This document shows, in pieces, positions 1 through 64,000 of a stretch of DNA of 64,000 nucleotides. Within the stretch, counting starts at the first letter, position 1; each line of letters starts with the position of its first letter. Source of the stretch: Paenibacillus sp. URB8-2 (GTDB lineage: Bacteria > Bacillota > Bacilli > Paenibacillales > Paenibacillaceae). A program made the translations under genes and the position numbers. A model generated the notes under the pieces. The model saw only the letters and a list, made by a program, of their open reading frames with translations, had not been told where the DNA came from and ran no database searches. The stretch spans positions 3,906,001 to 3,970,000 of the forward strand of contig NZ_AP023239.1 of NCBI RefSeq assembly GCF_013393385.1. Reading direction: 5' to 3'.

Positions 1-846
1 GAAGAAACCGCGAATATTGGAGCGGGCGACCAAGGATTGATGTTTGGGTTCGCTACCAATGAAACACCGGAACTGATGCCGCTGCCTATCGCTCTATCCC
101 ACCGGATCGCGCGCCGTTTGTCTGAAGTCCGCAAGAACGGATTGCTGGACTATTTGCGTCCCGACGGAAAAACCCAAGTAACGATTGAATATCAAGACGG
201 CAAACCGAAACGTATCGACACCATCGTCGTATCCGCCCAGCATGCGGAAGAAATCTCTCTGGAGCAGATTCAAGCAGATATCAAAGAGCTTGTCATTCTG
301 CAGGTGGTACCGCGTGAGCTGCTTGATCAAGACACAAAATATTTTATTAACCCGACCGGGCGGTTCGTCATAGGCGGACCTCAAGGGGATGCCGGTCTGA
401 CCGGACGCAAAATTATTGTGGATACCTACGGCGGTTATGCCCGCCATGGCGGCGGCGCCTTCTCCGGCAAGGACCCGACGAAAGTGGACCGTTCCGGAGC
501 CTATGCCGCCCGTTATGTCGCTAAAAACATTGTAGCCGCTGGCCTCGCCGATACCTGCGAAATTCAGCTGGCCTATGCCATCGGGGTGGCAAATCCGGTG
601 TCGATCCATGTGGATACCTACGAGACAGGCCGGATTGGCGAAGACAAGCTGGTGGAGCTGATCCGCGCCAACTTCGATCTGCGCCCGGCAGGCATTATAG
701 CAATGCTGGACCTGCGCAAGCCGATTTACAAGCAAACCGCAGCCTATGGTCATTTTGGCCGGAAGGACCTGGATCTCCCTTGGGAGAGAACGGATAAATC
801 CGATCTTCTGAAATCCCAGGCAGGCCTGGAAGTATATCATACGTAA
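1..846 (+). CDS. metK: S-adenosylmethionine synthetase, 3' part (5' end outside window)
   Basis: Makes S-adenosylmethionine from methionine and ATP in the cytoplasm. The reading frame is open from base 1, so this is the C-terminal 281 residues of a protein usually near 400. The family signature [12 protein letters not shown] (residues 8-19 here) and the glycine-rich loop [16 protein letters not shown], which binds phosphate and metal, are both present. The frame ends at TAA (844-846) and a terminator follows about 30 bases on. An ATG at 40 lies inside the conserved core and is not the start. Confidence 0.97.
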
Positions 847-875
847 GAGTGGAATGGCTTGCCTTTGAAGTGAAG

Positions 876-934
876 ACACCCGCATATCAGCCGGACACCG
901 CATTCAGGTGTACGGAGGATAGCGGGTGTTTTTT
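876..934 (+). terminator. intrinsic terminator of metK
   Basis: An outer stem ACACCCGC (876-883) pairs with GCGGGTGT (922-929). It encloses a second hairpin (ccggacacc / ggtgtacgg) and is followed by a T run at 929-934. It lies just after metK on the same strand. Confidence 0.8.
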
Positions 935-1070
935 GACAAGCCCTGAAAAGTAATCTTTAAGTCGTTCGGCCAATAAGCGGTACCAGAAACGAAGTGTTAA
1001 CAAAAACAATTCTATTGTCAAAAAAGCCATTTAAGTGAATGTCTATAGTTATATAAATATATCAGCGGAT

Positions 1071-1178
1071 GAAGCTGTCCATCTGCATAAGCCATTAGTT
1101 CACATGTTCATAGAATATAGTATCTCACTATGAAGGAGTGAAAGAATAATGGCAGAGACTCTGGATTATGCTTCGAAT
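1071..1178. repeat. imperfect direct repeat, copy 1 (flanks the epimerase gene)
   Basis: About 108 bases, from gaagctgtcc to ctggattatgcttcgaat, recur at 2590-2697 with scattered substitutions. Each copy holds a start-like segment (GGAGTGAAAG, then ATG) reading M-A/V-E-T/I-L-D-Y-A-S-N before the two copies diverge. They look like duplicated 5' ends of a gene, with the body lost or replaced. Confidence 0.75.
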
Positions 1179-1203
1179 ATTAATTTATTCGTACATGCTT
1201 ACA

Positions 1204-1440
1204 ATACTGAAACATGAAAACATTAATATAATCTTTTGTGATCTTAATAATGCGGAGCAGCTAGTATATTTGATAGCGGATTGAGATATTGATGTGTTTT
1301 ATCATCATGCCTGGACTGGTGCGTTTGGATCAGGAAGGGCAGACTATAAGCTTCAAATAGAAAATGTATCCAATTCCTTGGAGTGTGCCAAGCAATCAAA
1401 GTTTATGGAATGTAAGAGATTCATTGCAATAGGTACGATC
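1204..1440 (+). pseudogene. fragment of a second NAD-dependent sugar epimerase
   Basis: Translating from 1204 gives ILKHENINIIFCDLNNAEQL, a TGA stop at about codon 28, then DVFYHHAWTGAFGSGRADY and onward to FIAIGTI. This aligns segment by segment with the intact epimerase next door (ILECDLSDL, YFFHLGWEGVYG, RFIGAGSI). It is therefore the middle of a paralogous short-chain dehydrogenase/epimerase with an in-frame stop and no start or C-terminus. It ends abruptly 20 bases before the next gene. Confidence 0.7.
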
Positions 1441-1462
1441 AAAGTGTGGGAGGCGATCTTTT

Positions 1463-2407
1463 GTGAAGAAAGCTATTGTCACGGGTGCAACTGGTTTTAT
1501 AGGGAGTTATCTTGTAAAAGAATTAATAAATAACGGATATAGAGTATTGGCGATTATTAGACCTAATTCAAATAATAGATACAGATTAGAAAATTTAAGT
1601 GATGTAAAGATTTTAGAATGTGACTTATCTGATCTGAAAAATGCTGGGAAAAACATTAATGAAAACTATGATTATTTTTTTCATCTAGGTTGGGAAGGAG
1701 TCTACGGTGAAAATCAATCTAATTATATTGTGCAAATAAGAAATATTGAGTACGCTCTCGATGCTATGGAATTAGCAAATAAAACAAACTGCACACGTTT
1801 CATAGGAGCTGGAAGTATCCAGGAAAAAGAATGTTTAGTTGAAATGCAGAAAAGCCAAGAGGTTACTAATCAGGGAAACGCATATAAAACAGCAAAATTG
1901 GCAAGCCATTTTTATTGTAAGTTAAAAGCAAATAAAGCTAAGATAGACTTTTTTTGGCCGCTTCTTACCAATACTTATGGTGTTGGTGAAACCTCAAGTC
2001 GATTAATAAACAGTGTCATACAAAAACTAATCAATGGCGAGGAACCGACCTTAACAAAAGGAGAGCATTTATATAATTTTATCTACATCACTGACGCTGT
2101 AAGAGCCTATAGGATTATTGCAGAGAGGGGAATTAGTTATAATGATTATATAATTGGAAGTGAGAGGGTTATACCTTTGAAAGAGTATTTAGAGGAATTA
2201 AAAGATGTCGTAAATCCCAATCTCACTCTAGGTTTTGGAAAACATATTTATAATGGAGTTTATATGACTAAGAAAGATCTTTATAATAAAAATTTATATA
2301 CAGACACTGGGTATAAAACTAATGTGCCATTCAAAGTGGGAGTAAAGATGACTGCTGACTGGCAAAGGAGAGAATTAACTGGCTCAAAAAAGATATCCCT
2401 GCCTTAA
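1463..2407 (+). CDS. NAD-dependent epimerase/dehydratase family protein
   Basis: A 314-residue extended short-chain dehydrogenase, probably acting on a nucleotide sugar for a surface glycan. The N-terminal Rossmann motif TGATGFIG (7-14) binds NAD(P). A serine in GAGS (near 118) and Y141-x3-K145 (YKTAK) are the catalytic residues. GTG start at 1463, with GGAGG nine bases upstream. Substrate specificity cannot be read. The gene is clearly more AT-rich than its surroundings, sits between direct repeats and adjoins a decayed paralogue, which suggests transfer or rearrangement of a surface-sugar cassette. Confidence 0.85.
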   Translation: MKKAIVTGATGFIGSYLVKELINNGYRVLAIIRPNSNNRYRLENLSDVKILECDLSDLKNAGKNINENYDYFFHLGWEGVYGENQSNYIVQIRNIEYALDAMELANKTNCTRFIGAGSIQEKECLVEMQKSQEVTNQGNAYKTAKLASHFYCKLKANKAKIDFFWPLLTNTYGVGETSSRLINSVIQKLINGEEPTLTKGEHLYNFIYITDAVRAYRIIAERGISYNDYIIGSERVIPLKEYLEELKDVVNPNLTLGFGKHIYNGVYMTKKDLYNKNLYTDTGYKTNVPFKVGVKMTADWQRRELTGSKKISLP

Positions 2408-2589
2408 GTGCCTCCCACCAATTCTCTGCTACCTCGAACTCGTTTGCGTTTGGGTAATCCCCCCACTTCCACATTATATCCCATACATCCTCGGCCATTT
2501 GGCGGCTCTCTCAATAGCGTCATCCACCAATTTCTTTAGCCTATCTGTAAGTAAAACGCAATCATATCTCTCGTTTAACTCAAGTTATT

Positions 2590-2697
2590 GAAGCTGTACA
2601 TCTGCACAAGCCATTAGCTCAGTTGTTCATAGAATATAGTATCTCTAAATGATGGAGTGAAAGACCAATGGTAGAGATTCTGGATTATGCTTCGAAT
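2590..2697. repeat. imperfect direct repeat, copy 2
   Basis: Partner of the repeat at 1071-1178. It reads ATGGTAGAGATTCTGG... as a short frame (MVEILDYASN...) that stops 15 codons later at TAG, just before the Shine-Dalgarno of the first glycosyltransferase. The preceding 180 bases (2408-2589) hold no gene I can recognise; the minus strand has short coding-like patches only. Confidence 0.7.
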
Positions 2698-2749
2698 GTG
2701 CCAACACTGCTATATCAATAGGCTCCCAGAACAAGGAGGCTCGTCCAAT

Positions 2750-3598
2750 ATGATTATAGGAACGGTAGTCAATGCTTCAGGATTACCCCAAGCGAAGCTG
2801 ATGGCGGCTTCTGTAAAGCGGATTATGCCTGAGACAACCATAGTAGTCTGCCTAGTGGAACGATACCCGGTAGAACCGCTTCCAGATATTGACTGGATTT
2901 TTACGGCCAAGGATATTTCGGCTTATATCGGGTTCCACGATTTTGAAGGGTATATGTTTAAGTTTAACTCCCTCCAATGCGCCACGGCGATGAAAGGACA
3001 ACTGTTAAGCTATTTGCTCAAAGCCTTTCCGGAGGAGGAGCAGATTGTGTATCTCGATCCGGAGATGTATGCATTCAAGCCGTTCAGTGAAATATGGGCC
3101 ATGCTTACCTATTATGATGTTGTGCTGACTCCCCATCATCTTGAGCCCTCTGACCCTTGGGATTGCTCCCGCGAGATTGGGACGCTGCAGGACGGGACCT
3201 TTAACAGCGCGCTGGTAGGCGTTAGAAACAGCGACGGGGGACGTCATTTTGCGGACTGGTGGGTGAAGATGACTTCAGGTGATTTTTACGGACAGCCGAA
3301 AGGGTTGTATATCGACCAGCCTTATCTGAACTTCGTTCCCACTTTTTTTCATACAGGCATTCTTCGTCATCCCGGCTACAATATGGCATTCTGGAACCTG
3401 CATGAACGCTGCAGAGAACTCTACTGGGTAGAGGATCAGTATTATTTGACCGACTGGACTCTGCTTCACTGCGTAAACTTCAACAATACGGCCGGGCTGC
3501 TGGACAGCTGTATGAACGCCTTCATTCCAGACAACTGGGTTTATGCCCAAATGTGGAAGAACTACAAGCAGGATCTGGAAGCGTTGCAGAAAATCTGA
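2750..3598 (+). CDS. putative GT-A type glycosyltransferase 1
   Basis: 282 residues, not recognised as a named enzyme. The ATG at 2750 follows AAGGAGG by ten bases; an upstream in-frame start at 2687 lies in the repeat and lacks such a site. The layout resembles nucleotide-sugar transferases: an N-terminal nucleotide-binding-like half, then YLDPEMYAF (D103-P-E105) where a DxD metal motif is expected, and a C-terminal HPGYNMAFWNLHER segment shared with the downstream gene. No signal peptide or membrane segment. The central motif is DPE rather than DxD, so activity may differ from that of the neighbour. Probably co-transcribed with the next gene. Confidence 0.6.
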   Translation: MIIGTVVNASGLPQAKLMAASVKRIMPETTIVVCLVERYPVEPLPDIDWIFTAKDISAYIGFHDFEGYMFKFNSLQCATAMKGQLLSYLLKAFPEEEQIVYLDPEMYAFKPFSEIWAMLTYYDVVLTPHHLEPSDPWDCSREIGTLQDGTFNSALVGVRNSDGGRHFADWWVKMTSGDFYGQPKGLYIDQPYLNFVPTFFHTGILRHPGYNMAFWNLHERCRELYWVEDQYYLTDWTLLHCVNFNNTAGLLDSCMNAFIPDNWVYAQMWKNYKQDLEALQKI

Positions 3599-3624
3599 TT
3601 ACCGAATGAAGAGGAGGACTCGTC

Positions 3625-4542
3625 ATGATCATCTGCTCGGCGACTTGTGCAGACAATCTGCATGAGGCTAAAGTGATGGCAAGAATGGCAAAAGTTCAAA
3701 TGCCATATGCCCGGGTTGTCATATGTCTGTTGGAGAGGTCGATGCATCCGGCAGCGCTTAGCGTTCCATGGTTCGACGAAGTCATTCTGGCCAAGGATAT
3801 GGGAATCCCCGAATTTGAAACCAATATTCTAAAATATAGACTTTTTGAAGCGGTAACCTCCATTAAACCGGCTTTTCTCCATTTTCTGTTTGCCCGTTAT
3901 CCGGATGAACTCAACATCGTATTCATGGATACGGATGTCATCCCTTACGCTCCATTCGACGATCTGCTGTTTGCCCTGGAATATCATAACATCTTGCTGT
4001 TGCCTCACCTGCTCGAGCCGTGCAGAGATCCGTGGAGCTATTTATGGGTGGGCGTCTTTAACGCCGGCATGATGGCGCTTCGGCGGTCGGAGGAAACCAT
4101 GCGTTTTCTGGAATGGTGGGGACAGCGGCTGTACCATTACGGGTTTTACGAAGCACCCTTTTATTGTGATCAGAAATGGATCGATCTCGCGCCGGCTTTC
4201 TTTAACGTTACAGTATGGGATCACCCGGGGTACAATGTCGCCTACTGGAATCTGCACGAGTCCAGCCGGAAGATCATTTCGGCCGGGGAAGGGCAGTATT
4301 GGCTTGAAGGCGGCCTTCCATTCGTCTGCTTTCACTATTCCGGATTAAACAGGGCTCTGCAGTACCATTTGGAGATATGGTTTCCCGATCATTCGTATAC
4401 GCTGTATGAGTTGATCCGGCTCTTTCAGGAAGAACTGTGGGTTATGGGGAAAGAGGTGTTTTCCCAGATCCCCTGGAGCTATGACTATCACCTGGATGGC
4501 ACTCTTATTACCGCGGAAGAGAGAAATAGCTATCGCTGCTGA
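3625..4542 (+). CDS. putative GT-A type glycosyltransferase 2
   Basis: 305 residues, paralogous to the preceding gene and 26 bases after it, with GAGGAGG before the ATG. It keeps a canonical metal motif in FMDTDVIPY (D102-T-D104). It also has the shared tail HPGYNVAYWNLHES and a tryptophan-rich C-terminus. Likely cytoplasmic transfer of a sugar from a nucleotide donor, with acceptor unknown. The pair forms a two-gene unit closed by a terminator at 4601-4644. Confidence 0.65.
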   Translation: MIICSATCADNLHEAKVMARMAKVQMPYARVVICLLERSMHPAALSVPWFDEVILAKDMGIPEFETNILKYRLFEAVTSIKPAFLHFLFARYPDELNIVFMDTDVIPYAPFDDLLFALEYHNILLLPHLLEPCRDPWSYLWVGVFNAGMMALRRSEETMRFLEWWGQRLYHYGFYEAPFYCDQKWIDLAPAFFNVTVWDHPGYNVAYWNLHESSRKIISAGEGQYWLEGGLPFVCFHYSGLNRALQYHLEIWFPDHSYTLYELIRLFQEELWVMGKEVFSQIPWSYDYHLDGTLITAEERNSYRC

Positions 4543-4600
4543 ATTTAGTTAGCTTTGGTACAGCCTGAACCATGAGTTGAATAGGCTTATTTTTATAAAA

Positions 4601-4644
4601 AAGATCGCAAGGCTCCCATTTTTTCATGTGACCTGTGCGATCTT
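4601..4644. terminator. intrinsic terminator after the glycosyltransferase pair
   Basis: aagatcgcaagg (4601-4612) pairs with cctgtgcgatctt (4632-4644). It lies 60 bases after the second glycosyltransferase and just outside the left end of the tRNA-Leu island. Confidence 0.6.
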
Positions 4645-4746
4645 CTGTTGTTATTCCCCCTGGAAAACGAAAAAAGAAGAGAGCTCGATAATAAACTCTC
4701 TCCCAAACTGTTTCAAAACAAGATTTTTTGAAAAACCCTTAAAAAC

Positions 4747-4831
4747 CAAGAATGCCGAGGACCGGGATCGAACCGGTACGGTAGTCACCTACCGCAGGAT
4801 TTTAAGTCCTGTGCGTCTGCCAATTCCGCCA
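4747..4831. repeat. attachment-site copy, left end of island
   Basis: 85 bases identical to 18575-18659, read as the 3' part of tRNA-Leu plus six bases beyond its 3' end. Weaker similarity (two mismatches, from about 4733) continues further downstream of the tRNA 3' end, as expected if this side is the original flank. Confidence 0.9.
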
Positions 4832-4836
4832 AACCC
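4753..4836 (-). pseudogene. truncated tRNA-Leu(UAA) remnant
   Basis: Carries the anticodon, variable and T arms of the intact tRNA at 18581-18666. Where the 5' acceptor strand GCCGGGG should be, it has unrelated sequence (AAGGGTT region) that cannot pair with CCTCGGC. It is therefore the leftover half of an integration event rather than a working tRNA. Confidence 0.85.
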
Positions 4837-4879
4837 TTGCTATGAGTGCACTTTTAGCTATCTGTTCGATGTGAGCTCA

Positions 4880-4920
4880 ACAGGATTCTTTAATAATGAA
4901 ATACAGAAAATCCTGTGTGC
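4880..4920. repeat. candidate integrase arm sites, left end
   Basis: An inverted pair: ACAGGATTC (4880-4888) and AATCCTGTGTGC (4909-4920). The same 12-mer occurs inverted at the right end (gcacacaggatt, 18509-18520), where it is again paired with an opposed copy. Short repeated motifs just inside both ends of a tyrosine-recombinase element are typical of arm-type integrase or excisionase sites. Confidence 0.5.
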
Positions 4921-5099
4921 TACTCTCAGTATAACATAAAAAAATGTAGAACACCAATTCCCATTTTATATACATATAATGTAATAGATAAATCTGCATA
5001 TACAAGGATTACTGTTAGGAGAGTCTGATTATCTTCTGTCGCTGACCTAAAGTGAAGCCTACATAGTATTTCCCACTACTCACTGTTTATGCGAAATAA

Positions 5100-7436
5100 T
5101 TAATCGAGCTCCAAAAGAAGTTTCTCCAGACTATCAAATGTTTTTTCTTTTATTCCGCCAATTTTTTTGCGTATTAAAGTAAAACCATTTCTGTCGCCAC
5201 TTTTAGCCCAAGTATCGCCATTCTTTTCATACTTGCCCTCTAATATCAGGGCGACTCTAACTCCAAGTTCGTTAATATCTAAGAGTTTTGTTGATATTGC
5301 CGCTTCCAGTAAATGCTTTCCCTTAGGGTCAATGACCCAAATACTCTTATTCGACCAAAAGATAAAATCTGGCATGAAATTCGCACTATCAGCTCCATAA
5401 AATGGAATAGGGATATTAAATCCAACTGATGTACTAGGGTTCCTTGTCCAATGTTTTCCTGTTCGATCGAGAGCTTCTGCGACACTAACTTCAAAGGGAT
5501 TCAGACCATTGTACTCGTTATGGACTGAATTTTTAAATTCGCGCACTTTATATCTTTCTTCTCTTAGAGTACCTACTCCCATTATATTAGGTGTAATTAA
5601 TCTAAACGAAGGAACTGTATAAGTTTCAATATCCAAACCTAATATCTCAATATTCTCCTCCAATTCCTTTTTTATTATAGGAATTAAGGAAGAGAGTGTA
5701 ATTAAAGCAGATGAACCCCATTGAATCTTTTGAGTCATTTTCGGATTAATTTGAAGGTCATGCGTAAATATATTCCCTGTACTATTTACAATTCTCGAGT
5801 CAATTCTCTGAAGTTGGGAAGAAACATACTCCCAAACTGTTATACTGTCACTATACTCTTTCTCCTCCTCACGACGAAGATAATCAAGTTCGCCTTTAGC
5901 TACCTCAAGAACCCTAGTTATAATATTTCCCTTAGCTCTGCATTCACTATCTGCGAAAAGCGGAACATACTTCAAAACAATACTGTCGTTATCTTTAGGT
6001 TTGCCACCAGTCATAAATATTTTTGGAACATGAGCAACTATAGCAGGAGCAACTTCTCTACTTTTCGGTAAAGGAAGATCATCTTTAATAATCAGTACTT
6101 CATGCCCTTCAATTTCCATTTCTTTTTGAGTCCTCTCTATAAGCAGGGCAAATTCCTCATCAGCAATATTAAAATAGAAATATGCAGAGTTCAAATCAGG
6201 ATCTTCAAAAAGTTCTGCATTAGGCTGTCTAATAAATCTACCTATTTTTTGAACCATATCGGTATGCGAGCGTCCACGATCATCTATGTAAGCAACGTAG
6301 GCTAGAGGTTCATCCCAGCCTTCTCTAAGAGTCAAATTCCAAATTATATGAGAATAGTTACCATTACGTAATATTTCTGGTGATCTCTCTTGTGGCTTTT
6401 TCCCTGTATATGTGTCATTTAGCCCATTCAATGATCCAAATCTGTCAACTGCGATATCTTTAGCACCGTTTAAATGAACAGCAATCTTGCTTTTTGGAAC
6501 ACCTAACTTCACCAATGACTCCCAGACATCGATTCCTCTTGACGAACTATTCACAATACAACACATTATTGGCGAAAGTTTCTCGCGTTCCAGCTTTATA
6601 GACAATTCCTCATATTTCACCTGTGCATCTTGAATAGCACTATCAGTAGAAGTATTACACTCTGTAAAATAAAGTCTTCTTTTTAGTAACCCTGCATCTA
6701 CAACTTGTCTTGTTGGCACAGCAACAGTTCGCTCTTTGAGAGCAAACTCTCGTTCTTCTTGATTGTTTCCAGGCAACAAATAGGCAAGGTCAGGAGGAAA
6801 TGAACTAGCTGATGCCAAGACAAAAGCAATTGGATTTAAATCTGCTAATCTGCGAAACTGTTCAACTGTAGCTCCATGTCCTTCATCATAAAATACATAA
6901 AGCTTACGTCTTCTGGATTCTTCAAGTTGTCCATACACATCAAATTTCGACAGCATTTCCCATCTTGAGGTTTTCCCATAAACTCCTGTTTTATGAATCT
7001 TCAATGCATCTCCATCCTGATTAAAAGAGGCTACGGTGGCAAGTAAAATAGTTAATCCAGAGGTTGAAGATAAGATATTGTTCCAATCAAAAGTACTCAT
7101 TTCATTTAACAAGAAAACTTCAGTATTGGGAGGTAACAAATCAGCGTACTTTCCACCTGGTCTTAAATTGTTGAATGTTTGTGAAATAACAGCCCCTCTT
7201 GATGTAGTCCACAATATAATCCCATTCTTTATCTGACTTGCAGACAATGCTAGTATGGGGGTTTTTCCAGCTCCAGTAATAGCCTTAAGTCTACATACTA
7301 CGGGTTCAAGTTCACCACTCGTTCTATTATAGAGAGGCTTCAATTTATTTGACGGATAACTGCTAACGAGTCCAGCTAGATCAGAGGCCGCATTTATTTG
7401 AAAAGGCTTGAGTTTATCAATTGTGATCAAGCTCAT
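5100..7436 (-). CDS. res: type III restriction enzyme Res subunit (DEAD-like helicase/endonuclease)
   Basis: 778 residues. The N-terminal half is a superfamily 2 translocase: Walker A TGAGKT (54-59) and motif II DEGH (184-187), with helicase motifs continuing to about 430 (HIIWNLTLREGWDEP, QKIGRFIRQP). The C-terminus carries a PD-(D/E)XK nuclease motif, PD at 689-690 and D703-P-K705 (WVIDPKGK). In type III systems Res cuts only in complex with Mod after ATP-driven communication between inversely oriented sites. The ATG overlaps the mod stop by four bases (7433-7436), so the two are translationally coupled. All expected catalytic residues are present. Confidence 0.92.
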   Translation of the reverse strand: MSLITIDKLKPFQINAASDLAGLVSSYPSNKLKPLYNRTSGELEPVVCRLKAITGAGKTPILALSASQIKNGIILWTTSRGAVISQTFNNLRPGGKYADLLPPNTEVFLLNEMSTFDWNNILSSTSGLTILLATVASFNQDGDALKIHKTGVYGKTSRWEMLSKFDVYGQLEESRRRKLYVFYDEGHGATVEQFRRLADLNPIAFVLASASSFPPDLAYLLPGNNQEEREFALKERTVAVPTRQVVDAGLLKRRLYFTECNTSTDSAIQDAQVKYEELSIKLEREKLSPIMCCIVNSSSRGIDVWESLVKLGVPKSKIAVHLNGAKDIAVDRFGSLNGLNDTYTGKKPQERSPEILRNGNYSHIIWNLTLREGWDEPLAYVAYIDDRGRSHTDMVQKIGRFIRQPNAELFEDPDLNSAYFYFNIADEEFALLIERTQKEMEIEGHEVLIIKDDLPLPKSREVAPAIVAHVPKIFMTGGKPKDNDSIVLKYVPLFADSECRAKGNIITRVLEVAKGELDYLRREEEKEYSDSITVWEYVSSQLQRIDSRIVNSTGNIFTHDLQINPKMTQKIQWGSSALITLSSLIPIIKKELEENIEILGLDIETYTVPSFRLITPNIMGVGTLREERYKVREFKNSVHNEYNGLNPFEVSVAEALDRTGKHWTRNPSTSVGFNIPIPFYGADSANFMPDFIFWSNKSIWVIDPKGKHLLEAAISTKLLDINELGVRVALILEGKYEKNGDTWAKSGDRNGFTLIRKKIGGIKEKTFDSLEKLLLELD

Positions 7437-9352
7437 TCTTCAGTAACTCCTTCTTCTTCAAGAGATAGAATACCAAGTTTAGCTAAAATAGCATCTGGAA
7501 TTTGATGAAACCGATATATATGATCCGCGAACGGACCTTCATTAGCTCCCGCATAAACATGGATTGGCTTTGAACAACCTATTGCTTCTGCTTCTGATAA
7601 AATTGCTTTTAGTACTTCAATGGTTAACGTCCTTCCTTCTTTACCAGCTTCCCAAACCAAAGCGATTCCCATTCCCGATCTAGTGTGACCAATTAAGTAT
7701 CTACAACCCTGAACTCTACAATCTATTCGATTAGACTCCTCATCAGCAACCTGCAAAATAACATCCGAAAGACTCTCTCTATTCGAGGCCATTATTTCCT
7801 CTTTAGTGATTGCCTTGTCGGCTTTAAAAAAAGTGAAACCAGAATCATATGTTTCATGTTGCTTTCCATCGGCCCAATTTCCCGAAATCACCCTTCTTAG
7901 CCGTTCTGCAGTCAGACTGTCAGTGTATTCCTTTTGCTTATAAATGGAATTTTTCCCGACATATCCGCCTTCAATTAAAATAAATCTTCTGTTACCCCCG
8001 TCCTCTTGGTTCATATCCAAAACTGAATGCCCCGTAGTCCCTGATCCCGCATACGGATCTAAAATGATGCTGTTTTTATCATTCCATGTAACCAAGTTAA
8101 ATAATTTGCTTAGAATAGTAGGATCTTTAGGATTCTTGAAAGCTTCGTTGCCAAATATCTTTTTTATCTGCATAACAGAACCACGGGAATCCTTTGTAAT
8201 AACTGATGTAAAGACATCCTTTTCTCTACCCTCAAACAAATATTTTTTAATCTTAGGCGTTCCTTTATCAACTTTTTTCCAAATTACTCTATCATCATTT
8301 ATTAACTTTTGAAATTCTTCTGGACTGGAGATAATCCATCCTTTTGGAGGCTTCCTTACTGGATTCTTAGTATCAGGATGAAAAATATCATAATCAGGTC
8401 CACCACCGCCTGGCCATGAAGGATCATCTTCTTTAAAGGGACCTAGTTCGGAGGATTTACTATCAACCCCTACATATTGTCTAACTGTCCAAAGAGGATT
8501 TTCTTTTTTTATTCCTTTTACAAACATTTTCAGACCCTCTGAGATAGAACTATAATCATCCTCAAACTCTTGCTGTAGACGATTGAATTCTTCCATAAAT
8601 GATTCAAGTCCTGGTTTTATCACTCGCCATTTCCCTTTAATTTTCGCCTTTGCGTCAAGCTCATTTACATTATTTGCCCAAACCAACATATATTCATGTC
8701 CCTCGGAAAAATATGTTGTATCATTCTTTCGTGATCTTTCCCATATTAAAGTTGACAACCTATTTTGTGGTTTGAAGATTTCTTCCATTAGCAGCCAAAG
8801 TCTAGGCAACTCATGTTCATCAATTGAAGCAATTATTACACCTGTTTGCTTAAGCAATTTTTTCGCTGCCCAAAGTCGTGGTGCCATATGATTAATCCAT
8901 TTAGTATGTCGATTCGGATCATCAAGAGAGACTAGTTCGGCAGTACGCCCTACTTCTTTCCTTTTTTGTTTCACTTCATTTTTATTAAGTAAGTAATCGT
9001 CATTATATGGAAAAGAATCATTTCCAGTATTATAAGGCGGATCGAGATAAATTACATCTATTTTGCCACGGTAATCTTTCAAAAGTGACGTCATTACTGA
9101 TAAATTCTCACCATCAATAATTAAATTATCTGATTTGTTTGGTGAAAATGATTTTTTTTGTATCGGAACTAGCTTGACAGGTTGTATTTTATCAGCAAGA
9201 AATTTTTGTCTACCTCGCCATTGTAAAGAGGAGTCCAAATTATCTTCACTTGAGATAGAAGAAAAAATCTTTCCTAATTTAATTTCTTCATCTTTGTCAA
9301 TGAGCAAACGTATTAATTCCTCTTTATCTAAATCTCCATAAAATGAATCCAT
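7433..9352 (-). CDS. mod: type III DNA adenine methyltransferase Mod subunit
   Basis: 639 residues. The catalytic motif DPPY (104-107, in VIYLDPPYNTG) comes before the SAM-binding motif LDPYAGSGTTG (near 435). This is the beta-class order typical of type III Mod proteins and some solitary N6-adenine or N4-cytosine enzymes. The middle third (about 200-400) is the variable region where target recognition normally lies. Mod modifies host DNA and supplies specificity to Res, which follows in the same operon with a four-base overlap. No simple sequence repeat suggesting phase variation was seen in the N-terminal part. The recognition sequence cannot be deduced. Confidence 0.92.
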   Translation of the reverse strand: MDSFYGDLDKEELIRLLIDKDEEIKLGKIFSSISSEDNLDSSLQWRGRQKFLADKIQPVKLVPIQKKSFSPNKSDNLIIDGENLSVMTSLLKDYRGKIDVIYLDPPYNTGNDSFPYNDDYLLNKNEVKQKRKEVGRTAELVSLDDPNRHTKWINHMAPRLWAAKKLLKQTGVIIASIDEHELPRLWLLMEEIFKPQNRLSTLIWERSRKNDTTYFSEGHEYMLVWANNVNELDAKAKIKGKWRVIKPGLESFMEEFNRLQQEFEDDYSSISEGLKMFVKGIKKENPLWTVRQYVGVDSKSSELGPFKEDDPSWPGGGGPDYDIFHPDTKNPVRKPPKGWIISSPEEFQKLINDDRVIWKKVDKGTPKIKKYLFEGREKDVFTSVITKDSRGSVMQIKKIFGNEAFKNPKDPTILSKLFNLVTWNDKNSIILDPYAGSGTTGHSVLDMNQEDGGNRRFILIEGGYVGKNSIYKQKEYTDSLTAERLRRVISGNWADGKQHETYDSGFTFFKADKAITKEEIMASNRESLSDVILQVADEESNRIDCRVQGCRYLIGHTRSGMGIALVWEAGKEGRTLTIEVLKAILSEAEAIGCSKPIHVYAGANEGPFADHIYRFHQIPDAILAKLGILSLEEEGVTEE

Positions 9353-9443
9353 ATATAAACCTCCAAATTTACTTGTGTGACAATCATGTAGTTAACAGGT
9401 TAGACCTAGAATGCAGCGAGAGGTTCTCTCTCCTCACTGCTGT

Positions 9444-9473
9444 ACTATAATATAGTTCTATAAAATCCGTCAA
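9444..9473 (-). promoter_or_regulatory. predicted promoter of mod-res
   Basis: On the minus strand TTGACG (9468-9473) lies 17 bases before TTATAG (9445-9450), about 95 bases upstream of mod. The leader between them and mod contains a hairpin, GCAGTGAG / CTCGCTGC (about 9412-9439). The rest of 9474-9676 is AT-rich with no gene I can support. Confidence 0.55.
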
Positions 9474-9676
9474 ATCCCTAGTTACCCCAAAACTGTTTAA
9501 CATTCCATTGCTATGCTCCTTTTATACAGTAAAAATTCTCCCTTTGCTCACTATGATCTTAATCGCTTTATTGGTATCGGCAATACTTCCTTAACTTTTC
9601 CATCATATTTGCTTTCCAAGCATATTTTATATTTATCTTATATTCCATAATTTATTAATAGTTGTTTTTTTGGAAT

Positions 9677-9698
9677 AAAAAAGCGTCCTACTGGACGC
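9677..9698 (-). terminator. intrinsic terminator of the PQQ-propeller gene
   Basis: On the minus strand GCGTCC-AGTA-GGACGC (9683-9698) is followed by TTTTTTATT. It lies 13 bases after the stop of the gene at 9711. Confidence 0.8.
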
Positions 9699-9710
9699 AC
9701 AATATAATCA

Positions 9711-11448
9711 TTATTGCCTTGTTAGTTTCTCCTTCCTAAATTCAATATCATACGTTAAGGTATTCTTGTCTGCATCCAAATTCAATTTAACTTGCTCAGA
9801 GCCATCAGCCTCTACAACCATGCTATATTCGTCTTCATAAGTAATCACAAAAGACTCCTTAAACGGTTCCCGCTCCTGATAATATTCCAGCGTTCCTCCA
9901 GAATCATCTATAAGTTCAAGATCGAAGCATAAAGTTTGCGAAGAATCGCACCATTTGCCTTCAAACCCACTGACACGCAGTTCTCCCTCCTGTCCCGTCT
10001 CTGCCGCTGCACTTGTTTTCTCCAAGAAATATTTCTGTTCATTATCCTTATATTCCAATACACCTGAGTCAAAGAGTATGAGTATGGTTGGCTTTTCCTC
10101 AATTCCAATTTTGGCCATCAGCGTTCCACTAGGATAAACATACTTAAACGGTTGAGGATTTTCTCCCCCCTGACTATAGAAGGTTATAACACCAGAAGTA
10201 CTGTCAGTAAAAGAAAGTTTAAATGCCATTTCATCACTGCCAGGTGTACTCCAATTTCCTTCATACAAGCTAAGATCATATAGCCCGTCTGAGTTCTTCT
10301 CCATTACTCCGTCATTAGTGATTGTATTATCGGCTGCTTTCACTTCCTGCTCATTGTCAACCGTTTGCTCTTTCTTTACTGCATTTTCGCCACCTTGATA
10401 TGCTGTGACTGTCTGCTCCATATTTGTAACAATGACACTCCCATTTACAAAGGCTGGAGGATACATAATGTAATCATCCACTGGATAATGCCAGAGCTTC
10501 TCACCAGTTTCTTCATTAATAGCTGTAAGGTTCGAGAAATCAGGCAAGTTCTTAAACTGCTCGTCTTGTCCATCAAAGATACCAATGTAAAGAGTATTCT
10601 CAATGACCGATGGTGTAGTTATCGCCGCACCCATCACCACGGAATTCTTCTCCTCTCCAAATTGCTTATTCCATGCTTCATTCCCAGAACTCGCATCAAG
10701 TGCGATTATGCTTCCACTCTTCTTTTCTGTGAGAAGCACCTTATCCTTTGATATTGTTATATCAGGAGAGTTCGGCAGCCCTAATAATTCATTGTCATAC
10801 TCCCATAATAGCTCGCCTGTATTGGAGTCATAGCTAGCAACATTGCCGCTAATATTAACGGCGATTATCTGCTGGTCCGAAGCAGCATAGCTATTTATAA
10901 CTCCTTTAGTGTTAAAGCTATGTAGTTCTTTTCCGTTCTTTTCATTAATAATAAGCATCTTTCCAGCAGCAGGAATGTATAGCTTATCCTGAATCACTGC
11001 AGGAGCTATGGTCGACGACCAGTCCCCCGCAAGCTTCCATGCTTCTTTTCCTGATTGGAGATCAATGGCTTTAAGAACCGCTGGCCCTTCCTTGGTTAGG
11101 TCTGTGATAAACACATGGTTAGTAGAAGCTACTGTAGTTGGGAATCTCGACGGAAACGCTAATTCAGAACTGAAATTATACTCCCACATTTCCTCTCCAG
11201 TTCCCTTCTGAACCGCATGCAAACCTGAGCTATCCGTATAAAGTACGCTATCACTTACAACTGCTGGAACTGAGGCCTGCCCGTTCACACTATGACTCCA
11301 CTTCTCTTCTCCCGTGGAAGTATCCACCGCATATAGCTTCTCAGCACTTGAGAAATATATATTCTCATCTGTAGTCAGAACCTGTCCAAAAATCTCATTT
11401 TCACCACCCTTAAAAACCCACTCTTCCGCAGCAACACCTTTGTTGCTA
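9711..11448 (-). pseudogene. PQQ-like beta-propeller protein, 3' part, interrupted by IS3
   Basis: The frame encodes repeated propeller blades with the W-containing signature (TGEEKWSHS, GKEAWKLAG, GELLWEYDN, GNEAWNKQF, GEKLWHYPV) over roughly 330 residues. A linker and two similar C-terminal modules follow (LYEGNWSTP..., FEGKWCDSS...). Such proteins are usually extracytoplasmic scaffolds. The frame runs past the first ATG (11327) up to the IS boundary (SNKGVAAEEWVF), so the start has been cut off; the 5' piece lies at 12703-12776. Even when rejoined, the N-terminus shows no signal peptide, so it may have been truncated before the insertion. Confidence 0.75.
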
Positions 11449-11516
11449 GACTAAAAAGTAGACATGGGGAACCGAGAATCGGGTAAAATGAACCTATCCA
11501 AATTCGAGGTGCTAAC

Positions 11517-11804
11517 ATGACGAAAAAATACGATAAAGAATTTAAACTGCAAACGATTCAGATGATCCAGGAAGAAGGAAAGGCGGTGGCGCAGGTCGCC
11601 CGCGAACTGGGGATAAGCGACAACACCCTGTATCGTTGGATGGCGGAATATAAGCAAGACGGTGCACAAGCCTTTCCAGGCAGTGGACAACTGAAAGCCG
11701 ACGATAAGGCAATGAGAGACCTTCAGAAACGCATTCGTGATCTGGAAGAGGAGAACGACATCTTAAAAAAGGCGATGCACTACTTCGCCAAAGACCGGCG
11801 CTGA
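11517..11804 (+). CDS. IS3-family transposase OrfA
   Basis: 95 residues. The N-terminal helix-turn-helix (VAQVARELGISDNTLYRWMAEY) binds the IS ends. The C-terminal leucine-rich coiled coil (LQKRIRDLEEENDILKKAM) mediates dimerisation. ATG preceded by GAGGTG. Near its 3' end lies the canonical slippery heptamer A-AAA-AAG (11765-11771), which would move ribosomes into the -1 frame used by OrfB to give the OrfAB transposase. Confidence 0.93.
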   Translation: MTKKYDKEFKLQTIQMIQEEGKAVAQVARELGISDNTLYRWMAEYKQDGAQAFPGSGQLKADDKAMRDLQKRIRDLEEENDILKKAMHYFAKDRR

Positions 11805-11851
11805 TCTATGCCTTCATCCACGATCATCGCTTCAAGTGCCGAGTCTCGAAG

Positions 11852-12667
11852 ATGTGCAAAACCTTTGATGTATCCCGAAGCGGCTATTACAAATGGACCA
11901 AGCGAAAAGCCAGCAAACGTGAAAAACGACGTCGCAAGTTGGAGCGGCGGATCCGTCGTATCTTTCTGGAATCGCGTCGATTATATGGAAGCCCCAAAGT
12001 AGCAAAAGAACTTCATAAGCAGGGCATACGTGTATCCGAGAAAACGGTCGCTCGGATCATGAAGGAGCTGGGTTTACGCTCTCGCACGGTGAAGAAATAC
12101 AAGGCCACAACAAATTCGAAGCACAACCTGCCCGTCCAAGAGAACGTGCTGAACCGCGAGTTTAATCCGGCAGCTCCAAACAAGGCCTGGGTGGCTGATA
12201 TTACGTATATCCCGACCGATGAGGGTTGGCTGTATTTGGCGAGCATCATGGACCTGTACAGTCGTAAAATCGTTGGCTTCCACATGGATCAGCGAATGAC
12301 GAAAGAACTGGTGTTAACGGCGCTGGATCGTGCCTACAGCCAGCAGCGGCCTCGTGGTGAGGTGCTGCATCATTCGGATCGTGGCAGTCAGTACGCTTCC
12401 CATGACTACCAAGCGCGACTGCGCACCTATAAGATGAAAGGCAGTATGAGCCGTAAAGGGAACTGTTACGATAATGCGTGCATCGAATCGTTCCACAGTG
12501 TGCTCAAGAAAGAACTCGTCTACTTGGAAAAATTCAAAACACGCAAGGAAGCCAAGAAACGCATTTTTGAATACATTACTTGTTTTTACAATGGAAAGAG
12601 AATCCATTCAGCAATTGGGTACTCTACGCCCAATGAGTACGAACGTATGTACCGATTCGCTGCATAA
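11852..12667 (+). CDS. IS3-family transposase OrfB (DDE integrase core)
   Basis: 271 residues from the first ATG. The frame is open back to the A6G slippery site in orfA and is exactly -1 relative to it, so the active product is probably an OrfAB fusion. An N-terminal HTH_21-like region (RLYGSPKVAKELHKQGIRVS) is followed by an rve catalytic core. The DDE triad is visible: D in WVADITYI, D in HHSDRGSQY and E in NACIESFHS. Mobilises the surrounding IS. Confidence 0.93.
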   Translation: MCKTFDVSRSGYYKWTKRKASKREKRRRKLERRIRRIFLESRRLYGSPKVAKELHKQGIRVSEKTVARIMKELGLRSRTVKKYKATTNSKHNLPVQENVLNREFNPAAPNKAWVADITYIPTDEGWLYLASIMDLYSRKIVGFHMDQRMTKELVLTALDRAYSQQRPRGEVLHHSDRGSQYASHDYQARLRTYKMKGSMSRKGNCYDNACIESFHSVLKKELVYLEKFKTRKEAKKRIFEYITCFYNGKRIHSAIGYSTPNEYERMYRFAA

Positions 12668-12702
12668 TTTTCTCGATTCTTTGTGTCTACTCTATTGACA
12701 GA

Positions 12703-12776
12703 GGTACAGATTTTTCTTTTTCTTCTTTAAAGTCTCCCGCAGCATCAGTTATGCGCTGCATGAAAGTGACGTACAT
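12703..12776 (-). pseudogene. 5' fragment of the IS-interrupted propeller gene
   Basis: On the minus strand MYVTFMQRITDAAGDFKEE... runs to VPLS at the IS border and continues in sense with NKGVAAEEW on the other side of the IS. A stop codon lies four codons upstream of the ATG at 12776. No convincing Shine-Dalgarno site and no signal peptide are present, so the original 5' end may already be lost. Confidence 0.5.
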
Positions 12777-12812
12777 ATAGATATACTTGCATTACAGGTT
12801 AAAAGGTTTGGA

Positions 12813-13025
12813 TTATAGATGAATTTTTTTATGAACTAGCCCTCCATCTGCTAGTATGACTCGGATTCTTCGCATATGGGTTTTAACCGTATTAAGTGGA
12901 ATTCCACACTCGCTGGCTATGACACTTAGCTTGAACCCCTTTATTCGTAGATAAGCAATCTGTGCCTGAACAGAATTCTTTCCTTCAATAAACTGGACAA
13001 TCTCTCTTTCCATCTCTTCCTCCAT
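12813..13025 (-). CDS. small helix-turn-helix protein, sigma-70 region 4-like
   Basis: 70 residues. A short acidic N-terminus is followed by GFKLSVIASECGIPLNTVKTHMRRIRVIL, the pattern of a sigma region 4 or LuxR-type helix-turn-helix. It lacks regions 2 and 3, so it is not a full sigma factor. Phage and satellite late-gene activators often have this size and shape. It starts 18 bases after the preceding gene on the same strand, probably as its operon partner. Confidence 0.6.
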   Translation of the reverse strand: MEEEMEREIVQFIEGKNSVQAQIAYLRIKGFKLSVIASECGIPLNTVKTHMRRIRVILADGGLVHKKIHL

Positions 13026-13043
13026 AAGCCGATTTCCTGTACC

Positions 13044-13637
13044 TTAAGTTATCGACCCCTTGGGACTCCAATAACTCAAATGCAATTCTGGCACCTTTAA
13101 ACGGTACTTGTGTGCTTTCCTGTCATATTTGAATCCTAACTGTTTAGTCATATAACCGTGCTTTAGACGTAGGTACAGAAACCTCCCCAGATACATTAAG
13201 AAACCGTCAGAAAGGTTGCCGTACCTGTGCTCCCGCTCCCAGAACCGCTTTACTACATCAGAAAAAACAAGATATGAATCCTGATACAGTCCGAGCATAG
13301 GCGGCTTCGCATACCAGCAACATGCCATCAGGCGCTGAATCGTACGGGAGATCACAACTTGGACTAAGGGATTGCTGAAAGTAGCATTTACATTTTCAGC
13401 AGTATGCGTCTTCTGACTCAACAACCCCTCCAGCAAACTATAAGCTTCTTCAATGAGTTCCATGGGATGCTCAACTTTGCATTCCATTTGACTGAACACA
13501 AGCTGGCTTTGACTTCGCCATAATTGAGCACGTTCAGTACTATGAAGAAGAGTACTACCTGAAGGCGGACTCTGCCATATCTTCATGAACACCACAAACT
13601 GTCTTTCAAAACCTTTCCTCCACGCTTGATAATCCAT
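13044..13637 (-). CDS. hypothetical island protein
   Basis: 197 residues, not recognised. Rich in aromatic and basic residues, with no signal peptide, transmembrane segment or catalytic motif that I can identify. ATG at 13637 follows AAAGGAAG by a normal distance. It leads a two-gene unit with the sigma-region-4-like protein, a pairing that would suit a regulator plus helper. Confidence 0.55.
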   Translation of the reverse strand: MDYQAWRKGFERQFVVFMKIWQSPPSGSTLLHSTERAQLWRSQSQLVFSQMECKVEHPMELIEEAYSLLEGLLSQKTHTAENVNATFSNPLVQVVISRTIQRLMACCWYAKPPMLGLYQDSYLVFSDVVKRFWEREHRYGNLSDGFLMYLGRFLYLRLKHGYMTKQLGFKYDRKAHKYRLKVPELHLSYWSPKGSIT

Positions 13638-13688
13638 AGATAACTTCCTTTCTTTTTGAGGTTAGTAGTAGTACTGCTGAATGCAAAA

Positions 13689-13759
13689 AAGGACAGATAG
13701 CAGCCGCAGTTAAAGGCACCGTTGCACCTTTGATCTACGAACTTCTACCTGTCCTACTG
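13689..13759 (-). terminator. probable terminator of the rep/nuclease operon
   Basis: On the minus strand AGGACAGGTAG (about 13745-13755) can pair with CTATCTGTCCT (about 13690-13700), followed by TTTTTT. The loop is long (about 45 bases), so the call is tentative. Confidence 0.4.
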
Positions 13760-13772
13760 TCCTACTGTCCTT
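13749..13772. repeat. three tandem 8-bp units (ctgtccta)
   Basis: ctgtccta, ctgtccta and ctgtcctt are perfectly consecutive, and an inverted copy (aaggacag) lies at 13689-13696. They sit in the gap downstream of the replication-type operon. They could be protein-binding iterons or part of the terminator hairpin. Confidence 0.6.
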
Positions 13773-13863
13773 CACTACATCCCATTCACAATCCTACGCA
13801 TATAGCTGTTCCAATAAACCTGGAATTTAATCCCCCTACAGCAAATTCCCTAGCTTAGCCTGA

Positions 13864-14811
13864 TCAGTATAACTGCCTAATTGGTTGATCCGGCCTATCC
13901 CAAAGAGCTCTGATCTCCTCCATACGCTGCTTATTCATGACAGCTCCAATGTTCCCCGCACCTACTGAACCCTGGCTTAAAACGTCAATAAATTGCTCTG
14001 TGAAGGCTCTCATGTCCATCGCTCTACAGATGTCTTCTACTGTAATGTAAACCATACGGCAGTATCTTGGATTCCATATCCCCAGCCTGTCTATCTGAGG
14101 ATGAAAGTCTGGAGTAAGGCAGGATAATATCCAATAGCCAATAAGCTGTCGCAGATGACGTATGGCATATTTGAAGCTGGATTCCACCTTAATCTCAATC
14201 AGCATATCATCCAGAATTAGATCCCCGTCAGCGCCGCCCACAAGCCCTGCAATAGCCCTTCCAAATGATGGATTACAAACAACTCCCCGCTCTGCTATGA
14301 AGAGTGATTGCCGTTCCTGAGTGGCTTTAATCAAGCTTCTAAGGTCAACAATATCTGCATCCACTACATTCAAAGGGCCCTGCACATCCATGTATCCAGA
14401 TCGGTAATAGCTTTCAAGATGGGCTAATACCAGGCTGTCTTGCAATAAAATATCGTCCAGTTCCACTTGACCGTTAATATACCTATTCCTGTGCTCTATT
14501 ATAGAAGCAAAACGGGCATTCAGATGTGCATCTGAAGTTGACCACCGCTCCAAGCCAGCAAATGCCGCAAGCTCTTCTGCTGTCTGTTCCTGATGGACAC
14601 CGTTTATTTTCTGCACATAGGCACGAAGCAGATAATCGTAGGCATGACCTATTAGTCCTGCTGTGGAATGCTTTCGCGGGACAATCTGTACAGGATTCGT
14701 TGGGAATGGATCTCCACCATCAACATTCTGGAAGTGCACCTTCATATTTGGGATTGTTGCAAATAGAGCCTTGATGTTTTTATCGAACGTCAGCAAGCTT
14801 GTCAGAGACAT
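13864..14811 (-). CDS. PD-(D/E)XK nuclease-like protein
   Basis: 315 residues from the ATG at 14811, which has AAAGGA seven bases upstream; the longer frame starts at a TTG without a ribosome site. Around residues 200-230 it reads GGADGDLILDDMLIEIKV followed by a helix with RQLIGYWILS. This is the D-xn-(D/E)-x-K layout of the PD-(D/E)XK nuclease fold (D in DGDL, E-I-K). Function unknown; candidates are a DNA-processing nuclease for element replication or a defence nuclease. It follows the Rep-like gene by 58 bases on the same strand. Confidence 0.6.
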   Translation of the reverse strand: MSLTSLLTFDKNIKALFATIPNMKVHFQNVDGGDPFPTNPVQIVPRKHSTAGLIGHAYDYLLRAYVQKINGVHQEQTAEELAAFAGLERWSTSDAHLNARFASIIEHRNRYINGQVELDDILLQDSLVLAHLESYYRSGYMDVQGPLNVVDADIVDLRSLIKATQERQSLFIAERGVVCNPSFGRAIAGLVGGADGDLILDDMLIEIKVESSFKYAIRHLRQLIGYWILSCLTPDFHPQIDRLGIWNPRYCRMVYITVEDICRAMDMRAFTEQFIDVLSQGSVGAGNIGAVMNKQRMEEIRALWDRPDQPIRQLY

Positions 14812-14869
14812 AGACTGTTCCTTTCTGGATTCATATCCATACCCACTAAAAAACTTTATCCTCAACCGA

Positions 14870-15889
14870 CTATGTTACATCCCGTTGACCCATTTCTCTT
14901 TTACGTGGCAGTCTTCTATACTCAGGACACCTTTCAGTTGCTATCCCTTCAACAGGAGTAAATGTTTGCAGATCAGCGAAGGGAAGAATTAACGGTGGCA
15001 ATGTTAGGTTTTCAAGTATGGGAGATATCCCAGCTTTTCGAAGCTTCCTTAAATACCTTCCTTTTGTATCGCTATACACACCGTCCAATGCATTGCGTCC
15101 ATATGCATCAATGAAACCCATCATGTGAATTGCCGCCGCTCCCCCATATAAAACCGTGAGCTTCTTTTGCACCTCATTAGCTGACGAGATTGTTAGATTG
15201 GCCATAGGAAGTGTATTAAAATACTTTGCAATCATTGAACCAGTTACTTCATCCGTGCACAGCTCACCAAACTTCCGAGAGTTTGCGTTTCCAAGACTTA
15301 ATGTTCTGTATCGCACTTCATATCTTAAGATTCCCTGACAGCGCTCAACCTCTTCCATAGTTACACCCTGCTCTTTCAGTACTTTCTTCTGCTTGTCATA
15401 AACCTGATGTTCCATGTGATCGCACTTAAATGATACAGATTCACCTGCATACGTTATTGTCTGGTACCTTGGCAGCTGAGCCTTGCTGAAGACCGATATA
15501 TAGTCCTGTACTTGATCTCCCACCTGAAAGTCGTGATAGGTATGCATTTGGCGGACTGACCATTCTGGAATGGGATCTGCTTCTATCTTGATGCCTTCCA
15601 GACACTTCTGTAACGTTAAGAATACCTGATCCCGATGACTATCATTTAAGGAGATTAGCGAAGAACCCGTTATCAGTTTTGGCAGTGATGAAATATGAAG
15701 TCTCAACTTGTAGTTCTGAACTGTGTATTGAACAACAACTTTACAGGTGGCTCCTTGAATTTCATATTTATAGCAATCATATTCTCCTGTTTCCTTGTGG
15801 TAGGTATTATGTGCCTTTGAGCTTAGAATCTGCATTGCCTCTTCAGAAAGTATTGCCCTGGTCTGCAACTCCAGTGTATCTATCTTCAT
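14870..15889 (-). CDS. replication-initiator-like protein (phage/plasmid Rep type)
   Basis: 339 residues; ATG at 15889 with AAGGAGG eight bases upstream. Segments such as HQVYDKQKKVLKEQ and ILRYEVRYRTLSL resemble the YDK...E and LRxEVR blocks I associate with gene II/X-type initiators of filamentous phages and small plasmids. I could not find a clear HUH metal motif, so the assignment is tentative. First gene of an operon with the nuclease-like protein, transcribed away from the XRE regulator across a shared operator. In an integrated island this would give a means of replicating after excision. Confidence 0.45.
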   Translation of the reverse strand: MKIDTLELQTRAILSEEAMQILSSKAHNTYHKETGEYDCYKYEIQGATCKVVVQYTVQNYKLRLHISSLPKLITGSSLISLNDSHRDQVFLTLQKCLEGIKIEADPIPEWSVRQMHTYHDFQVGDQVQDYISVFSKAQLPRYQTITYAGESVSFKCDHMEHQVYDKQKKVLKEQGVTMEEVERCQGILRYEVRYRTLSLGNANSRKFGELCTDEVTGSMIAKYFNTLPMANLTISSANEVQKKLTVLYGGAAAIHMMGFIDAYGRNALDGVYSDTKGRYLRKLRKAGISPILENLTLPPLILPFADLQTFTPVEGIATERCPEYRRLPRKREMGQRDVT

Positions 15890-16105
15890 GATGTTAACCT
15901 CCTTATACGGATGTAGTGCCTGTAACTTAGTTAACTACTGCAGAATTGCCGTACTTTTTGGTATTGGTATTAGAGACATTCTCTTTTAAACAGATGCTTC
16001 GATCTTGTGAGAACGAATTCCGCATCTTTACCGCTTTTTTTTAATAACTGTGAGCTATGAAGTTCTCAAAGATCATTGCACCTGAAACATTTCCAGGATA
16101 CGGTT

Positions 16106-16174
16106 ATAATACAACGTTGTAAACTTAAAGTAAAGTTTATTTTATATTTACTTTTCTAGTGTTTCTGTTATACT
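16106..16174. promoter_or_regulatory. divergent promoter pair with symmetrical operator
   Basis: An inverted repeat AAAGTAAA (16127-16134) / TTTACTTT (16147-16154) lies between the rep-like operon and the XRE gene. Each half-site supplies a TTTACT -35 box. Rightward: TTTACT, 16 bases, TATACT (16169-16174). Leftward: TTTACT, 17 bases, TATTAT (16106-16111). Repressor bound here would shut both promoters, as in a lysogeny-type switch. The remainder of the 314-base gap (15890-16105) holds no gene I can see. Confidence 0.6.
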
Positions 16175-16203
16175 GTACATAAGAATAAGGAGGTAGTTGT
16201 ATC

Positions 16204-16770
16204 ATGAAAAAGGACAACGCTGGAAGAATGGTGAATGGTGAAGAGCTTATGGAGTTTAAAGGTCTAACATTTAATGAACGAATTAAGTGGGTACGGGAGG
16301 AGTTAAATAAGATCTACATTGGCGAGTACAGTGTCAAACAAGTCGCAATAAGCAGCGGAGCAATTAGTCACGTGGGATTGTACAATCTGGAAAAAAGTAG
16401 TGATAGTTCGCCAAGGAAAAATACACTCAAAGAACTAGCGAGTTTTTATCAGGTGCCTCTGGCAATCTTCAGCGCAAATGATCCAGACCCATTCTTTCTG
16501 GGAAAACAATTTGGCGATGAAAACATTGAACAGAAGACAGCTGATATTCGTGATCCACTTTACAAGCTTCGTCACACCTTTGTTTTATACTCACCTGAAG
16601 GTAAGCCTGTTTTAGAAGAGGCAATCGAAGTGGACGTAAGACATATCGATGCAGAAGAGTGGTTACAGCGTCTTCAGTATGAAAAAGATATATTACAGAA
16701 GCGATTATTGAAGCAGAAGAAAATAGATGAAGCTTATGATTATTTAAACGGGAGAAAGCACCATGATTGA
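16204..16770 (+). CDS. XRE-type transcriptional regulator of the island
   Basis: 188 residues. After a short leader, residues 20-80 read as a helix-turn-helix of the Cro/C1 type (FNERIKWVREEL, SVKQVAISSGAISHVGLYNLEK, TLKELASFYQVPLAIF). The tail includes a charged coiled coil (LQRLQYEKDILQKRLLKQKKID). GGAGG precedes the ATG. It sits beside a symmetrical operator covering its own promoter and that of the rep-like operon, so it is the likely repressor that keeps the island quiet. It overlaps the next gene by eight bases. Confidence 0.75.
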   Translation: MKKDNAGRMVNGEELMEFKGLTFNERIKWVREELNKIYIGEYSVKQVAISSGAISHVGLYNLEKSSDSSPRKNTLKELASFYQVPLAIFSANDPDPFFLGKQFGDENIEQKTADIRDPLYKLRHTFVLYSPEGKPVLEEAIEVDVRHIDAEEWLQRLQYEKDILQKRLLKQKKIDEAYDYLNGRKHHD

Positions 16771-17407
16771 TTTGATGGCAGGAGTGGACATATCAACACA
16801 GGGGATAGAAACAGTCGTCAGCCTATCGACTCCTACATTCATTGACATTAGGAATAGCAGTGTTGAATACGCGCCCAACTTCCCCAATATGATGTACACT
16901 CTATGGGCGTTTATTTGTAGTCATAGAAGGTTCCCTTCACAAACTGAATATACGCAGTACTTTTTAAGTGTCCATTCCAGTACCTTATCCACTCTGAATG
17001 AAGCAGCAGTCAAGGCTAGACTGCTTCGATCATTCCCTTCCCTTATCAGGGAGATTCATTTTTATGCTCTGGTTAAGGAATCTGGCCTCTTTCAAGAAGT
17101 AAACTATTCAGCTAAATTGGATGTGGAGGATGGCACAGATCTTTCCGTAAAATGTGGAGGCTATGAATATGGAGTTTCTTGTTACGTGCAAACCGAAAGA
17201 TCTTTGGAGTACAGGAGAAGGAAGAGAAGCCGCCCGCGTACTCCAAAAACCAATTCGATTGAATTACCGCTGGACCTAAGCTCAGGCACCACAGTCAACG
17301 GGTGGATATTCTATAATAGAAATCATGTTCACGATTTGCTGGACCACATAATCGAATATGCTTCCAAGAACTACAATCAATGCTTCCTGGATGTTATGGG
17401 TGTCTAG
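16763..17407 (+). CDS. hypothetical island protein, possible PD-(D/E)XK-like fold
   Basis: 214 residues, translationally coupled to the regulator (eight-base overlap, GGGAG before the ATG). An N-terminal part contains FPNMMYTLWAFICSHRRFPSQTEY. The middle reads VEDGTDLSVKCGGYEYGVSCYVQTERSLEYRRRK. The D-x-L-x-V ... G-V-x-x-Y-V pattern is reminiscent of a nuclease core, but the catalytic E/D-x-K is not clear. It converges on the integrase gene. Its constant partnership with regulator and integrase would suggest a role in maintenance or transfer of the element; that is inference. Confidence 0.5.
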   Translation: MIDLMAGVDISTQGIETVVSLSTPTFIDIRNSSVEYAPNFPNMMYTLWAFICSHRRFPSQTEYTQYFLSVHSSTLSTLNEAAVKARLLRSFPSLIREIHFYALVKESGLFQEVNYSAKLDVEDGTDLSVKCGGYEYGVSCYVQTERSLEYRRRKRSRPRTPKTNSIELPLDLSSGTTVNGWIFYNRNHVHDLLDHIIEYASKNYNQCFLDVMGV

Positions 17408-17465
17408 CAGCAATGCATACAGTAAGGCAACCATACTCAAAATGAGTACAGTTGCCATCTTGTTA

Positions 17466-18407
17466 TTACCGTATCTTCCCAACCCGCTTCTTCTGCTGTA
17501 TCAAGCGATTCAACGGAGATGCCGTATTATGCTGTTCCTTCATATCATTGTCAGAGAGCCGCACATACCGCTTCGTCATGGTCATGTCCACGTGGCCCAG
17601 CATACGCTGTAGGCCGAATGCATTGCCGCCACCTCTCAGGAAGACCACAGAGAAGGCATGACGCAGCGCATAAGGCCAGATATGAATACCCAACTTCTTG
17701 CCGTACATTTCCACACGGTCACCCCATGTGTGTCTGGTCAGTGGCTTCCCTTCATTAGTACAGAAGATAGGTGCCTTTCCCTTCCACTCTTCGGGATGAA
17801 TGGAGATTAGCTCCGAGATAGCATCTACTGTGATTGGAGATAATGGCAGTGTGCGTGTCACTCTTGTCTTGGCTTTCGTAGCATCTATACGGATCTCATA
17901 GGCTCGGGGATGAAAATCGTCCTCCATTAGTCCAAAGGCTTCCTTCGGCCGTATGCCGCAATCCAGAAACATCAGGAACAGTGCATAGTCCCTCAACCCA
18001 GCGAAGGTTTCCTGATTGGGTAATGTGATTAATCGGGCCAGCATCTCTTCATCAATAGTTACGGACCTGCCTTCGTCCTTACGCTTTTTGAAACCATCCA
18101 GAGGGTTATCTTCCAGCACACCATGCTCACAGCACCATTTGAAGAAGGTCCGCAGGTACACTAGCCGATTGTTATAAGTGGCTGGCTTAATGCCTTCCTG
18201 GCTCAAATGCTCGCAGACGGCGTTCTCCAGCTCATCGTAAGAGTTTCTGGCTTCTGGATACCGTTTATACAGCAGCTGTATATGCGTGGAGTAGTCCAGC
18301 AGCGTCTGCTCGCTGATACCGTTTGCCTTCTTCCAAGTAATGAACCGATCCATAGCCTCTTCCATTGTTGCGGGGGTTTTCTTGATCTTGTTTACGCGTG
18401 ACGCCAT
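17466..18407 (-). CDS. int: tyrosine recombinase/integrase of the island
   Basis: 313 residues from the ATG at 18407 (AAAGGAGG upstream); the longer frame to 18503 has no ribosome site. N-terminal SAM-like core-binding domain (15-110), then the catalytic domain with R153 (CGIRPKEA), K near 178-180, R249 (PYALRH), H272 (LGHVDM) and the nucleophile Y281 (KRYVRL). The first histidine of the H-x-x-R box is Tyr246 here. It lies just inside the right attachment site in tRNA-Leu, the standard position for a site-specific island integrase. Confidence 0.93.
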   Translation of the reverse strand: MASRVNKIKKTPATMEEAMDRFITWKKANGISEQTLLDYSTHIQLLYKRYPEARNSYDELENAVCEHLSQEGIKPATYNNRLVYLRTFFKWCCEHGVLEDNPLDGFKKRKDEGRSVTIDEEMLARLITLPNQETFAGLRDYALFLMFLDCGIRPKEAFGLMEDDFHPRAYEIRIDATKAKTRVTRTLPLSPITVDAISELISIHPEEWKGKAPIFCTNEGKPLTRHTWGDRVEMYGKKLGIHIWPYALRHAFSVVFLRGGGNAFGLQRMLGHVDMTMTKRYVRLSDNDMKEQHNTASPLNRLIQQKKRVGKIR

Positions 18408-18476
18408 AAAAGAATCCTCCTTTGCTTCTACCTGTTTTGTGAAGAACAGATAGCTCAAAAGAGGACCTCTAGCAGG

Positions 18477-18521
18477 GAATCCTGTGCGGCTGTTGCAGCC
18501 CATTTAAAGCACACAGGATTC
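18477..18521. repeat. candidate integrase arm sites, right end
   Basis: GAATCCTGTG (18477-18486) and CACAGGATTC (18512-18521) form a perfect 10-base inverted repeat between the integrase start and the attachment core. The inner copy extends to gcacacaggatt (18509-18520), the exact inverse of the 12-mer at 4909-4920 at the other end. It may also act on the integrase promoter. Confidence 0.5.
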
Positions 18522-18574
18522 GCTATTTTTCTGGTTTGCGGAAATGAATCCAAAGGGCCAAAACCCTTATAAAT

Positions 18575-18659
18575 CAAGAATGCCGAGGACCGGGATCGAA
18601 CCGGTACGGTAGTCACCTACCGCAGGATTTTAAGTCCTGTGCGTCTGCCAATTCCGCCA
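18575..18659. repeat. attachment-site copy, right end of island
   Basis: Identical over 85 bases to 4747-4831. It is embedded in the intact tRNA-Leu gene, whose last seven bases on the 5' side (18660-18666) lie outside the repeat and mark the crossover limit. Confidence 0.9.
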
Positions 18660-18666
18660 CCCCGGC
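18581..18666 (-). tRNA. tRNA-Leu (anticodon UAA)
   Basis: 86 nt class II tRNA. Acceptor GCCGGGG pairs with CCTCGGC (one G-U), the anticodon loop CTTAAAA gives UAA, a long variable arm follows (GCGGTAGGTGACTACCGT region), the T arm is GGTTCGATCC, and the discriminator is A. CCA is not encoded. It is the integration site of the island and was restored by the element. Confidence 0.96.
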
Positions 18667-18706
18667 AGGGGTAAATTACTTTATTCCGCATAACGCGACA
18701 AGATAT

Positions 18707-18735
18707 ATAATATCATGGTTTCGGGTTTGACGCAA
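18707..18735 (-). promoter_or_regulatory. promoter of tRNA-Leu
   Basis: On the minus strand TTGCGT (18730-18735), 17 bases, TATTAT (18707-18712), about 40 bases before the tRNA 5' end. It lies outside the island, so integration leaves the tRNA under its native promoter. Confidence 0.65.
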
Positions 18736-18758
18736 TCTTATTTTTTTAACAAAGCATA

Positions 18759-18788
18759 GCCCGTACCGGCGCTTTACCGGATACGGGC
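18759..18788 (-). terminator. intrinsic terminator of the WGxxGxxG gene
   Basis: GCCCGTATCCGG and CCGGTACGGGC pair on the minus strand, 18 bases after the stop codon, followed by a T-rich stretch. Confidence 0.65.
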
Positions 18789-18805
18789 CATGGGTGCTGC
18801 TTCAA

Positions 18806-19174
18806 TTAACGGTGTTCGCGACTTCTGTTTCTCATGCCCGCCAGACCGAGCAGACCAATCAGGCCAAGCCATCCCCAGTCAACGTTGTTGTTCCGGTTGT
18901 TGTTTGCTGCGGTGGCACGGTAATTTCCTGTGCGCGTCGTGTTCGCGAGCGGAGTAACCGTATTGTCATTGGTGCGCGTCGTACCAACGCCTGTAGGATA
19001 GGTTGTCCGGTCTCCGCGGTACATATTGCCGGTCAGTCCATCATTGGTCCCAGTACCATGGATCGCGATATCTCCCGCTCCCACTGTCTCGGACGCGTTC
19101 GATGCATACCCGACCCCCATCAGACTCATCGATAAAACAGCAGTGCATGCAAAGCTAGCCATCAGCTTGTTCAA
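18806..19174 (-). CDS. WGxxGxxG family small envelope protein
   Basis: 122 residues from a TTG at 19174 that follows AAGGAGG by nine bases. An N-terminal signal peptide (MASFACTAVLSMSLMGVGYAS) precedes a Gly/Thr/Asn-rich low-complexity middle. The C-terminus reads WGWLGLIGLLGLAGMRNRS, a glycine-patterned hydrophobic helix with a basic end. That is the WGxxGxxG tail common in paenibacilli and related Bacillales, thought to act as a membrane-sorting segment. Function unknown. Confidence 0.75.
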   Translation of the reverse strand: MNKLMASFACTAVLSMSLMGVGYASNASETVGAGDIAIHGTGTNDGLTGNMYRGDRTTYPTGVGTTRTNDNTVTPLANTTRTGNYRATAANNNRNNNVDWGWLGLIGLLGLAGMRNRSREHR

Positions 19175-19307
19175 AGGTGAGTACCTCCTTGTTGTGTTAG
19201 TCGCTGTTAGCTTCCCCCTCATGTCTACACTCTATTCACAGCACAGCATACCGAATGATTTAACCTTCTGCCGGGAACACTAACTCGAAGAAAGGTGGGG
19301 TGAACTT

Positions 19308-19460
19308 ATGGATATACACAGCGACAGCTACAAAGTTGCAGCTCTGGACCAGAAGGATGCCATTGAAATCATCCGCAGCGCTGAGGCCAGCATTGCCCAA
19401 TTAACGGGCAGTCCCGTTACGTTGATCGCCTACGAAATAAGCGGAGATCCTGAAAGTTAA
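19308..19460 (+). CDS. small hypothetical protein
   Basis: 50 residues, MDIHSDSYKVAALDQKD... to ...ISGDPES. The ATG follows AAAGGTGGGG. It looks soluble and mildly acidic, with a predicted helix (DAIEIIRSAEASIAQL) and a strand (PVTLIAYEI). Not recognised; the good ribosome site and clean ends support it. Confidence 0.55.
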   Translation: MDIHSDSYKVAALDQKDAIEIIRSAEASIAQLTGSPVTLIAYEISGDPES

Positions 19461-19535
19461 ACGTACGTATCAATTGCACAATCGCAGCTGAACATAAGGC
19501 GCGGACTGCCGTTGGGCTGTTCGTGCTCACTTTAA

Positions 19536-19871
19536 CTAACCGGGATGTACTTCCAAGATACTATCCAGTCCGATCCACTTCCATTCGTCCGCCCATTGGA
19601 GCTTGATTTCCCGAGTGTGGGCATGAATGGAGGTGACAAATCCGCTCAGCTTCATCTCCTCCAACGAATCCCACAAAACAACCGTTATCCGAACATGCTC
19701 CCGCAGCGACAGAGACAGCGTTCTTTCCATCTCTTCCCGCTTCCGTTCATCAATCACGGGCTGCTTCCGGCGAAGTATCTCCCGCTGCCCTTCCGGAATC
19801 CGCTGCATCTGCTCTTTAATCATCATACGGCTGCTCTCCAGCAGCCCATTTCCCTCCAGTTTCTTGCCCAA
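19536..19871 (-). CDS. YolD-like family protein
   Basis: 111 residues from a TTG at 19871 with AAGGAGG nine bases upstream; the longer frame has no ribosome site. The order matches the YolD family: an N-terminal ESSRMMIKEQMQRI helix, a charged helix (DERKREEMERTLSLSLREH), then beta strands (VRITVVLWDSLEEMKLSGFVTSIHAHTREIKLQ...WIGLDSILEV). YolD proteins in bacilli often pair with UV-repair polymerase genes; no such gene is adjacent here. Exact role unknown. Confidence 0.7.
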   Translation of the reverse strand: MGKKLEGNGLLESSRMMIKEQMQRIPEGQREILRRKQPVIDERKREEMERTLSLSLREHVRITVVLWDSLEEMKLSGFVTSIHAHTREIKLQWADEWKWIGLDSILEVHPG

Positions 19872-19993
19872 AGGGAGTCGCCTCCTTTTTAAAATAACCC
19901 ACAAAGTACCTAGTTGTCGCGAAATAGGAACGTATGTTTGTATTATAACCACTGTTTATATTTTGAATCAACAAGAAAAAAATAACAGCGAAA

Positions 19994-20023
19994 AAGGCGC
20001 GGACAGCTGCTGCTGCGCGCCTT
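19994..20023 (-). terminator. intrinsic terminator of the lipoprotein gene
   Basis: AAGGCGCG / CGCGCCTT (20016-20023 with 19994-20001), followed by TTTTT on the minus strand, 25 bases after the stop. Confidence 0.7.
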
Positions 20024-20047
20024 CTTATTCGGACGGTTTGACCCGGT

Positions 20048-20572
20048 CTATTCGCTTTTCTTCGTATCCAGCAGGCCGGTCGCTTCTCTCGCTTCGTTAA
20101 GCTTGGAAATGCCGTACAGCATGACAATATCCGCATTTTTGTTCATTTGATTGAACTGTTCGGCGGTTACATCGGGAGAATCAGCGCTTTGCGAGGCTTC
20201 TTTCTTGATTTCATAGGCTTTTTGAAAAGAGTCTTTGGCTTCGGTCAGCAGCTTCTCGACGTTATCCGGAAGTCCGGGTGTAACCTTTACGTCATCGGCC
20301 TTGTCCGACAAATCGGAGGCCGTATCCTGGAACTTCTCGATCGCCTTCTCCAATTGGTCTGCCGTCATGTTGCCTCCGGAATAGGAAGCCAACGCTTCAT
20401 TGAAATCTTCAAGGGATGATTTCGCAGTCTGATCAAGTGACGATATCTCGTTGTAAAATTGCTGAACGCTTTCCTGCACATCTTCATGGGACAATGCAGC
20501 TGGCGCTTTTCCGCCGCAGGCGCTTAGAAGCACAAATGCTAATGCTATGCCTGCCAGTAAGGCTTTTCTCAT
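20048..20572 (-). CDS. hypothetical lipoprotein
   Basis: 174 residues. ATG at 20572 preceded by AAAGGAGG. Signal peptide MRKALLAGIALAFVLLSAC with lipobox LSAC (Cys19), so it is predicted to be lipid-anchored on the outer face of the membrane after processing by Lgt and the LspA encoded in this window. The mature part is helical and acidic with heptad-like stretches (FYNEISSLDQTAKSSLEDF, LEKAIEKFQDTASDLSDKA). No known domain recognised. Confidence 0.75.
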   Translation of the reverse strand: MRKALLAGIALAFVLLSACGGKAPAALSHEDVQESVQQFYNEISSLDQTAKSSLEDFNEALASYSGGNMTADQLEKAIEKFQDTASDLSDKADDVKVTPGLPDNVEKLLTEAKDSFQKAYEIKKEASQSADSPDVTAEQFNQMNKNADIVMLYGISKLNEAREATGLLDTKKSE

Positions 20573-20713
20573 TTCTTCTATCCCTCCTTTTAAAAGGATA
20601 GAAAAGATTGCGAAAATGCGCAACTAAAAAAAATGGGAAATGATCTGTGAAAGAATCAATAAAATGAATTATAATAAAATTCATGGCTTTATTAACAGAA
20701 AAGGAGTATGACG

Positions 20714-21154
20714 TTGCGTAAACGAAAACGAATGATATATCTTCTTGCAATGCTCCTGCTGCTTCTGCTGCTGTCTTATCTTGCCGAACAGAACGGGTGG
20801 GATATCGGGAACTCTCCTTCATCCGACTCGGAAGTGGTGCAATTGATTTTTCCGTCGGACGAATACCCGGAAACGGCGAAGCATATTGAAAAAGCGATCT
20901 CCAAAGGCGAGCCCAAGATATGCACGATCGACCGGGAAGGAGCTGAAGAGAACCGCCGGGAGTCGCTGAAGGGCATTCCAACCAAAAAACATTACGACCG
21001 CGATGAATGGCCTATGGCCATGTGTAGAGAAGGCGGAACGGGAGCGGACATCGCATACATATCGCCGGCCGATAACCGCGGAGCAGGCGGCTGGGTAGGC
21101 AATCAGTTGGAGAAATATGAGGATGGGACACGGGTTGAATTTATTTTGAGATAA
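20714..21154 (+). CDS. NucA/NucB-type secreted deoxyribonuclease
   Basis: 146 residues. TTG at 20714 lies seven bases after AAAGGAG; the ATG at 20708 is only one base from that site. Residues 1-28 are a basic N-terminus plus a hydrophobic signal/anchor. The family block [19 protein letters not shown] followed by [14 protein letters not shown] holds the catalytic Asp/Glu of the sporulation-associated extracellular nuclease NucB and the competence nuclease NucA. Probably degrades DNA outside the cell, for example DNA from the lysing mother cell. Confidence 0.85.
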
Positions 21155-21266
21155 AAGAAACTACCCGAACGCGGAAGAATAGTGCTGCCCATACCATATA
21201 GTTTCCTGTGACATATTCTGTGTTGTATCCATTTCAGAGGAGTTCTAAAAGGAATAATCTGTGCGA

Positions 21267-21291
21267 CCCCTTTAAGCCTTACTTAAAGGGG
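21267..21291 (+). terminator. intrinsic terminator after the NucB-type gene
   Basis: ccccttt-aag (21267-21276) pairs perfectly over ten bases with cttaaagggg (21282-21291), followed by TTATTCTGCTTT. Confidence 0.65.
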
Positions 21292-21415
21292 TTATTCTGC
21301 TTTCAAGAGTGCCGACCTCCCTATTCACACAACCTTTAAGAAAGCATATAGTGTAGCACAGAAGATGCGCCAATTATCCGTTTTCATGATAAAGCTTAGG
21401 GAGGAAGGGAGAATT

Positions 21416-21724
21416 ATGGCTCCTCTCGGAAAACGCAAAAATTCAAGCTCAAAAAAGCAAACCAAAGCTTCCGGACTTCAGGGTTGTAAAGGACTTGAAT
21501 TAACCGTGGCCGCACTTTTGTTGACCGGAAAGCTTAAAGTGGATTCTGTGCAATTGTACACTGACGCTTCTCTTGTTATCAGCCTGGTAGGCAAATACAA
21601 GACCCTAAGCGATTTAAGCGATAGCAATGTCGACAAGCTGGTTAGCTTCATGAATGATAACGGCGGTTTAACATTGAACGATCTTATGGAAGCATTAAAA
21701 AAGAAAACCGGGAACAACAGATAA
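21416..21724 (+). CDS. small hypothetical protein
   Basis: 102 residues from the ATG at 21416, which follows GGGAGGAAGGGAG. A lysine-rich N-terminus (PLGKRKNSSSKKQTKAS) precedes helices, including LELTVAALLLTGKLKV and VDKLVSFMNDNGGLTLNDLMEAL. No family recognised. It is followed after 25 bases by a tiny membrane-type frame, and the two may form a small operon. Confidence 0.5.
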   Translation: MAPLGKRKNSSSKKQTKASGLQGCKGLELTVAALLLTGKLKVDSVQLYTDASLVISLVGKYKTLSDLSDSNVDKLVSFMNDNGGLTLNDLMEALKKKTGNNR

Positions 21725-21749
21725 TCTCTCGAAAGAGGTGGGCATCCTA

Positions 21750-21869
21750 ATGAGCGGCTTCGACGGAGAAAATTTTGCCGGAAACATTCTTCTTATTATC
21801 GCTATTGCTTTGTTTATTTGTGGATCAACGGATATCGAGGATTTAACCGGCGCACCGTCTTCATCCTGA
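21750..21869 (+). CDS. tiny membrane-spanning peptide
   Basis: 39 residues, MSGFDGENFAGNILLIIAIALFICGSTDIED..., with GAGGTGGGC before the ATG. One hydrophobic segment (NILLIIAIALFICG) with a glycine-rich start resembles the YjcZ-type sporulation mini-proteins in architecture, though not clearly in sequence. Function unknown. Confidence 0.45.
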   Translation: MSGFDGENFAGNILLIIAIALFICGSTDIEDLTGAPSSS

Positions 21870-21919
21870 ATGGATTGCGGCAATCCTTCCGGACAACTTA
21901 GGAACTTCGTTAATAAAAG

Positions 21920-21942
21920 AAAAAAGCACCTAAACTAGGTGC
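21920..21942 (-). terminator. intrinsic terminator of the 42-residue small gene
   Basis: GCACCTA-GTT-TAGGTGC (21926-21942) followed by TTTTTTC on the minus strand, ten bases after the stop at 21952. It may also act weakly on the plus strand. Confidence 0.75.
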
Positions 21943-21951
21943 CTCTTTTGC

Positions 21952-22080
21952 TTAAGCATTAAGTTTTCTTTTATGATACCCAATCTTGCTAAAGATCTTC
22001 GATCTCACACTCTCACACATACAATCCTCAAGAATAACTTCGTTAAATCCCAACCAAAAAGAATGCCAATACTTTCCCAT
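21952..22080 (-). CDS. small hypothetical protein with own terminator
   Basis: 42 residues, MGKYWHSFWLGFNEVILEDC... ending HKRKLNA. The ATG at 22080 follows AAGGAGG, and a strong terminator lies ten bases past the stop. These two signals argue for a real short gene. It has an aromatic N-terminal half, two cysteines and a basic C-terminus. Not recognised. The 250 bases upstream (22081-22334) hold nothing else I can support. Confidence 0.5.
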   Translation of the reverse strand: MGKYWHSFWLGFNEVILEDCMCESVRSKIFSKIGYHKRKLNA

Positions 22081-22334
22081 ACTTTTCCTCCTTAAATTCA
22101 CATAAATCAACGGGAGGTGCGATTATTCGGGAGCTGGCTGACATGCGGATTTCTCCATTTAGTCCCTTTAGCTTTGCGTCACTGATTTTCATCAGTTTTG
22201 CCTTTATCGTACGATTTATGTGATTATGTATATAGGAATATATTAACATAGAAAAAATAATTTATACAACGGTTTTAAGTAAATTTGTCCTATACTTCAT
22301 CAATCCAACACTACTATATCACTATTTAGTATAA

Positions 22335-22500
22335 TTGAACACTCCCCTCCCTACGCTGATGCTTAGAGGAAGGAGGATTCTTGGGTAGTCCCTTCTAGCG
22401 AAGAGAAGTTAACCAAGCGATCCCTGCCGTTCCGGCAGTTCGTGTAAGGCTCATACCTCAAGAAGTCTTTTGCCTTCGGTTAGAATATTCCGACTTGCGT
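22335..22500 (-). ncRNA. predicted omega-RNA (TnpB guide RNA scaffold)
   Basis: Downstream of and overlapping the tnpB 3' end, as in known IS605 systems. Minus-strand features in order: hairpin CTGCCG-TTC-CGGCAG (22424-22438), then a long terminal hairpin, CTCCTTCCTCTAAGC against GCGTAGGGAGGGGAG, then TTCAA at the element end. The guide would be the flanking sequence starting at 22334, TTATACTAAATAGTGATATA. The 5' limit is uncertain. Confidence 0.55.
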
Positions 22501-23566
22501 TCAAGTCCCTGTCATGGACGGTTCCACACGACGGGCAGGTCCATTCACGCATGTTCAGGTCCTTAATCTCCTGATTCCGGTATCCGCAGCAAGAACATAA
22601 TTGGGAGGAGGCAAAAGTGCGGCCTACGGTGACTAATACTCTCCCGTACCATGCGCATTTATATTCCAGCATCTTGCGAAACAGGGACCAGGAGGCTTCA
22701 CTAATCGCTTTGGATAGCCTCCCACTTTTTAGCATGTTGCGAACGGACAAGTCTTCGATGGCAATCCTGTCGTGGTTTTTGACAATATGCGTCGAGACTC
22801 TGTCCAAATAGTCTTTTCTCGCATTGCGGATATCTTCATGTATCCGGGCTACTTTAATCCGCTGTTTATTCCAGTTTGATCCGCCTTTCTTCCGGCGGGA
22901 AAGCTTGCGCTGGGCCCCAGCGAGTTTGTTCTCAATGGTACGAAAGAATTGGGGATTCTCAAACACTTCACCATTTGACAAAACCGCAAAATCTTTGAGT
23001 CCCAGATCAATGCCCACCTCGGAATGGGCCGGGGGCAGCGGCTCTACCTCTGTTTCCGCAAGCACGGAGACAAAGTATTTTCCCGAAGGATTACGCCGAA
23101 GGGTAGCATGGATGATGCGCCCGGTCACTTCACGGCTTTTGACAAACTTCACCCATCCCAGCTTGGGAAGCTTGATACGGCTCTCTACAATGCTTACTTT
23201 CGGAGACTGACTTTTTCCTTGGATTTGGGTGGTGTAGGATTGCACCGGATTTTTCTTGCTTTTAAAACAGGGGGCATTGTTCCGTTTTTCGAAAAATTGT
23301 TTATACGCATCGGCAAGATGCTTAAGCGCTGACTGCAAAGCGGTACTGTCGACTTCGCTAAGCCACGCCAATTCTTGTTTGAGACCGGTTAATTCGGCTG
23401 AGCACGCGCTGTAGGTTAGACCTTTTCCAGTCTTGTGGAACGTATCCGTCCACCTCGCTAGAAAACGATTGTATACAAAGCGGCTGCATCCAATCGCCTT
23501 GTTAATGAGTGTGGCTTGTTCGGGTGTGGGGTAGATGCGGAATTTGTAGGCTTTTTTGATCAACAT
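22451..23566 (-). CDS. tnpB: RNA-guided nuclease TnpB (IS605 OrfB)
   Basis: 371 residues from the ATG at 23566 ([13 protein letters not shown]). The longer frame to 23686 runs through the promoter and is rejected. The RuvC residues are intact: D187 (GIDLGLKDF), E271 (IAIEDLSV) and D354 ([10 protein letters not shown]). The zinc ribbon has C324-C327 and C344-C347. TnpB cuts DNA next to a short target-adjacent motif under guidance of the omega-RNA read from the element's own right end. Nothing in the sequence indicates inactivation. Confidence 0.93.
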
Positions 23567-23591
23567 AGCCAGGCCCCCTCTGTTCACCTCA

Positions 23592-23620
23592 ATTATAACC
23601 GAACGCATGTTCTTTCTCAA
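23592..23620 (-). promoter_or_regulatory. tnpB promoter with LexA (SOS)-like box
   Basis: On the minus strand TTGAGA (23615-23620), 17 bases, TATAAT (23592-23597). The spacer holds AGAACATGCGTTCG (23600-23613), which matches the Bacillus LexA/DinR consensus CGAACNNNNGTTCG at all but the first base. A repressor there would block the promoter until SOS induction. Confidence 0.6.
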
Positions 23621-23727
23621 GGAGTTTCCAAAAAAAGTTGCTGTAACGCGAGGGGAAAGGCTGGGAGTCATCGAAGAGGGGCCCAAGTCAGAGTTTTGAA
23701 GTATGTTGAATAGGATGCTTGAAGATG

Positions 23728-23797
23728 TCGGACAACCCAGGGGGCTAATGCCCCCATTGTCCGAAGTCGATTCATCCCCTGCCTACAGAGGTAGGGG
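23728..23797. repeat. left-end hairpins of the IS605-type element
   Basis: First hairpin: tcggacaa (23728-23735) / ttgtccga (23757-23764), enclosing gggggc-taat-gccccc. Second: cccctgcct-acag-aggtagggg (23776-23797), fully paired with one G-U. Single-strand hairpins near the ends are what the Y1 transposase TnpA recognises in this family. Confidence 0.55.
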
Positions 23798-23860
23798 TCT
23801 TCTCTCCTTTTTCTGATAAATATGTTAAGAAAGCCGATCGAACCTCTGGATTATAACTCG

Positions 23861-23998
23861 CGTTAGCAAATCCGTTAGCAAATCGATTTTCCTAATTAGT
23901 TCCGTTGCCTTTTCCTCTCATAAAAAGACTTCTAGACAGCAAAAAACCCTTGGCAAGCCAAGGAATACAAAGAGTTCGTTTACAAATTCGTTAGCAAT
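23861..23998. repeat. three copies of cgttagcaaa
   Basis: cgttagcaaa at 23861-23870 and 23873-23882, and cgttagcaat at 23989-23998. They lie next to a 20-base sequence (tagacagcaaaaaacccttg, 23933-23952) that recurs at 25313-25332 in the tRNA terminator. Possibly debris of an integrated element. Confidence 0.5.
23941..23963 (-). terminator. terminator-like hairpin
   Basis: CCTTGGC-TT-GCCAAGG followed by GTTTTTT on the minus strand. The T run and flank belong to the 20-base repeat shared with the tRNA terminator at 25321-25346. Confidence 0.55.
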
Positions 23999-24007
23999 AT
24001 CTTATTG

Positions 24008-24205
24008 AAGGGCTGTCCCAAAGGCAGGATTTTAAAGCTTGAGGGACAACCAAATGTTTAAAAAACAGCAAACCGGCCGGTCAAGGGGTTCATCCTTGGC
24101 CGGCCGGTTTGGCATTTTGATCCACCGCATGTTTCTTCTGCAGATTGTGGGCGAGCGAAAGCCACCCGACCTTCAGGCTTACTTTCGCAAGCCCTCAAAG
24201 CAGGA
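24008..24205 (-). pseudogene. remnant of an IS1182-family transposase
   Basis: The minus strand encodes LAKVSLKVGWLSLAHNLQKK... ending at TGA (24090), a C-terminus typical of IS1182-type transposases. It is followed by a large hairpin (aaaccggccggtcaagg / ccttggccggccggttt, 24070-24110) and the end sequence gggctgtccc (24008-24017). Only the last 35 or so codons remain. To its right (24206-24405) the plus strand keeps an open stretch, LVKALNDASMFYLASVSLDNG..., with no start or recognisable identity. Confidence 0.6.
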
Positions 24206-24405
24206 ACCGCCGGAATCCCAGGTTGTTCTCTTCTAAATTCAATGAGAACAAGCTGGTTAAGGCTTTGAATGACGCCAGTATGTTCTACCTTGCCAGTGTG
24301 TCGTTAGACAACGGCTATCATGTGGTTGCTTATATGGACATTACGCCGTTTCGAAATTTTGAAACAGGCTAAATCCATTAAGCGGCTACAAAAGAGCTTT
24401 CTTAG

Positions 24406-25224
24406 CTACATTCTGTAATTATGCGAACCGATTTTTATGATAACTGTATAGCCTGTATAACGGCCTACCGCTGACGGAAGCCTTCTTCCCGCGGGCAATC
24501 TCTGCAAATACTCAAAATCCGGGTGAAACGTCTCATCCAGAAGATAAGCAGATGTTCTGCTGCCCGGCACTCTCTTTCTGTTCAGAGCGGTAATAATTCC
24601 CTCGGCGGTGGTAATACCGATTCCATGCCCGTAATACATTCCTTTGCCCAGCACGATAACATTCTCGCCCTGCCATTCCGGTTTGTTCGGGTCATGGTCT
24701 GGATTCTTGAAATACTGCACATCACCGGGATAGGCTTCCTCCCTGTTACTGATCGCAGTTAACTGTAAATCGCTGTCATAATGCCAATCATAGAGCAGCA
24801 GGTTTCTAAAGTACGAATTAAATACCTCTTCGCCCAGCGCATCAAGAACTCCCTTATATAAAACAACCACCACGGCTGTTGCGCACTCAAAGGCATACAG
24901 ACGGCCGTTCCGGAAAATATCATTGATCGCGTCGGACGGTAAAACCCCGTTATTTAAGAGGAGTCCTCCTTTATTCGTACGCGACCAAAAGTAACGATTG
25001 CCCCTGGTGTTCTCAAACGGGACAAAGGTCACTCCGCTTGCATTAAGCGCGACAGCCGCTTCAACAATGCGCCTTCTGGTATTCAGCTCAAATACGAGTG
25101 CGGCGGGTGATTCGTAAACATAGGTTTCCGGACTTCTCTGCTTCTTCTCCACTATCTCTCTCTCCACACCTGATAGCGTTGACATATCAATTCCGTTCTG
25201 GTCGCCGTTCAAAAAAATAATCAC
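24406..25224 (-). CDS. tgl: spore coat protein-glutamine gamma-glutamyltransferase (transglutaminase)
   Basis: 272 residues; GTG at 25224 with GGAGGAGC upstream. Forms epsilon-(gamma-glutamyl)lysine cross-links in coat proteins late in sporulation. The catalytic Cys is C114 (AFECATAVVV), with E187 (WQGENVIV) and H200 (YYGHGIGI) at the positions reported for Bacillus subtilis Tgl (C116, E187, H200). Slightly longer than the 245-residue Bacillus enzyme. Monocistronic, lying between tRNA genes and IS debris, with a 20-base repeat on both sides. Confidence 0.93.
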   Translation of the reverse strand: MIIFLNGDQNGIDMSTLSGVEREIVEKKQRSPETYVYESPAALVFELNTRRRIVEAAVALNASGVTFVPFENTRGNRYFWSRTNKGGLLLNNGVLPSDAINDIFRNGRLYAFECATAVVVVLYKGVLDALGEEVFNSYFRNLLLYDWHYDSDLQLTAISNREEAYPGDVQYFKNPDHDPNKPEWQGENVIVLGKGMYYGHGIGITTAEGIITALNRKRVPGSRTSAYLLDETFHPDFEYLQRLPAGRRLPSAVGRYTGYTVIIKIGSHNYRM

Positions 25225-25320
25225 CGCTGCTCCTCCATTACTCGTTTTTCTCTGGATATGGGTTATTGTACGTGGCGTCGCCCAGGTATGTGCGAAATTG
25301 AATATCTATCCTTAGACAGC

Positions 25321-25346
25321 AAAAAACCCTTGCTGCGCAAGGGTTT
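25321..25346 (-). terminator. intrinsic terminator of the tRNA pair
   Basis: AAACCCTT-GCGCAGC-AAGGGTTT followed by TTTTGCTG on the minus strand, nine bases after tRNA-Ile2. Confidence 0.85.
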
Positions 25347-25354
25347 CAGTGAAG

Positions 25355-25428
25355 TGGGCCCTGAGGGACTCGAACCCCCGACCAATCGGTTATGAGCCGA
25401 CCGCTCTAACCAACTGAGCTAAGGGCCC
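25355..25428 (-). tRNA. tRNA-Ile2 (anticodon CAU, lysidine-modified)
   Basis: 74 nt. Acceptor GGGCCCT with AGGGCCC, D arm TAGCTCAGTTGGTTAGAGC, anticodon loop CTCATAA (CAU), T arm GGGGGTTCGAGTCCC, discriminator A, no encoded CCA. The pattern GGxCC..TTAGCTCAG with CTCATAA fits Ile2, whose C34 becomes lysidine to read AUA, rather than elongator Met. Identity from CAU alone is ambiguous. Confidence 0.85.
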
Positions 25429-25477
25429 TGATCAAATATCCGTATACAATAATTGCTGTTTGAACTTTCCGGTAAAT

Positions 25478-25558
<81 letters not shown>

Positions 25559-25640
25559 TCAGTAATCATATTCAAACAGCGACAATAAATAATATACATT
25601 ACAACATGGTGTAAAGTCAAGGGCTGACCGCTAATCTTTT

Positions 25641-25805
25641 TCAGGGAAGAAAACGGACACCGTATTTTCCTTTGCGCGAACGGTAAATTTCCACCAGTTG
25701 CGGATCATGGTAGCCATAAATCCAGCCATCCTGTTCAAGCCGCTTGGCCAGACAGCCCGCCTGAAACCTTGTTCTGAACAGCTTGGCGAAATAAACCCAG
25801 TTCAT
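25641..25805 (-). CDS. small conserved-type hypothetical protein
   Basis: 54 residues from the ATG at 25805 (MNWVYFAKLFRTRFQ...), preceded by GGAAGGGG; a longer start at 25826 is possible. Contains a helical stretch QAGCLAKRLEQDGW and a basic C-terminus (SRKGKYGVRFLP). No family assignment. It lies between the tRNA pair and the pyr operon terminator. Confidence 0.5.
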   Translation of the reverse strand: MNWVYFAKLFRTRFQAGCLAKRLEQDGWIYGYHDPQLVEIYRSRKGKYGVRFLP

Positions 25806-25942
25806 GATGCGCTCTGCCCCTTCCATAAAAGATGTTCATGTCCTCTTCGATTGTTAGCTTGCCCATTTTAATAAAAAACTTGCGGCACCCGTTCAAGTTC
25901 TCCGGAATAGCACAATCACGTGACCTGATAAAATTAATGATT

Positions 25943-25968
25943 AAAACCGCCCATTGCTGGACGGTTTT
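25943..25968 (-). terminator. intrinsic terminator of the pyr operon
   Basis: AAAACCGTCC-AGCAAT-GGGCGGTTTT, palindromic enough to work both ways, 40 bases after the pyrE stop on the minus strand. Confidence 0.75.
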
Positions 25969-26008
25969 AATACAAGTCGTTAATATCATGCGCTTCAAGT
26001 AAACGATA

Positions 26009-26650
26009 TTATTTCCCGAATGCGGATGGATCGCGTCTCCACGACTGCAACAGCTCTACATCTTCCGCTGCGATTTTGCCTTGACCCAGAGCAACATCGA
26101 TCAGGGTGCTGTAATTGGACAGGCTTTGCAGCGGAATTCCCGCTTCTTCGAACGCGTTAGTCGCACGGTCCAGTTCATAGCTGAAAATCGCCAGTACCGC
26201 AAGCGGTTCGCCTCCTGCTTCCTTCACAGCCTGCGCGGCTTTGAGCGAGCTTCCTCCGGTGGAGATCAAGTCCTCGATTACTATGACCTTTTGACCGGGG
26301 GAGATAATGCCTTCGATCTGGTTCTGTTTGCCATGTCCTTTAGCCTTATCACGGATATAGGCCATCGGTAGATTCAGCTTGTCCGCTACCCAGGCGGCAT
26401 GAGGAATGCCGGCGGTTGCGGTTCCGGCGATAACCTCTGTGCCGGGATACTCGGCCGCGATCAATTCCGCGAACGCGTCGGCGATGTAGCTGCGGATTTC
26501 CGGGTACGAAAGGGTAAGCCGGTTATCGCAGTAAATCGGGGACTTGATGCCCGATGTCCACGTAAAAGGCTCCTGCGGGCGCAGGGCGACCGCTTGGATC
26601 TTCAATAAGTAAGCGGCAATTTGTTCACTTCTATTCAGCAATGGGCTCAC
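26009..26650 (-). CDS. pyrE: orotate phosphoribosyltransferase
   Basis: 213 residues. Transfers phosphoribosyl from PRPP to orotate, giving OMP, the fifth step of UMP synthesis. The PRPP loop is [14 protein letters not shown] (near 120-133), with the catalytic flexible-loop lysines in [16 protein letters not shown] start overlapping the pyrF stop (GTGA), so translation is coupled. Last gene of the operon. Confidence 0.96.
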
Positions 26651-27381
26651 GCGTGAATCATCTCCTCAATTATATGCTCAGCAGCCTGATGCGGGTCTGA
26701 AGCTGCCGTTATAGGCCGTCCTACGACCAGAAAGTGGCTTCCCTGCCGGATCGCCTGTCCCGGCGTCATGACGCGGCTCTGGTCGTCCAGCGAAGATCCG
26801 GACGGACGAATGCCGGGGGTCACGGTGCAGAATGCAGGGCCGCAGGCTGCCGATATGGCAGCGGCTTCCATAGGCGACGCCACGACGCCGTCAAGACCGG
26901 CGGCTGCGGCGAGCTTCGCGTACCGCACGACCGTATCCGGCACTTCGCCGGGAATGCCGATCTCGCCGTTCATGACGGCCTGACTGGTGCTGGTAAGCTG
27001 GGTCACCGCAATAACCAGCGGACGGGTTAGCGCAGGGTTATTGCGCAAGGCCGCATCGATGCCTTCCCTTGCGGCGGCCATCATGGCCGAACCGCCGGAT
27101 GCATGTACGTTGAACATATCGACGCCAAGGGCGGTCACGCTCTCGGCTCCGCCTTTTACCGTGTTCGGGATATCATGCATCTTCACATCAAGAAATACGG
27201 AGTAGCCGAGGGATTTCAGCTCTTTGACAAAATCCGGACCGGCAGCGTAGAACAGCTGCATGCCGACCTTCATATAGCACGGAATGCCTTTCAGCTTATC
27301 GATCAGTTCCTTCGCCTGCCCGGCATCCGGGTAATCAAGCGGGATCATCAGACGATTGGCCATGCTCTCCCACTTCTTCAT
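26647..27381 (-). CDS. pyrF: orotidine 5'-phosphate decarboxylase
   Basis: 244 residues from the ATG at 27381 (GGAG seven bases upstream); the longer frame to 27477 is not supported. Decarboxylates OMP to UMP. The catalytic DxKxxD motif is [12 protein letters not shown]; phosphate-binding [10 protein letters not shown] and VGRPIT are present. Lies between carB and pyrE, with a four-base overlap onto pyrE. Confidence 0.96.
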
Positions 27382-27514
27382 AACAACACTCCTTCGCTGG
27401 ATATGTGAACAAGCTCTCGATCTTTCTGTCCGACGAAAAGGCCCAGGCACAGCGGAACGGTCTGCGAGATGACGCAAACCGTTCCTGATATTTCTTATGC
27501 CTTACGCACTTTTC

Positions 27515-30500
27515 TTATTGTCCCACAAAAGCGGGCATCGACTGCGAGGAGAAGTTGATCGTCTCCAGCATGCGCAGCAGCGCCGTTACGGTATCCAGCG
27601 ACGTCATGCAGACGATGCCGTTCTCGACCGCTTCGCGGCGGATAAGGAAGCCGTCCCGCTCCGGCGTCTTGCCCTTCGTGAGTGTGTTGAACACGAAGTT
27701 CGCCTGGCCGCTGCGGATAATGTCGATAATGGTAGGCTCCCCTTCGCCGAGCTTGTTGACGTTCATGACGTTGAGGCCCGCATTTTCCAGCGCCGAAGCG
27801 GTGCCGCCCGTAGCAATGATCTTATAGCCCAGGCGGTGGAAGCCTTTCATCAGCTCGACCGCTTCCTCTTTATCCTTGTCGGCCACGGTTACGATAATCG
27901 AGCCGGTGGTTGGGATTTTCATGCCTGCACCGATCAGACCTTTATACAGAGCCTTGGCATACAATCTGTCGCGGCCCATGACTTCGCCGGTCGATTTCAT
28001 TTCCGGACCCAGCGTCGGTTCTACTCTGCGCAGCTTGGCGAAGGAGAAGACCGGCACTTTGACGGAGACGAAGTCGCTCTCCGGCCACAGGCCTTCGCTG
28101 TACCCTTCGTCCTTCAGCTTGCCGCCGAGAATAACCTTCGTTGCCAGATGAGCCATCGGAATGCCTGTCACTTTGCTCAGGAACGGTACGGTACGCGACG
28201 AACGCGGATTCACTTCGATCACGTAAACCTCGCCCTTGTAGATGACAAACTGGATATTAACCAGTCCGACCGTCTTCAATTCTTTGGCGATCTTGATCGT
28301 GATCTCCGAGATTTTGCGTTTCAGGTCTTCCTTCAGATGCTGCGGAGGATATACCGCGATGGAGTCGCCGGAGTGGACGCCCGCGCGTTCCACGTGCTCC
28401 ATAATGCCGGGAATAACTACCGTTTCGCCGTCGCAGATGGCGTCGACTTCAACCTCTTTGCCGAGCATGTAACGGTCGATCAGCACAGGGTGATCCGGGT
28501 TGACCTTAACCGCCTCTTTCATATAGGTCAGCAGTTCGTTATCGGAATAGACAATCTCCATCGCCCGTCCGCCAAGCACGTAGGAAGGACGCACCAGAAC
28601 CGGATAGCCGAGCGACTGGGCCGTACCTACGGCTTCTTCCACCGTCGTTACGGTGCTGCCCTGCGGCTGCGCGATATCCAGACGCGACAGCAGTGCTTCG
28701 AACCGCTTGCGGTCTTCCGCCTCGTCAATGCTTGTGAGGCTTGTGCCAAGAATTTTCACGCCAGCTGCGCTGAGCGGCGCGGCCAGGTTGATCGCTGTCT
28801 GTCCGCCGAACTGTACGATGACGCCGATCGGTTTCTCCTGCTCGATGACATTCATTACATCCTCAAAGAACAGCGGTTCGAAATAGAGCCGGTCGGAGGT
28901 GTTGAAGTCGGTGGATACCGTCTCCGGGTTATTATTGATAATGACCGCTTCGTATCCGGCCTTCTGGATTGCCCAGACGGCATGCACCGTAGAGTAGTCA
29001 AACTCAATGCCCTGGCCGATACGGATCGGGCCGGAGCCAAGAACAACCACTTTTTGCTTATCGGATGGAAGCACTTCGTTCTCGGTTTCGTAAGTCGAGT
29101 AATAGTATGGCGTAGTCGCCTCGAATTCGGCCGCGCAGGTGTCAACCATCTTGTAGACGGGCTTAAGTCCCTGCTCCAGGCGCAACGTCCGCACCTCGGC
29201 TTCCTTCGTTTGTTTGCCTCCAGGCTGGCCTTCGGCCCGCAGTTCGGCAATGGCGCGGTCGGTAAAGCCAAGACGCTTCGCCTGGTACAGCGTTTCCGGC
29301 GTCAGGCTCTCTTCTTCGCGAATGCGGTCCTCGAAGCCGATCAAGCCTTCGATCTTATCGAGGAACCACCAGTCTACCTGGGTAATATCCTGAATCTCCT
29401 GAAGCTGATATCCGCGGCGGAATGCCTCGGCAATCAGGAAGATGCGCTCGTCGTCCGGCTTGGCCAGACGGGTCTTCAGCACTTCATCCTCAAGCAGTTC
29501 CGCTCCCGGCAGCTTGAACCGGTGAACCCCGATCTCCAGCGAACGGATCGCTTTGTGGATTGACTCCTCGAAGGTGCGGCCGATGGCCATGACTTCGCCG
29601 GTCGCCTTCATCTGCGTGCCGAGCTTGCGGTTCGCATGCGTGAACTTGTCAAACGGCCAGCGCGGGATTTTGCTGACGATATAATCCAGCGTAGGCTCGA
29701 AGCAGGCATAAGTCTGCCCCGTAACCGGGTTGACGATTTCATCGAGCGTGTAGCCGAGAGCGATTTTGGCCGCCATTTTGGCAATCGGATAGCCAGTAGC
29801 TTTCGAAGCCAGCGCCGACGAACGGCTGACACGCGGGTTAACCTCGATGACATAGTATTGATAGCTCTGAGGATCAAGCGCGAACTGCACGTTGCAGCCG
29901 CCTTCGATGTTCAGCGCGCGGATGATCTTCAGAGAGGCGCTGCGGAGCATTTGGTACTCACGGTCAGACAGCGTTTGGCTCGGAGCCACAACGATACTGT
30001 CGCCGGTATGCACGCCGACCGGGTCAAAGTTCTCCATGTTGCAGACCACGATGCAGTTGTCGTTCGCATCGCGCATAACTTCATATTCGACTTCCTTCAT
30101 GCCGGCGATGCTCTTCTCGATCAGGCACTGGCCGATCGGGCTGTAGCGAATGCCGGATTTGACCGTCTCGCGAAGCTCTTCTTCATTCGCGCAAATCCCG
30201 CCGCCGGTGCCGCCCAGCGTGTAAGCCGGACGGACGATCAGCGGATAGCCGATCTCCTCGGCGAACGCCAGCGCTTCTTCCAGCGTCGTAACAATCGTGC
30301 TGTCAGGTACGGGCTGTTCAAGTTCCCGCATCAGGTCGCGGAACAGGTCGCGGTCTTCCGCTTTCTCGATGGAATGCAGCTGGGTGCCGAGCAGCTTGAC
30401 GTTCTCCTGCTCCAGCACGCCGGCGCGCGCCAGCTCGACGGCCATGTTCAGGCCGGTCTGACCGCCAAGTGTTGGCAGCAGTCCGTCGGGACGCTCCTGG

Positions 30501-30736
30501 CGGATAATTCCGGTGACGAAGTCGAGCGTAATCGGTTCGATATATACTTTATCCGCCATGTTCGTATCGGTCATGATGGTGGCGGGGTTGCTGTTGATCA
30601 GAATAACCTCGACGCCTTCTTCTTTCAGCGCCTGGCAGGCCTGGGTTCCGGCGTAGTCGAATTCGGCCGCCTGGCCGATTACAATCGGTCCGGAGCCGAT
30701 CACGAGTATCTTTTTGAGCTTATCGTTCTTAGGCAT
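27515..30736 (-). CDS. carB: carbamoyl-phosphate synthase large subunit
   Basis: 1073 residues, full length. Two homologous ATP-grasp halves ([13 protein letters not shown] near 170, [15 protein letters not shown] near 715) make carbamoyl phosphate from bicarbonate, ammonia and two ATP. A C-terminal MGS-like allosteric domain ([12 protein letters not shown]...) normally binds UMP/PRPP. It starts four bases after carA. In bacilli the pyr-linked copy is the pyrimidine-repressed enzyme (pyrAB). Confidence 0.97.
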
Positions 30737-30740
30737 TCTA

Positions 30741-31919
30741 TTAGTAGGCTCCTTTCACGGCTTCAAGCTGCTGTCTCGGGGTTGGCGCCGCGATCCGCGC
30801 GTTCGCCGCAAGCTGGGCTTGACGGGAAATAGCGGGAGTATTGCGCTTGTGCTCCGCGATCATATCCAGAAAACGGTCGAATAAATAGCTGCTGTCATGC
30901 GGTCCCGGAGCCGCTTCCGGATGGTACTGCACCGAGAAAGCGGGGTAGCGGGTGTGCTTCAGCCCTTCAATCGTCTTGTCGTTATTGTTGATATGCGTAA
31001 CTTCAAGCTCCGTACCGTTTACGGACTCTTCGTTTACGGTGTAACCGTGATTCTGCGACGTAATGTAGCAGCGTCCGCTCTCCAGCTCTTTGACCGGATG
31101 GTTGCCGCCGCGGTGTCCGAATTTAAGCTTCTCGGTATCCGCGCCGCAGGCTAGCGCAAACAGCTGGTGTCCAAGACAGATGCCGAAGATCGGGTATTCG
31201 CCGAGCAGCTCGGAAATCGTCTTAACCGCGTATGGCACGTCTTTGGGGTCCCCGGGACCGTTGGACAGCTGGATGCCGTCCGGGTTGATGCGGCGGATTT
31301 CGTCAGCCGTAACGTTATGGGGAACGACGATGACATCGCAGCCGCGGTTGTTCAGTTCGCGCAGAATCCCCGTCTTGGCGCCGTAGTCCACGAGCACGAT
31401 TTTTTCCTTGGTTCCGGGACTGCTGTATGCGCTGGCGGTTGAAGTGCGGGCTACCTGGTTGCGCAGCTCGGCGATCGATGTATCGTTCATCATTTCCATC
31501 AGCTCTTCCACCGGCTTGATCGAAGTGGTCAGGATAGCCTTCATCGTGCCGTAGTGGCGGATGATGCGCGTCAGCATCCGGGTATCGATGTCGCTGATGC
31601 CGGGAATGTCGTATTCTTTCAGCAGGTCGTCGACGCTGTATTCGGCGCGCCAGTTGCTCGGCACCGTCTCATGCCGGCGCACGACGAAGCCGTGCACGAA
31701 GGGGCGCACGGACTCAAAATCATCACGCGTAATCCCGTAATTCCCGATCAGCGGATAAGTCATCGTGACGATTTGCCCGCAGTACGAAGGATCGGACAGC
31801 ACCTCCTGATATCCCGTAATCCCCGTATTAAAAACAACCTCGCCAGTCTTCTCGCCCTCTGCGCCGAATGCGGTGCCGGTAAACAGCGTTCCGTCCTGTA
31901 GCAGCAATCTAGCCTGCAT
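30741..31919 (-). CDS. carA: carbamoyl-phosphate synthase small (glutaminase) subunit
   Basis: 392 residues from the ATG at 31919 with GGGAG nine bases before; a start at 31940 lacks a ribosome site. The class I amidotransferase domain has the nucleophile in GICLGHQ and the His/Glu pair in YHPEAAPGP. It feeds ammonia from glutamine to CarB through an internal tunnel. Operon member between pyrC and carB. Confidence 0.97.
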
Positions 31920-32042
31920 TCCTTTCCACTCCCTCTTCATTCTGTAGTTTCAAACTGTATATTTCCTGTTTCGCCGGAGTGTCCCGCTTCGCTTGTTAAG
32001 CTTATTAGGCCTGCAGCCCGCTTCGTTCTTCCGGTTCGATTC

Positions 32043-33323
32043 TTATTCTTCACTCCATACAACCCGGCCGTCCGTAATGGTCATCACCGGCCAGCCTTTA
32101 AGCTTCCAGCCCGTAAACGGTGTATTCCGTCCCTTGCTGGCGAAGCTTTCCGGGTCAACTTCCTTCTCCGTCTCCAGATCGATGAGCGTCAGATCCGCCG
32201 GAGCTCCAGGTTCCAGCACACCGGTGTTCAGACCGAACACGCGGGCCGGATCGGCGGTCATTCTCTTGACCAGCAGGGAAAGATCCATCTTGCCGGCGGC
32301 GACAAACTTCGTATACATCAGCGGAAAAGCAGTCTCGAATCCGACAATGCCGAACGGTGCAGACTGCATCCCTTTGGCTTTCTCTTCCGCGCTGTGCGGC
32401 GCGTGGTCCGTCACGATGATATCGATGGTTCCGTCAAGCAAAGCTTCAATGCAGGCATCCACGTCGCGGCGCGAGCGCAGCGGCGGGTTCATTTTCCAGT
32501 TGGCGTCAAGGCCAGGGATGTCTTCTTCCGACAGCAGCAGATGATGAGGACAAACCTCGGCGGTCACACGGATGCCGATTTCCTTGGCCTGGCGAATCAG
32601 CCGCACCGACTGCTCCGTGCTGACATGGCACACATGGTAATGCACGCCTGTCGCTTCCGCGAGCAAAATATCCCGGCCGACATGAATCGCTTCCGACTCG
32701 TTCGGAATGCCCTTCAGCCCGTGCTTGCGGGCAAAGCTTCCTTCGGCCACCGGCGCTCCCACAACCAGTGAATTGTCCTCACAGTGTGCGATTACCGGCA
32801 TATCCATCTTCGCGGCGATATTCATCGCATCCTTCATCATTTGAGCCGTCTGCACGCCTACGCCGTCATCCGTAAAGCCAATGGCTCCGGCTTCCTTCAA
32901 TGCGGCAAAATCCGTAAGCTCCTGTCCCTGCTGACTCTTCGTGATCGCGGCGTAAGGCAGCACCTTGACCAGTCCCGCCGAGCGGGCCTTGTCCTCAACC
33001 AGCTTCACAACTTCCGGGCTGTCTGTCACCGGCTTGGTGTTCGGCATGCAGGCAATCGTTGTAAATCCGCCTTTGGCTGCCGAACGGCTGCCGGTCTCAA
33101 TCGTCTCCTTATGTTCAAAGCCCGGTTCGCGCAAATGCACGTGCATATCGATAAGCCCCGGAGCAAGCAGCTTGCCGGCGGCATCGATAGTATCCGAACC
33201 TTCGGCGATCGTCTCGTTCCCATTCAGAATCGCGGAGATCACACCGTTCTCAATCTGGATATGCTTGCGTTCCAAGACACCTTCCGCATTCAAAACACTG
33301 GCATTTTTGATAATCACGTTCAT
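32043..33323 (-). CDS. pyrC: dihydroorotase
   Basis: 426 residues, class I type as in Bacillus. Cyclises carbamoyl aspartate to dihydroorotate. Binuclear zinc ligands are visible in DMHVHLREPG (near 60), HCEDNS, HVSTEQS and the catalytic Asp in VTDHAPHS (near 305). AAAAGGAG precedes the ATG. A 98-base gap with a TATAAT-like box separates it from pyrB, so a minor internal promoter is possible. Confidence 0.97.
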   Translation of the reverse strand: MNVIIKNASVLNAEGVLERKHIQIENGVISAILNGNETIAEGSDTIDAAGKLLAPGLIDMHVHLREPGFEHKETIETGSRSAAKGGFTTIACMPNTKPVTDSPEVVKLVEDKARSAGLVKVLPYAAITKSQQGQELTDFAALKEAGAIGFTDDGVGVQTAQMMKDAMNIAAKMDMPVIAHCEDNSLVVGAPVAEGSFARKHGLKGIPNESEAIHVGRDILLAEATGVHYHVCHVSTEQSVRLIRQAKEIGIRVTAEVCPHHLLLSEEDIPGLDANWKMNPPLRSRRDVDACIEALLDGTIDIIVTDHAPHSAEEKAKGMQSAPFGIVGFETAFPLMYTKFVAAGKMDLSLLVKRMTADPARVFGLNTGVLEPGAPADLTLIDLETEKEVDPESFASKGRNTPFTGWKLKGWPVMTITDGRVVWSEE

Positions 33324-33421
33324 GCTTCTCCTTTTGCCCGCGACAAGAGCATCCGGGCTCTATCGTTATTATATAATAAAAATTCATGTTTGTGTATATT
33401 TATTAACCCTATTCAACTCGT

Positions 33422-34330
33422 TTATCGAATCGCTCTCTCAATGACCGCCATCCGCACCGGAACTCCATTGGACATCTGCGGAAAAATCAGCGATTTGGCG
33501 CTCTCGACTACCGCGTCGTCAATTTCGACGTTCCGATTGACCGGCGCCGGATGCATAATGACCGTATGCGAATCCAGTTTAGCTGCTCTCTCCTCCGTCA
33601 GGCCGAACTGCCGCCGGTACTCTTCAGCCGATTGCAGCATTCCGGAAGCATGCCGCTCCAGCTGTACGCGCAGCATCATGACCACGTCCGCTTTCAGCGC
33701 TTCGTCTATCGTGACATAAGGCGCATGTTCCATCAGCTCGGGAGCTTTCATATTCTCCGGCGCGCAGAACTGCACCTTGGCTCCCATCTTCGTCAGTCCC
33801 CACAGATTGGAGCGGGCTACCCGGCTGTGCATAATATCTCCGATAATCGATACGGTCAGGCCTTTGATTTCGCCGAAGGTCTTGAGCATGGTGTACAAAT
33901 CCAGCAGCGCCTGTGTCGGATGCTCGTTGTTGCCGTCGCCGGCGTTAATCAGCGGAATGGATACTTTTTCGGAAAGCTGGGCCAGCACGCCGCTCGGCTT
34001 CAGCCGGATGACTCCGGCATCGATGCCCATCGACTCCAGAGTGCGGACGGTATCGTAGATCGACTCGCCTTTCTCCACGCTGGAAGCCGCGGCTGTAAAG
34101 TTCAGCACCTGGGCTCCAAGACGCTTCTCCGCCATTTCAAACGAGAAGCGGGTGCGCGTGCTGTTCTCGAAGAACATGTTGGAAACAAACCGTGAGGCAA
34201 GCACCGAGCTTACCTTCTCCGTATGCTTGTCCCAATACGCCGCTCTGTCCAGTATGGCGGAAATTTCCGATGCGTCCAAACCTTTCAGCCCAAGAAGACT
34301 CCGTTCCTTTACTCTGGTAGCTGTCATCAT
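33422..34330 (-). CDS. pyrB: aspartate carbamoyltransferase catalytic subunit
   Basis: 302 residues. Condenses carbamoyl phosphate and aspartate. The carbamoyl-phosphate loop STRTRFSFE (near 56), the HPTQALLD motif and HPAPVNR are all present. No regulatory pyrI follows, as is usual in Gram-positives. It starts one base after pyrR; the pyrP uracil permease gene found between them in Bacillus subtilis is absent. Confidence 0.97.
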   Translation of the reverse strand: MMTATRVKERSLLGLKGLDASEISAILDRAAYWDKHTEKVSSVLASRFVSNMFFENSTRTRFSFEMAEKRLGAQVLNFTAAASSVEKGESIYDTVRTLESMGIDAGVIRLKPSGVLAQLSEKVSIPLINAGDGNNEHPTQALLDLYTMLKTFGEIKGLTVSIIGDIMHSRVARSNLWGLTKMGAKVQFCAPENMKAPELMEHAPYVTIDEALKADVVMMLRVQLERHASGMLQSAEEYRRQFGLTEERAAKLDSHTVIMHPAPVNRNVEIDDAVVESAKSLIFPQMSNGVPVRMAVIERAIR

Positions 34331-34331
34331 T

Positions 34332-34919
<588 letters not shown>

Positions 34920-34960
34920 TTACCCTCCAGGTAATGCGCCGTATCCCCATATCTATGGTG

Positions 34961-35125
34961 AAAATCAAAAACTCCTTGCCTAAAGCAGGCAAGGAGTGAA
35001 ATCCGCAGATTGAAGAAGATTGGCGGGCGCGCAGCAAAAGATCCCCGTACAGACAGACGGATACCTTCCGAAAAAGCCGCGAACCTCGATTCACGTTACC
35101 TTGCCAGCCTCACGGGACTGATTTA
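34961..35125 (-). promoter_or_regulatory. PyrR-responsive attenuator leader
   Basis: The minus-strand leader contains the PyrR-binding motif AGTCCCGTGAGGCTGGCAAG (about 35100-35120). About 100 bases later comes a terminator, ACTCCTTGCC / GGCAAGGAGT (34971-34997), with the T-rich tract TTTTTGATTTT. PyrR-UMP should stabilise the anti-antiterminator and stop transcription before pyrR. Only one such site was seen in the operon. Confidence 0.85.
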
Positions 35126-35150
35126 AAGGCGCTATTCATTTATCATTAGA

Positions 35151-35179
35151 ATTATGACAGAATGGACAGCCAGTGTCAA
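35151..35179 (-). promoter_or_regulatory. pyr operon promoter
   Basis: On the minus strand TTGACA (35174-35179), 17 bases, CATAAT (35151-35156): a near-consensus vegetative promoter upstream of the attenuator. Confidence 0.85.
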
Positions 35180-35216
35180 CTCCGGACAACTTCAAAATTC
35201 TTAGAGGGTTTTCTCG

Positions 35217-35257
35217 TAAAAAAACAGCCCCCGAACCCTAAACCGGCACGGAGGCTG
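35217..35257 (-). terminator. intrinsic terminator of dapL
   Basis: CAGCCTCCG / CGGGGGCTG (35225-35257) followed by TTTTTTTA on the minus strand, 20 bases after the dapL stop. Confidence 0.85.
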
Positions 35258-35276
35258 CTGCATTCAAAAGCATTGA

Positions 35277-36530
35277 TTAAAATTCAAATTCCACGTCGCT
35301 GAGACGGCGTTTGATTTCGGAAATTACGCGCAGTTCTTCTTCTTCGCCCTTGGCGATAAAGGTGACGGAGAAGCGTACGAACGCGCCGGCATCGTCCCAA
35401 GGCACCGTGGAAATCAGCTTCTCGCGGATCAGGTACTGGGAGAAATCCTCGCCCGACTCGAAGCGGCGTCCGCCTTTGACTCCTTTTGGCGCCTCTACAT
35501 ACAAGAAGAAAGAACCTTTCGGTTTCTTTGCTGTAAAGCCCAGGCTGTTCAGCGCATCAACCAGCAGATTGTGGCGGCGGGAATATTTGGCCGCGATGGC
35601 TTCCGTGATTTCCGGATGGGCCAGGCCGTAGGCTGCCGCTTTCTGGATAGCGATAAACTGGCCGGAATCGTTGTTGTCCTTCACGTCGCCGAAAGCTTTG
35701 ACGATCAGCGGGTTGCCGGCTACAAAACCGATTCTCCAGCCGGTCATATTGTACGATTTGGAAAGGGAATGCAGTTCAACACCGACATCCTTCGCACCCG
35801 GAACGGACAGGAAGCTGAGCGGCTTCAGGCCGTCATACGTCAGTGCGGCATAAGGGGCGTCGTGAATGACGACGACATTGTATTTCTTGGCCCAGGCCAC
35901 CACTTCGGCAAAAAACTCAGGAGTCGCGCTCGCGCCCGTCGGATTGTTCGGATAGTTCAGGTAGAGCAGCTTCGCCTTGGTTGCGATGTCGTCCGGAATG
36001 GAGCTCAGGTCAGGGAGAAAGTTATTCTCCTTCTTAAGCTCGACATTATAGACTTGGCCGCCCAAATATTTCGTATGCGTGCCAAGCACCGGATAGCCCG
36101 GAATGGTCATGATCGTAATATCGCCCGGATTGATAAAAGCGGAAGGCAGCATGGCCAGCGCCGGTTTCGAGCCGATGGAATGCAGCACTTCGGTAACAGG
36201 ATCAATGCCGTCGACATTAAATACGTCTTTCAGGTATTTGGCTGCCGCTTCCTTGAAATCGGCAATGCCGTTATCGGAGTATCCGCGGTTCTCTTCCTTG
36301 GCTGCTTCTTCGGCCAATTTGGCAACGATGCCCGCATCCGCCATTTCGTCCGGCTCGCCGACGCCCATATCGATCAGTTCGATATCGGGAAAATCTTTTT
36401 TGGCCGAAGCCTTGGCGCGTTTAATCTTCTCAAATTTATAGATGTTGGTATCCTTGCCGTAGTTCGCTCCACCGATGCGGTCCGCGAAATTGTTCTGGAT
36501 AAACGTATCCTGATATTGTTCGATACTCAT
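35277..36530 (-). CDS. dapL: LL-diaminopimelate aminotransferase
   Basis: 417 residues from the ATG at 36530 (MSIEQYQDTF). A fold-type I PLP aminotransferase: the Schiff-base lysine is in SLSKSYNMTGWR, and the NYPNNPTG and HDAPYAAL motifs are present. The near-N-terminal substrate region reads NYGKDTNIYKFEKIKRAK. DapL converts tetrahydrodipicolinate directly to LL-DAP, bypassing the acylated branch. Specificity is by family resemblance; a related aminotransferase cannot be fully excluded. The product feeds the MurE encoded in this window. Single gene with its own terminator. Confidence 0.85.
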   Translation of the reverse strand: MSIEQYQDTFIQNNFADRIGGANYGKDTNIYKFEKIKRAKASAKKDFPDIELIDMGVGEPDEMADAGIVAKLAEEAAKEENRGYSDNGIADFKEAAAKYLKDVFNVDGIDPVTEVLHSIGSKPALAMLPSAFINPGDITIMTIPGYPVLGTHTKYLGGQVYNVELKKENNFLPDLSSIPDDIATKAKLLYLNYPNNPTGASATPEFFAEVVAWAKKYNVVVIHDAPYAALTYDGLKPLSFLSVPGAKDVGVELHSLSKSYNMTGWRIGFVAGNPLIVKAFGDVKDNNDSGQFIAIQKAAAYGLAHPEITEAIAAKYSRRHNLLVDALNSLGFTAKKPKGSFFLYVEAPKGVKGGRRFESGEDFSQYLIREKLISTVPWDDAGAFVRFSVTFIAKGEEEELRVISEIKRRLSDVEFEF

Positions 36531-36662
36531 AAAAGTGTTCTCACTCCTGGCTTGTGAAATGTAAGACGGATGAATAAGCACCCAGCTTATTCATTTCCAT
36601 ACTGTTAAATATGACGTAAGAGCCGCTTCAAGACAATGGACAAATCTGCAGTTCATTTGTAC

Positions 36663-37628
36663 TTATCTGCTCCGCAAACGGGCCAGCAGTTCTTCCATAT
36701 CTCCAGGCAGCGGAGCTGAGAACTCCAGATATTCTCCGGTGGAGGGATGAACAAATCCCAGTACGGCCGCGTGCAGAGCCTGTCCGCCCTCCATGAAGAT
36801 GCCTTTGCTCCGGCCATATACGGGATCGCCGACGAGCGGATGACCGATAAATTTCATGTGCACCCGGATTTGGTGGGTGCGTCCGGTCTCCAGCTGCAGC
36901 TGCAGCAATGTACAATCGCCAAACCGCTCCAGCACGGTAAAATGGGTAACAGCGGTTTTGCTGTTCTTCTCGGTTACCGTATACAGCTTGCGGTCATGCG
37001 GGTCTCTGCCGATCGGAGCATCGACCGTTCCTTGGTCATGGGCCACATTGCCCTGAACAACCGCCAAATAGCGCCGGGTCACACTGTGCTCCTTGAGCTG
37101 AGCTGCGAGCGAATTGTGGCTGGAGTCGTTCTTGGCGGCCATAATCAGGCCGGAGGTGTCCTTGTCGATCCGGTGCACGATGCCGGGACGGATCTCGCCG
37201 TTAATTCCCGACAGGTCCTTGCAGTGATACATCAAGGCGTTGACCAGCGTGCCCGAGGGATGTCCCGCCGCCGGATGCACGACCATGCCCCGCGGCTTGT
37301 TGACGACAATAACGTCCGAATCCTCATAGGCGACGTCCAGTGGAATATTTTCCGGGGTCAGCTCCGCGGCTGCGGGCTCAGGAACCGCCACGGAGATCAA
37401 ATCTTCCGAGAACAGCTTGTAGTTCGCTTTTACCGTCCGACCGTTTACCGTTACATGTCCGGCTTCGATCCACTGCTGCACCTGGGAGCGGGAAATGTCC
37501 TCCTCCCAAGCCTCGGTAATATATTTGTCGATTCGTTCACGGGCGTATTCCTCCTGAACGTTCCAGACAACGACGCCATTTTCCGGGCTCTCGCCTTCCG
37601 TCTGTTCATTAAGAGCGTCCTTATCCAA
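36663..37628 (-). CDS. RluD-family pseudouridine synthase
   Basis: 321 residues. N-terminal S4 RNA-binding domain (about 25-85: RIDKYITEAWEEDISRSQVQQ) and a catalytic domain with HRIDKDTSGL holding the nucleophilic Asp. Equivalent in position to Bacillus ylyB between lspA and pyrR. Likely modifies 23S rRNA helix 69 uridines. TTG start at 37628, two bases beyond the lspA stop, with AAAGGAAGGG upstream. Confidence 0.9.
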   Translation of the reverse strand: MDKDALNEQTEGESPENGVVVWNVQEEYARERIDKYITEAWEEDISRSQVQQWIEAGHVTVNGRTVKANYKLFSEDLISVAVPEPAAAELTPENIPLDVAYEDSDVIVVNKPRGMVVHPAAGHPSGTLVNALMYHCKDLSGINGEIRPGIVHRIDKDTSGLIMAAKNDSSHNSLAAQLKEHSVTRRYLAVVQGNVAHDQGTVDAPIGRDPHDRKLYTVTEKNSKTAVTHFTVLERFGDCTLLQLQLETGRTHQIRVHMKFIGHPLVGDPVYGRSKGIFMEGGQALHAAVLGFVHPSTGEYLEFSAPLPGDMEELLARLRSR

Positions 37629-37630
37629 TA

Positions 37631-38137
37631 CTATTCATTCCCTTCCTTTGCCTCGCTTGTTTCCTTCACTTCTAATACTTCCGTTTTGCCGCCCCTCATA
37701 TCCAGGAGGGAATCCAGAATGATGAGCGCAACGCCGACAACAATGCAGGAATCCGCCACGTTAAAGATCGGAAACGTATAGCTGCCGAAATTAAACTGCA
37801 GAAAATCGACAACCTCGCCTGTCAAGAGCCGGTCGAGGAAGTTGCCCACCGCGCCGCCAAGCACAAGCGCCAGCGCCAAAGGCAGCAAGCGGCGTGTCTT
37901 TCTGACCTTATTCAGGTACCAGACAATTCCGACCACGACAACGACCGTCACGAGTATGAGGAACCAGCGCTGATTTTGCAGAATGCTGAAAGCGGCGCCG
38001 CGGTTGCGGTGCGATGTGATGAGAAAAAAGTTGCCGATTACCGGGATTTGTTCATCGAGCTGCAGACGCGAGGAAATCAAATATTTCGTTCCCTGGTCAA
38101 TCAAAAACATAATGAGCGCGATCAGATAGTACACCAC
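37631..38137 (-). CDS. lspA: signal peptidase II (prolipoprotein signal peptidase)
   Basis: 168 residues with four hydrophobic segments. Cleaves lipoprotein signal peptides at the lipobox after diacylglyceryl addition. The catalytic Asp pair lies in GGAVGNFLDRL and FPIFNVADS; the NRGAAFS motif is intact. GTG start. Charged C-terminal tail (KTEVLEVKETSEAKEGNE) longer than in most homologues. Followed directly by the pseudouridine synthase gene. Confidence 0.96.
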   Translation of the reverse strand: MVYYLIALIMFLIDQGTKYLISSRLQLDEQIPVIGNFFLITSHRNRGAAFSILQNQRWFLILVTVVVVVGIVWYLNKVRKTRRLLPLALALVLGGAVGNFLDRLLTGEVVDFLQFNFGSYTFPIFNVADSCIVVGVALIILDSLLDMRGGKTEVLEVKETSEAKEGNE

Positions 38138-38347
38138 TTCAGCTTGTCACTCCGTTCTTATTTTTCCCGCCCGAAAGCGATCCAAAACATGTATAAAGAC
38201 TTGTACATTGTAGCACACGCTTCAAGAACCCGTCCATTGACCCCTTCCTTTCGCGGTCTCATCCGGAGCACAATTTGCCAGCGGTAAAAAGCCGGCCAAC
38301 AGGCCAACCTAGTAAGGAAAAAGGCACAAGGAAAGGAGCCGAGACTT

Positions 38348-39076
38348 ATGAATCACCTGACCTCGGAACAGCTTGCCAGCCTGCGCGGCCTTCTTGTCCG
38401 GCAGCGGGACGATATCCGACACAGGCTTAAGGAAAACGAAGATCATGGTCTGGAGGATTCCATGCGGGATATGTCGGGCGAGCTCTCGGAAATCGACAAT
38501 CATCCCGGCGACGTCGCCACCGACCTGTACCACCGTTCCATGGATATCTCGCTTCAAGAGCGGGAAGAGCTGGAACTAACGGACATTGAGGACGCGCTTC
38601 GAGCGATGGATAACGGCACATACGGTATTTGCGCAGCGAGCGGCCAACCGATTCCGTATGAACGCCTGGCCGCCCTTCCCGCCACACGCTACAGCAAGGA
38701 GAACAGTCCCCGTCAGGAAAAACCGCATACACGGCCCGTCGAAGAAGAGTTTCTGACCCCTCCCTTCGGACGGAGCAGCCTCGATGACAAGGAGTATAAC
38801 GGTTTTGACGGCGAGGACGCCTGGCAGATCGTCGAAAGCTTCGGCACCTCCAATACGCCGGCCATGGCGGAGGGAAATAATATCGATTCCTACAATGATA
38901 TGGAGATCGAAGCCGACGATCCGGACGGGTGGGTCGAGCCTTGGGAAAATTTCGTCGCCACGGATATGACCGGCAGCCACATCACCATTATGCGCGGCCA
39001 CCAGTACCAGCAGTATATCGACAGCGGAGAAGGCGACTATTTGCTTGATCCTCACGCCAAAAGAGAGAAGGAGTAG
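38348..39076 (+). CDS. YteA-family sporulation-type protein (DksA/TraR-like)
   Basis: 242 residues. An N-terminal coiled-coil hairpin (LRGLLVRQRDDIRHRLKEN...) and the block LELTDIEDALRAMDNGTYGICAASGQPIPYERL match the DksA/TraR layout. Where a C4 zinc finger should be, only one cysteine is left, so zinc binding is unlikely; degenerate fingers are usual in YteA proteins. The long acidic C-terminus is family-specific. Only rightward gene in the 24-64 kb part of the window. Confidence 0.8.
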   Translation: MNHLTSEQLASLRGLLVRQRDDIRHRLKENEDHGLEDSMRDMSGELSEIDNHPGDVATDLYHRSMDISLQEREELELTDIEDALRAMDNGTYGICAASGQPIPYERLAALPATRYSKENSPRQEKPHTRPVEEEFLTPPFGRSSLDDKEYNGFDGEDAWQIVESFGTSNTPAMAEGNNIDSYNDMEIEADDPDGWVEPWENFVATDMTGSHITIMRGHQYQQYIDSGEGDYLLDPHAKREKE

Positions 39077-39100
39077 CCACAGGGGCTGCTCCTTTTCTTT
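39070..39100 (+). terminator. intrinsic terminator of the YteA-like gene
   Basis: ggagtagcc (39070-39078) / ggctgctcc (39084-39092), then TTTTCTTT. The stem starts within the last codons of the gene. Confidence 0.75.
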
Positions 39101-39104
39101 GCAT

Positions 39105-39494
39105 CTAATACGTGTTGAGTTCAAGCTGATGCTGGACGATGCGGACGATATCGGCGATGTAATCCCCTATTATCGGCAGATTAAGAGCCCCCAGCACCTG
39201 AAGCACATAAATAATCGTCGCCGCAAAAAAGGTAAACCCGATTGCGATTCCGACGCCGCGCGCGGTTCCCGCTAGCACATTCAGCCATATGAGCCGCCAT
39301 GGGGAATAGAGCAGCTCCGTATATTCGGAGATCCGGGACTTTTCCATCCGCTGCGCCCATTCGGAAGCCAGCCGGTATACCCTGTTTATCTTTTCCTTGT
39401 CGGAAGGTTCAGGCGGCTCTCCTCCCCGCTCCTGCAGTTTCCAAGATTTTAGGCTTTCCTTCCGATTCGTTCCGCTTTCCTGGTCCTCCTTCAT
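39105..39494 (-). CDS. DUF5665-type small membrane protein
   Basis: 129 residues. A charged cytoplasmic N-terminus is followed by SEYTELLYSPWRLIWLNVLAGTARGVG and one hydrophobic span (IAIGFTFFAATIIYVLQVLGAL), then an amphipathic tail (PIIGDYIADIVRIVQHQLEL). The segment EYTELLYSPWRLIWLN fits the uncharacterised DUF5665 family found beside ileS/lspA in Bacillales. Function unknown. The 216-base gap on its right has two palindromes (aagacgagcccg/cgggactcgtctt and ataaacgc/gcgtttat) but no gene. Confidence 0.7.
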   Translation of the reverse strand: MKEDQESGTNRKESLKSWKLQERGGEPPEPSDKEKINRVYRLASEWAQRMEKSRISEYTELLYSPWRLIWLNVLAGTARGVGIAIGFTFFAATIIYVLQVLGALNLPIIGDYIADIVRIVQHQLELNTY

Positions 39495-39710
39495 TCAGCG
39501 GCTCCCTCCGTCCTTTTGCGCCGCAACGTAAGACGAGCCCGGACAGGAGAGACTGTTGGTCTTCTCTTGCGCTCGGGACTCGTCTTCTTTTTGCGCCGAA
39601 ATATTCAAGCAGGAATATTCCTCGCATAAACGCCTGCGTTTATACTTCTGACGCTAGTATATGCTTTTTACGGATGGGACATGCGCCGCTTCTGGGCGTG
39701 ATGGAACTTT

Positions 39711-42700
39711 TTATCCAATAACGATGCCGATCGTTTTGCCGCCGATGTCCACCGTTTCAGGCGCTTTATTGCCGCCAAAATCGATCGTCGTGACAAGCAC
39801 ATTGTCCCGGAGGACATTTTCGAATGCCGTAACCGCCGCTTTCAGCTCGTCATCGACATTCAGAGTCAGCGCGACGCGCTTGTCAATCGGCAGGTCAAGG
39901 CGTTTGCGGTAATCCTGAACCGCCCGCACGATTTCACGCACCCAGCCCTCTTGTTCAAGCTCTGGAGTGATTTCCGTATTCAGGGCAACCGTAATTCCGT
40001 AACCGGACGCGGACGCAAAGCCCGGCTTGGCCTGCTTGTCGATCAGCAGCTCTTCCGCGGTGATTTGCAGCTCTTCGCCTTCCGGAGAGATAACGGCCAC
40101 CGCTCCGCTTTGAACCGCTTCGCGTGTAGCGTCGCTGTCCATCGATTTCAGGAACCCTTGGATAAAGCCGACGTTTTTGCCGTATTTTTTGCCCGCGACC
40201 TTGAGATTCAGCTTCAATGTAAAATCGACAAAGCCGCTGTCGCTCGTCTCCAGCACTATGGACTTGACGTTGATCTCGTCCTTGATGATTTCCTCGTAAT
40301 CCGCGACATTAAAGCTTTGGCTGATGGAAACGATCAGCTCGGAAAGCGGCTGACGCGTCTTGATTCCGGTCTCATTGCGGACGTTGCGCGCCAGTTCGAC
40401 GATGTTACGGGCGCTTTCCATGTCCTGCTCAAGCACGGTGTCGATCAAGCTCTCGTCTGCTGCCGGATAATCCGCCAAATGCACACTTTCTCCGCCGCCC
40501 AGGTTGATGAAAATATCCTCGGCCAGCATCGGCATAAACGGAGCGACGATCTTCGCCGTCGTCAGCAGCACATGCGTCAGCGTACGGTAAGCGTCCAGCT
40601 TCTCTTCACCCAGTCCACTGCCCCAGAAACGGTCGCGGGAACGGCGGATGTACCAGTTGCTAAGCTCGTCGATAAAGTTCTCGATCGCTTTGGACGAGTT
40701 GACGAAGTCGTTGACCGCAAGCCCTTTATCCACTACAAGGATCAGACTGTTCAAACGGGACAAAATCCAGCGGTCCAGCTTGTGCCCGGACAGCTTGAAC
40801 GGATGCTCCGCCGGATCATAGCCGTCAATGCCCGCATACAGCGTCAGGAAAGCGTGGGTATTAACCAGCGTATCGACGACCTTCGACTTGCTCTCGCCAA
40901 CAATCCCACGGGAGAAACGCTTATTGTTCCACGGCGCGCTGTCGGCCAGGATCGCCCAGCGGAACGCGTCGGTGCCGTATTCGTTCATGATATCCCAAGG
41001 GTTGATGACATTGCCTTTGGATTTGGACATCTTCTGGCCGTTTTCGTCGAGGATGTGGCCTGTAGCGATAACCGCCTTGTAAGGGGCTTTGCCCTTGAAC
41101 AGCGTTGATACCGCAAGCAAGCTGTAGAACCATCCGCGTGTCTGGTCGATGCCTTCGCAGATCATGTCCGCCGGATATTGATCATCCAGCTTATCCGCGT
41201 TCTCGAACGGATAATGGCTCTGGGCAAAAGGCATCGAGCCGCTGTCGAACCAAACGTCGATCACTTCGGAGGTGCGCACCATCTCGGCGCCTTCCTTGAA
41301 CGGGCTGCGCAGGCGGATGTTATCCACATACGGCTTATGCAGCTCGATGTCTTTCGGCACATCGCCGATCGCCATTTCTCTCAGTTCGGCGATGCTGTGC
41401 GGCGCGAACTCCTTGCCCGTCTCCTGGCAGACCCATACGTTCAGCGGAGTGCCCCAGTAGCGGTTGCGGCTGATGTTCCAGTCCACCAGCTCGTCGAGGA
41501 ACTTGCCGAACCGGCCTTCGCGGACATGACCCGGATACCAGTCGACGCCATTATTATTGGCGATCAGTTGATCCTTGATGGCCGTTGTGTTGATGAACCA
41601 GCTGTCCGTTGCGTAGTATAGCAGCGGTGTATCGCAGCGCCAGCAGAACGGATAGCTGTGCTCGTATTTCTCCTTGCCGTACAGCAGGCCCTTCTCCGAC
41701 AGTACCTTGACGATATCAAGGTCGCAGTCTTTTACAAAGCGTCCGGCAAAATCGGTTACCGTATCGGTATATTTACCCGACGTATCCACCACGTTCACGA
41801 AGCTGATGCCGTTCTCGCGGCAGGTTTTGTAGTCGTCCTCGCCATGAGCCGGAGCCATATGCACGATCCCCGTACCGCTGGCGTCCGTAACGAAGGAAGC
41901 GCCGACGATGACATTGCTTCTCTCCGCCTGAATGTAGCTGAACGGAGGCTGGTACGTCTTACCGACCAGATCAGAGCCTTTCAGCTCGGACAGCACCGTA
42001 TGCTCGCCCTTGGCCACTTCTTCCACCAGGTTCTTGGCCATGATGTAGACGCCGTCCTCCTGCTGCACCCGCACATAATCCATGTCCGGATTGACCGCAA
42101 GGGCCATATGCGCCGGAAGCGTCCAAGGCGTCGTCGTCCAGGCCAGCACATATTCGCCGCTGTCGTCCAGCTTGAATTTGGCCGTAGCGCTGAGATCTTT
42201 GACCGTCTTGTACCCTTGAGCCACTTCATGCGAGCTGAGTGTTGTCTGGCAGCTCGGACAGTAAGGGCTTACGCGGTGTCCGCGGTACAGCAGCCCTTTC
42301 TCATGAACCGTTGCGAGAATGTTCCACACGCTCTCGATGTATGTGTTGTTCAGCGTGACGTATGGGTTGTCAAGATCGGTCCAGTACCCGATTGCTTCCG
42401 TAAATTCGCGCCACTGCTTCTCGTAGCCGAAGACGCTGTCTTTACACTTTTTGATGAACTTCTCTACGCCGTAGGCTTCGATTTCCTGCTTGCCCGAGAT
42501 GCCGAGCTGCTTCTCCACGCCAAGCTCGACCGGCAGGCCGTGGGTATCCCATCCGGCCTTGCGCACAACGCGGTAGCCCTTCATCGTCTGATAACGGCCG
42601 ATGAAGTCCTTGATAACGCGGCCGAGCACATGCCCGATATGCGGCGCGCCGTTAGCGGTCGGCGGTCCTTCGTAGAATACATAGTTCGGCTTGCCTTCGC

Positions 42701-42800
42701 GATACTCGATCGATTTGCGGAACGTATTCTCCTCGTTCCACTTCTTTAAGATGCGGACGTCTCTGTCCCGCGCTTTTTCTTTGATGTCTACTTTATGCAT
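39711..42800 (-). CDS. ileS: isoleucyl-tRNA synthetase, type 2 (IleS2-like)
   Basis: 1029 residues. ATG at 42800 lies nine bases after AAGGAG; a TTG at 42809 is less likely. The class I signature is GAPHIGHV and the KMSKS loop is KMSKSKGN. The opening blocks (EGPPTANGAPHIGHVLGRVIKDF, AGWDTHGLPVELGVEKQLG) and the length match the eukaryote-like type 2 enzyme rather than the ~920-residue type 1 of Bacillus subtilis. Type 2 enzymes are typically resistant to mupirocin. Charges tRNA-Ile and edits mischarged valine. Controlled by the upstream T-box. Confidence 0.93.
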   Translation of the reverse strand: MHKVDIKEKARDRDVRILKKWNEENTFRKSIEYREGKPNYVFYEGPPTANGAPHIGHVLGRVIKDFIGRYQTMKGYRVVRKAGWDTHGLPVELGVEKQLGISGKQEIEAYGVEKFIKKCKDSVFGYEKQWREFTEAIGYWTDLDNPYVTLNNTYIESVWNILATVHEKGLLYRGHRVSPYCPSCQTTLSSHEVAQGYKTVKDLSATAKFKLDDSGEYVLAWTTTPWTLPAHMALAVNPDMDYVRVQQEDGVYIMAKNLVEEVAKGEHTVLSELKGSDLVGKTYQPPFSYIQAERSNVIVGASFVTDASGTGIVHMAPAHGEDDYKTCRENGISFVNVVDTSGKYTDTVTDFAGRFVKDCDLDIVKVLSEKGLLYGKEKYEHSYPFCWRCDTPLLYYATDSWFINTTAIKDQLIANNNGVDWYPGHVREGRFGKFLDELVDWNISRNRYWGTPLNVWVCQETGKEFAPHSIAELREMAIGDVPKDIELHKPYVDNIRLRSPFKEGAEMVRTSEVIDVWFDSGSMPFAQSHYPFENADKLDDQYPADMICEGIDQTRGWFYSLLAVSTLFKGKAPYKAVIATGHILDENGQKMSKSKGNVINPWDIMNEYGTDAFRWAILADSAPWNNKRFSRGIVGESKSKVVDTLVNTHAFLTLYAGIDGYDPAEHPFKLSGHKLDRWILSRLNSLILVVDKGLAVNDFVNSSKAIENFIDELSNWYIRRSRDRFWGSGLGEEKLDAYRTLTHVLLTTAKIVAPFMPMLAEDIFINLGGGESVHLADYPAADESLIDTVLEQDMESARNIVELARNVRNETGIKTRQPLSELIVSISQSFNVADYEEIIKDEINVKSIVLETSDSGFVDFTLKLNLKVAGKKYGKNVGFIQGFLKSMDSDATREAVQSGAVAVISPEGEELQITAEELLIDKQAKPGFASASGYGITVALNTEITPELEQEGWVREIVRAVQDYRKRLDLPIDKRVALTLNVDDELKAAVTAFENVLRDNVLVTTIDFGGNKAPETVDIGGKTIGIVIG

Positions 42801-42834
42801 TATGGTCAACTCCTTATGGTGGTTCTAATCTTTA

Positions 42835-43045
42835 AAACCGTTTTCGATCCCCCTAAATCCCCCTTAGCCAAAGCTTATGCTTCCGAAGAGAGTTTCCTAA
42901 AGGAAACTTTTAGGACCCCGAGGGCCCGCCCTCTGGACACCCGGAAATTTGCCTGGGTCCAGGGCAGCGGCGGGTTTAAGGTTAAATTTGCGGTAGGCCC
43001 GCTTGCCGCAAGCGGCCGCTCTACGTTGGCGCCCTCCAAAAACAA
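42835..43045. repeat. structured GC-rich insertion between T-box and ileS
   Basis: About 200 bases with several hairpins: agtttcc-taaa-ggaaact (about 42890-42910), gccctctggacaccc / gggtccagggc, and ccgcttg-ccg-caagcgg. It begins gatccccctaaatcccccttagcc, a type of motif I associate with dispersed intergenic repeats in paenibacilli. It is not part of a normal T-box leader. Likely a small non-autonomous repeat. Confidence 0.5.
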
Positions 43046-43050
43046 ATAAA

Positions 43051-43330
43051 CGCCCCGCCCCCAAAGGGGCGAGGCGACGCTCGCGATACCACCCTAATTC
43101 CACGCAAACCCCAACCGTATAAACGGCCGAAGATCATACGCGATCTCAGCTCCCGCGCAAAGACGCGGGTCCGGTGTAACGTCCGGGAGACGGCTCGCCC
43201 TACGCACGACACAAAGTTCGTTTCAGGTTCGCTTCTTGGGGAGGATATTCCGGCATGGTTTGAACATCGGCTTTCAGCAGTCGCCGACTCTCTGGGGATC
43301 GTTGCCATGACGTACTGGTCCCGTCATCGA
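43051..43330 (-). promoter_or_regulatory. T-box riboswitch (isoleucine) controlling ileS
   Basis: The minus-strand leader starts with stem I features (CAGAGAGTCGGCGACTGCTGAAAGCCGA). The specifier loop region GGAATATCCTCC offers AUC, an Ile codon. The T-box bulge AGGGTGGTATCGCG (43082-43095) is one base off the classical AGGGTGGTACCGCG. The terminator CGCCTCGCCCC-TTT-GGGGGCGGGGCG (43051-43076) ends in TTTATTTGTTTTT. Uncharged tRNA-Ile should favour readthrough. Confidence 0.9.
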
Positions 43331-43407
43331 ATACTTATGGAAAGTTGCAGATATGTTCTATTTATAGCCTCTTTATCAATAAAAGTCAACAGGCCAAGGC
43401 AATAGCC

Positions 43408-43893
43408 TTAAAATACTTCTTCGCGGACCTCGCGGCTCTCCAGCGCGTCCCAATCGTCCTGGGACAACAGCTCGAGCTGAGCTTCAACCAGCGTCCGGAA
43501 ACGTGTACGGTAAATGGAGGCCTGCTTGCGGAGCTCTTCGGTTTCGATGGCGACTTTGCGGGATTTGGAAAGCGCCTCGTTGATAATGCGGTCGGCGTTC
43601 TTCTCCGCTTCCTTGATGATGAGCTGCGATTCTTTCTTGGCGTTGTTCTTCACTTCGTCGGCAGCTTCCTGGGCAACAATGATGGTCTTCGACAAAGTCT
43701 CTTCGATGTTTGTAAAATGGTCCAGACGCTCCTGCAGGGCCAGAAGCTGATTGTGCAGCTCCTTGTTCTCTCGGATGACGCTCTCGTAATCCTTGATGAC
43801 CTGATCCAGAAATTCATTGACCTCGTCTTCATCATAACCTCGGAGCCTCCGGGAAAACTCCTTGTTATGTATATCGAGCGGCGTTAATGGCAT
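43408..43893 (-). CDS. divIVA: cell-division/polar scaffold protein DivIVA
   Basis: 161 residues from the ATG at 43893 (GGAGG eight bases upstream). The N-terminal membrane-binding domain MPLTPLDIHNKEFSRRLRGY carries the curvature-sensing residues. A long coiled coil follows (FLDQVIKDYESVIRENKELHNQLLALQERLDHF and onward) for oligomerisation. It recruits division-site and sporulation partners to poles and septa. Position after the ylm genes is the standard Bacillales order. Confidence 0.95.
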   Translation of the reverse strand: MPLTPLDIHNKEFSRRLRGYDEDEVNEFLDQVIKDYESVIRENKELHNQLLALQERLDHFTNIEETLSKTIIVAQEAADEVKNNAKKESQLIIKEAEKNADRIINEALSKSRKVAIETEELRKQASIYRTRFRTLVEAQLELLSQDDWDALESREVREEVF

Positions 43894-44129
43894 GCTGTGC
43901 ACCTCCTAGAAATTTCGGGCCTCTTCCGCCCAGCCGTCACTTCATCTTTTCGGACGAAGAAGGAAATCTGAACAATAAGCTAGCTTTAGGACAGGCAAGC
44001 GGCCCATTTTTTCCGTGACTGTCTGAGATTTCGCCTCTTCTAAAACTATCGGCGCCCAGCTCCACAAATGTTAGCTGCCCTATAGAGTTAATCAATTTCG
44101 ACAAGCGGACTGAAATTCCTGCAAGAAAT
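43894..44129 (-). other. intergenic region between ylmH and divIVA
   Basis: 236 bases with no supported gene. Directly after the ylmH stop the minus strand reads TTTCTTGCAGGAATTTCAG...TTGTCGAAATTGATTAAC. A GCAGGA...TTGTCGAA block like this recurs in bacilli upstream regions as far as I recall. It may hold a divIVA promoter; a short frame here (MYKFLAGISVRLS...) has no ribosome site. Confidence 0.35.
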
Positions 44130-44912
44130 TTATACAAATTTGCCGACCCGAATCCGGTATCGGGCTTTTTTTGTCAGTCCGCCGACCTCCAGCACTTTAA
44201 AACGCCCAAAGCCCTGAACGGAGACGACATCGCCTTCGTTCAGATGGCAGGAAGGGTCTTCCTCCACCTTCCAGTTAACCCGGACGCGTCCGGCCTTGAT
44301 GGGAACGAGAATTTTTGCCCGGCTAAGCCGGCACACATCCGCCGCGATGCCGTCCAGCCTCAGGGAAGACACAGTAAGCTCCATCGTATCCAGCTTGACC
44401 TCGGCACGCCGCAGCTCCGATACCGGCAGTATCTCCACGCTGACGGGAGCACGGCCGACGCTGCTCATGTGGAGGGCCAAATAATCGGCGATATCCGACG
44501 TCACGACGGCATGGCAGCCGTCCTCCAGAACGTGGATATCGCCGATTTTGCTTCGCTTAATCCCCAGACCGAGCAGGGAACCCATATAATCCCCGTGCTC
44601 CAGCTCCGGAAGTTTCTGCTCCGCCGGTGTTATATTCAGCACCTTCAGTGACATATCTTCATCTTCCAAATCACGATAATCGGGAGCAATCAGCGCTCTC
44701 CGCCGCTCCGCCTCTTCATGCCCGCCCCCCCATTTGAGTTTCACATCCGGTTGACGGTTCACCAAAGATTGCAGAATATACCCCTGCCGCGGATCGAGGA
44801 AATCCGTCAGCTTCAGTTCATGATAACGGGCCGCATTCTCCACCCATTCATAGGCCCGGTCCACAAACGGCCGCTCATCTGGCTGAAAATGACCGTAAAT
44901 TTCGTTCTTCAT
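44130..44912 (-). CDS. ylmH: RNA-binding protein YlmH (S4 domain)
   Basis: 260 residues. The N-terminal two-thirds is the YlmH-specific domain (HFQPDERPFVDRAYEWVE...). A C-terminal S4 domain (about 180-240: LRLDGIAADVCRLSRAKILVPIKAGRVRVNW) binds structured rRNA. YlmH homologues have been linked to ribosome rescue of nascent-chain-tRNA complexes and to division. Starts three bases after ylmG. Confidence 0.93.
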   Translation of the reverse strand: MKNEIYGHFQPDERPFVDRAYEWVENAARYHELKLTDFLDPRQGYILQSLVNRQPDVKLKWGGGHEEAERRRALIAPDYRDLEDEDMSLKVLNITPAEQKLPELEHGDYMGSLLGLGIKRSKIGDIHVLEDGCHAVVTSDIADYLALHMSSVGRAPVSVEILPVSELRRAEVKLDTMELTVSSLRLDGIAADVCRLSRAKILVPIKAGRVRVNWKVEEDPSCHLNEGDVVSVQGFGRFKVLEVGGLTKKARYRIRVGKFV

Positions 44913-44915
44913 ATT

Positions 44916-45185
44916 TTATCCTACCAGATAAAACAGTACGGACCGCAATCCGTTCGCTGCAAGCTCAAGCACGAGCAGCGCTACGATCGGCGAAAAATCG
45001 ATCGTTCCGAACAGGGGAGGAATAATCTTGCGGAACGGCGTCAAATAAGGCTCCACCAGCTTTCCAAGCAACTCTCCGATGAAGTTGTCACGGACATTAG
45101 GCAGCCAGGACATCAGAACGTAGAAAATGATCATGTAGAAGTAAATATTGAAAAGGATATTAATTATCGAATCGATTTGGGACAA
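44916..45185 (-). CDS. ylmG: YggT-family membrane protein YlmG
   Basis: 89 residues with two hydrophobic segments flanking the family loop LMSWLPNVRDNFIGELLGKLVEPYLTPFRKIIPP. Integral membrane protein of unknown biochemistry, implicated in division-site or membrane organisation. Lies between sepF and ylmH, as in other Bacillales. Confidence 0.93.
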   Translation of the reverse strand: MSQIDSIINILFNIYFYMIIFYVLMSWLPNVRDNFIGELLGKLVEPYLTPFRKIIPPLFGTIDFSPIVALLVLELAANGLRSVLFYLVG

Positions 45186-45192
45186 AGCCCGT

Positions 45193-45642
45193 TCACCTCA
45201 TTCTGTTATAGTCTTGATCGTCGGCGAGAATTTCCGAAATGGTGCCTTGAATTTCAACGGTATCGGGCGTGCAGAGAAAGATATTCCCGCCAATTTTGGA
45301 GATGCCTCCTCCCAAGGCGTACACCGTCCCGCTCAAAAAATCGATAATCCGCATCGCCTGGTCGTTGCGGACCCGCTGCAGATTGACGACGACGGTGCGG
45401 TGCGAGCGGAGATGGTCGGCGATTTCCTGAGCTTCGTCGTACGACCGGGGTTCGTACAGCACGACCTTGACATTCTTTTGAGAATGGATGCTGACGACAT
45501 TTCCGACCCGCTGGTTTTTGCGCGTTTCTACAGGACCCGGAGCATAATCTTCCTCATCATGCTGACCCAGCGGTTCTTGTTCAACGATCTCCTCTTGTTC
45601 CTGTAATCCCAAAAAGCTCATAAAGCGGTTCATGACACCCAT
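45193..45642 (-). CDS. sepF: cell-division protein SepF
   Basis: 149 residues. The N-terminal amphipathic helix MGVMNRFMSFLGLQEQEE binds membrane, an acidic linker follows, then the globular C-terminal domain (KNVKVVLYEPRSYDEAQEIADHL to FLCTPDTVEI) forms rings that bundle FtsZ and tether it. The start codon overlaps the ylmE stop by one base. Confidence 0.95.
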   Translation of the reverse strand: MGVMNRFMSFLGLQEQEEIVEQEPLGQHDEEDYAPGPVETRKNQRVGNVVSIHSQKNVKVVLYEPRSYDEAQEIADHLRSHRTVVVNLQRVRNDQAMRIIDFLSGTVYALGGGISKIGGNIFLCTPDTVEIQGTISEILADDQDYNRMR

Positions 45643-46340
45643 TATGATTCCTCCTCATGGCCTACCAGTACCGTCCCCAGGCGAACCCAGGTGGCTCCTT
45701 CTTCAATCGCCACTTCAAAATCATTCGACATGCCCATCGACAGTTCTGTCATCGGCTCCGCCGTCAGCCCCATGCCATTAAGCTTGTCCCGCAGTTCGCG
45801 AAGGCCGCGAAACACCGGACGGGTAAGCTCCGGATCTTCCTCATGCGGCGCCATTGTCATCAGTCCGATGATCTTGAGCCGGTCAAATTTCGAAATCTCC
45901 TGCAAAAAACCCGGAACGGCATCCGGATTCAGACCGAACTTTGTTTCTTCCCCGGAGATATTCACCTGAAGCAATACATTGACGTCCAGCCCGGCCGCTT
46001 CCGCCTTCCGCTGAAGTTCCCGGGCCAGCGACAGACGGTCCAGTGAATGGATATATTGAAATTTGCCGATGATATCCTTCACCTTATTGGTCTGTAAATG
46101 CCCGATAAAATGCCATATTCCTTGACTCCCAAGCGCTTCCCACTTGCTCTCCGCATTCTGCCAGCGGTTCTCGCCGATATCTCTAAGACCGGAAGCCAGC
46201 ACGGCAGCTGTCGTCTCCGGCGACACATATTTGGTCACCGCGATAATCTTGACGTCCCGGGTGTCCCTTCCGCCTTTGACGCACGCGCGTTCAATGCGCC
46301 GGCTGACTTCGGCTATTCGTTCCTGCAATGTCGAAGACAA
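45642..46340 (-). CDS. ylmE: YggS-family PLP homeostasis protein
   Basis: 232 residues; TTG start at 46340 with GGAGA eight bases upstream. Single-domain TIM-barrel PLP-binding protein. The lysine of VKIIAVTKYV holds the cofactor, and GENRWQNAESKW, HFIGHLQTNK and LSMGMSNDFEVAI are family blocks. It has no known enzymatic reaction; it balances free PLP and amino-acid pools. Confidence 0.94.
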   Translation of the reverse strand: MSSTLQERIAEVSRRIERACVKGGRDTRDVKIIAVTKYVSPETTAAVLASGLRDIGENRWQNAESKWEALGSQGIWHFIGHLQTNKVKDIIGKFQYIHSLDRLSLARELQRKAEAAGLDVNVLLQVNISGEETKFGLNPDAVPGFLQEISKFDRLKIIGLMTMAPHEEDPELTRPVFRGLRELRDKLNGMGLTAEPMTELSMGMSNDFEVAIEEGATWVRLGTVLVGHEEES

Positions 46341-46435
46341 CTGTCAACTCTCCTTTTTTACTCAAGACAGACTTAATAAGTTTCCGAAAGTTCCCCGCAT
46401 TGTTCCTGAGTAAACCTCGAAGTCTAGGCCCCACC

Positions 46436-47287
46436 TTATGGGGATGTTATTCCGATCCAGCTCGCCATTCTTCCCGTAACCCCATTTTCCTTGCGGTAAG
46501 AGAAGAACAAATCATGACTGCAGCTTGTACACCAAGTTGTACATTCGATATGAGTCGGCAATATTCCTGCTTTTATCATAATGCGTCGGTTCAATTCTTT
46601 CAAGTTGAGCATCATTTTGCTAATATGCGCTGTCGAAGGGCTGTACAGGCTCTCCGCTGATTCCTGTTCCCTGACCAGACTGTCCTCCAGGCTGCGGACA
46701 CGGTCCATCACGAAATCGTCCACCTCGTAACAGCAGGCGCCGATGCTTGGCCCGATGGCTCCCCGGATATTTTCCTTGCGGCTTCCGTAAACGTCTTCCA
46801 TCCGCCTTACCATAGCCAAAGCGATTTCGGCCACTGTTCCTTTCCAGCCTGCATGGGCCAGACCAACGGCTCCCGCCACCGGATCATGGAAGAAGAGCGG
46901 CACGCAATCCGCGTAAAAAGAAACGAGCAGCACGCCGGGCACATCGGTCAGAAGTCCGTCCGTATCTACAAAAGCCGAAGAGCGGTCAAGACTGCCCCGC
47001 CCCTTGTCATCAGCCGTTACAACAGCGATTTCCGCGCCGTGCACCTGCTCCCCGCATGTCCAGTCTTCGAGCGCAAAGCCGAGGCTTTCGGCGACCATTT
47101 TGCGGTTCTTGATGACATCCTCCGGAATATCGCCTACATGAAAAGCGCAGTTCAGGCTTTCGTAAGGCGCGCGTCCGGCGCCCCCGGTCCGCCCGGTAAA
47201 TCCGGCAGTTATTTTCGAATACGGGCCAGTCCACGGCTTTAGGCTGAATAATGCCGGACTGCCGCTTTTTTGAACAAACGGTTCCAT
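46436..47287 (-). CDS. pgeF: peptidoglycan editing factor PgeF (YlmD, laccase-domain)
   Basis: 283 residues; ATG with AAGGAGGGG. The zinc-binding/catalytic triad of the YfiH/YlmD family is visible: H in GEQVHGAEI, C in SFYADCVPLF and H in LAHAGWKGT. PgeF homologues hydrolyse wrongly incorporated L-Ser from muropeptide precursors and may have purine nucleoside activity. Fits next to ylmE and the mur genes. Confidence 0.93.
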   Translation of the reverse strand: MEPFVQKSGSPALFSLKPWTGPYSKITAGFTGRTGGAGRAPYESLNCAFHVGDIPEDVIKNRKMVAESLGFALEDWTCGEQVHGAEIAVVTADDKGRGSLDRSSAFVDTDGLLTDVPGVLLVSFYADCVPLFFHDPVAGAVGLAHAGWKGTVAEIALAMVRRMEDVYGSRKENIRGAIGPSIGACCYEVDDFVMDRVRSLEDSLVREQESAESLYSPSTAHISKMMLNLKELNRRIMIKAGILPTHIECTTWCTSCSHDLFFSYRKENGVTGRMASWIGITSP

Positions 47288-47422
47288 TCTCTCACCCCTC
47301 CTTTAAGTGTACCACATGACAGACCTATGAAGTGGAGCACTGGCCTTTGATGCGGTTTCCCAAGGTGTCCGGCTTGGACTTGCTTGCACATTTCCTTCTT
47401 CGCAAAAAAGACAGCGCAGCGT

Positions 47423-47767
47423 TCAGTACGTGCGCCGTTCATTCCTTTCTTCCCGCTGAAGCACCAGGATTTCACGCTCTTCCGCCTCCAGCGAAGGACG
47501 GGGCTCCTCCATTTTGACGAGTACGACATCCGAACCGATCTTCACAATATTCCGCCAAGGAATGACGAGGTCGGCTCCGCCGCCGAACAATCCCAGAAAC
47601 CGCGTATATCCCGGAACGATAATGGCATCGATAACCCCGCGCCGCAAATCCAGCTCCAGGTCGCTGATCTGCCCGAGACGCCTCCCGTCTACAATATTGA
47701 TGACATCCTTGGCCTGGAAATCGGAAATCTTCATTTTTTTGCCCGAAGCCAGTGTTTCCTGATTCAT
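47423..47767 (-). CDS. ylmC: YlmC/YmxH-family sporulation protein (PRC-barrel)
   Basis: 114 residues from the ATG at 47767 with GAGGTG six bases before it. A PRC-barrel core: MKISDFQAKDVINIVDGRRLGQISDLELDL, then IDAIIVPGYTR and DLVIPWRNIVKIGSDVVLV. Function is not established; family members are expressed with sporulation genes. Usual position between sigG and pgeF. The charged tail (RPSLEAEEREILVLQREERNERR) is longer than typical. Confidence 0.88.
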   Translation of the reverse strand: MNQETLASGKKMKISDFQAKDVINIVDGRRLGQISDLELDLRRGVIDAIIVPGYTRFLGLFGGGADLVIPWRNIVKIGSDVVLVKMEEPRPSLEAEEREILVLQREERNERRTY

Positions 47768-47848
47768 TTCCGCCACCTCTGTAAGTTAAACGTACACCTA
47801 AGTATATGTGCCGGAAGCTTGGTCAAATGCCTCTAATTACAGCTTTTT

Positions 47849-47958
47849 AAGAAGAAACGGCTGCGCCGTCCTCTGGAAGAGGAAGGCATCCGTTTCTCGT
47901 AATAATATCAGGTTAAGGATAAGCGCGAAGCTTATACTTTCTGATATTTCAAAAAAAA
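47849..47958. repeat. folded intergenic repeat, copy A
   Basis: About 108 bases sharing blocks with 50879-50986: gaagaaacg.ctg, gtttctcgta, taag..gcttatac, atatttcaaaaaaa. It folds as an outer stem agaaacgg/ccgtttct enclosing two hairpins (cggc-tgc-gccg; cctct-gga-agagg), then aatatcag/ctgatatt enclosing ataagc/gcttat. It lies between the sigG terminator and ylmC and shares the terminator T tract. Confidence 0.75.
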
Positions 47959-47999
47959 CAACCCCACCTTGAGGCCGGGCCCTCGAGTGGGATTGGTTG
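47951..47999 (-). terminator. intrinsic terminator of sigG
   Basis: CAACC...CCCACTCGAGG paired with CCTCAAGGTGGGGTTG (47959-47999), then TTTTTTTTG on the minus strand, 17 bases after sigG. Confidence 0.88.
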
Positions 48000-48016
48000 T
48001 CCTATTTTCTTCTAAG

Positions 48017-48799
48017 TTATGACTTCACATGCTTTTGCATCTGCTGAATAGCCGATTTCTCAAGCCGGGATACCTGCGCCTGGGAAATGCCGATCTCATC
48101 GGCGACTTCCATTTGCGTCTTGCCCTCGAAAAACCGCATCGACAGGATGCGTTTTTCCCGCTGCCCCAGCCTCTGCATCGCCTCCCGCAGCGCAATTTCC
48201 TCAATCCAGGAGACGTCTTTATTTTTGTCGTCGCTGATCTGGTCCATGACGTAAATCGGATCGCCCCCGTCGTGGTAGATCGGCTCGAATAAGGAAACGG
48301 GGTCCTGAATGGCATCGAGCGCGAACACGACGTCCTCTTTCGGAACACCCAGCGCCTGGGATATTTCATAAATCGTGGGCTCCCGCGAGTTCTTGTTGGT
48401 CAGACTGTCTCTCACCTGCAGCGCCTTGTAGGCGATGTCCCTGAGCGAGCGGGAGACGCGTATTGGATTGTTGTCCCGTAAGTAGCGGCGGATTTCGCCG
48501 ATAATCATCGGCACCGCATAGGTGGAAAATTTTACATTCTGCGACAGGTCGAAGTTATCAATGGCTTTCATCAGCCCGATGCAGCCCACCTGAAACAAGT
48601 CATCAACGAATTCTCCGCGGTTATTGAACCGCTGGATTACGCTCAGCACCAGTCTCAGATTGCCGTTGACCAATTTCTCTCTGGCGGATTTTTCGCCCTT
48701 CTGCTGCAGCGAAGTGAACAGCTCCCGCATCTCCACGTTCGTCAGAACGGGCAGCTTGGCGGTATCCACACCGCATATCTCGACTTTATTTCGGGTCAT
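48017..48799 (-). CDS. sigG: sporulation sigma factor SigG
   Basis: 260 residues, the same length as Bacillus SigG; ATG at 48799 with GGGAGG. Directs late forespore transcription. Region 2 (LVNGNLRLVLSVIQRFNNRG..DDLFQVGCIGLMKAIDNFD), region 3 and region 4 (TQMEVADEIGISQAQVSRLEKSA) are complete. The N-terminal MTRNKVEICGVDTAKLPVL segment typical of SigG is present. Sits directly downstream of sigE, as in Bacillus. Confidence 0.97.
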   Translation of the reverse strand: MTRNKVEICGVDTAKLPVLTNVEMRELFTSLQQKGEKSAREKLVNGNLRLVLSVIQRFNNRGEFVDDLFQVGCIGLMKAIDNFDLSQNVKFSTYAVPMIIGEIRRYLRDNNPIRVSRSLRDIAYKALQVRDSLTNKNSREPTIYEISQALGVPKEDVVFALDAIQDPVSLFEPIYHDGGDPIYVMDQISDDKNKDVSWIEEIALREAMQRLGQREKRILSMRFFEGKTQMEVADEIGISQAQVSRLEKSAIQQMQKHVKS

Positions 48800-48834
48800 G
48801 ATGATTAACCTCCCAAGGAGAAACATTACTGTAC

Positions 48835-48862
48835 ATTATCTCCCCGGTCGGCCATTTTATTC
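48835..48862 (-). promoter_or_regulatory. possible forespore (sigma-F/G) promoter of sigG
   Basis: On the minus strand GAATA (48858-48862), 14 bases, GGAGATAAT (48835-48843), resembling GHATR and GGnnAnAAT elements. In Bacillus sigG is first read by sigma-F. The match is partial. Confidence 0.35.
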
Positions 48863-48900
48863 CTTGGTCATTCGTCCGCTTGGCCGCCCTTTAAAAAGGA

Positions 48901-49620
48901 CTAAACCATCTTGTTGAACTCCTTGCGCAGCCGTTTGATTATTCTTTTTTCCAGGCGGGAAATATAGGATTGGGAGATGCCGAGCAGATCGGCGACGTCT
49001 TTCTGCGTCTTCTCCTCGCCTCCGCGCAGTCCGAACCGAAGCTCCATAATGAGCCGCTCCCGCTCGCTCAGCTTTTCCAGCGCCTTTTGCAGCAGCTTGC
49101 GGTCCACCTGCTCCTCTATATTGCGGTAAATGGTGTCATTCTCCGTCCCGAGCACGTCCGACAGCAGCAACTCATTGCCGTCCCAATCGATATTAAGCGG
49201 CTCATCGAAGGATACCTCGCTGCGCGTTTTGCTGTTGCGGCGCAGGTACATGAGGATTTCGTTCTCAATACAGCGCGACGCGTACGTGGCCAGCTTGATT
49301 TTTTTCTCGGGGTCGAACGTGTTGACCGCCTTGATCAGACCGATTGCGCCGATAGACACCAGGTCCTCGATATTGATGCCGGTATTTTCGAATTTGCGGG
49401 CTATGTACACGACAAGGCGCAGATTGCGCTCGATCAGCACTGCGCGTACGGCCGCATCGCCCGAGGGGAGCCGCTGGAGCAGATAATCCTCCTCCTCCCG
49501 CGTCAGCGGCGGGGGAAGCGCCTCGCTGCCTCCGATATAATAGATTTCCTGGCTTTTCAAACCCAGCAGAAACAGCACCCGGTAATACTGGAGCTGCAGC
49601 GTCAGTTTCCATTTGATCAT
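48901..49620 (-). CDS. sigE: sporulation sigma factor SigE (pro-form)
   Basis: 239 residues; ATG at 49620 preceded by AAGGAGG. Mother-cell sigma made inactive with a pro-sequence of about 27 residues ([20 protein letters not shown]...). The processing region [18 protein letters not shown] matches Bacillus pro-SigE. Regions 2 to 4 are near-identical to the family ([42 protein letters not shown]). Cleaved by the SpoIIGA encoded just upstream. Confidence 0.97.
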
Positions 49621-49712
49621 CGTTGTTCCTCCTTCCAGAAGTAAGCACTGAAAGCTGCCGCATCCGCTTCTCCCATCCGAATGCCAGGGCCTGCATTTCC
49701 GGACAGAACGCG

Positions 49713-50660
49713 TCAGGCAACTCCTCCCGGATGAACGGCAGGCTCTCCCTGCGCCAAGTCGGGATGAATAATCGCCCGGTAAGCCCCATCCCCGGACAGC
49801 GTGCCGCCGTCTAGGCCAATTAATACTTTCCTGTGCTCGGTTGTCTCTTCGCCAAGCGTTACGGCAACATGATCGGGCTTCAGCGCGAGCATAAAGGACG
49901 CTCCCCTGTTCACTCCGCGGTAGGGTACGAGTCTTAGCCGGTCCTGCCATATAAAGGACTGCCCGTCCGTTTCCAAAAGCAGCTGATCCGCCCCTTCCTG
50001 CGATAAGCGCCCTTTCCAGCCCTCCGGCAAATAGTCCTCCCACAGCGAAGCTTCCATCACCATAACGGGGGTTTTGGTCAGAGGGTCGTACAGTCGGTTG
50101 CCCGTATCGAGCAATCCGGAGCAGGTGACCGTCACGCCTTCAATTTCCACTTGTACGGTGCCGATATAAGCTTCCAGTTTCTCTCTTCGCAAGCGGGAAG
50201 AATGAACGGCTTTGTAACAGCCCAGCACGGGCAGCAGTATGAACAGCACGAACCAAAATCCGATTTTTAACCGGTAAGCATAACCTCCAGCCGCCGTATA
50301 CAGAATTCCGTTCCAGATATCCCCGGAGCTCTGAAGCAGGTAATGAATGCCCAGAATGCCGCCCGCCGCAGCAAAATTAATGATATAGAAGGCCCCTATG
50401 CTCCGGAAAAAAACCTGCAGACTGGAAAAACCGAAAGCGACCCAAATCATAATGACCGACAAGCCGAACTTGATCAGAAAGGTATACATAAACGAAAGCT
50501 CCGGCACAAACATCATGACGACATACGTTGCGCCAACCAGGGCGGAAAGCCAAAGCCTCCACCACTTGGTCCTGACCTTGATCATCCATCCGGTAAGCCA
50601 CAGCAGCACCGCGTCGATCAGCAAGTTGGCGGCAAAGATCAAGTCGATATAAACTACCAT
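49713..50660 (-). CDS. spoIIGA: sporulation sigma-E processing protease SpoIIGA
   Basis: 315 residues. Five hydrophobic segments in the first 150 residues, then a cytoplasmic aspartic-protease domain with [16 protein letters not shown] (catalytic D-T-G). Activated by forespore SpoIIR to cut pro-SigE. First gene of the spoIIG operon with sigE. Confidence 0.95.
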
Positions 50661-50734
50661 AGATTCACCTGCCTAAGGCCGATATTGGTAGCCACTAGAT
50701 GCTTGGCTTCAGGTCTTTTTGCTGCGATAGGAAT

Positions 50735-50802
50735 AGTATAGAAAGTCTGAAGTCCAAAGTCTGTCTAAACCTGGTAGGCGTTAGCGGGCTATTTTTGTCG
50801 AG
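50735..50802 (-). promoter_or_regulatory. predicted spoIIG promoter, Spo0A-type
   Basis: On the minus strand TAGACA (50762-50767) and TATACT (50735-50740) are 21 bases apart, too far for an ordinary sigma-A promoter. That resembles the Bacillus spoIIG promoter, which has an over-long spacer and needs Spo0A. About 30 bases further upstream lies TTTTTGTCGAG (plus strand, 50792-50802), one base off the 0A-box core TGTCGAA. Confidence 0.5.
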
Positions 50803-50878
50803 TTTTCTTGTATCTCACCTATCCAGTAAGCCTATGCTCGGATGCCGGTTTTCAGTACATGCATTTCTTCTGCCACAC

Positions 50879-50986
50879 AAGAAGAAACGCCTGAAGGCGT
50901 CTTTATAAGACGCAAGTACGTTTCTCGTAGAAATATAAGTCAAAATGTTAAGCCCCCGGCTTATACATTCTTATATTTCAAAAAAA
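50879..50986. repeat. folded intergenic repeat, copy B
   Basis: Partner of 47849-47958. Outer stem agaaacg/cgtttct with inner hairpins cgcct-ga-aggcg and gcgtctt-tat-aagacgc; second domain aatataag/cttatatt enclosing taagc/gcttaa-like arms. Differences from copy A are mostly compensatory. It lies between the ftsZ terminator and spoIIGA. The rest of the 411-base gap holds the spoIIG promoter. Confidence 0.75.
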
Positions 50987-51017
50987 CGGAAGCCCCTCCT
51001 TATCTGGATGGCTTCCG
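50981..51017 (-). terminator. intrinsic terminator of ftsZ
   Basis: CGGAAGCC / GGCTTCCG (50987-51017) followed by TTTTTTTG on the minus strand, 55 bases after ftsZ. The T run runs into the folded repeat. Confidence 0.88.
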
Positions 51018-51071
51018 TTGGATCTTGCAACTATGCAATTGGATTATAGCAGAAACTTAAAACTGGCAGGA

Positions 51072-52184
51072 TCAGTCGTGATTGCCCCGTGAGCGGTTGC
51101 GCAGGAAGGTCGGAATGTCCAGCTGGTCGGAGCTCGTTTGGTTGCCGAACGGGCGAAGGTTGTTCCCCTTGTCCGGCGCGGGCTCGGTCTGATTCGAAGC
51201 CGGACGGCGTCCAGGCGCTGCAGGAGCTCCCTTATGCTCGAAGCCGGTAGCGATTACCGTTACCTTGATCTCATCCTTCATGCTCTCTTCGATAATCGCA
51301 CCAAAGATCATGTTGACTTCGGGGTCAGAGGCAGATGTGACGATCTCGGCCGCTTCATTGACTTCATACAGTGACAGATTGGAACCGCCGGTGATATTCA
51401 TAATGACGCCTCGCGCGCCCTCGATGGAAGTCTCAAGCAGCGGACTCATAATCGCCTTGCGAGCCGCTTCGGAAGCCCGGTTCTCACCGGTCGCGATTCC
51501 GATACCCATTAGCGCGGAGCCACGTTCCGTCATGATCGTCTTCACGTCGGCGAAGTCAAGGTTGATCAGGCCGGGAACGGCGATCAGGTCGGAAATGCCC
51601 TGTACCGCCTGTCTCAGCACGTTATCCGCTTCGCGGAACGCCTCCAACATCGGAGTCTTCTTATCAACGATTTCGAGGAGACGGTCATTGGGAATGACGA
51701 TAAGCGTATCGACTTTTTCCTTCAGCGCCTCGATGCCAAGCTCGGCTTGCGTAGAACGCTTGCGGCCTTCAAAGGTAAAAGGGCGGGTAACTACGCCAAC
51801 CGTGAGCGCTCCGCATTCTTTGGCGATTTCAGCAATCACCGGCGCAGCGCCTGTGCCGGTACCGCCGCCCATGCCTGCGGTAACGAACACCATGTCGGCT
51901 CCCTTCAAAGTATTCGAAATCAGATCACGGGATTCTTCGGCCGCCTTCTTTCCAACCTCCGGATTGGCGCCTGCACCCAAGCCGCGGGTCAGCTTGTCCC
52001 CGATTTGCAATTTATGTTCCGATTTGGCCATATGCAGCGCCTGGGCGTCCGTATTAACCGTGATGAACTCTACGCCCTGCACGCCATTTTCGATCATCCG
52101 GTTGACAGCATTGCTGCCGCCGCCGCCAACGCCGATGACCTTAATTTGCGCCAGGCTCTCCATTTCAAAATCAAATTCCAACAT
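51072..52184 (-). CDS. ftsZ: cell-division GTPase FtsZ
   Basis: 370 residues from the ATG at 52184 (GAGGGA upstream). Tubulin-fold GTPase that forms the Z-ring. The GTP loop [17 protein letters not shown], the early glycine motif [14 protein letters not shown] and the T7 loop [11 protein letters not shown] are complete. The C-terminal conserved peptide DIPTFLRNR, bound by FtsA and SepF, follows a variable linker. Operon with ftsA, 60 bases apart. Confidence 0.98.
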
Positions 52185-52244
52185 ATTGTTCCCTCTCCCC
52201 CTCAATGTGCTTGGATGGCCGGTCCAAGTGTATCTGGACGTTCA

Positions 52245-53507
52245 CTATATGAAATCGCTGAAAATATTTTTGAGTCGCTCCACGAATCCTTGCTTCGGGA
52301 CGGCCTCCTGGCTTGGCGCGGCATTCGGCTTGCTGCGGCTGACCGTTTTCTTGTTCGCGCTCGCGCTGCTGCCGCGTCCCCTAAAGCTGCGGACGATGTG
52401 GTACAAAATGCCGACGCCGCTTGTAAATCCGGGGTCTCTCACCCCGATGTAGTCGGGAACCGCAATCCGGACGGACGCGGATAATTCCGCTTGCGCCGCC
52501 TTCAATACGCCCGGCATCGATACAGTGCCACCCGTTAGTATATAACCTCCCGGAAGGTCGCTGTAACCAAGACGTTTCACTTCTTGAAGAATCAGGTGGA
52601 AAATCTCTTGGACCCGAGGCTCGATAATCGCTGCCAAATCCTCCTGATTGAACTCCTTCTCCACATTGCTGCCGATTCTCAGCACCTTGAACACAACTTC
52701 GGAGGCTGCGTCGTCGATCCAGGCGCATCCATATTTAAGTTTGACTTTCTCCGCCTGATCGGTCAACGTGCGCAGTCCGTAGGCGATATCATTCGTAACA
52801 AATTCTCCGCCGATCGGTATCGTTGAGGTTGCAATAAGGGAACCTTCTTCATATACGGCTATCGTCGTTGCGCCAGCACCGATATCCACCAGTACCGCTC
52901 CCATTGATTTTTCGTCTTTGGAAAGCGCTAACCCGCCGGCTCCAAGAGACATCAGCACAAGATCCTTGATCTTCAGTCCCGATTTCTCCACACAGCGCAG
53001 CAGGTTATGTATTGGCGTCTTGGCTCCGGTAACGATGGTGGCTTCCACTTCCAAGCGAACACCGATCATTCCGCGTGGGTCCTGAATGCCTTCAAGACCA
53101 TCGACGATATATTGCTTAGCGACGACATCGATCACCTCACGTTCAGGAGGCAGAGCGATGACTTCCGCAGCCTTGAGAACGCGCAGGATATCCTCCTCGC
53201 CGATTTCGCGATCTTCATTCTGGACGGCAACTACGCCATGGCTGGATTGCAGGCCGATATGATTGCCGGAAATGCCGACATACACTTCGGATATTTGAAT
53301 GCCCACCATCTGCTCGGCGTGCTCAACGGCGCTTTTGATGGATTGGACCGTCTGGTCGATGTCTACAATCGCGCCCTTGCGTATGCCCTCCGAGTCGGCA
53401 GATCCGACACCGATAATATTCAAGGTTCCATTGGTAACTTCCCCGATAATTGCCCGAACTTTGGATGTACCGATGTCCAAACTAACAATGATGTCATTGT
53501 TGCTCAA
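52245..53507 (-). CDS. ftsA: cell-division protein FtsA
   Basis: 420 residues; TTG start at 53507 with GGAGGTG upstream. Actin-like ATPase: phosphate 1 SLDIGTSKVRAIIGE, phosphate 2 MGAVLVDIGAGATTIAVYEEG, adenosine motif GGYILTGGTVSMPG. The 1C domain replaces 1B. The C-terminal amphipathic helix (VERLKNIFSDFI) tethers the Z-ring to the membrane. Followed by ftsZ. Confidence 0.97.
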   Translation of the reverse strand: MSNNDIIVSLDIGTSKVRAIIGEVTNGTLNIIGVGSADSEGIRKGAIVDIDQTVQSIKSAVEHAEQMVGIQISEVYVGISGNHIGLQSSHGVVAVQNEDREIGEEDILRVLKAAEVIALPPEREVIDVVAKQYIVDGLEGIQDPRGMIGVRLEVEATIVTGAKTPIHNLLRCVEKSGLKIKDLVLMSLGAGGLALSKDEKSMGAVLVDIGAGATTIAVYEEGSLIATSTIPIGGEFVTNDIAYGLRTLTDQAEKVKLKYGCAWIDDAASEVVFKVLRIGSNVEKEFNQEDLAAIIEPRVQEIFHLILQEVKRLGYSDLPGGYILTGGTVSMPGVLKAAQAELSASVRIAVPDYIGVRDPGFTSGVGILYHIVRSFRGRGSSASANKKTVSRSKPNAAPSQEAVPKQGFVERLKNIFSDFI

Positions 53508-53580
53508 GTCCTATGGCACCTCCTGATTGATCGTAATGGTTTCCAGCCGCTTTCCAGAGACGGGAAACGTCTTTCTACAT

Positions 53581-53607
53581 ATTCCACATGCCTATTCCTT
53601 TCCCTCT
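53581..53607 (-). promoter_or_regulatory. possible sigma-H promoter of ftsAZ
   Basis: On the minus strand AGAGGGAAA (53599-53607), 11 bases, GTGGAAT (53581-53587), close to the sigma-H consensus RnAGGAwww-N11-13-RnnGAAT. Bacillus ftsAZ has a sigma-H promoter that raises expression at sporulation onset. It lies about 75 bases before ftsA in an AT-rich 271-base gap. Confidence 0.45.
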
Positions 53608-53778
53608 TTTTTCTACAAATTTTTTGACCGGAAAGAAAGAACTTTTCTTGGAAATGAAAGCAATAAATGGATGTAAAAGAGTTTGCTCAAATTTCAAAAA
53701 ATCCGGAGAAAAAAGAGGGATGAAATTTTATTGCCCATAAAACCGATTGTAGCATTTTTTACTCTCTGTGAGTAGTGG

Positions 53779-54534
53779 CTATTTATCTTCGGTGCCCTCT
53801 TGAGCACTGTCGCTCTGGAAAGGAACATAGGAATCCGCCTCAAGCATGGTGATCATTCCCGGCTCTTTCGTTTCAATGACCTGGTTCAAATACTCCACTT
53901 TGTCTTTAAGCAGCGAAACGGCCGTAGTCACTTCAAAGTGCGAACGGGTATAAAGCTTGATCCGGTCCGGAAAAGAGAGCGTCGGCGACGGCACGATTTC
54001 GGAGATGTCGCTGGTCAGTTCATTCGGTATCCCTGCCAGCGCCCCGCACAGCTTCGCCTTATAAGGGTCTGAAGCCTTCCAGCCCGTCAGGATCGGCTTC
54101 TCCACGGCGATTCCGCTCTCATCAATGGATACCGAAGCGCCGCTGGAAAGGATGGCCTTCAAGCTGCCGCTTGGATCAAGTTCATAGGCAACTGCCGGAA
54201 ATTCCGTAATCTGAACGGAAACGACGCCGGGGAAACGCTTGTCCACCGTCACCTTTTGTACCGTCTTCAGTTCAAGCAGCGACTGCTCCACTCCACTTTT
54301 CGATACGGCAAAAAACTGTCCCCCTTTTTTGAGACCGCTTTGCCGAAGGAGCTCTTCCGAGGTGGAGTATTTGCTGCCGCGGAAGTCAATTTCCGTAATG
54401 CGGCTGGCCGGCGAACGAAAAAAAATGACGCCAAGCAGCGCGATAAACAGCAGCATCAGGATCGCCGTTACTTTTCGGCTTCTTTTTTTCTTGGGCTTGT
54501 CCTCTTGGAGAACAGGCAGTCGGGTATTTGGCAT
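53779..54534 (-). CDS. divIB: cell-division protein DivIB/FtsQ
   Basis: 251 residues. Basic cytoplasmic N-terminus (DKPKKKRSRK), one membrane span (AILMLLFIALLGVIFF), then an extracytoplasmic POTRA domain (ITEIDFRGSKYSTSEELLRQSGL) and beta domain. Part of the DivIB-DivIC-FtsL complex that activates septal peptidoglycan synthesis. No ylxW, ylxX or sbp genes follow, unlike Bacillus subtilis. Confidence 0.92.
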   Translation of the reverse strand: MPNTRLPVLQEDKPKKKRSRKVTAILMLLFIALLGVIFFRSPASRITEIDFRGSKYSTSEELLRQSGLKKGGQFFAVSKSGVEQSLLELKTVQKVTVDKRFPGVVSVQITEFPAVAYELDPSGSLKAILSSGASVSIDESGIAVEKPILTGWKASDPYKAKLCGALAGIPNELTSDISEIVPSPTLSFPDRIKLYTRSHFEVTTAVSLLKDKVEYLNQVIETKEPGMITMLEADSYVPFQSDSAQEGTEDK

Positions 54535-54597
54535 TCTATAGTCTCCGTAGTAAGGCCCTGCCTCCCCCCGTCTTTCAATTGGAGGAGACAGGGGAGT

Positions 54598-55881
54598 TTA
54601 ATTGGCAAGATCGATGGGGCCCGGAACAGGCGTCTTGCGGCTGATGCGGGCGCCCAGCTTCTGAAACAGCAGTTCAATGCCGTCGTATCCTCTGTCAATA
54701 TGATGAGCCTGCTCGACAATGGTGGTGCCTTGGGCGGCCAGCCCCGCAATGACAAGCGCCGCGCCGGCCCGCAAATCGGTCGCTTCCACCGTTGCACCGT
54801 AGAGCCGTTTGACGCCGCGGATGAACGCACGGTTCAAATGGGTAGAAATATCAGCGCCCATCCGGGCCATTTCTTCCACATGCTTGAATCTGCCTTCAAA
54901 TACTGTCTCCTTGATGACGCTAAATCCGTCGGCCAAAGCGAGCAATACCATGATCTGGGATTGAAGATCCGTCGGAAAAGACGGATAAGGCGAAGTCACA
55001 ATGCGTTCTACGGACCGGGGGCGCCCCATACAACTAATATTAATTATATCATTGCAAACTGTGATTTGAACACCGGCGCGCTTCAGGACGTGAATCAGCG
55101 AATTCAGATGACCCACATTGGTATGCGTAAGCGTGACGTCTCCCCGGGTCGCCGCTGCGGCGATCATGACGGTGCCCGCGACAATCCGGTCGGGAATAAC
55201 TTCATAGCTACAGGACTGCAGCTTCTGTACGCCCTGAATCGTAATCGTATCGGTGCCCGCTCCGAAAATGGAGGCGCCCATCCGGTTCAAGAAGTTCTGA
55301 AGATCCTGTATCTCCGGCTCCCGGGCCGCTCCGGAAATTGTCGTGGTGCCCTCCGCGGTCGCTGCAGCCATCATAATATTTTCCGTCGCGCCTACGCTCG
55401 GATAATCCAGATGAATGTCACAGCCCCTCAGCCGCTCCGCACTGCAGTAAATTTTCCCGTTCCCTTCTTCGATCTCCGCCCCAAGAGCCTGCAGTCCCCG
55501 CAGATGCAGATCGATCTTGCGTTCGCCGATTGCACAGCCTCCCGGCTGATAGATCGTTACCTCCCCGAATCTGGCCAGCAGCGGCCCCATAAGGAAGATG
55601 GAAGATCTCATTTGCTTCATCAAGTCTTCCGGAACATGGGATGAACAGGCGGGCGCAGTATCCACCGTTACCGTATCCCCGTCATGTCCGGCACTGCAGC
55701 CGAGCCGCTCCATAATCGCAAGCATCGTTTCGATGTCCAGCAGCTTCGGCACATTATGCAGCGAGTGAACGCCTTCGGCCAGCAGGCTAGCCGCCAGAAT
55801 GGGCAGCGCCGCGTTTTTTGCTCCATGGATGCGTATGGTGCCTGACAGGGGAATTCCACCTTCAATCACCAATTTGTCCAA
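54598..55881 (-). CDS. murA: UDP-N-acetylglucosamine 1-carboxyvinyltransferase MurA
   Basis: 427 residues from a TTG at 55881 with GGAGGTG six bases before; the longer frame is unsupported. First committed step of peptidoglycan synthesis. The fosfomycin-target cysteine is in YQPGGCAIGERKIDLH; HGAKNAALPI and RAGAALVIAGLAA are family blocks. It occupies the place where murB lies in Bacillus subtilis. The 287 bases between it and murG hold no murB or other gene. Confidence 0.96.
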   Translation of the reverse strand: MDKLVIEGGIPLSGTIRIHGAKNAALPILAASLLAEGVHSLHNVPKLLDIETMLAIMERLGCSAGHDGDTVTVDTAPACSSHVPEDLMKQMRSSIFLMGPLLARFGEVTIYQPGGCAIGERKIDLHLRGLQALGAEIEEGNGKIYCSAERLRGCDIHLDYPSVGATENIMMAAATAEGTTTISGAAREPEIQDLQNFLNRMGASIFGAGTDTITIQGVQKLQSCSYEVIPDRIVAGTVMIAAAATRGDVTLTHTNVGHLNSLIHVLKRAGVQITVCNDIINISCMGRPRSVERIVTSPYPSFPTDLQSQIMVLLALADGFSVIKETVFEGRFKHVEEMARMGADISTHLNRAFIRGVKRLYGATVEATDLRAGAALVIAGLAAQGTTIVEQAHHIDRGYDGIELLFQKLGARISRKTPVPGPIDLAN

Positions 55882-56168
55882 TGTATCACCTCCGAGATTA
55901 CCGCTCACCCCCCGCTTGATGCCGCCGGCGCTTTGTAATAAAAGCACGCTTAAGCCGGCAAGGGCAGCCGCTTCCGTCTACGTCAGGCAGGCGAAAAATC
56001 TCTCATCGGACGCAAGTTGCACGCCCTCCGCCCTTCCGGTAAGCAGCCCTAGGTGATAGTCACGATTTATACGATATCGTATGTAGTTTCCCTCGGGTGT
56101 GTGACAGGATGGAGCACAGGAACGCGGGATGCTGCCGCCCACCTGCTCCGTGCCTGACGGACAAGCGG

Positions 56169-57278
56169 TCACTTGCCGCCCGTAAGCCGCCGAAGCTCCT
56201 CAACAACAAGCGCAGCGGAATCCCGCTTGCCCAGTTTGCTCGAGGCTTCGGACATGGACTTGCGGAGCGCCGGGTCGCCCGTAATGGTGCGAACCGCCTT
56301 GTACAGCGACTGTCCGGTTAAATCCTTCTCCAGGATCACAACCGCCGCTCCCGCGCGTTCCAGCTGCCGCGCATTCGCCTCCTGATGGTTGTTCGTCACA
56401 TTCGGTGACGGAATGAGAACGGAGGGGATGCCCAGCGCCGTAATTTCCGCGAGAAACGAAGCTCCCGCACGGTTCACAATCAGGGAGGTGCAGGCGAGCA
56501 CTTCCGGCATATTATGAACATAGGGCAGCACATGCAGCCAGTTCGGAAGGCTTCCCAGCTTCTCGCGCAGGCTCTTGCGTGTCCCCTCGTAATAAGGCTC
56601 TCCCGTGACGTACACGTAATGGACCTGCGATTCCTTGACGGCAAGCGAAGCCATCTCGATCATCGCCTCATTGATCGCTTTCGCCCCCCGGCTGCCGCCC
56701 ACCACCAGCACGACCGTGCTGCCGTCCGGAATACCCAGGGAAGCGAAGCCCCGCTGCGGATTTGCCTTGCTGACCGTTGTAGCACGCGGGTTCCCCGTGT
56801 AAATCACGCGCTTGCCTGCCGGGAAGGCCGATTCGGTTCCCTCGAAGCTGACCGCCACCGTACTCGCATACCGGCTAAGAAAACGGTTAGTCAAACCGGG
56901 AATAGCGTTCTGTTCATGAATCAGCGTGGGGATGCCGAGCTTGGAGGCGGCATAAACGACAGGGCCGCAGACATACCCGCCCGTCCCGACGACAACGTCG
57001 GGTTTGAACTCCTTCAGCATCCGCTTGGACTCCTTCACGCCTTTCAGGAAACGCATAACCGTCTTCACATTGTCCAGGGACAGCTTCCGCCGGAACCCGG
57101 TAATATCGATCGAGCGGAACGGAAGGTTCTCCTGGGGAACCAGCTTGCTCTCAAGCCCGCGCGTCCCGCCGATATATAAAAATGCAGAGGCGTCTTCCTC
57201 CGCCTCCAGCTGCCTTGCCACGGCGACGGCGGGATAAATATGCCCTCCCGTGCCGCCGCCGCTTAATACGATACGCAT
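56169..57278 (-). CDS. murG: UDP-GlcNAc:lipid I transferase MurG
   Basis: 369 residues from the ATG at 57278 with GAGGTG upstream. GT-B fold: N-terminal G-loop SGGGTGGHIYPAVAVA, second G-loop VVGGSRGAKAINEA, and a UDP-binding C-terminal block with HQEANARQLERAGAA. Converts lipid I to lipid II on the inner membrane face. Five bases after spoVE. Confidence 0.96.
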   Translation of the reverse strand: MRIVLSGGGTGGHIYPAVAVARQLEAEEDASAFLYIGGTRGLESKLVPQENLPFRSIDITGFRRKLSLDNVKTVMRFLKGVKESKRMLKEFKPDVVVGTGGYVCGPVVYAASKLGIPTLIHEQNAIPGLTNRFLSRYASTVAVSFEGTESAFPAGKRVIYTGNPRATTVSKANPQRGFASLGIPDGSTVVLVVGGSRGAKAINEAMIEMASLAVKESQVHYVYVTGEPYYEGTRKSLREKLGSLPNWLHVLPYVHNMPEVLACTSLIVNRAGASFLAEITALGIPSVLIPSPNVTNNHQEANARQLERAGAAVVILEKDLTGQSLYKAVRTITGDPALRKSMSEASSKLGKRDSAALVVEELRRLTGGK

Positions 57279-57283
57279 TGCCT

Positions 57284-58381
57284 TCACCTCGCATAACGGG
57301 ATAAGTTAAGTAAAATGCCGAGCGCCGTAAGCATCAGCGTCAGCGAAGAGCCTCCGTAGCTGATCAGCGGAAGCGTAATGCCCGTGACCGGCATCATGCC
57401 GATGACCACGCCGATATTGATGACGACCTGCACCGCCACCATGCAGACGATTCCGACGGCCAGATAGCTTCCGAAACGGTCCGGCAGGCTCATGGCAACC
57501 CTCATTCCCCGCCAGATCAGGATAAGGAACAGAGTCAGCACCGCAAGTCCGCCGATAAAGCCCAGCTCTTCGGCCAGGATAGAAAATATAAAGTCCGTCT
57601 GCGGCTCGGGCACATAGCTGTATTTCTGCCGGCTCATGCCGAGCCCAAGTCCCCCAAGTCCTCCGGGGCCGATCGCATACAGCGACTGGATGATCTGATA
57701 GCCCTTGCCGAGCGGATCGGACCAGGGATCAAGGAACGCGGTAATCCGCTGAATCCGGTAAGGGGCGGCTGCGACCAGCGCGGCAAATCCGGCGGCCCCC
57801 GCCGCGCCGAGTCCCAGCAGATGCTTCATTCTCGCCCCGGCGGTAAAGACCATCATCAGGGCCGCCCCCATCATCACCGTTCCCGTGCCGAGATCGGGCT
57901 GAAGCATAATCAGTCCGAAGGCTGTCCCGATCAGGGCCAGCGGCGGCAGAAGTCCCCGCGTGAATGAAGTGATGTCATAATCCTCGCGGCTCAGCCAGTT
58001 CGCCAGATAGAGTATCATCCCCATCTTCATGAATTCGGAGGGCTGGATGCCGAAAGAGCTGATGCCGAGCCAACTACGCGCACCGCCGCGCACAACCCCG
58101 ATTCCGGGAATCAATACAATTACAAGCAGAACGAAGCAGACGATAAGCGCCGGCCTGGACAGCCTCTTTAAGACACGGTAATCCACGTTCGCCGTAAAAA
58201 ACAATGCGGCAAGACCAAGGACGGCAAAGAGCAGCTGCCTTTTGACAAAATAAAAAGAATCGCCATAATTGCGGAAGCCCAGCACGGAGCCCGCACTGTA
58301 CACCATAATCATGCCTATGGCCAGCAGCGCAAGAATCGGAATCAGCAGCCAGATATCCGGCGCAGGACGGGTCTTGTTCAT
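57284..58381 (-). CDS. spoVE: SEDS glycosyltransferase SpoVE/FtsW
   Basis: 365 residues from the ATG at 58381 (GAGGTG eight bases before). About ten transmembrane segments. The SEDS signature is intact: WLGISSFGIQPSEFMK with its extracytoplasmic Asp region, QPDLGTGTVM, and the C-terminal GMMPVTGITLPLISYGGSS. Polymerises lipid II with a partner PBP. By position (murD-spoVE-murG) it is SpoVE, but in a genome without a separate ftsW it could serve division too. Confidence 0.9.
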   Translation of the reverse strand: MNKTRPAPDIWLLIPILALLAIGMIMVYSAGSVLGFRNYGDSFYFVKRQLLFAVLGLAALFFTANVDYRVLKRLSRPALIVCFVLLVIVLIPGIGVVRGGARSWLGISSFGIQPSEFMKMGMILYLANWLSREDYDITSFTRGLLPPLALIGTAFGLIMLQPDLGTGTVMMGAALMMVFTAGARMKHLLGLGAAGAAGFAALVAAAPYRIQRITAFLDPWSDPLGKGYQIIQSLYAIGPGGLGGLGLGMSRQKYSYVPEPQTDFIFSILAEELGFIGGLAVLTLFLILIWRGMRVAMSLPDRFGSYLAVGIVCMVAVQVVINIGVVIGMMPVTGITLPLISYGGSSLTLMLTALGILLNLSRYAR

Positions 58382-58432
58382 GAGGAGCACACCTCTTGCA
58401 TCGTAGTGGAGGCTTATCCAATGCCCCCCTAC

Positions 58433-59854
58433 TTACAGATTATGCACCGCCTCTTTAAAAATACGCCCGCGCTCTTCATAGGATGTGAACATGTCCCAAC
58501 TGGCGCAGGCGGGCGACAGCAGCACCACATCCCCCTCTTCGGCGAGAGCGGCGGCTTCCCGCACGGCCTTTTGCAGCACCGAGGCGGCGCTGTCTTCATT
58601 ATCGACCGTGATAACCGTCTTTAACCCGGCGAGCTTCGCGACATGCGCGAGCTTGTCCTTCGTCTGCCCCAAGACCACCATCGCTTTGACGCGCCCTTCA
58701 AGGACCTGGACCAGCTCCATGTAATCGGAGCCGCGGTCAAGCCCTCCAGCGATCAGCACGATAGGCTGGCGGAACGAGGCAAGCGCCATCGACGTCGCCT
58801 TGGAGTTGGTCGCTTTGGAGTTGTTGTAATACGCCGCGCCGCCCTTGCCAGCGACATATTCCAGCCGGTGCTCCACGCCGCGGAAGGAAGCCAGCGCATC
58901 GGCGAGTCCTGCAGGGTCCGCCCCGGCGGCAATCGCGATGGCGCAGGCCGCCAGCGCATTCTCCACGTTAAAGCGGCCGGGAAGTCCGATGGAGGCCACT
59001 TCAGCGATCACCGTATCGCTCTCCGTATAGTCGCGGTAGACAATGACCCGTTTCAGATCGTCCTCGGTGCCCGGCACGTAGGAGGGGCGAACAAACACGC
59101 CCTGCACCAGTTCTTCCGTCATCGAAAAGGGCAAAATAATTCCCTTGATATAAGGCACAAGCTCTCTGCAGTATGAATCGTCCCAGTTCAGCACGGCCGT
59201 GTCTCCCGCTCCCTGATTGGCAAACAGCTTGGCTTTGGAAGCCACGTAATCGCTCATATCGCCGTGGTAGTCGAGATGAGTCTCGGCCACATTCAGCAGA
59301 CAGCCCACTTTGGGCCGGAATTCTTCCGTCCCTTTAAGCTGAAAGCTGCTCAGTTCCACGACCATCCAGTTGTCCGGGGAAGCTTCCTGAGCCGCCTGGC
59401 TGAGCGGAGTTCCGATATTTCCGGCCACGATCGGCTTCATACCGGCGGCTTCCAGCATTTTTCCTACCCAGGTTGTTGTGGTCGTCTTGCCGTTGGACCC
59501 GGTAATGCCGATGATCGGCGCCGCGCACAGATGATAGGCTACCTCAACCTCCGTCACCACCTCGATGCCCAGCTCCAGCGCTTTGCGGACCGGTGGAACG
59601 CTGTACGGAATGCCGGGATTCTTCACGACGAGCCGCACGCCTTCGTGAATGAGTCCGTCCGGATGCCCACCGCATATAACAGAAATTCCCAAAGACTCCA
59701 GTTCGGAAGCTTCGGGACATTGTTCTCTCTCTTTTTTGTCGTTCACCGTGACGACGGCGCCGCGCTCATGCAGCACCTTGGCCACTTGAACGCCGCTCTT
59801 CGCAAGCCCTACAACGACGACCTCTTCACCGCGGTACTTATCCGGATGTTTCAT
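58433..59854 (-). CDS. murD: UDP-N-acetylmuramoyl-L-alanine:D-glutamate ligase
   Basis: 473 residues. Mur ligase adding D-Glu. N-terminal Rossmann-like domain (VVVVGLAKSGVQVAKVL), P-loop GITGSNGKTTTTTW (near 118), central VAETHLDYHG, C-terminal YNNSKATNSKAT and GGLDRGSDY. Three bases after mraY, so coupled. The 51-base gap to spoVE is unremarkable. Confidence 0.97.
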   Translation of the reverse strand: MKHPDKYRGEEVVVVGLAKSGVQVAKVLHERGAVVTVNDKKEREQCPEASELESLGISVICGGHPDGLIHEGVRLVVKNPGIPYSVPPVRKALELGIEVVTEVEVAYHLCAAPIIGITGSNGKTTTTTWVGKMLEAAGMKPIVAGNIGTPLSQAAQEASPDNWMVVELSSFQLKGTEEFRPKVGCLLNVAETHLDYHGDMSDYVASKAKLFANQGAGDTAVLNWDDSYCRELVPYIKGIILPFSMTEELVQGVFVRPSYVPGTEDDLKRVIVYRDYTESDTVIAEVASIGLPGRFNVENALAACAIAIAAGADPAGLADALASFRGVEHRLEYVAGKGGAAYYNNSKATNSKATSMALASFRQPIVLIAGGLDRGSDYMELVQVLEGRVKAMVVLGQTKDKLAHVAKLAGLKTVITVDNEDSAASVLQKAVREAAALAEEGDVVLLSPACASWDMFTSYEERGRIFKEAVHNL

Positions 59855-59857
59855 TTT

Positions 59858-60823
59858 CTACAACCCCTTGCTGATATAAAGTCCCAGGCCGGCCAGCACG
59901 ATGCCTACCGCCCAGAAGGTAATGACGACACGCCATTCCGACCAGCCGCCAAGCTCGTAGTGATGATGGATCGGGCTCATTCTGAAAATACGCTTGCCGC
60001 GTGTCTTAAAAGACGCGACCTGCAAAACGACGGACAGCATCTCAATGACAAAGACGCCGCCAATCACTACAAACAGAAGCTCTGTTTTGGTGACAATGGC
60101 AATAGCGCCGAGAGCGCCGCCAATGCCGAAGGAGCCGAAATCTCCCATAAACACCTTGGCAGGATGGGCATTGAACACCAGAAAGCCTAGTACCGCACCA
60201 ATCATCGCCGCCGCACATACTCCAGCCGCAATTGAAGTGGCCTGCATGGCCACTACGGCAAAAGCAGCAAGCGCAATGGCGCTGACGCCCGATAACAATC
60301 CATCTACTCCATCGGTAAAATTGACCGCATTGGTTACCGCCATCATCATGAGGATAATAAACGGATAGTAGAACCAGCCGCCCCAGTCAAAGCTGATGGC
60401 TGTGCCCGCGATGCTGATGCTTGTATTGTGTCCGGCGGAAATCAGCAGGCCGCATATGACGGCGCCCACCAATAACTGTCCTAACAGCTTTTGCCGCGGC
60501 GTCAGCCCGAGGGAGCGTTTAAAGACGATTTTGATATAATCATCCAGGAAACCGACCAGGCCATAGCCAAGCGCGGATACCAGAAGGACATAAAAGTCCG
60601 TATTTACAACTGAAAATTTCAGAAAAGACAAGGCGAACGCCAGCATGATGATGATTCCGCCCATTGTGGGCGTTCCTGCTTTTTTCAAATGAGTTTGAGG
60701 CCCGTCGTCGCGGACCTGCTGTCCGAATTTCATGCGGCGCAGCAGCGGAATGATGAGCGGAGCGGCAATCACCGCAAGGATAAAGGATACAGCGATAGTC
60801 AGAAGCAGCAGTTGATAATCCAC
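59858..60823 (-). CDS. mraY: phospho-N-acetylmuramoyl-pentapeptide transferase MraY
   Basis: 321 residues with ten hydrophobic segments. Attaches the muramyl pentapeptide to undecaprenyl phosphate, giving lipid I. The aspartate-rich motifs are present: KKAGTPTMGGI, GFLDDYIKI, NAVNFTDGVDGL, and FMGDFGSFGIGGALG. The HHHYELGG loop is intact. Between murF and murD. Confidence 0.97.
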   Translation of the reverse strand: MDYQLLLLTIAVSFILAVIAAPLIIPLLRRMKFGQQVRDDGPQTHLKKAGTPTMGGIIIMLAFALSFLKFSVVNTDFYVLLVSALGYGLVGFLDDYIKIVFKRSLGLTPRQKLLGQLLVGAVICGLLISAGHNTSISIAGTAISFDWGGWFYYPFIILMMMAVTNAVNFTDGVDGLLSGVSAIALAAFAVVAMQATSIAAGVCAAAMIGAVLGFLVFNAHPAKVFMGDFGSFGIGGALGAIAIVTKTELLFVVIGGVFVIEMLSVVLQVASFKTRGKRIFRMSPIHHHYELGGWSEWRVVITFWAVGIVLAGLGLYISKGL

Positions 60824-60844
60824 GGGTTCACCCTCTCCAAATCT

Positions 60845-62248
60845 TTAACTTTGATCAAAATGGGCATGCAGACGCTGAAGCGATTCTTCCAGCCTCATGC
60901 CTCGGGACGCCTTGAACAGCACGATGTCTTTCGGATCGGTCTTCTTAAGAAGCAGATCGGTCATTGCAGACTTGTCGGTAAAAGCATACACCCGGTCCGG
61001 ACCGAACCGCAGCGCAGCAGCCTCTGCCAGATGTGCGGAGAGCGGACCGTAAGCAAAGACAAGGTCGACTTTCTCCGGGTCCAGATAGGCCCCGACTTCC
61101 GCATGGAAGGTAGCTTCGTCCGGCCCAAGCTCAAGCATGTCCCCCAACACCGCAATTTTGGCTCCAGCACCCTTCATGGACTGAAGCACATCGATCGCTG
61201 CCTTCATCGACGTTGGACTGGCATTGTACGCATCGTTCAGCAGTGTAAGGCCGGAGGACGCGCGGATCAACTCGATCCGCATTCCGGTCAGCTTGAGCCT
61301 GCCGAGGCCGGCAGCCAACTCCACTTCGTTCACGCCGTAATGGCTTGCCACCGCCATCGCAGCCAAACTGTTCACGACATTATGCCTGCCGGGCAGCGGG
61401 AGCGTGAAGACATGCTCGCCGTGAAGGCTTGAAGTGAACGTCGTTCCGCCTTCATGCGCCATAATCCCTGTCGGATAGTCGTCATTGCCGGTCCCAAGTC
61501 CGAAACGGAACGTCCGCAGATCTTCCGGCGCCGCAAACCCCGGCTCGCCCATCACCTCGGCAAGCAGCGGCTCATCCCCGTTATAAATGAGCAGGCCGCC
61601 GGGTTTAAGCCCTTCGGCGATTTCCAGCTTCGCCCGCGCGATTTCCTTGCGCGAGCCCAGCTGGAGAAGATGCGATTCGCCCACATTGGTAATGACAGCC
61701 GTATCGGGCTTAGCGAGGCAGGAGAGCAAAGAGATTTCCCCCCGCGAGCTCATGCCCATCTCCAGCACGGCGATTTCTGTATCGGCCGCCATGGACAGGA
61801 CGGTGAGCGGCAGTCCGATATGGTTATTGAAATTCCCCTGCGTCTTGTGTACCTTGAACCGCGTCTCAAGGAGAGCGGTAATGATATCCTTGGTCGTCGT
61901 CTTTCCGTTGCTGCCGGTGACGGCGACTACACGCGGTGCCACTTCCTTAAGGTAGGCGGATGCCAGGCGCTGCAGCGCGTCCAGCGTGTCGTCCACCAGA
62001 ACCGCATTCTCCTGCGGAGCAGCGCCTTTATTCCGCGTCCACAGCGTTGCGGCCGATCCTGCTTTCAGAGCGGACTCGCTGTAATCATGTCCGTCAAAGC
62101 TGTCGCCGACCAAAGGTACGAACAGGCAGCCGGGCGTAATTTTACGGGAGTCGGTAACAACTCCCGTAACTTCCGCATCGGCTGCGCTGCCTGGGGACAG
62201 CTCGCCCCCGCACATGGCGGCAATGCTTTGCAGTGTTCTTGTAATCAA
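60845..62248 (-). CDS. murF: UDP-MurNAc-tripeptide:D-Ala-D-Ala ligase
   Basis: 467 residues; TTG start overlapping the murE stop (TTGA), so coupled. P-loop VAVTGSNGKTTTKDII (near 110), the NFNNHIGLPLTVL and GMSSRGEI blocks, and NDAYNASPTSMKAAI. Completes the cytoplasmic pentapeptide. In Bacillus subtilis murF lies elsewhere; here it is in the dcw cluster. Confidence 0.97.
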   Translation of the reverse strand: MITRTLQSIAAMCGGELSPGSAADAEVTGVVTDSRKITPGCLFVPLVGDSFDGHDYSESALKAGSAATLWTRNKGAAPQENAVLVDDTLDALQRLASAYLKEVAPRVVAVTGSNGKTTTKDIITALLETRFKVHKTQGNFNNHIGLPLTVLSMAADTEIAVLEMGMSSRGEISLLSCLAKPDTAVITNVGESHLLQLGSRKEIARAKLEIAEGLKPGGLLIYNGDEPLLAEVMGEPGFAAPEDLRTFRFGLGTGNDDYPTGIMAHEGGTTFTSSLHGEHVFTLPLPGRHNVVNSLAAMAVASHYGVNEVELAAGLGRLKLTGMRIELIRASSGLTLLNDAYNASPTSMKAAIDVLQSMKGAGAKIAVLGDMLELGPDEATFHAEVGAYLDPEKVDLVFAYGPLSAHLAEAAALRFGPDRVYAFTDKSAMTDLLLKKTDPKDIVLFKASRGMRLEESLQRLHAHFDQS

Positions 62249-63732
62249 TGGCTTCTACCCCTTATGGCTTCTTTGGCGACGATGCGGTCATCGAAATCGA
62301 GAACGGCGCCGCCAATCAGTTGGTAGGTCTCATGACCTTTCCCCGCAATCAATACTACATCGCCGGGGCTTGCCACATCAATAGCTTTCCCGATCGCTTC
62401 GCGCCGGTCAACGATCAGTTCATACCGGCTGCGGTCCACGCCGTCATCAATCAACCCTGCTTCGATGTCCTTCAAAATGGTCTCCGGATCTTCAGTCCGC
62501 GGGTTATCGGAAGTGACAAGAATGTGATCGCTGTATTTGGCGGCGATTTTGCCCATCAGCGGCCGTTTCGTCCGGTCGCGGTCGCCGCCGCAGCCGAAGA
62601 CGGTCAGCACTTTCCCCTCCGCAAATTCCCGAACCGTGCGAAGCACATTTTCCAGTCCGTCCGGAGTATGCGCGTAGTCCACAACGACCGCGTACGGCTG
62701 GCCTTCGTCCACCGACTCCACACGACCGCTCACGCCCGGCACCGCTTCAAGGCTTGCCTTGATATCCGCAAGCGGAACTTCCTCCAGCAAGGCCGCCGTT
62801 ATGGCGGCAAGCGCGTTGTACACATTGAATTTGCCTACCATTTTCAGCGAAATATCGGCTTCTCCCTTAAAGGTGTCCACGTGAAATGCGGTGCCTTTGG
62901 CCGTAATGGAAATTTGCGAAGCGCGGACGTTGGCATCATTGTCTATCCCGTATGTAATGATTTCCGCCGCCGTCTGGGCCGCAAAGTAAGAGCTAGCCGC
63001 GTCGTCCGCATTCAGTACGGCGTATTTGCGTTCTTCTTTCCAGGGGGAAATTGCATTTCCGAGTCTGGAGAAGAACAGTCCCTTCGCCGCACGATACTCT
63101 TCCATCGTATGATGATAATCCAAATGATCCTGTGTCAAATTGGTGAAAATGGCGGTGCGGAAATCCGTCCCTTTTACCCGCCCCTGTTCGAGCGCATGCG
63201 AGGAAACCTCCATCACGCAGCACTGCACGCCCTTGGAAACCATGTCGTTCAGCGAACGCTGAAGCTCAAGAGACTCCGGCGTCGTACGGGGCATCGGATA
63301 GCTGACTCCGCCGTAACGCATTTGAATCGTCCCGATGAGCCCTGTCTTTACCCCGTGATCCTCCAAGATGCGTTCGATCAGATAGGTTGTCGTCGTCTTT
63401 CCGTTCGTTCCGGTAACACCGATCATCTTCATCCGGCTGCTGGGCGACCCGAAGAACGCACCCGCCAGGACGGACATCGCAAACCGGCTGTCACCCACAA
63501 CAATCTGCGGCAGATCGATATCGAGCTTGCGTTCCACAACAAGCGCCGCCGCACCACTTGATGCGGCCTGCGGCGCAAATTCATGCCCATCCACGGTAAA
63601 GCCGGGGAGGCAGATGAACAAATCTCCAGGCTTTACCTTCCGGGAATCAGCCTGCAAATCGGTAATCTCGGTTTCGCCGTTCCCAAATAAATGCGAAACC
63701 GCCAGACAAGAAGACAGTTCTTCAAGTTTCAT
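62245..63732 (-). CDS. murE: UDP-MurNAc-L-Ala-D-Glu:meso-DAP ligase
   Basis: 495 residues from the ATG at 63732 with GAGGG upstream; the frame to 63774 starts without one. P-loop GVTGTNGKTTTTYLI, TNLTQDHLDYH, and the meso-DAP-specific DNPRTEDP motif (near 415), so the wall is of the DAP type. Uses the product of DapL after epimerisation. First of the mur genes after the PASTA-type PBP. Confidence 0.97.
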   Translation of the reverse strand: MKLEELSSCLAVSHLFGNGETEITDLQADSRKVKPGDLFICLPGFTVDGHEFAPQAASSGAAALVVERKLDIDLPQIVVGDSRFAMSVLAGAFFGSPSSRMKMIGVTGTNGKTTTTYLIERILEDHGVKTGLIGTIQMRYGGVSYPMPRTTPESLELQRSLNDMVSKGVQCCVMEVSSHALEQGRVKGTDFRTAIFTNLTQDHLDYHHTMEEYRAAKGLFFSRLGNAISPWKEERKYAVLNADDAASSYFAAQTAAEIITYGIDNDANVRASQISITAKGTAFHVDTFKGEADISLKMVGKFNVYNALAAITAALLEEVPLADIKASLEAVPGVSGRVESVDEGQPYAVVVDYAHTPDGLENVLRTVREFAEGKVLTVFGCGGDRDRTKRPLMGKIAAKYSDHILVTSDNPRTEDPETILKDIEAGLIDDGVDRSRYELIVDRREAIGKAIDVASPGDVVLIAGKGHETYQLIGGAVLDFDDRIVAKEAIRGRSH

Positions 63733-63773
63733 CTCAATCCCTCGCTCTATTGTATCGAATAATCTCTTTATCA

Positions 63774-64000
63774 TTATGGACTGGAAGAGCCCATATAAAT
63801 CCTGATCGTCGATCCCCGTTCCACTCTTGTTCCCGGTTTGGGAGCCTGATTGATGACCGTATCTCCGGTGCCGGAACGGACAAGGTTGAAATTCATATTC
63901 ATATCCTCGTAAATATCCTGTACCGTGGCGCCTACGAGGTCCGGTACGGTGTCGATTGGCGTCTCCCCAAGCTTGTAGGCTTTGGGCAGTTGGTCCGCGC
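63774..64000 (-). CDS. spoVD: PASTA-domain penicillin-binding protein, C-terminal end (SpoVD-like)
   Basis: The last 75 residues are in the window, ending SSSP at TAA (63774-63776). They form one PASTA module: TVPDLVGATVQDIYEDM, LVRSGTGDTVINQAPKPGTRV, TIRIYMG. In Bacillus the gene before murE is spoVD, with pbpB before it; both can carry PASTA domains, so the choice is by position. Partial, continuing beyond the right edge. Confidence 0.75.
   Translation of the reverse strand, partial: ADQLPKAYKLGETPIDTVPDLVGATVQDIYEDMNMNFNLVRSGTGDTVINQAPKPGTRVERGSTIRIYMGSSSP

Follow-up and report, generated by a model that had tools for sequence, protein, structure and literature searches.

Tycheposons are tRNA-integrated elements that combine a tyrosine recombinase with cargo, and a large part of bacterial immunity is encoded on islands for whose transfer there is no explanation. 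The concepts nearest to the locus studied here are the P4-like satellites of Enterobacterales, elements delimited by an integrase that join a conserved core to a hot spot of varied defence systems (PMC8628076), mobilisable elements (PMC11389934), and the phage-inducible chromosomal islands, which include the streptococcal satellites, measure 7-20 kb and carry, between att repeats, genes for integration, regulation and replication and none for structural proteins (PMC13376191).

Our locus lies within a 64,000-nucleotide stretch of the Paenibacillus sp. URB8-2 genome, hereafter called the window. It resembles the P4-like satellites in being integrase-delimited and in having a core and a defence hot spot, but it belongs to another host phylum, has a Rep_trans-like initiator in place of the alpha replicase and bears its defence slot at the integrase-distal end; none of the P4 components, psu, delta, sid, alpha and others, was recognised in searches that were not made by name. 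The layout also resembles that of phage-inducible islands, although no packaging gene was recognised here and several relatives exceed the 7-20 kb range. No open-access PMC paper searched describes this family in its title or in the beginning of its abstract. We judge it reasonably likely that the locus is a partly decayed, excisable and helper-dependent defence-cargo island that probably replicates as a rolling circle, and the family to which it belongs offers a delimited and testable case outside the best-studied hosts.

Island boundaries and restriction-modification cargo

The integrative element spans 13.8 kb and is bounded by copies of tRNA-Leu(UAA) at 4732-4831 and 18560-18659, which are 98% identical over 100 nt, with two mismatches. 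A sequence-only reading of this DNA had noticed a perfect 85-base tRNA-Leu repeat at both ends, with an intact tRNA on the integrase side and a broken one opposite, and our comparisons bear this out: the perfect stretch runs for 85 nt from 4747 and from 18575, and ARAGORN scores a tRNA-Leu(UAA) at 18580-18667, the intact gene that includes the second attachment copy (18560-18667, minus strand), as well as at 4754-4839, in the distal copy (4732-4831, minus strand), which by inspection is truncated, other sequence standing in place of the 5' acceptor strand. The integrase that had been placed at the island end is also confirmed as a tyrosine recombinase (17466-18503, minus strand) and adjoins the intact tRNA. 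A relative, genome G205, has an uninterrupted tRNA-Leu site: a sequence made by joining the flanks in the window aligns across the single tRNA-Leu of G205 with 715 of 894 positions identical. Since the layout of repeat plus integrase recurs in six other tRNA-Leu islands and an empty site exists in G205, a chance origin is unlikely. The anatomy of the island and this empty site show that the integrase recombines the 3' segment of the tRNA gene, so that the intact tRNA is left beside the integrase and the truncated copy at the far end.

Just inside either end, the 8-mer ACAGGATT forms an inverted pair, at 4880-4916 on the distal side (copies at 4880 and 4909) and at 18478-18520 on the integrase side (copies at 18478 and 18513), with spacings of 29 and 35 bp, respectively, that are also found in G214 (Paenibacillus sp. 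FSL R5-0345); beyond these pairs, each scanned stretch (the window and G214) holds one extra copy. The pairs look like arm sites of the integrase and are candidates for that role. The 9-mer CACAGGATT is matched three times in the window, where 0.47 matches are expected, a count reached by 2 of 100 shuffles, so that the arm-site assignment rests on where the pairs lie and on their conservation in G214.

The cargo had been read as a complete mod-res operon, and both subunits are indeed encoded. Mod (639 aa; 7433-9352, minus strand) is of the EcoP15I type, matching MTase_III with E 1.9e-91 and the EcoP15I Mod structure 4zcf_A with E 4.5e-50. Its gene is overlapped by that of Res (778 aa; 5100-7436, minus strand), which matches REase_III weakly (E 2.3e-9) and ResIII below the cut-off (E 0.011), displays helicase and nuclease motifs by eye, and matched no solved structure in a sequence search.

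Predicted initiator and nuclease

The Rep-like gene claimed from the sequence alone is found at 14870-15889 (minus strand; 339 aa), and comparisons of homologues, motifs and predicted fold point to a Rep_trans-like replication initiator. The predicted fold is that of RepDE and of the pSTK1 Rep. Across 11 sequences, Y164, K166, D120 and E191 are invariant and D4 nearly so, with K169 occupying the place of a glutamate, in a motif aligned among homologues and not residue by residue with solved Reps. The window protein itself has no Pfam match, and searches of solved structures with the single sequence and with a profile returned nothing relevant; among 16 homologues, two match PF05144, the family of the filamentous-phage G2P proteins, and one matches PF02486 at E 0.017. 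The protein resembles Rep_trans initiators and G2P proteins in predicted fold, but differs in having no detectable sequence similarity to solved structures and in its chromosomal integrative setting. Structural matches to TATA-binding proteins were set aside as a common strand arrangement.

These features bear on an alternative that we consider unlikely, namely that the island is an integrative mobilisable element (IME) whose Rep serves as a MOBT-like relaxase on an oriT and which borrows the mating apparatus of a co-resident conjugative element. MOBT relaxases and Rep_trans initiators have a common fold and active site (PMC6499999) and streptococcal IMEs with Rep_trans relaxases are reported (PMC7563843); Rep resembles such IMEs, as well as integrative and conjugative elements such as ICEBs1, in its predicted fold and in having a Y-x-K motif. 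Neither a coupling protein nor mating genes were recognised in the island, however; Rep has neither an HTH domain nor a PF02486 match, the architecture of those relaxases; a search of plasmid and phage records with Rep gave no match; and a single model for the VirB4-like ATPase (PF12846) found one match below the cut-off and none above it in the host genome.

A second initiator-like protein is encoded in G214 (L031:6637-7425), in a segment without counterpart in the window, and matches PF02486 weakly, below the cut-off (E 1.2e-4). More distant Rep homologues of 301-302 aa lie near RHS/WapA-type repeat ORFs at five loci (L036, L037, L040, L041 and L046), in the company of XRE-like, serine-recombinase-like and small ORFs and of an IS110-like transposase, the RHS and IS110 labels being assigned by eye; these homologues belong to another mobile module, in toxin-like loci.

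The nuclease-like gene is present as well (13864-14811, minus strand; 315 aa from the start MSLTSLL), and motif and structural comparisons suggest a PD-(D/E)XK exonuclease-like protein. Such exonucleases follow the motif rule D...(D/E)xK plus QxxxY, and D215, K226, Q240 and Y244 are invariant across 18 sequences. The best 15 rows of the structural comparison give the core fold of the MGME1/Dna2/Cas4 group, so that the protein resembles the MGME1, Dna2, Cas4 and ACE1 exonucleases in fold and in residue pattern; unlike them, it shows only 10-13% identity in the structural rows, has no Pfam family and contains extra helices. By sequence it matched no solved structure. The proteins reveal a nuclease family that Pfam does not model and that occurs on plasmids of several phyla, in an SPbeta-type phage and on haloarchaeal replicons. 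In four of nine regions opened (one of the nine unannotated), a relative of the nuclease stands beside, or one gene away from, a Y-family DNA polymerase; these regions are in the SPbeta-type phage BUCT082, two Bacillus records and an Acinetobacter plasmid. On a haloarchaeal plasmid a relative lies beside cas3 (loci of nuclease relatives: L176, L177, L178, L182 and L183).

Regulatory genes and IS-associated loss

Divergent from the Rep gene, an ORF at 16204-16770 (plus strand) encodes an XRE-like protein with a weak HTH_3 match (E 0.0052) and 50-51% identity to proteins of G185 (P. ihuae) and G385 (Saccharibacillus qingshengii), in agreement with the XRE repressor gene reported by the sequence-only reading. 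It is overlapped by the gene of p214 (16763-17407, plus strand), a protein that is 83% identical in G214 and 49% in G185, is interrupted in G361 (SY21-1), and matched no Pfam family, solved structure or phage protein. By inspection, the intergenic region between the XRE and Rep genes holds the inverted repeat AAACTT-N6-AAGTTT (16121-16138), a candidate operator.

That reading had also proposed a small sigma-region-4 protein. The region is present, as a 70-aa product of 12813-13025 (minus strand; PF08281, E 9e-6), but a separate gene is doubtful: p197, the 197-aa protein encoded at 13044-13637 (minus strand; 90% identical to a G214 ORF), ends at an in-frame stop, and the two form a single ORF in G214, G337 and G028. 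In the window p197 is the N-terminal part, and the 70-aa product the sigma-region-4 part, of one sigma-like regulator split by that stop.

This split gene had been overlooked, together with an IS3-type element at 11441-12708 (plus strand; rve, E 2.3e-28) and an ORF for a PQQ/BamB-type propeller that ends at it (9711-11440, minus strand; PF13360, E 1.4e-29), the 5' end of which is missing at the IS and which encodes 626 aa in G214. The element marks the point at which a segment is missing: 7,563 bp present in G214 (merged 15437-22999), with radC and several regulators among them, have no counterpart there. Because RadC is present in seven relatives and absent from the window island, a loss is the likelier direction. 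Inspection revealed 3-bp target duplications at two of the three other copies of the IS in the genome and none at 11441-12708, the fourth copy not being settled. The other copies are 99-100% identical, so the loss may be recent. Considering the IS with the loss beside it and the interrupted gene of the sigma-like regulator, the window copy is a derived and possibly defective member of its family.

A stronger version of this view regards the copy as a fossil by now, a remnant that no longer moves and persists solely because of its restriction system. The IS-associated absence of about 7.6 kb, the truncated PQQ gene and the split regulator would fit it, but the ORFs of the integrase, Rep, nuclease, XRE protein and p214, both att copies and the arm-type pairs are all uninterrupted and the loss may be young, and we hold this reading to be improbable. 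In our preferred reading of an excisable island, the combined loss of the segment and of an intact sigma-like gene implies that the copy may still excise and yet may have defects of regulation or transfer.

Related islands in the Paenibacillaceae

Our search set comprised 394 genomes of the family Paenibacillaceae. At E<=1e-3, Rep matched in 28 and the nuclease in 23 of them, mostly distantly; seven genomes have both homologues, far apart in G239 and adjacent in six, namely the window, G214, G361, G185, G359 (1011MAR3C5) and G385. The genes co-occur in these islands, and they converge in four of the six. Five of the islands are at tRNA-Leu; the sixth, in G385, occupies ssrA, has a duplication of 105 bp and carries serine recombinases. 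The integrase found matches in 41 of the 394 genomes at E<=1e-70, of which we covered the five loci already delimited and 16 further ones; tRNA-Leu adjoins the integrase in 12 of the 16, G337 and G028 share a wider set of genes, and two others share one further gene. The islands of G337 and G028 retain genes for the integrase, XRE, RadC, sigma-like and PQQ proteins but encode neither a Rep nor a nuclease homologue, although a distant relative of Rep is encoded on a different contig of G337; this rules out Rep plus nuclease as a universal core. Altogether eight islands were delimited, one of them at ssrA and the other seven at tRNA-Leu, every one flanked by an att duplication of 65-105 bp with 94-100% identity; they measure 13.8-32.3 kb, the window island being the smallest and two relatives exceeding 27 kb.

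The satellite-like core with defence cargo that had been suspected therefore stands in part: the core recurs at tRNA-Leu with other cargo, as the search proposed at the time now finds in G214, G361, G185 and G359, but a tandem of Rep and nuclease genes is no general feature. Of the two outcomes named in advance as refuting that view, related genes without the tRNA duplication and genes that do not co-occur, neither was encountered, given the att duplications of all eight islands and the neighbouring Rep and nuclease genes of six. When the window is compared with G214, identity reaches 97% for the integrase, 90% for p197, 86% for the nuclease, 83% for p214, 78% for the PQQ protein and 56% for Rep, whereas in the chromosomal flanks four right-hand proteins are 33-63% identical and two left-hand ones have no match in the fetched stretch. 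The higher identity of the element proteins than of the flanks points to horizontal transfer.

Recurrence also bears on the simplest alternative, a plain genomic island in which unrelated integrases gathered defence genes at a tRNA hot spot and which forms no coherent element. Fourteen of the 16 further related-integrase loci share little else with the window, and G337 and G028 lack Rep and nuclease, as this alternative would expect; we nevertheless think it quite improbable, considering that six islands share adjoining Rep and nuclease genes, that seven share RadC, and that the order integrase-core-cargo-att recurs.

In the genus of G385, islands at L047 and L048, the latter near ssrA, encode Rep, XRE, RadC and paired serine recombinases and no nuclease homologue. 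Four tRNA-Leu-like matches within 28 kb of G195 (C1:5087165-5114817) suggest tandem islands at the tRNA gene.

Possible modes of mobility

The absence of virion and conjugation genes noted earlier holds for the island proteins scanned against Pfam and PHROGs, a scan that covered all but very short ORFs. Terminase, packaging and capsid-interference genes were not recognised among the same proteins either, although remote homologues may escape. Given that no packaging or transfer machinery was recognised, we propose that the island may spread with a helper phage or a conjugative element or by DNA uptake. The XRE repressor, together with p214, would probably silence the divergent Rep-nuclease genes. 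After derepression and excision, Rep, judging from its fold and motifs, would nick the circle and replicate it by the rolling-circle mechanism, with the exonuclease processing ends or intermediates that are single-stranded. If the helper is a conjugative element, Rep perhaps serves as its relaxase.

A helper phage is the premise of a further alternative, in which the island is a phage satellite of a new family: the helper would derepress XRE, and the island would excise, replicate and enter helper capsids. The integrase, the divergent XRE/Rep control and the absence of structural genes suit a satellite, as do the sigma-like and anti-repressor-like regulators encoded in related islands, the size range of 13.8-32.3 kb and defence cargo like that reported for P4-like satellites (PMC8628076). 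Against it stand the lack of a recognised terminase or capsid-interference gene in the island and of any match in the host genome to the one terminase model used (phrog_2; the control was found in 11 of 14 genomes), the want of phage records matching Rep or p214, an IMG/VR scan in which the nuclease matched two loci, both distant, and the two relatives of more than 27 kb. We regard a satellite as possible, though on the doubtful side.

Exchangeable defence cargo

Returning to the helper-dependent island that we favor, an exchangeable defence module in the distal slot would protect the host and favor keeping the island. What occupies the slot beside the distal att varies from island to island: type III restriction-modification (RM) in the window, type I RM in G214 and G385, and Hma in G185 and G359, to which G359 adds a HerA-type ATPase and a SIR2-like protein (by Pfam domains); the assignments for G185 and G385 follow from similarity to G359 and G214. 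G028 carries MzaB-E with an m5C methylase, G337 an m5C methylase with PDC-M02B, and G361 a HamB-like helicase with an Mrr-like nuclease, a candidate set and not a complete named system. In PADLOC at E<=1e-20, 15 of 20 slot proteins (8/10 and 7/10) matched against 1 of 55 proteins of 200-1500 aa from the flanking chromosome, the slot proteins having been chosen by the author, mostly among the larger ones, and differing in gene size from the control. At that threshold the window Res, the Mrr-like protein of G361 and three G337 proteins had no match. The sole match in the control is a Cas12f/TnpB-like protein encoded outside the island (window 22451-23686).

The window and G214 islands carry unrelated cargo despite their related core. 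Conversely, G214 and G385 are 84% identical in HsdR and 90% in HsdM, yet 33% in HsdS and 29% in Rep, and Hma is 71-94% identical between G185 and G359, the Reps of which are 26% identical. On these sequence comparisons, core, cargo and recombinase are shuffled between islands, and the family offers pairs of both kinds, nearly the same integrase with different defence and nearly the same defence on very different cores. We tentatively raise the idea, at somewhat less than an even chance, that this unnamed helper-dependent family of the Paenibacillaceae is dedicated to carrying anti-phage systems that can be exchanged, and is made of a Rep_trans-like initiator, a Cas4/MGME1-like exonuclease and the XRE/p214 pair, with a slot that takes type I, II and III RM, Hma, Mza, HerA-SIR2 and helicase-Mrr modules, and that these modules pass between islands whose initiators and recombinases are unrelated.

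Two island proteins that are 23% identical (L032:14573-15418, without a Pfam match, and L154:11116-12060) appear by eye to be degenerate reverse transcriptases that lack a YxDD motif. Proteins with MORN-like repeats, also recognised by eye, are encoded in the islands of G359 (L035:5634-6932) and G185 (L033:7421-8026).
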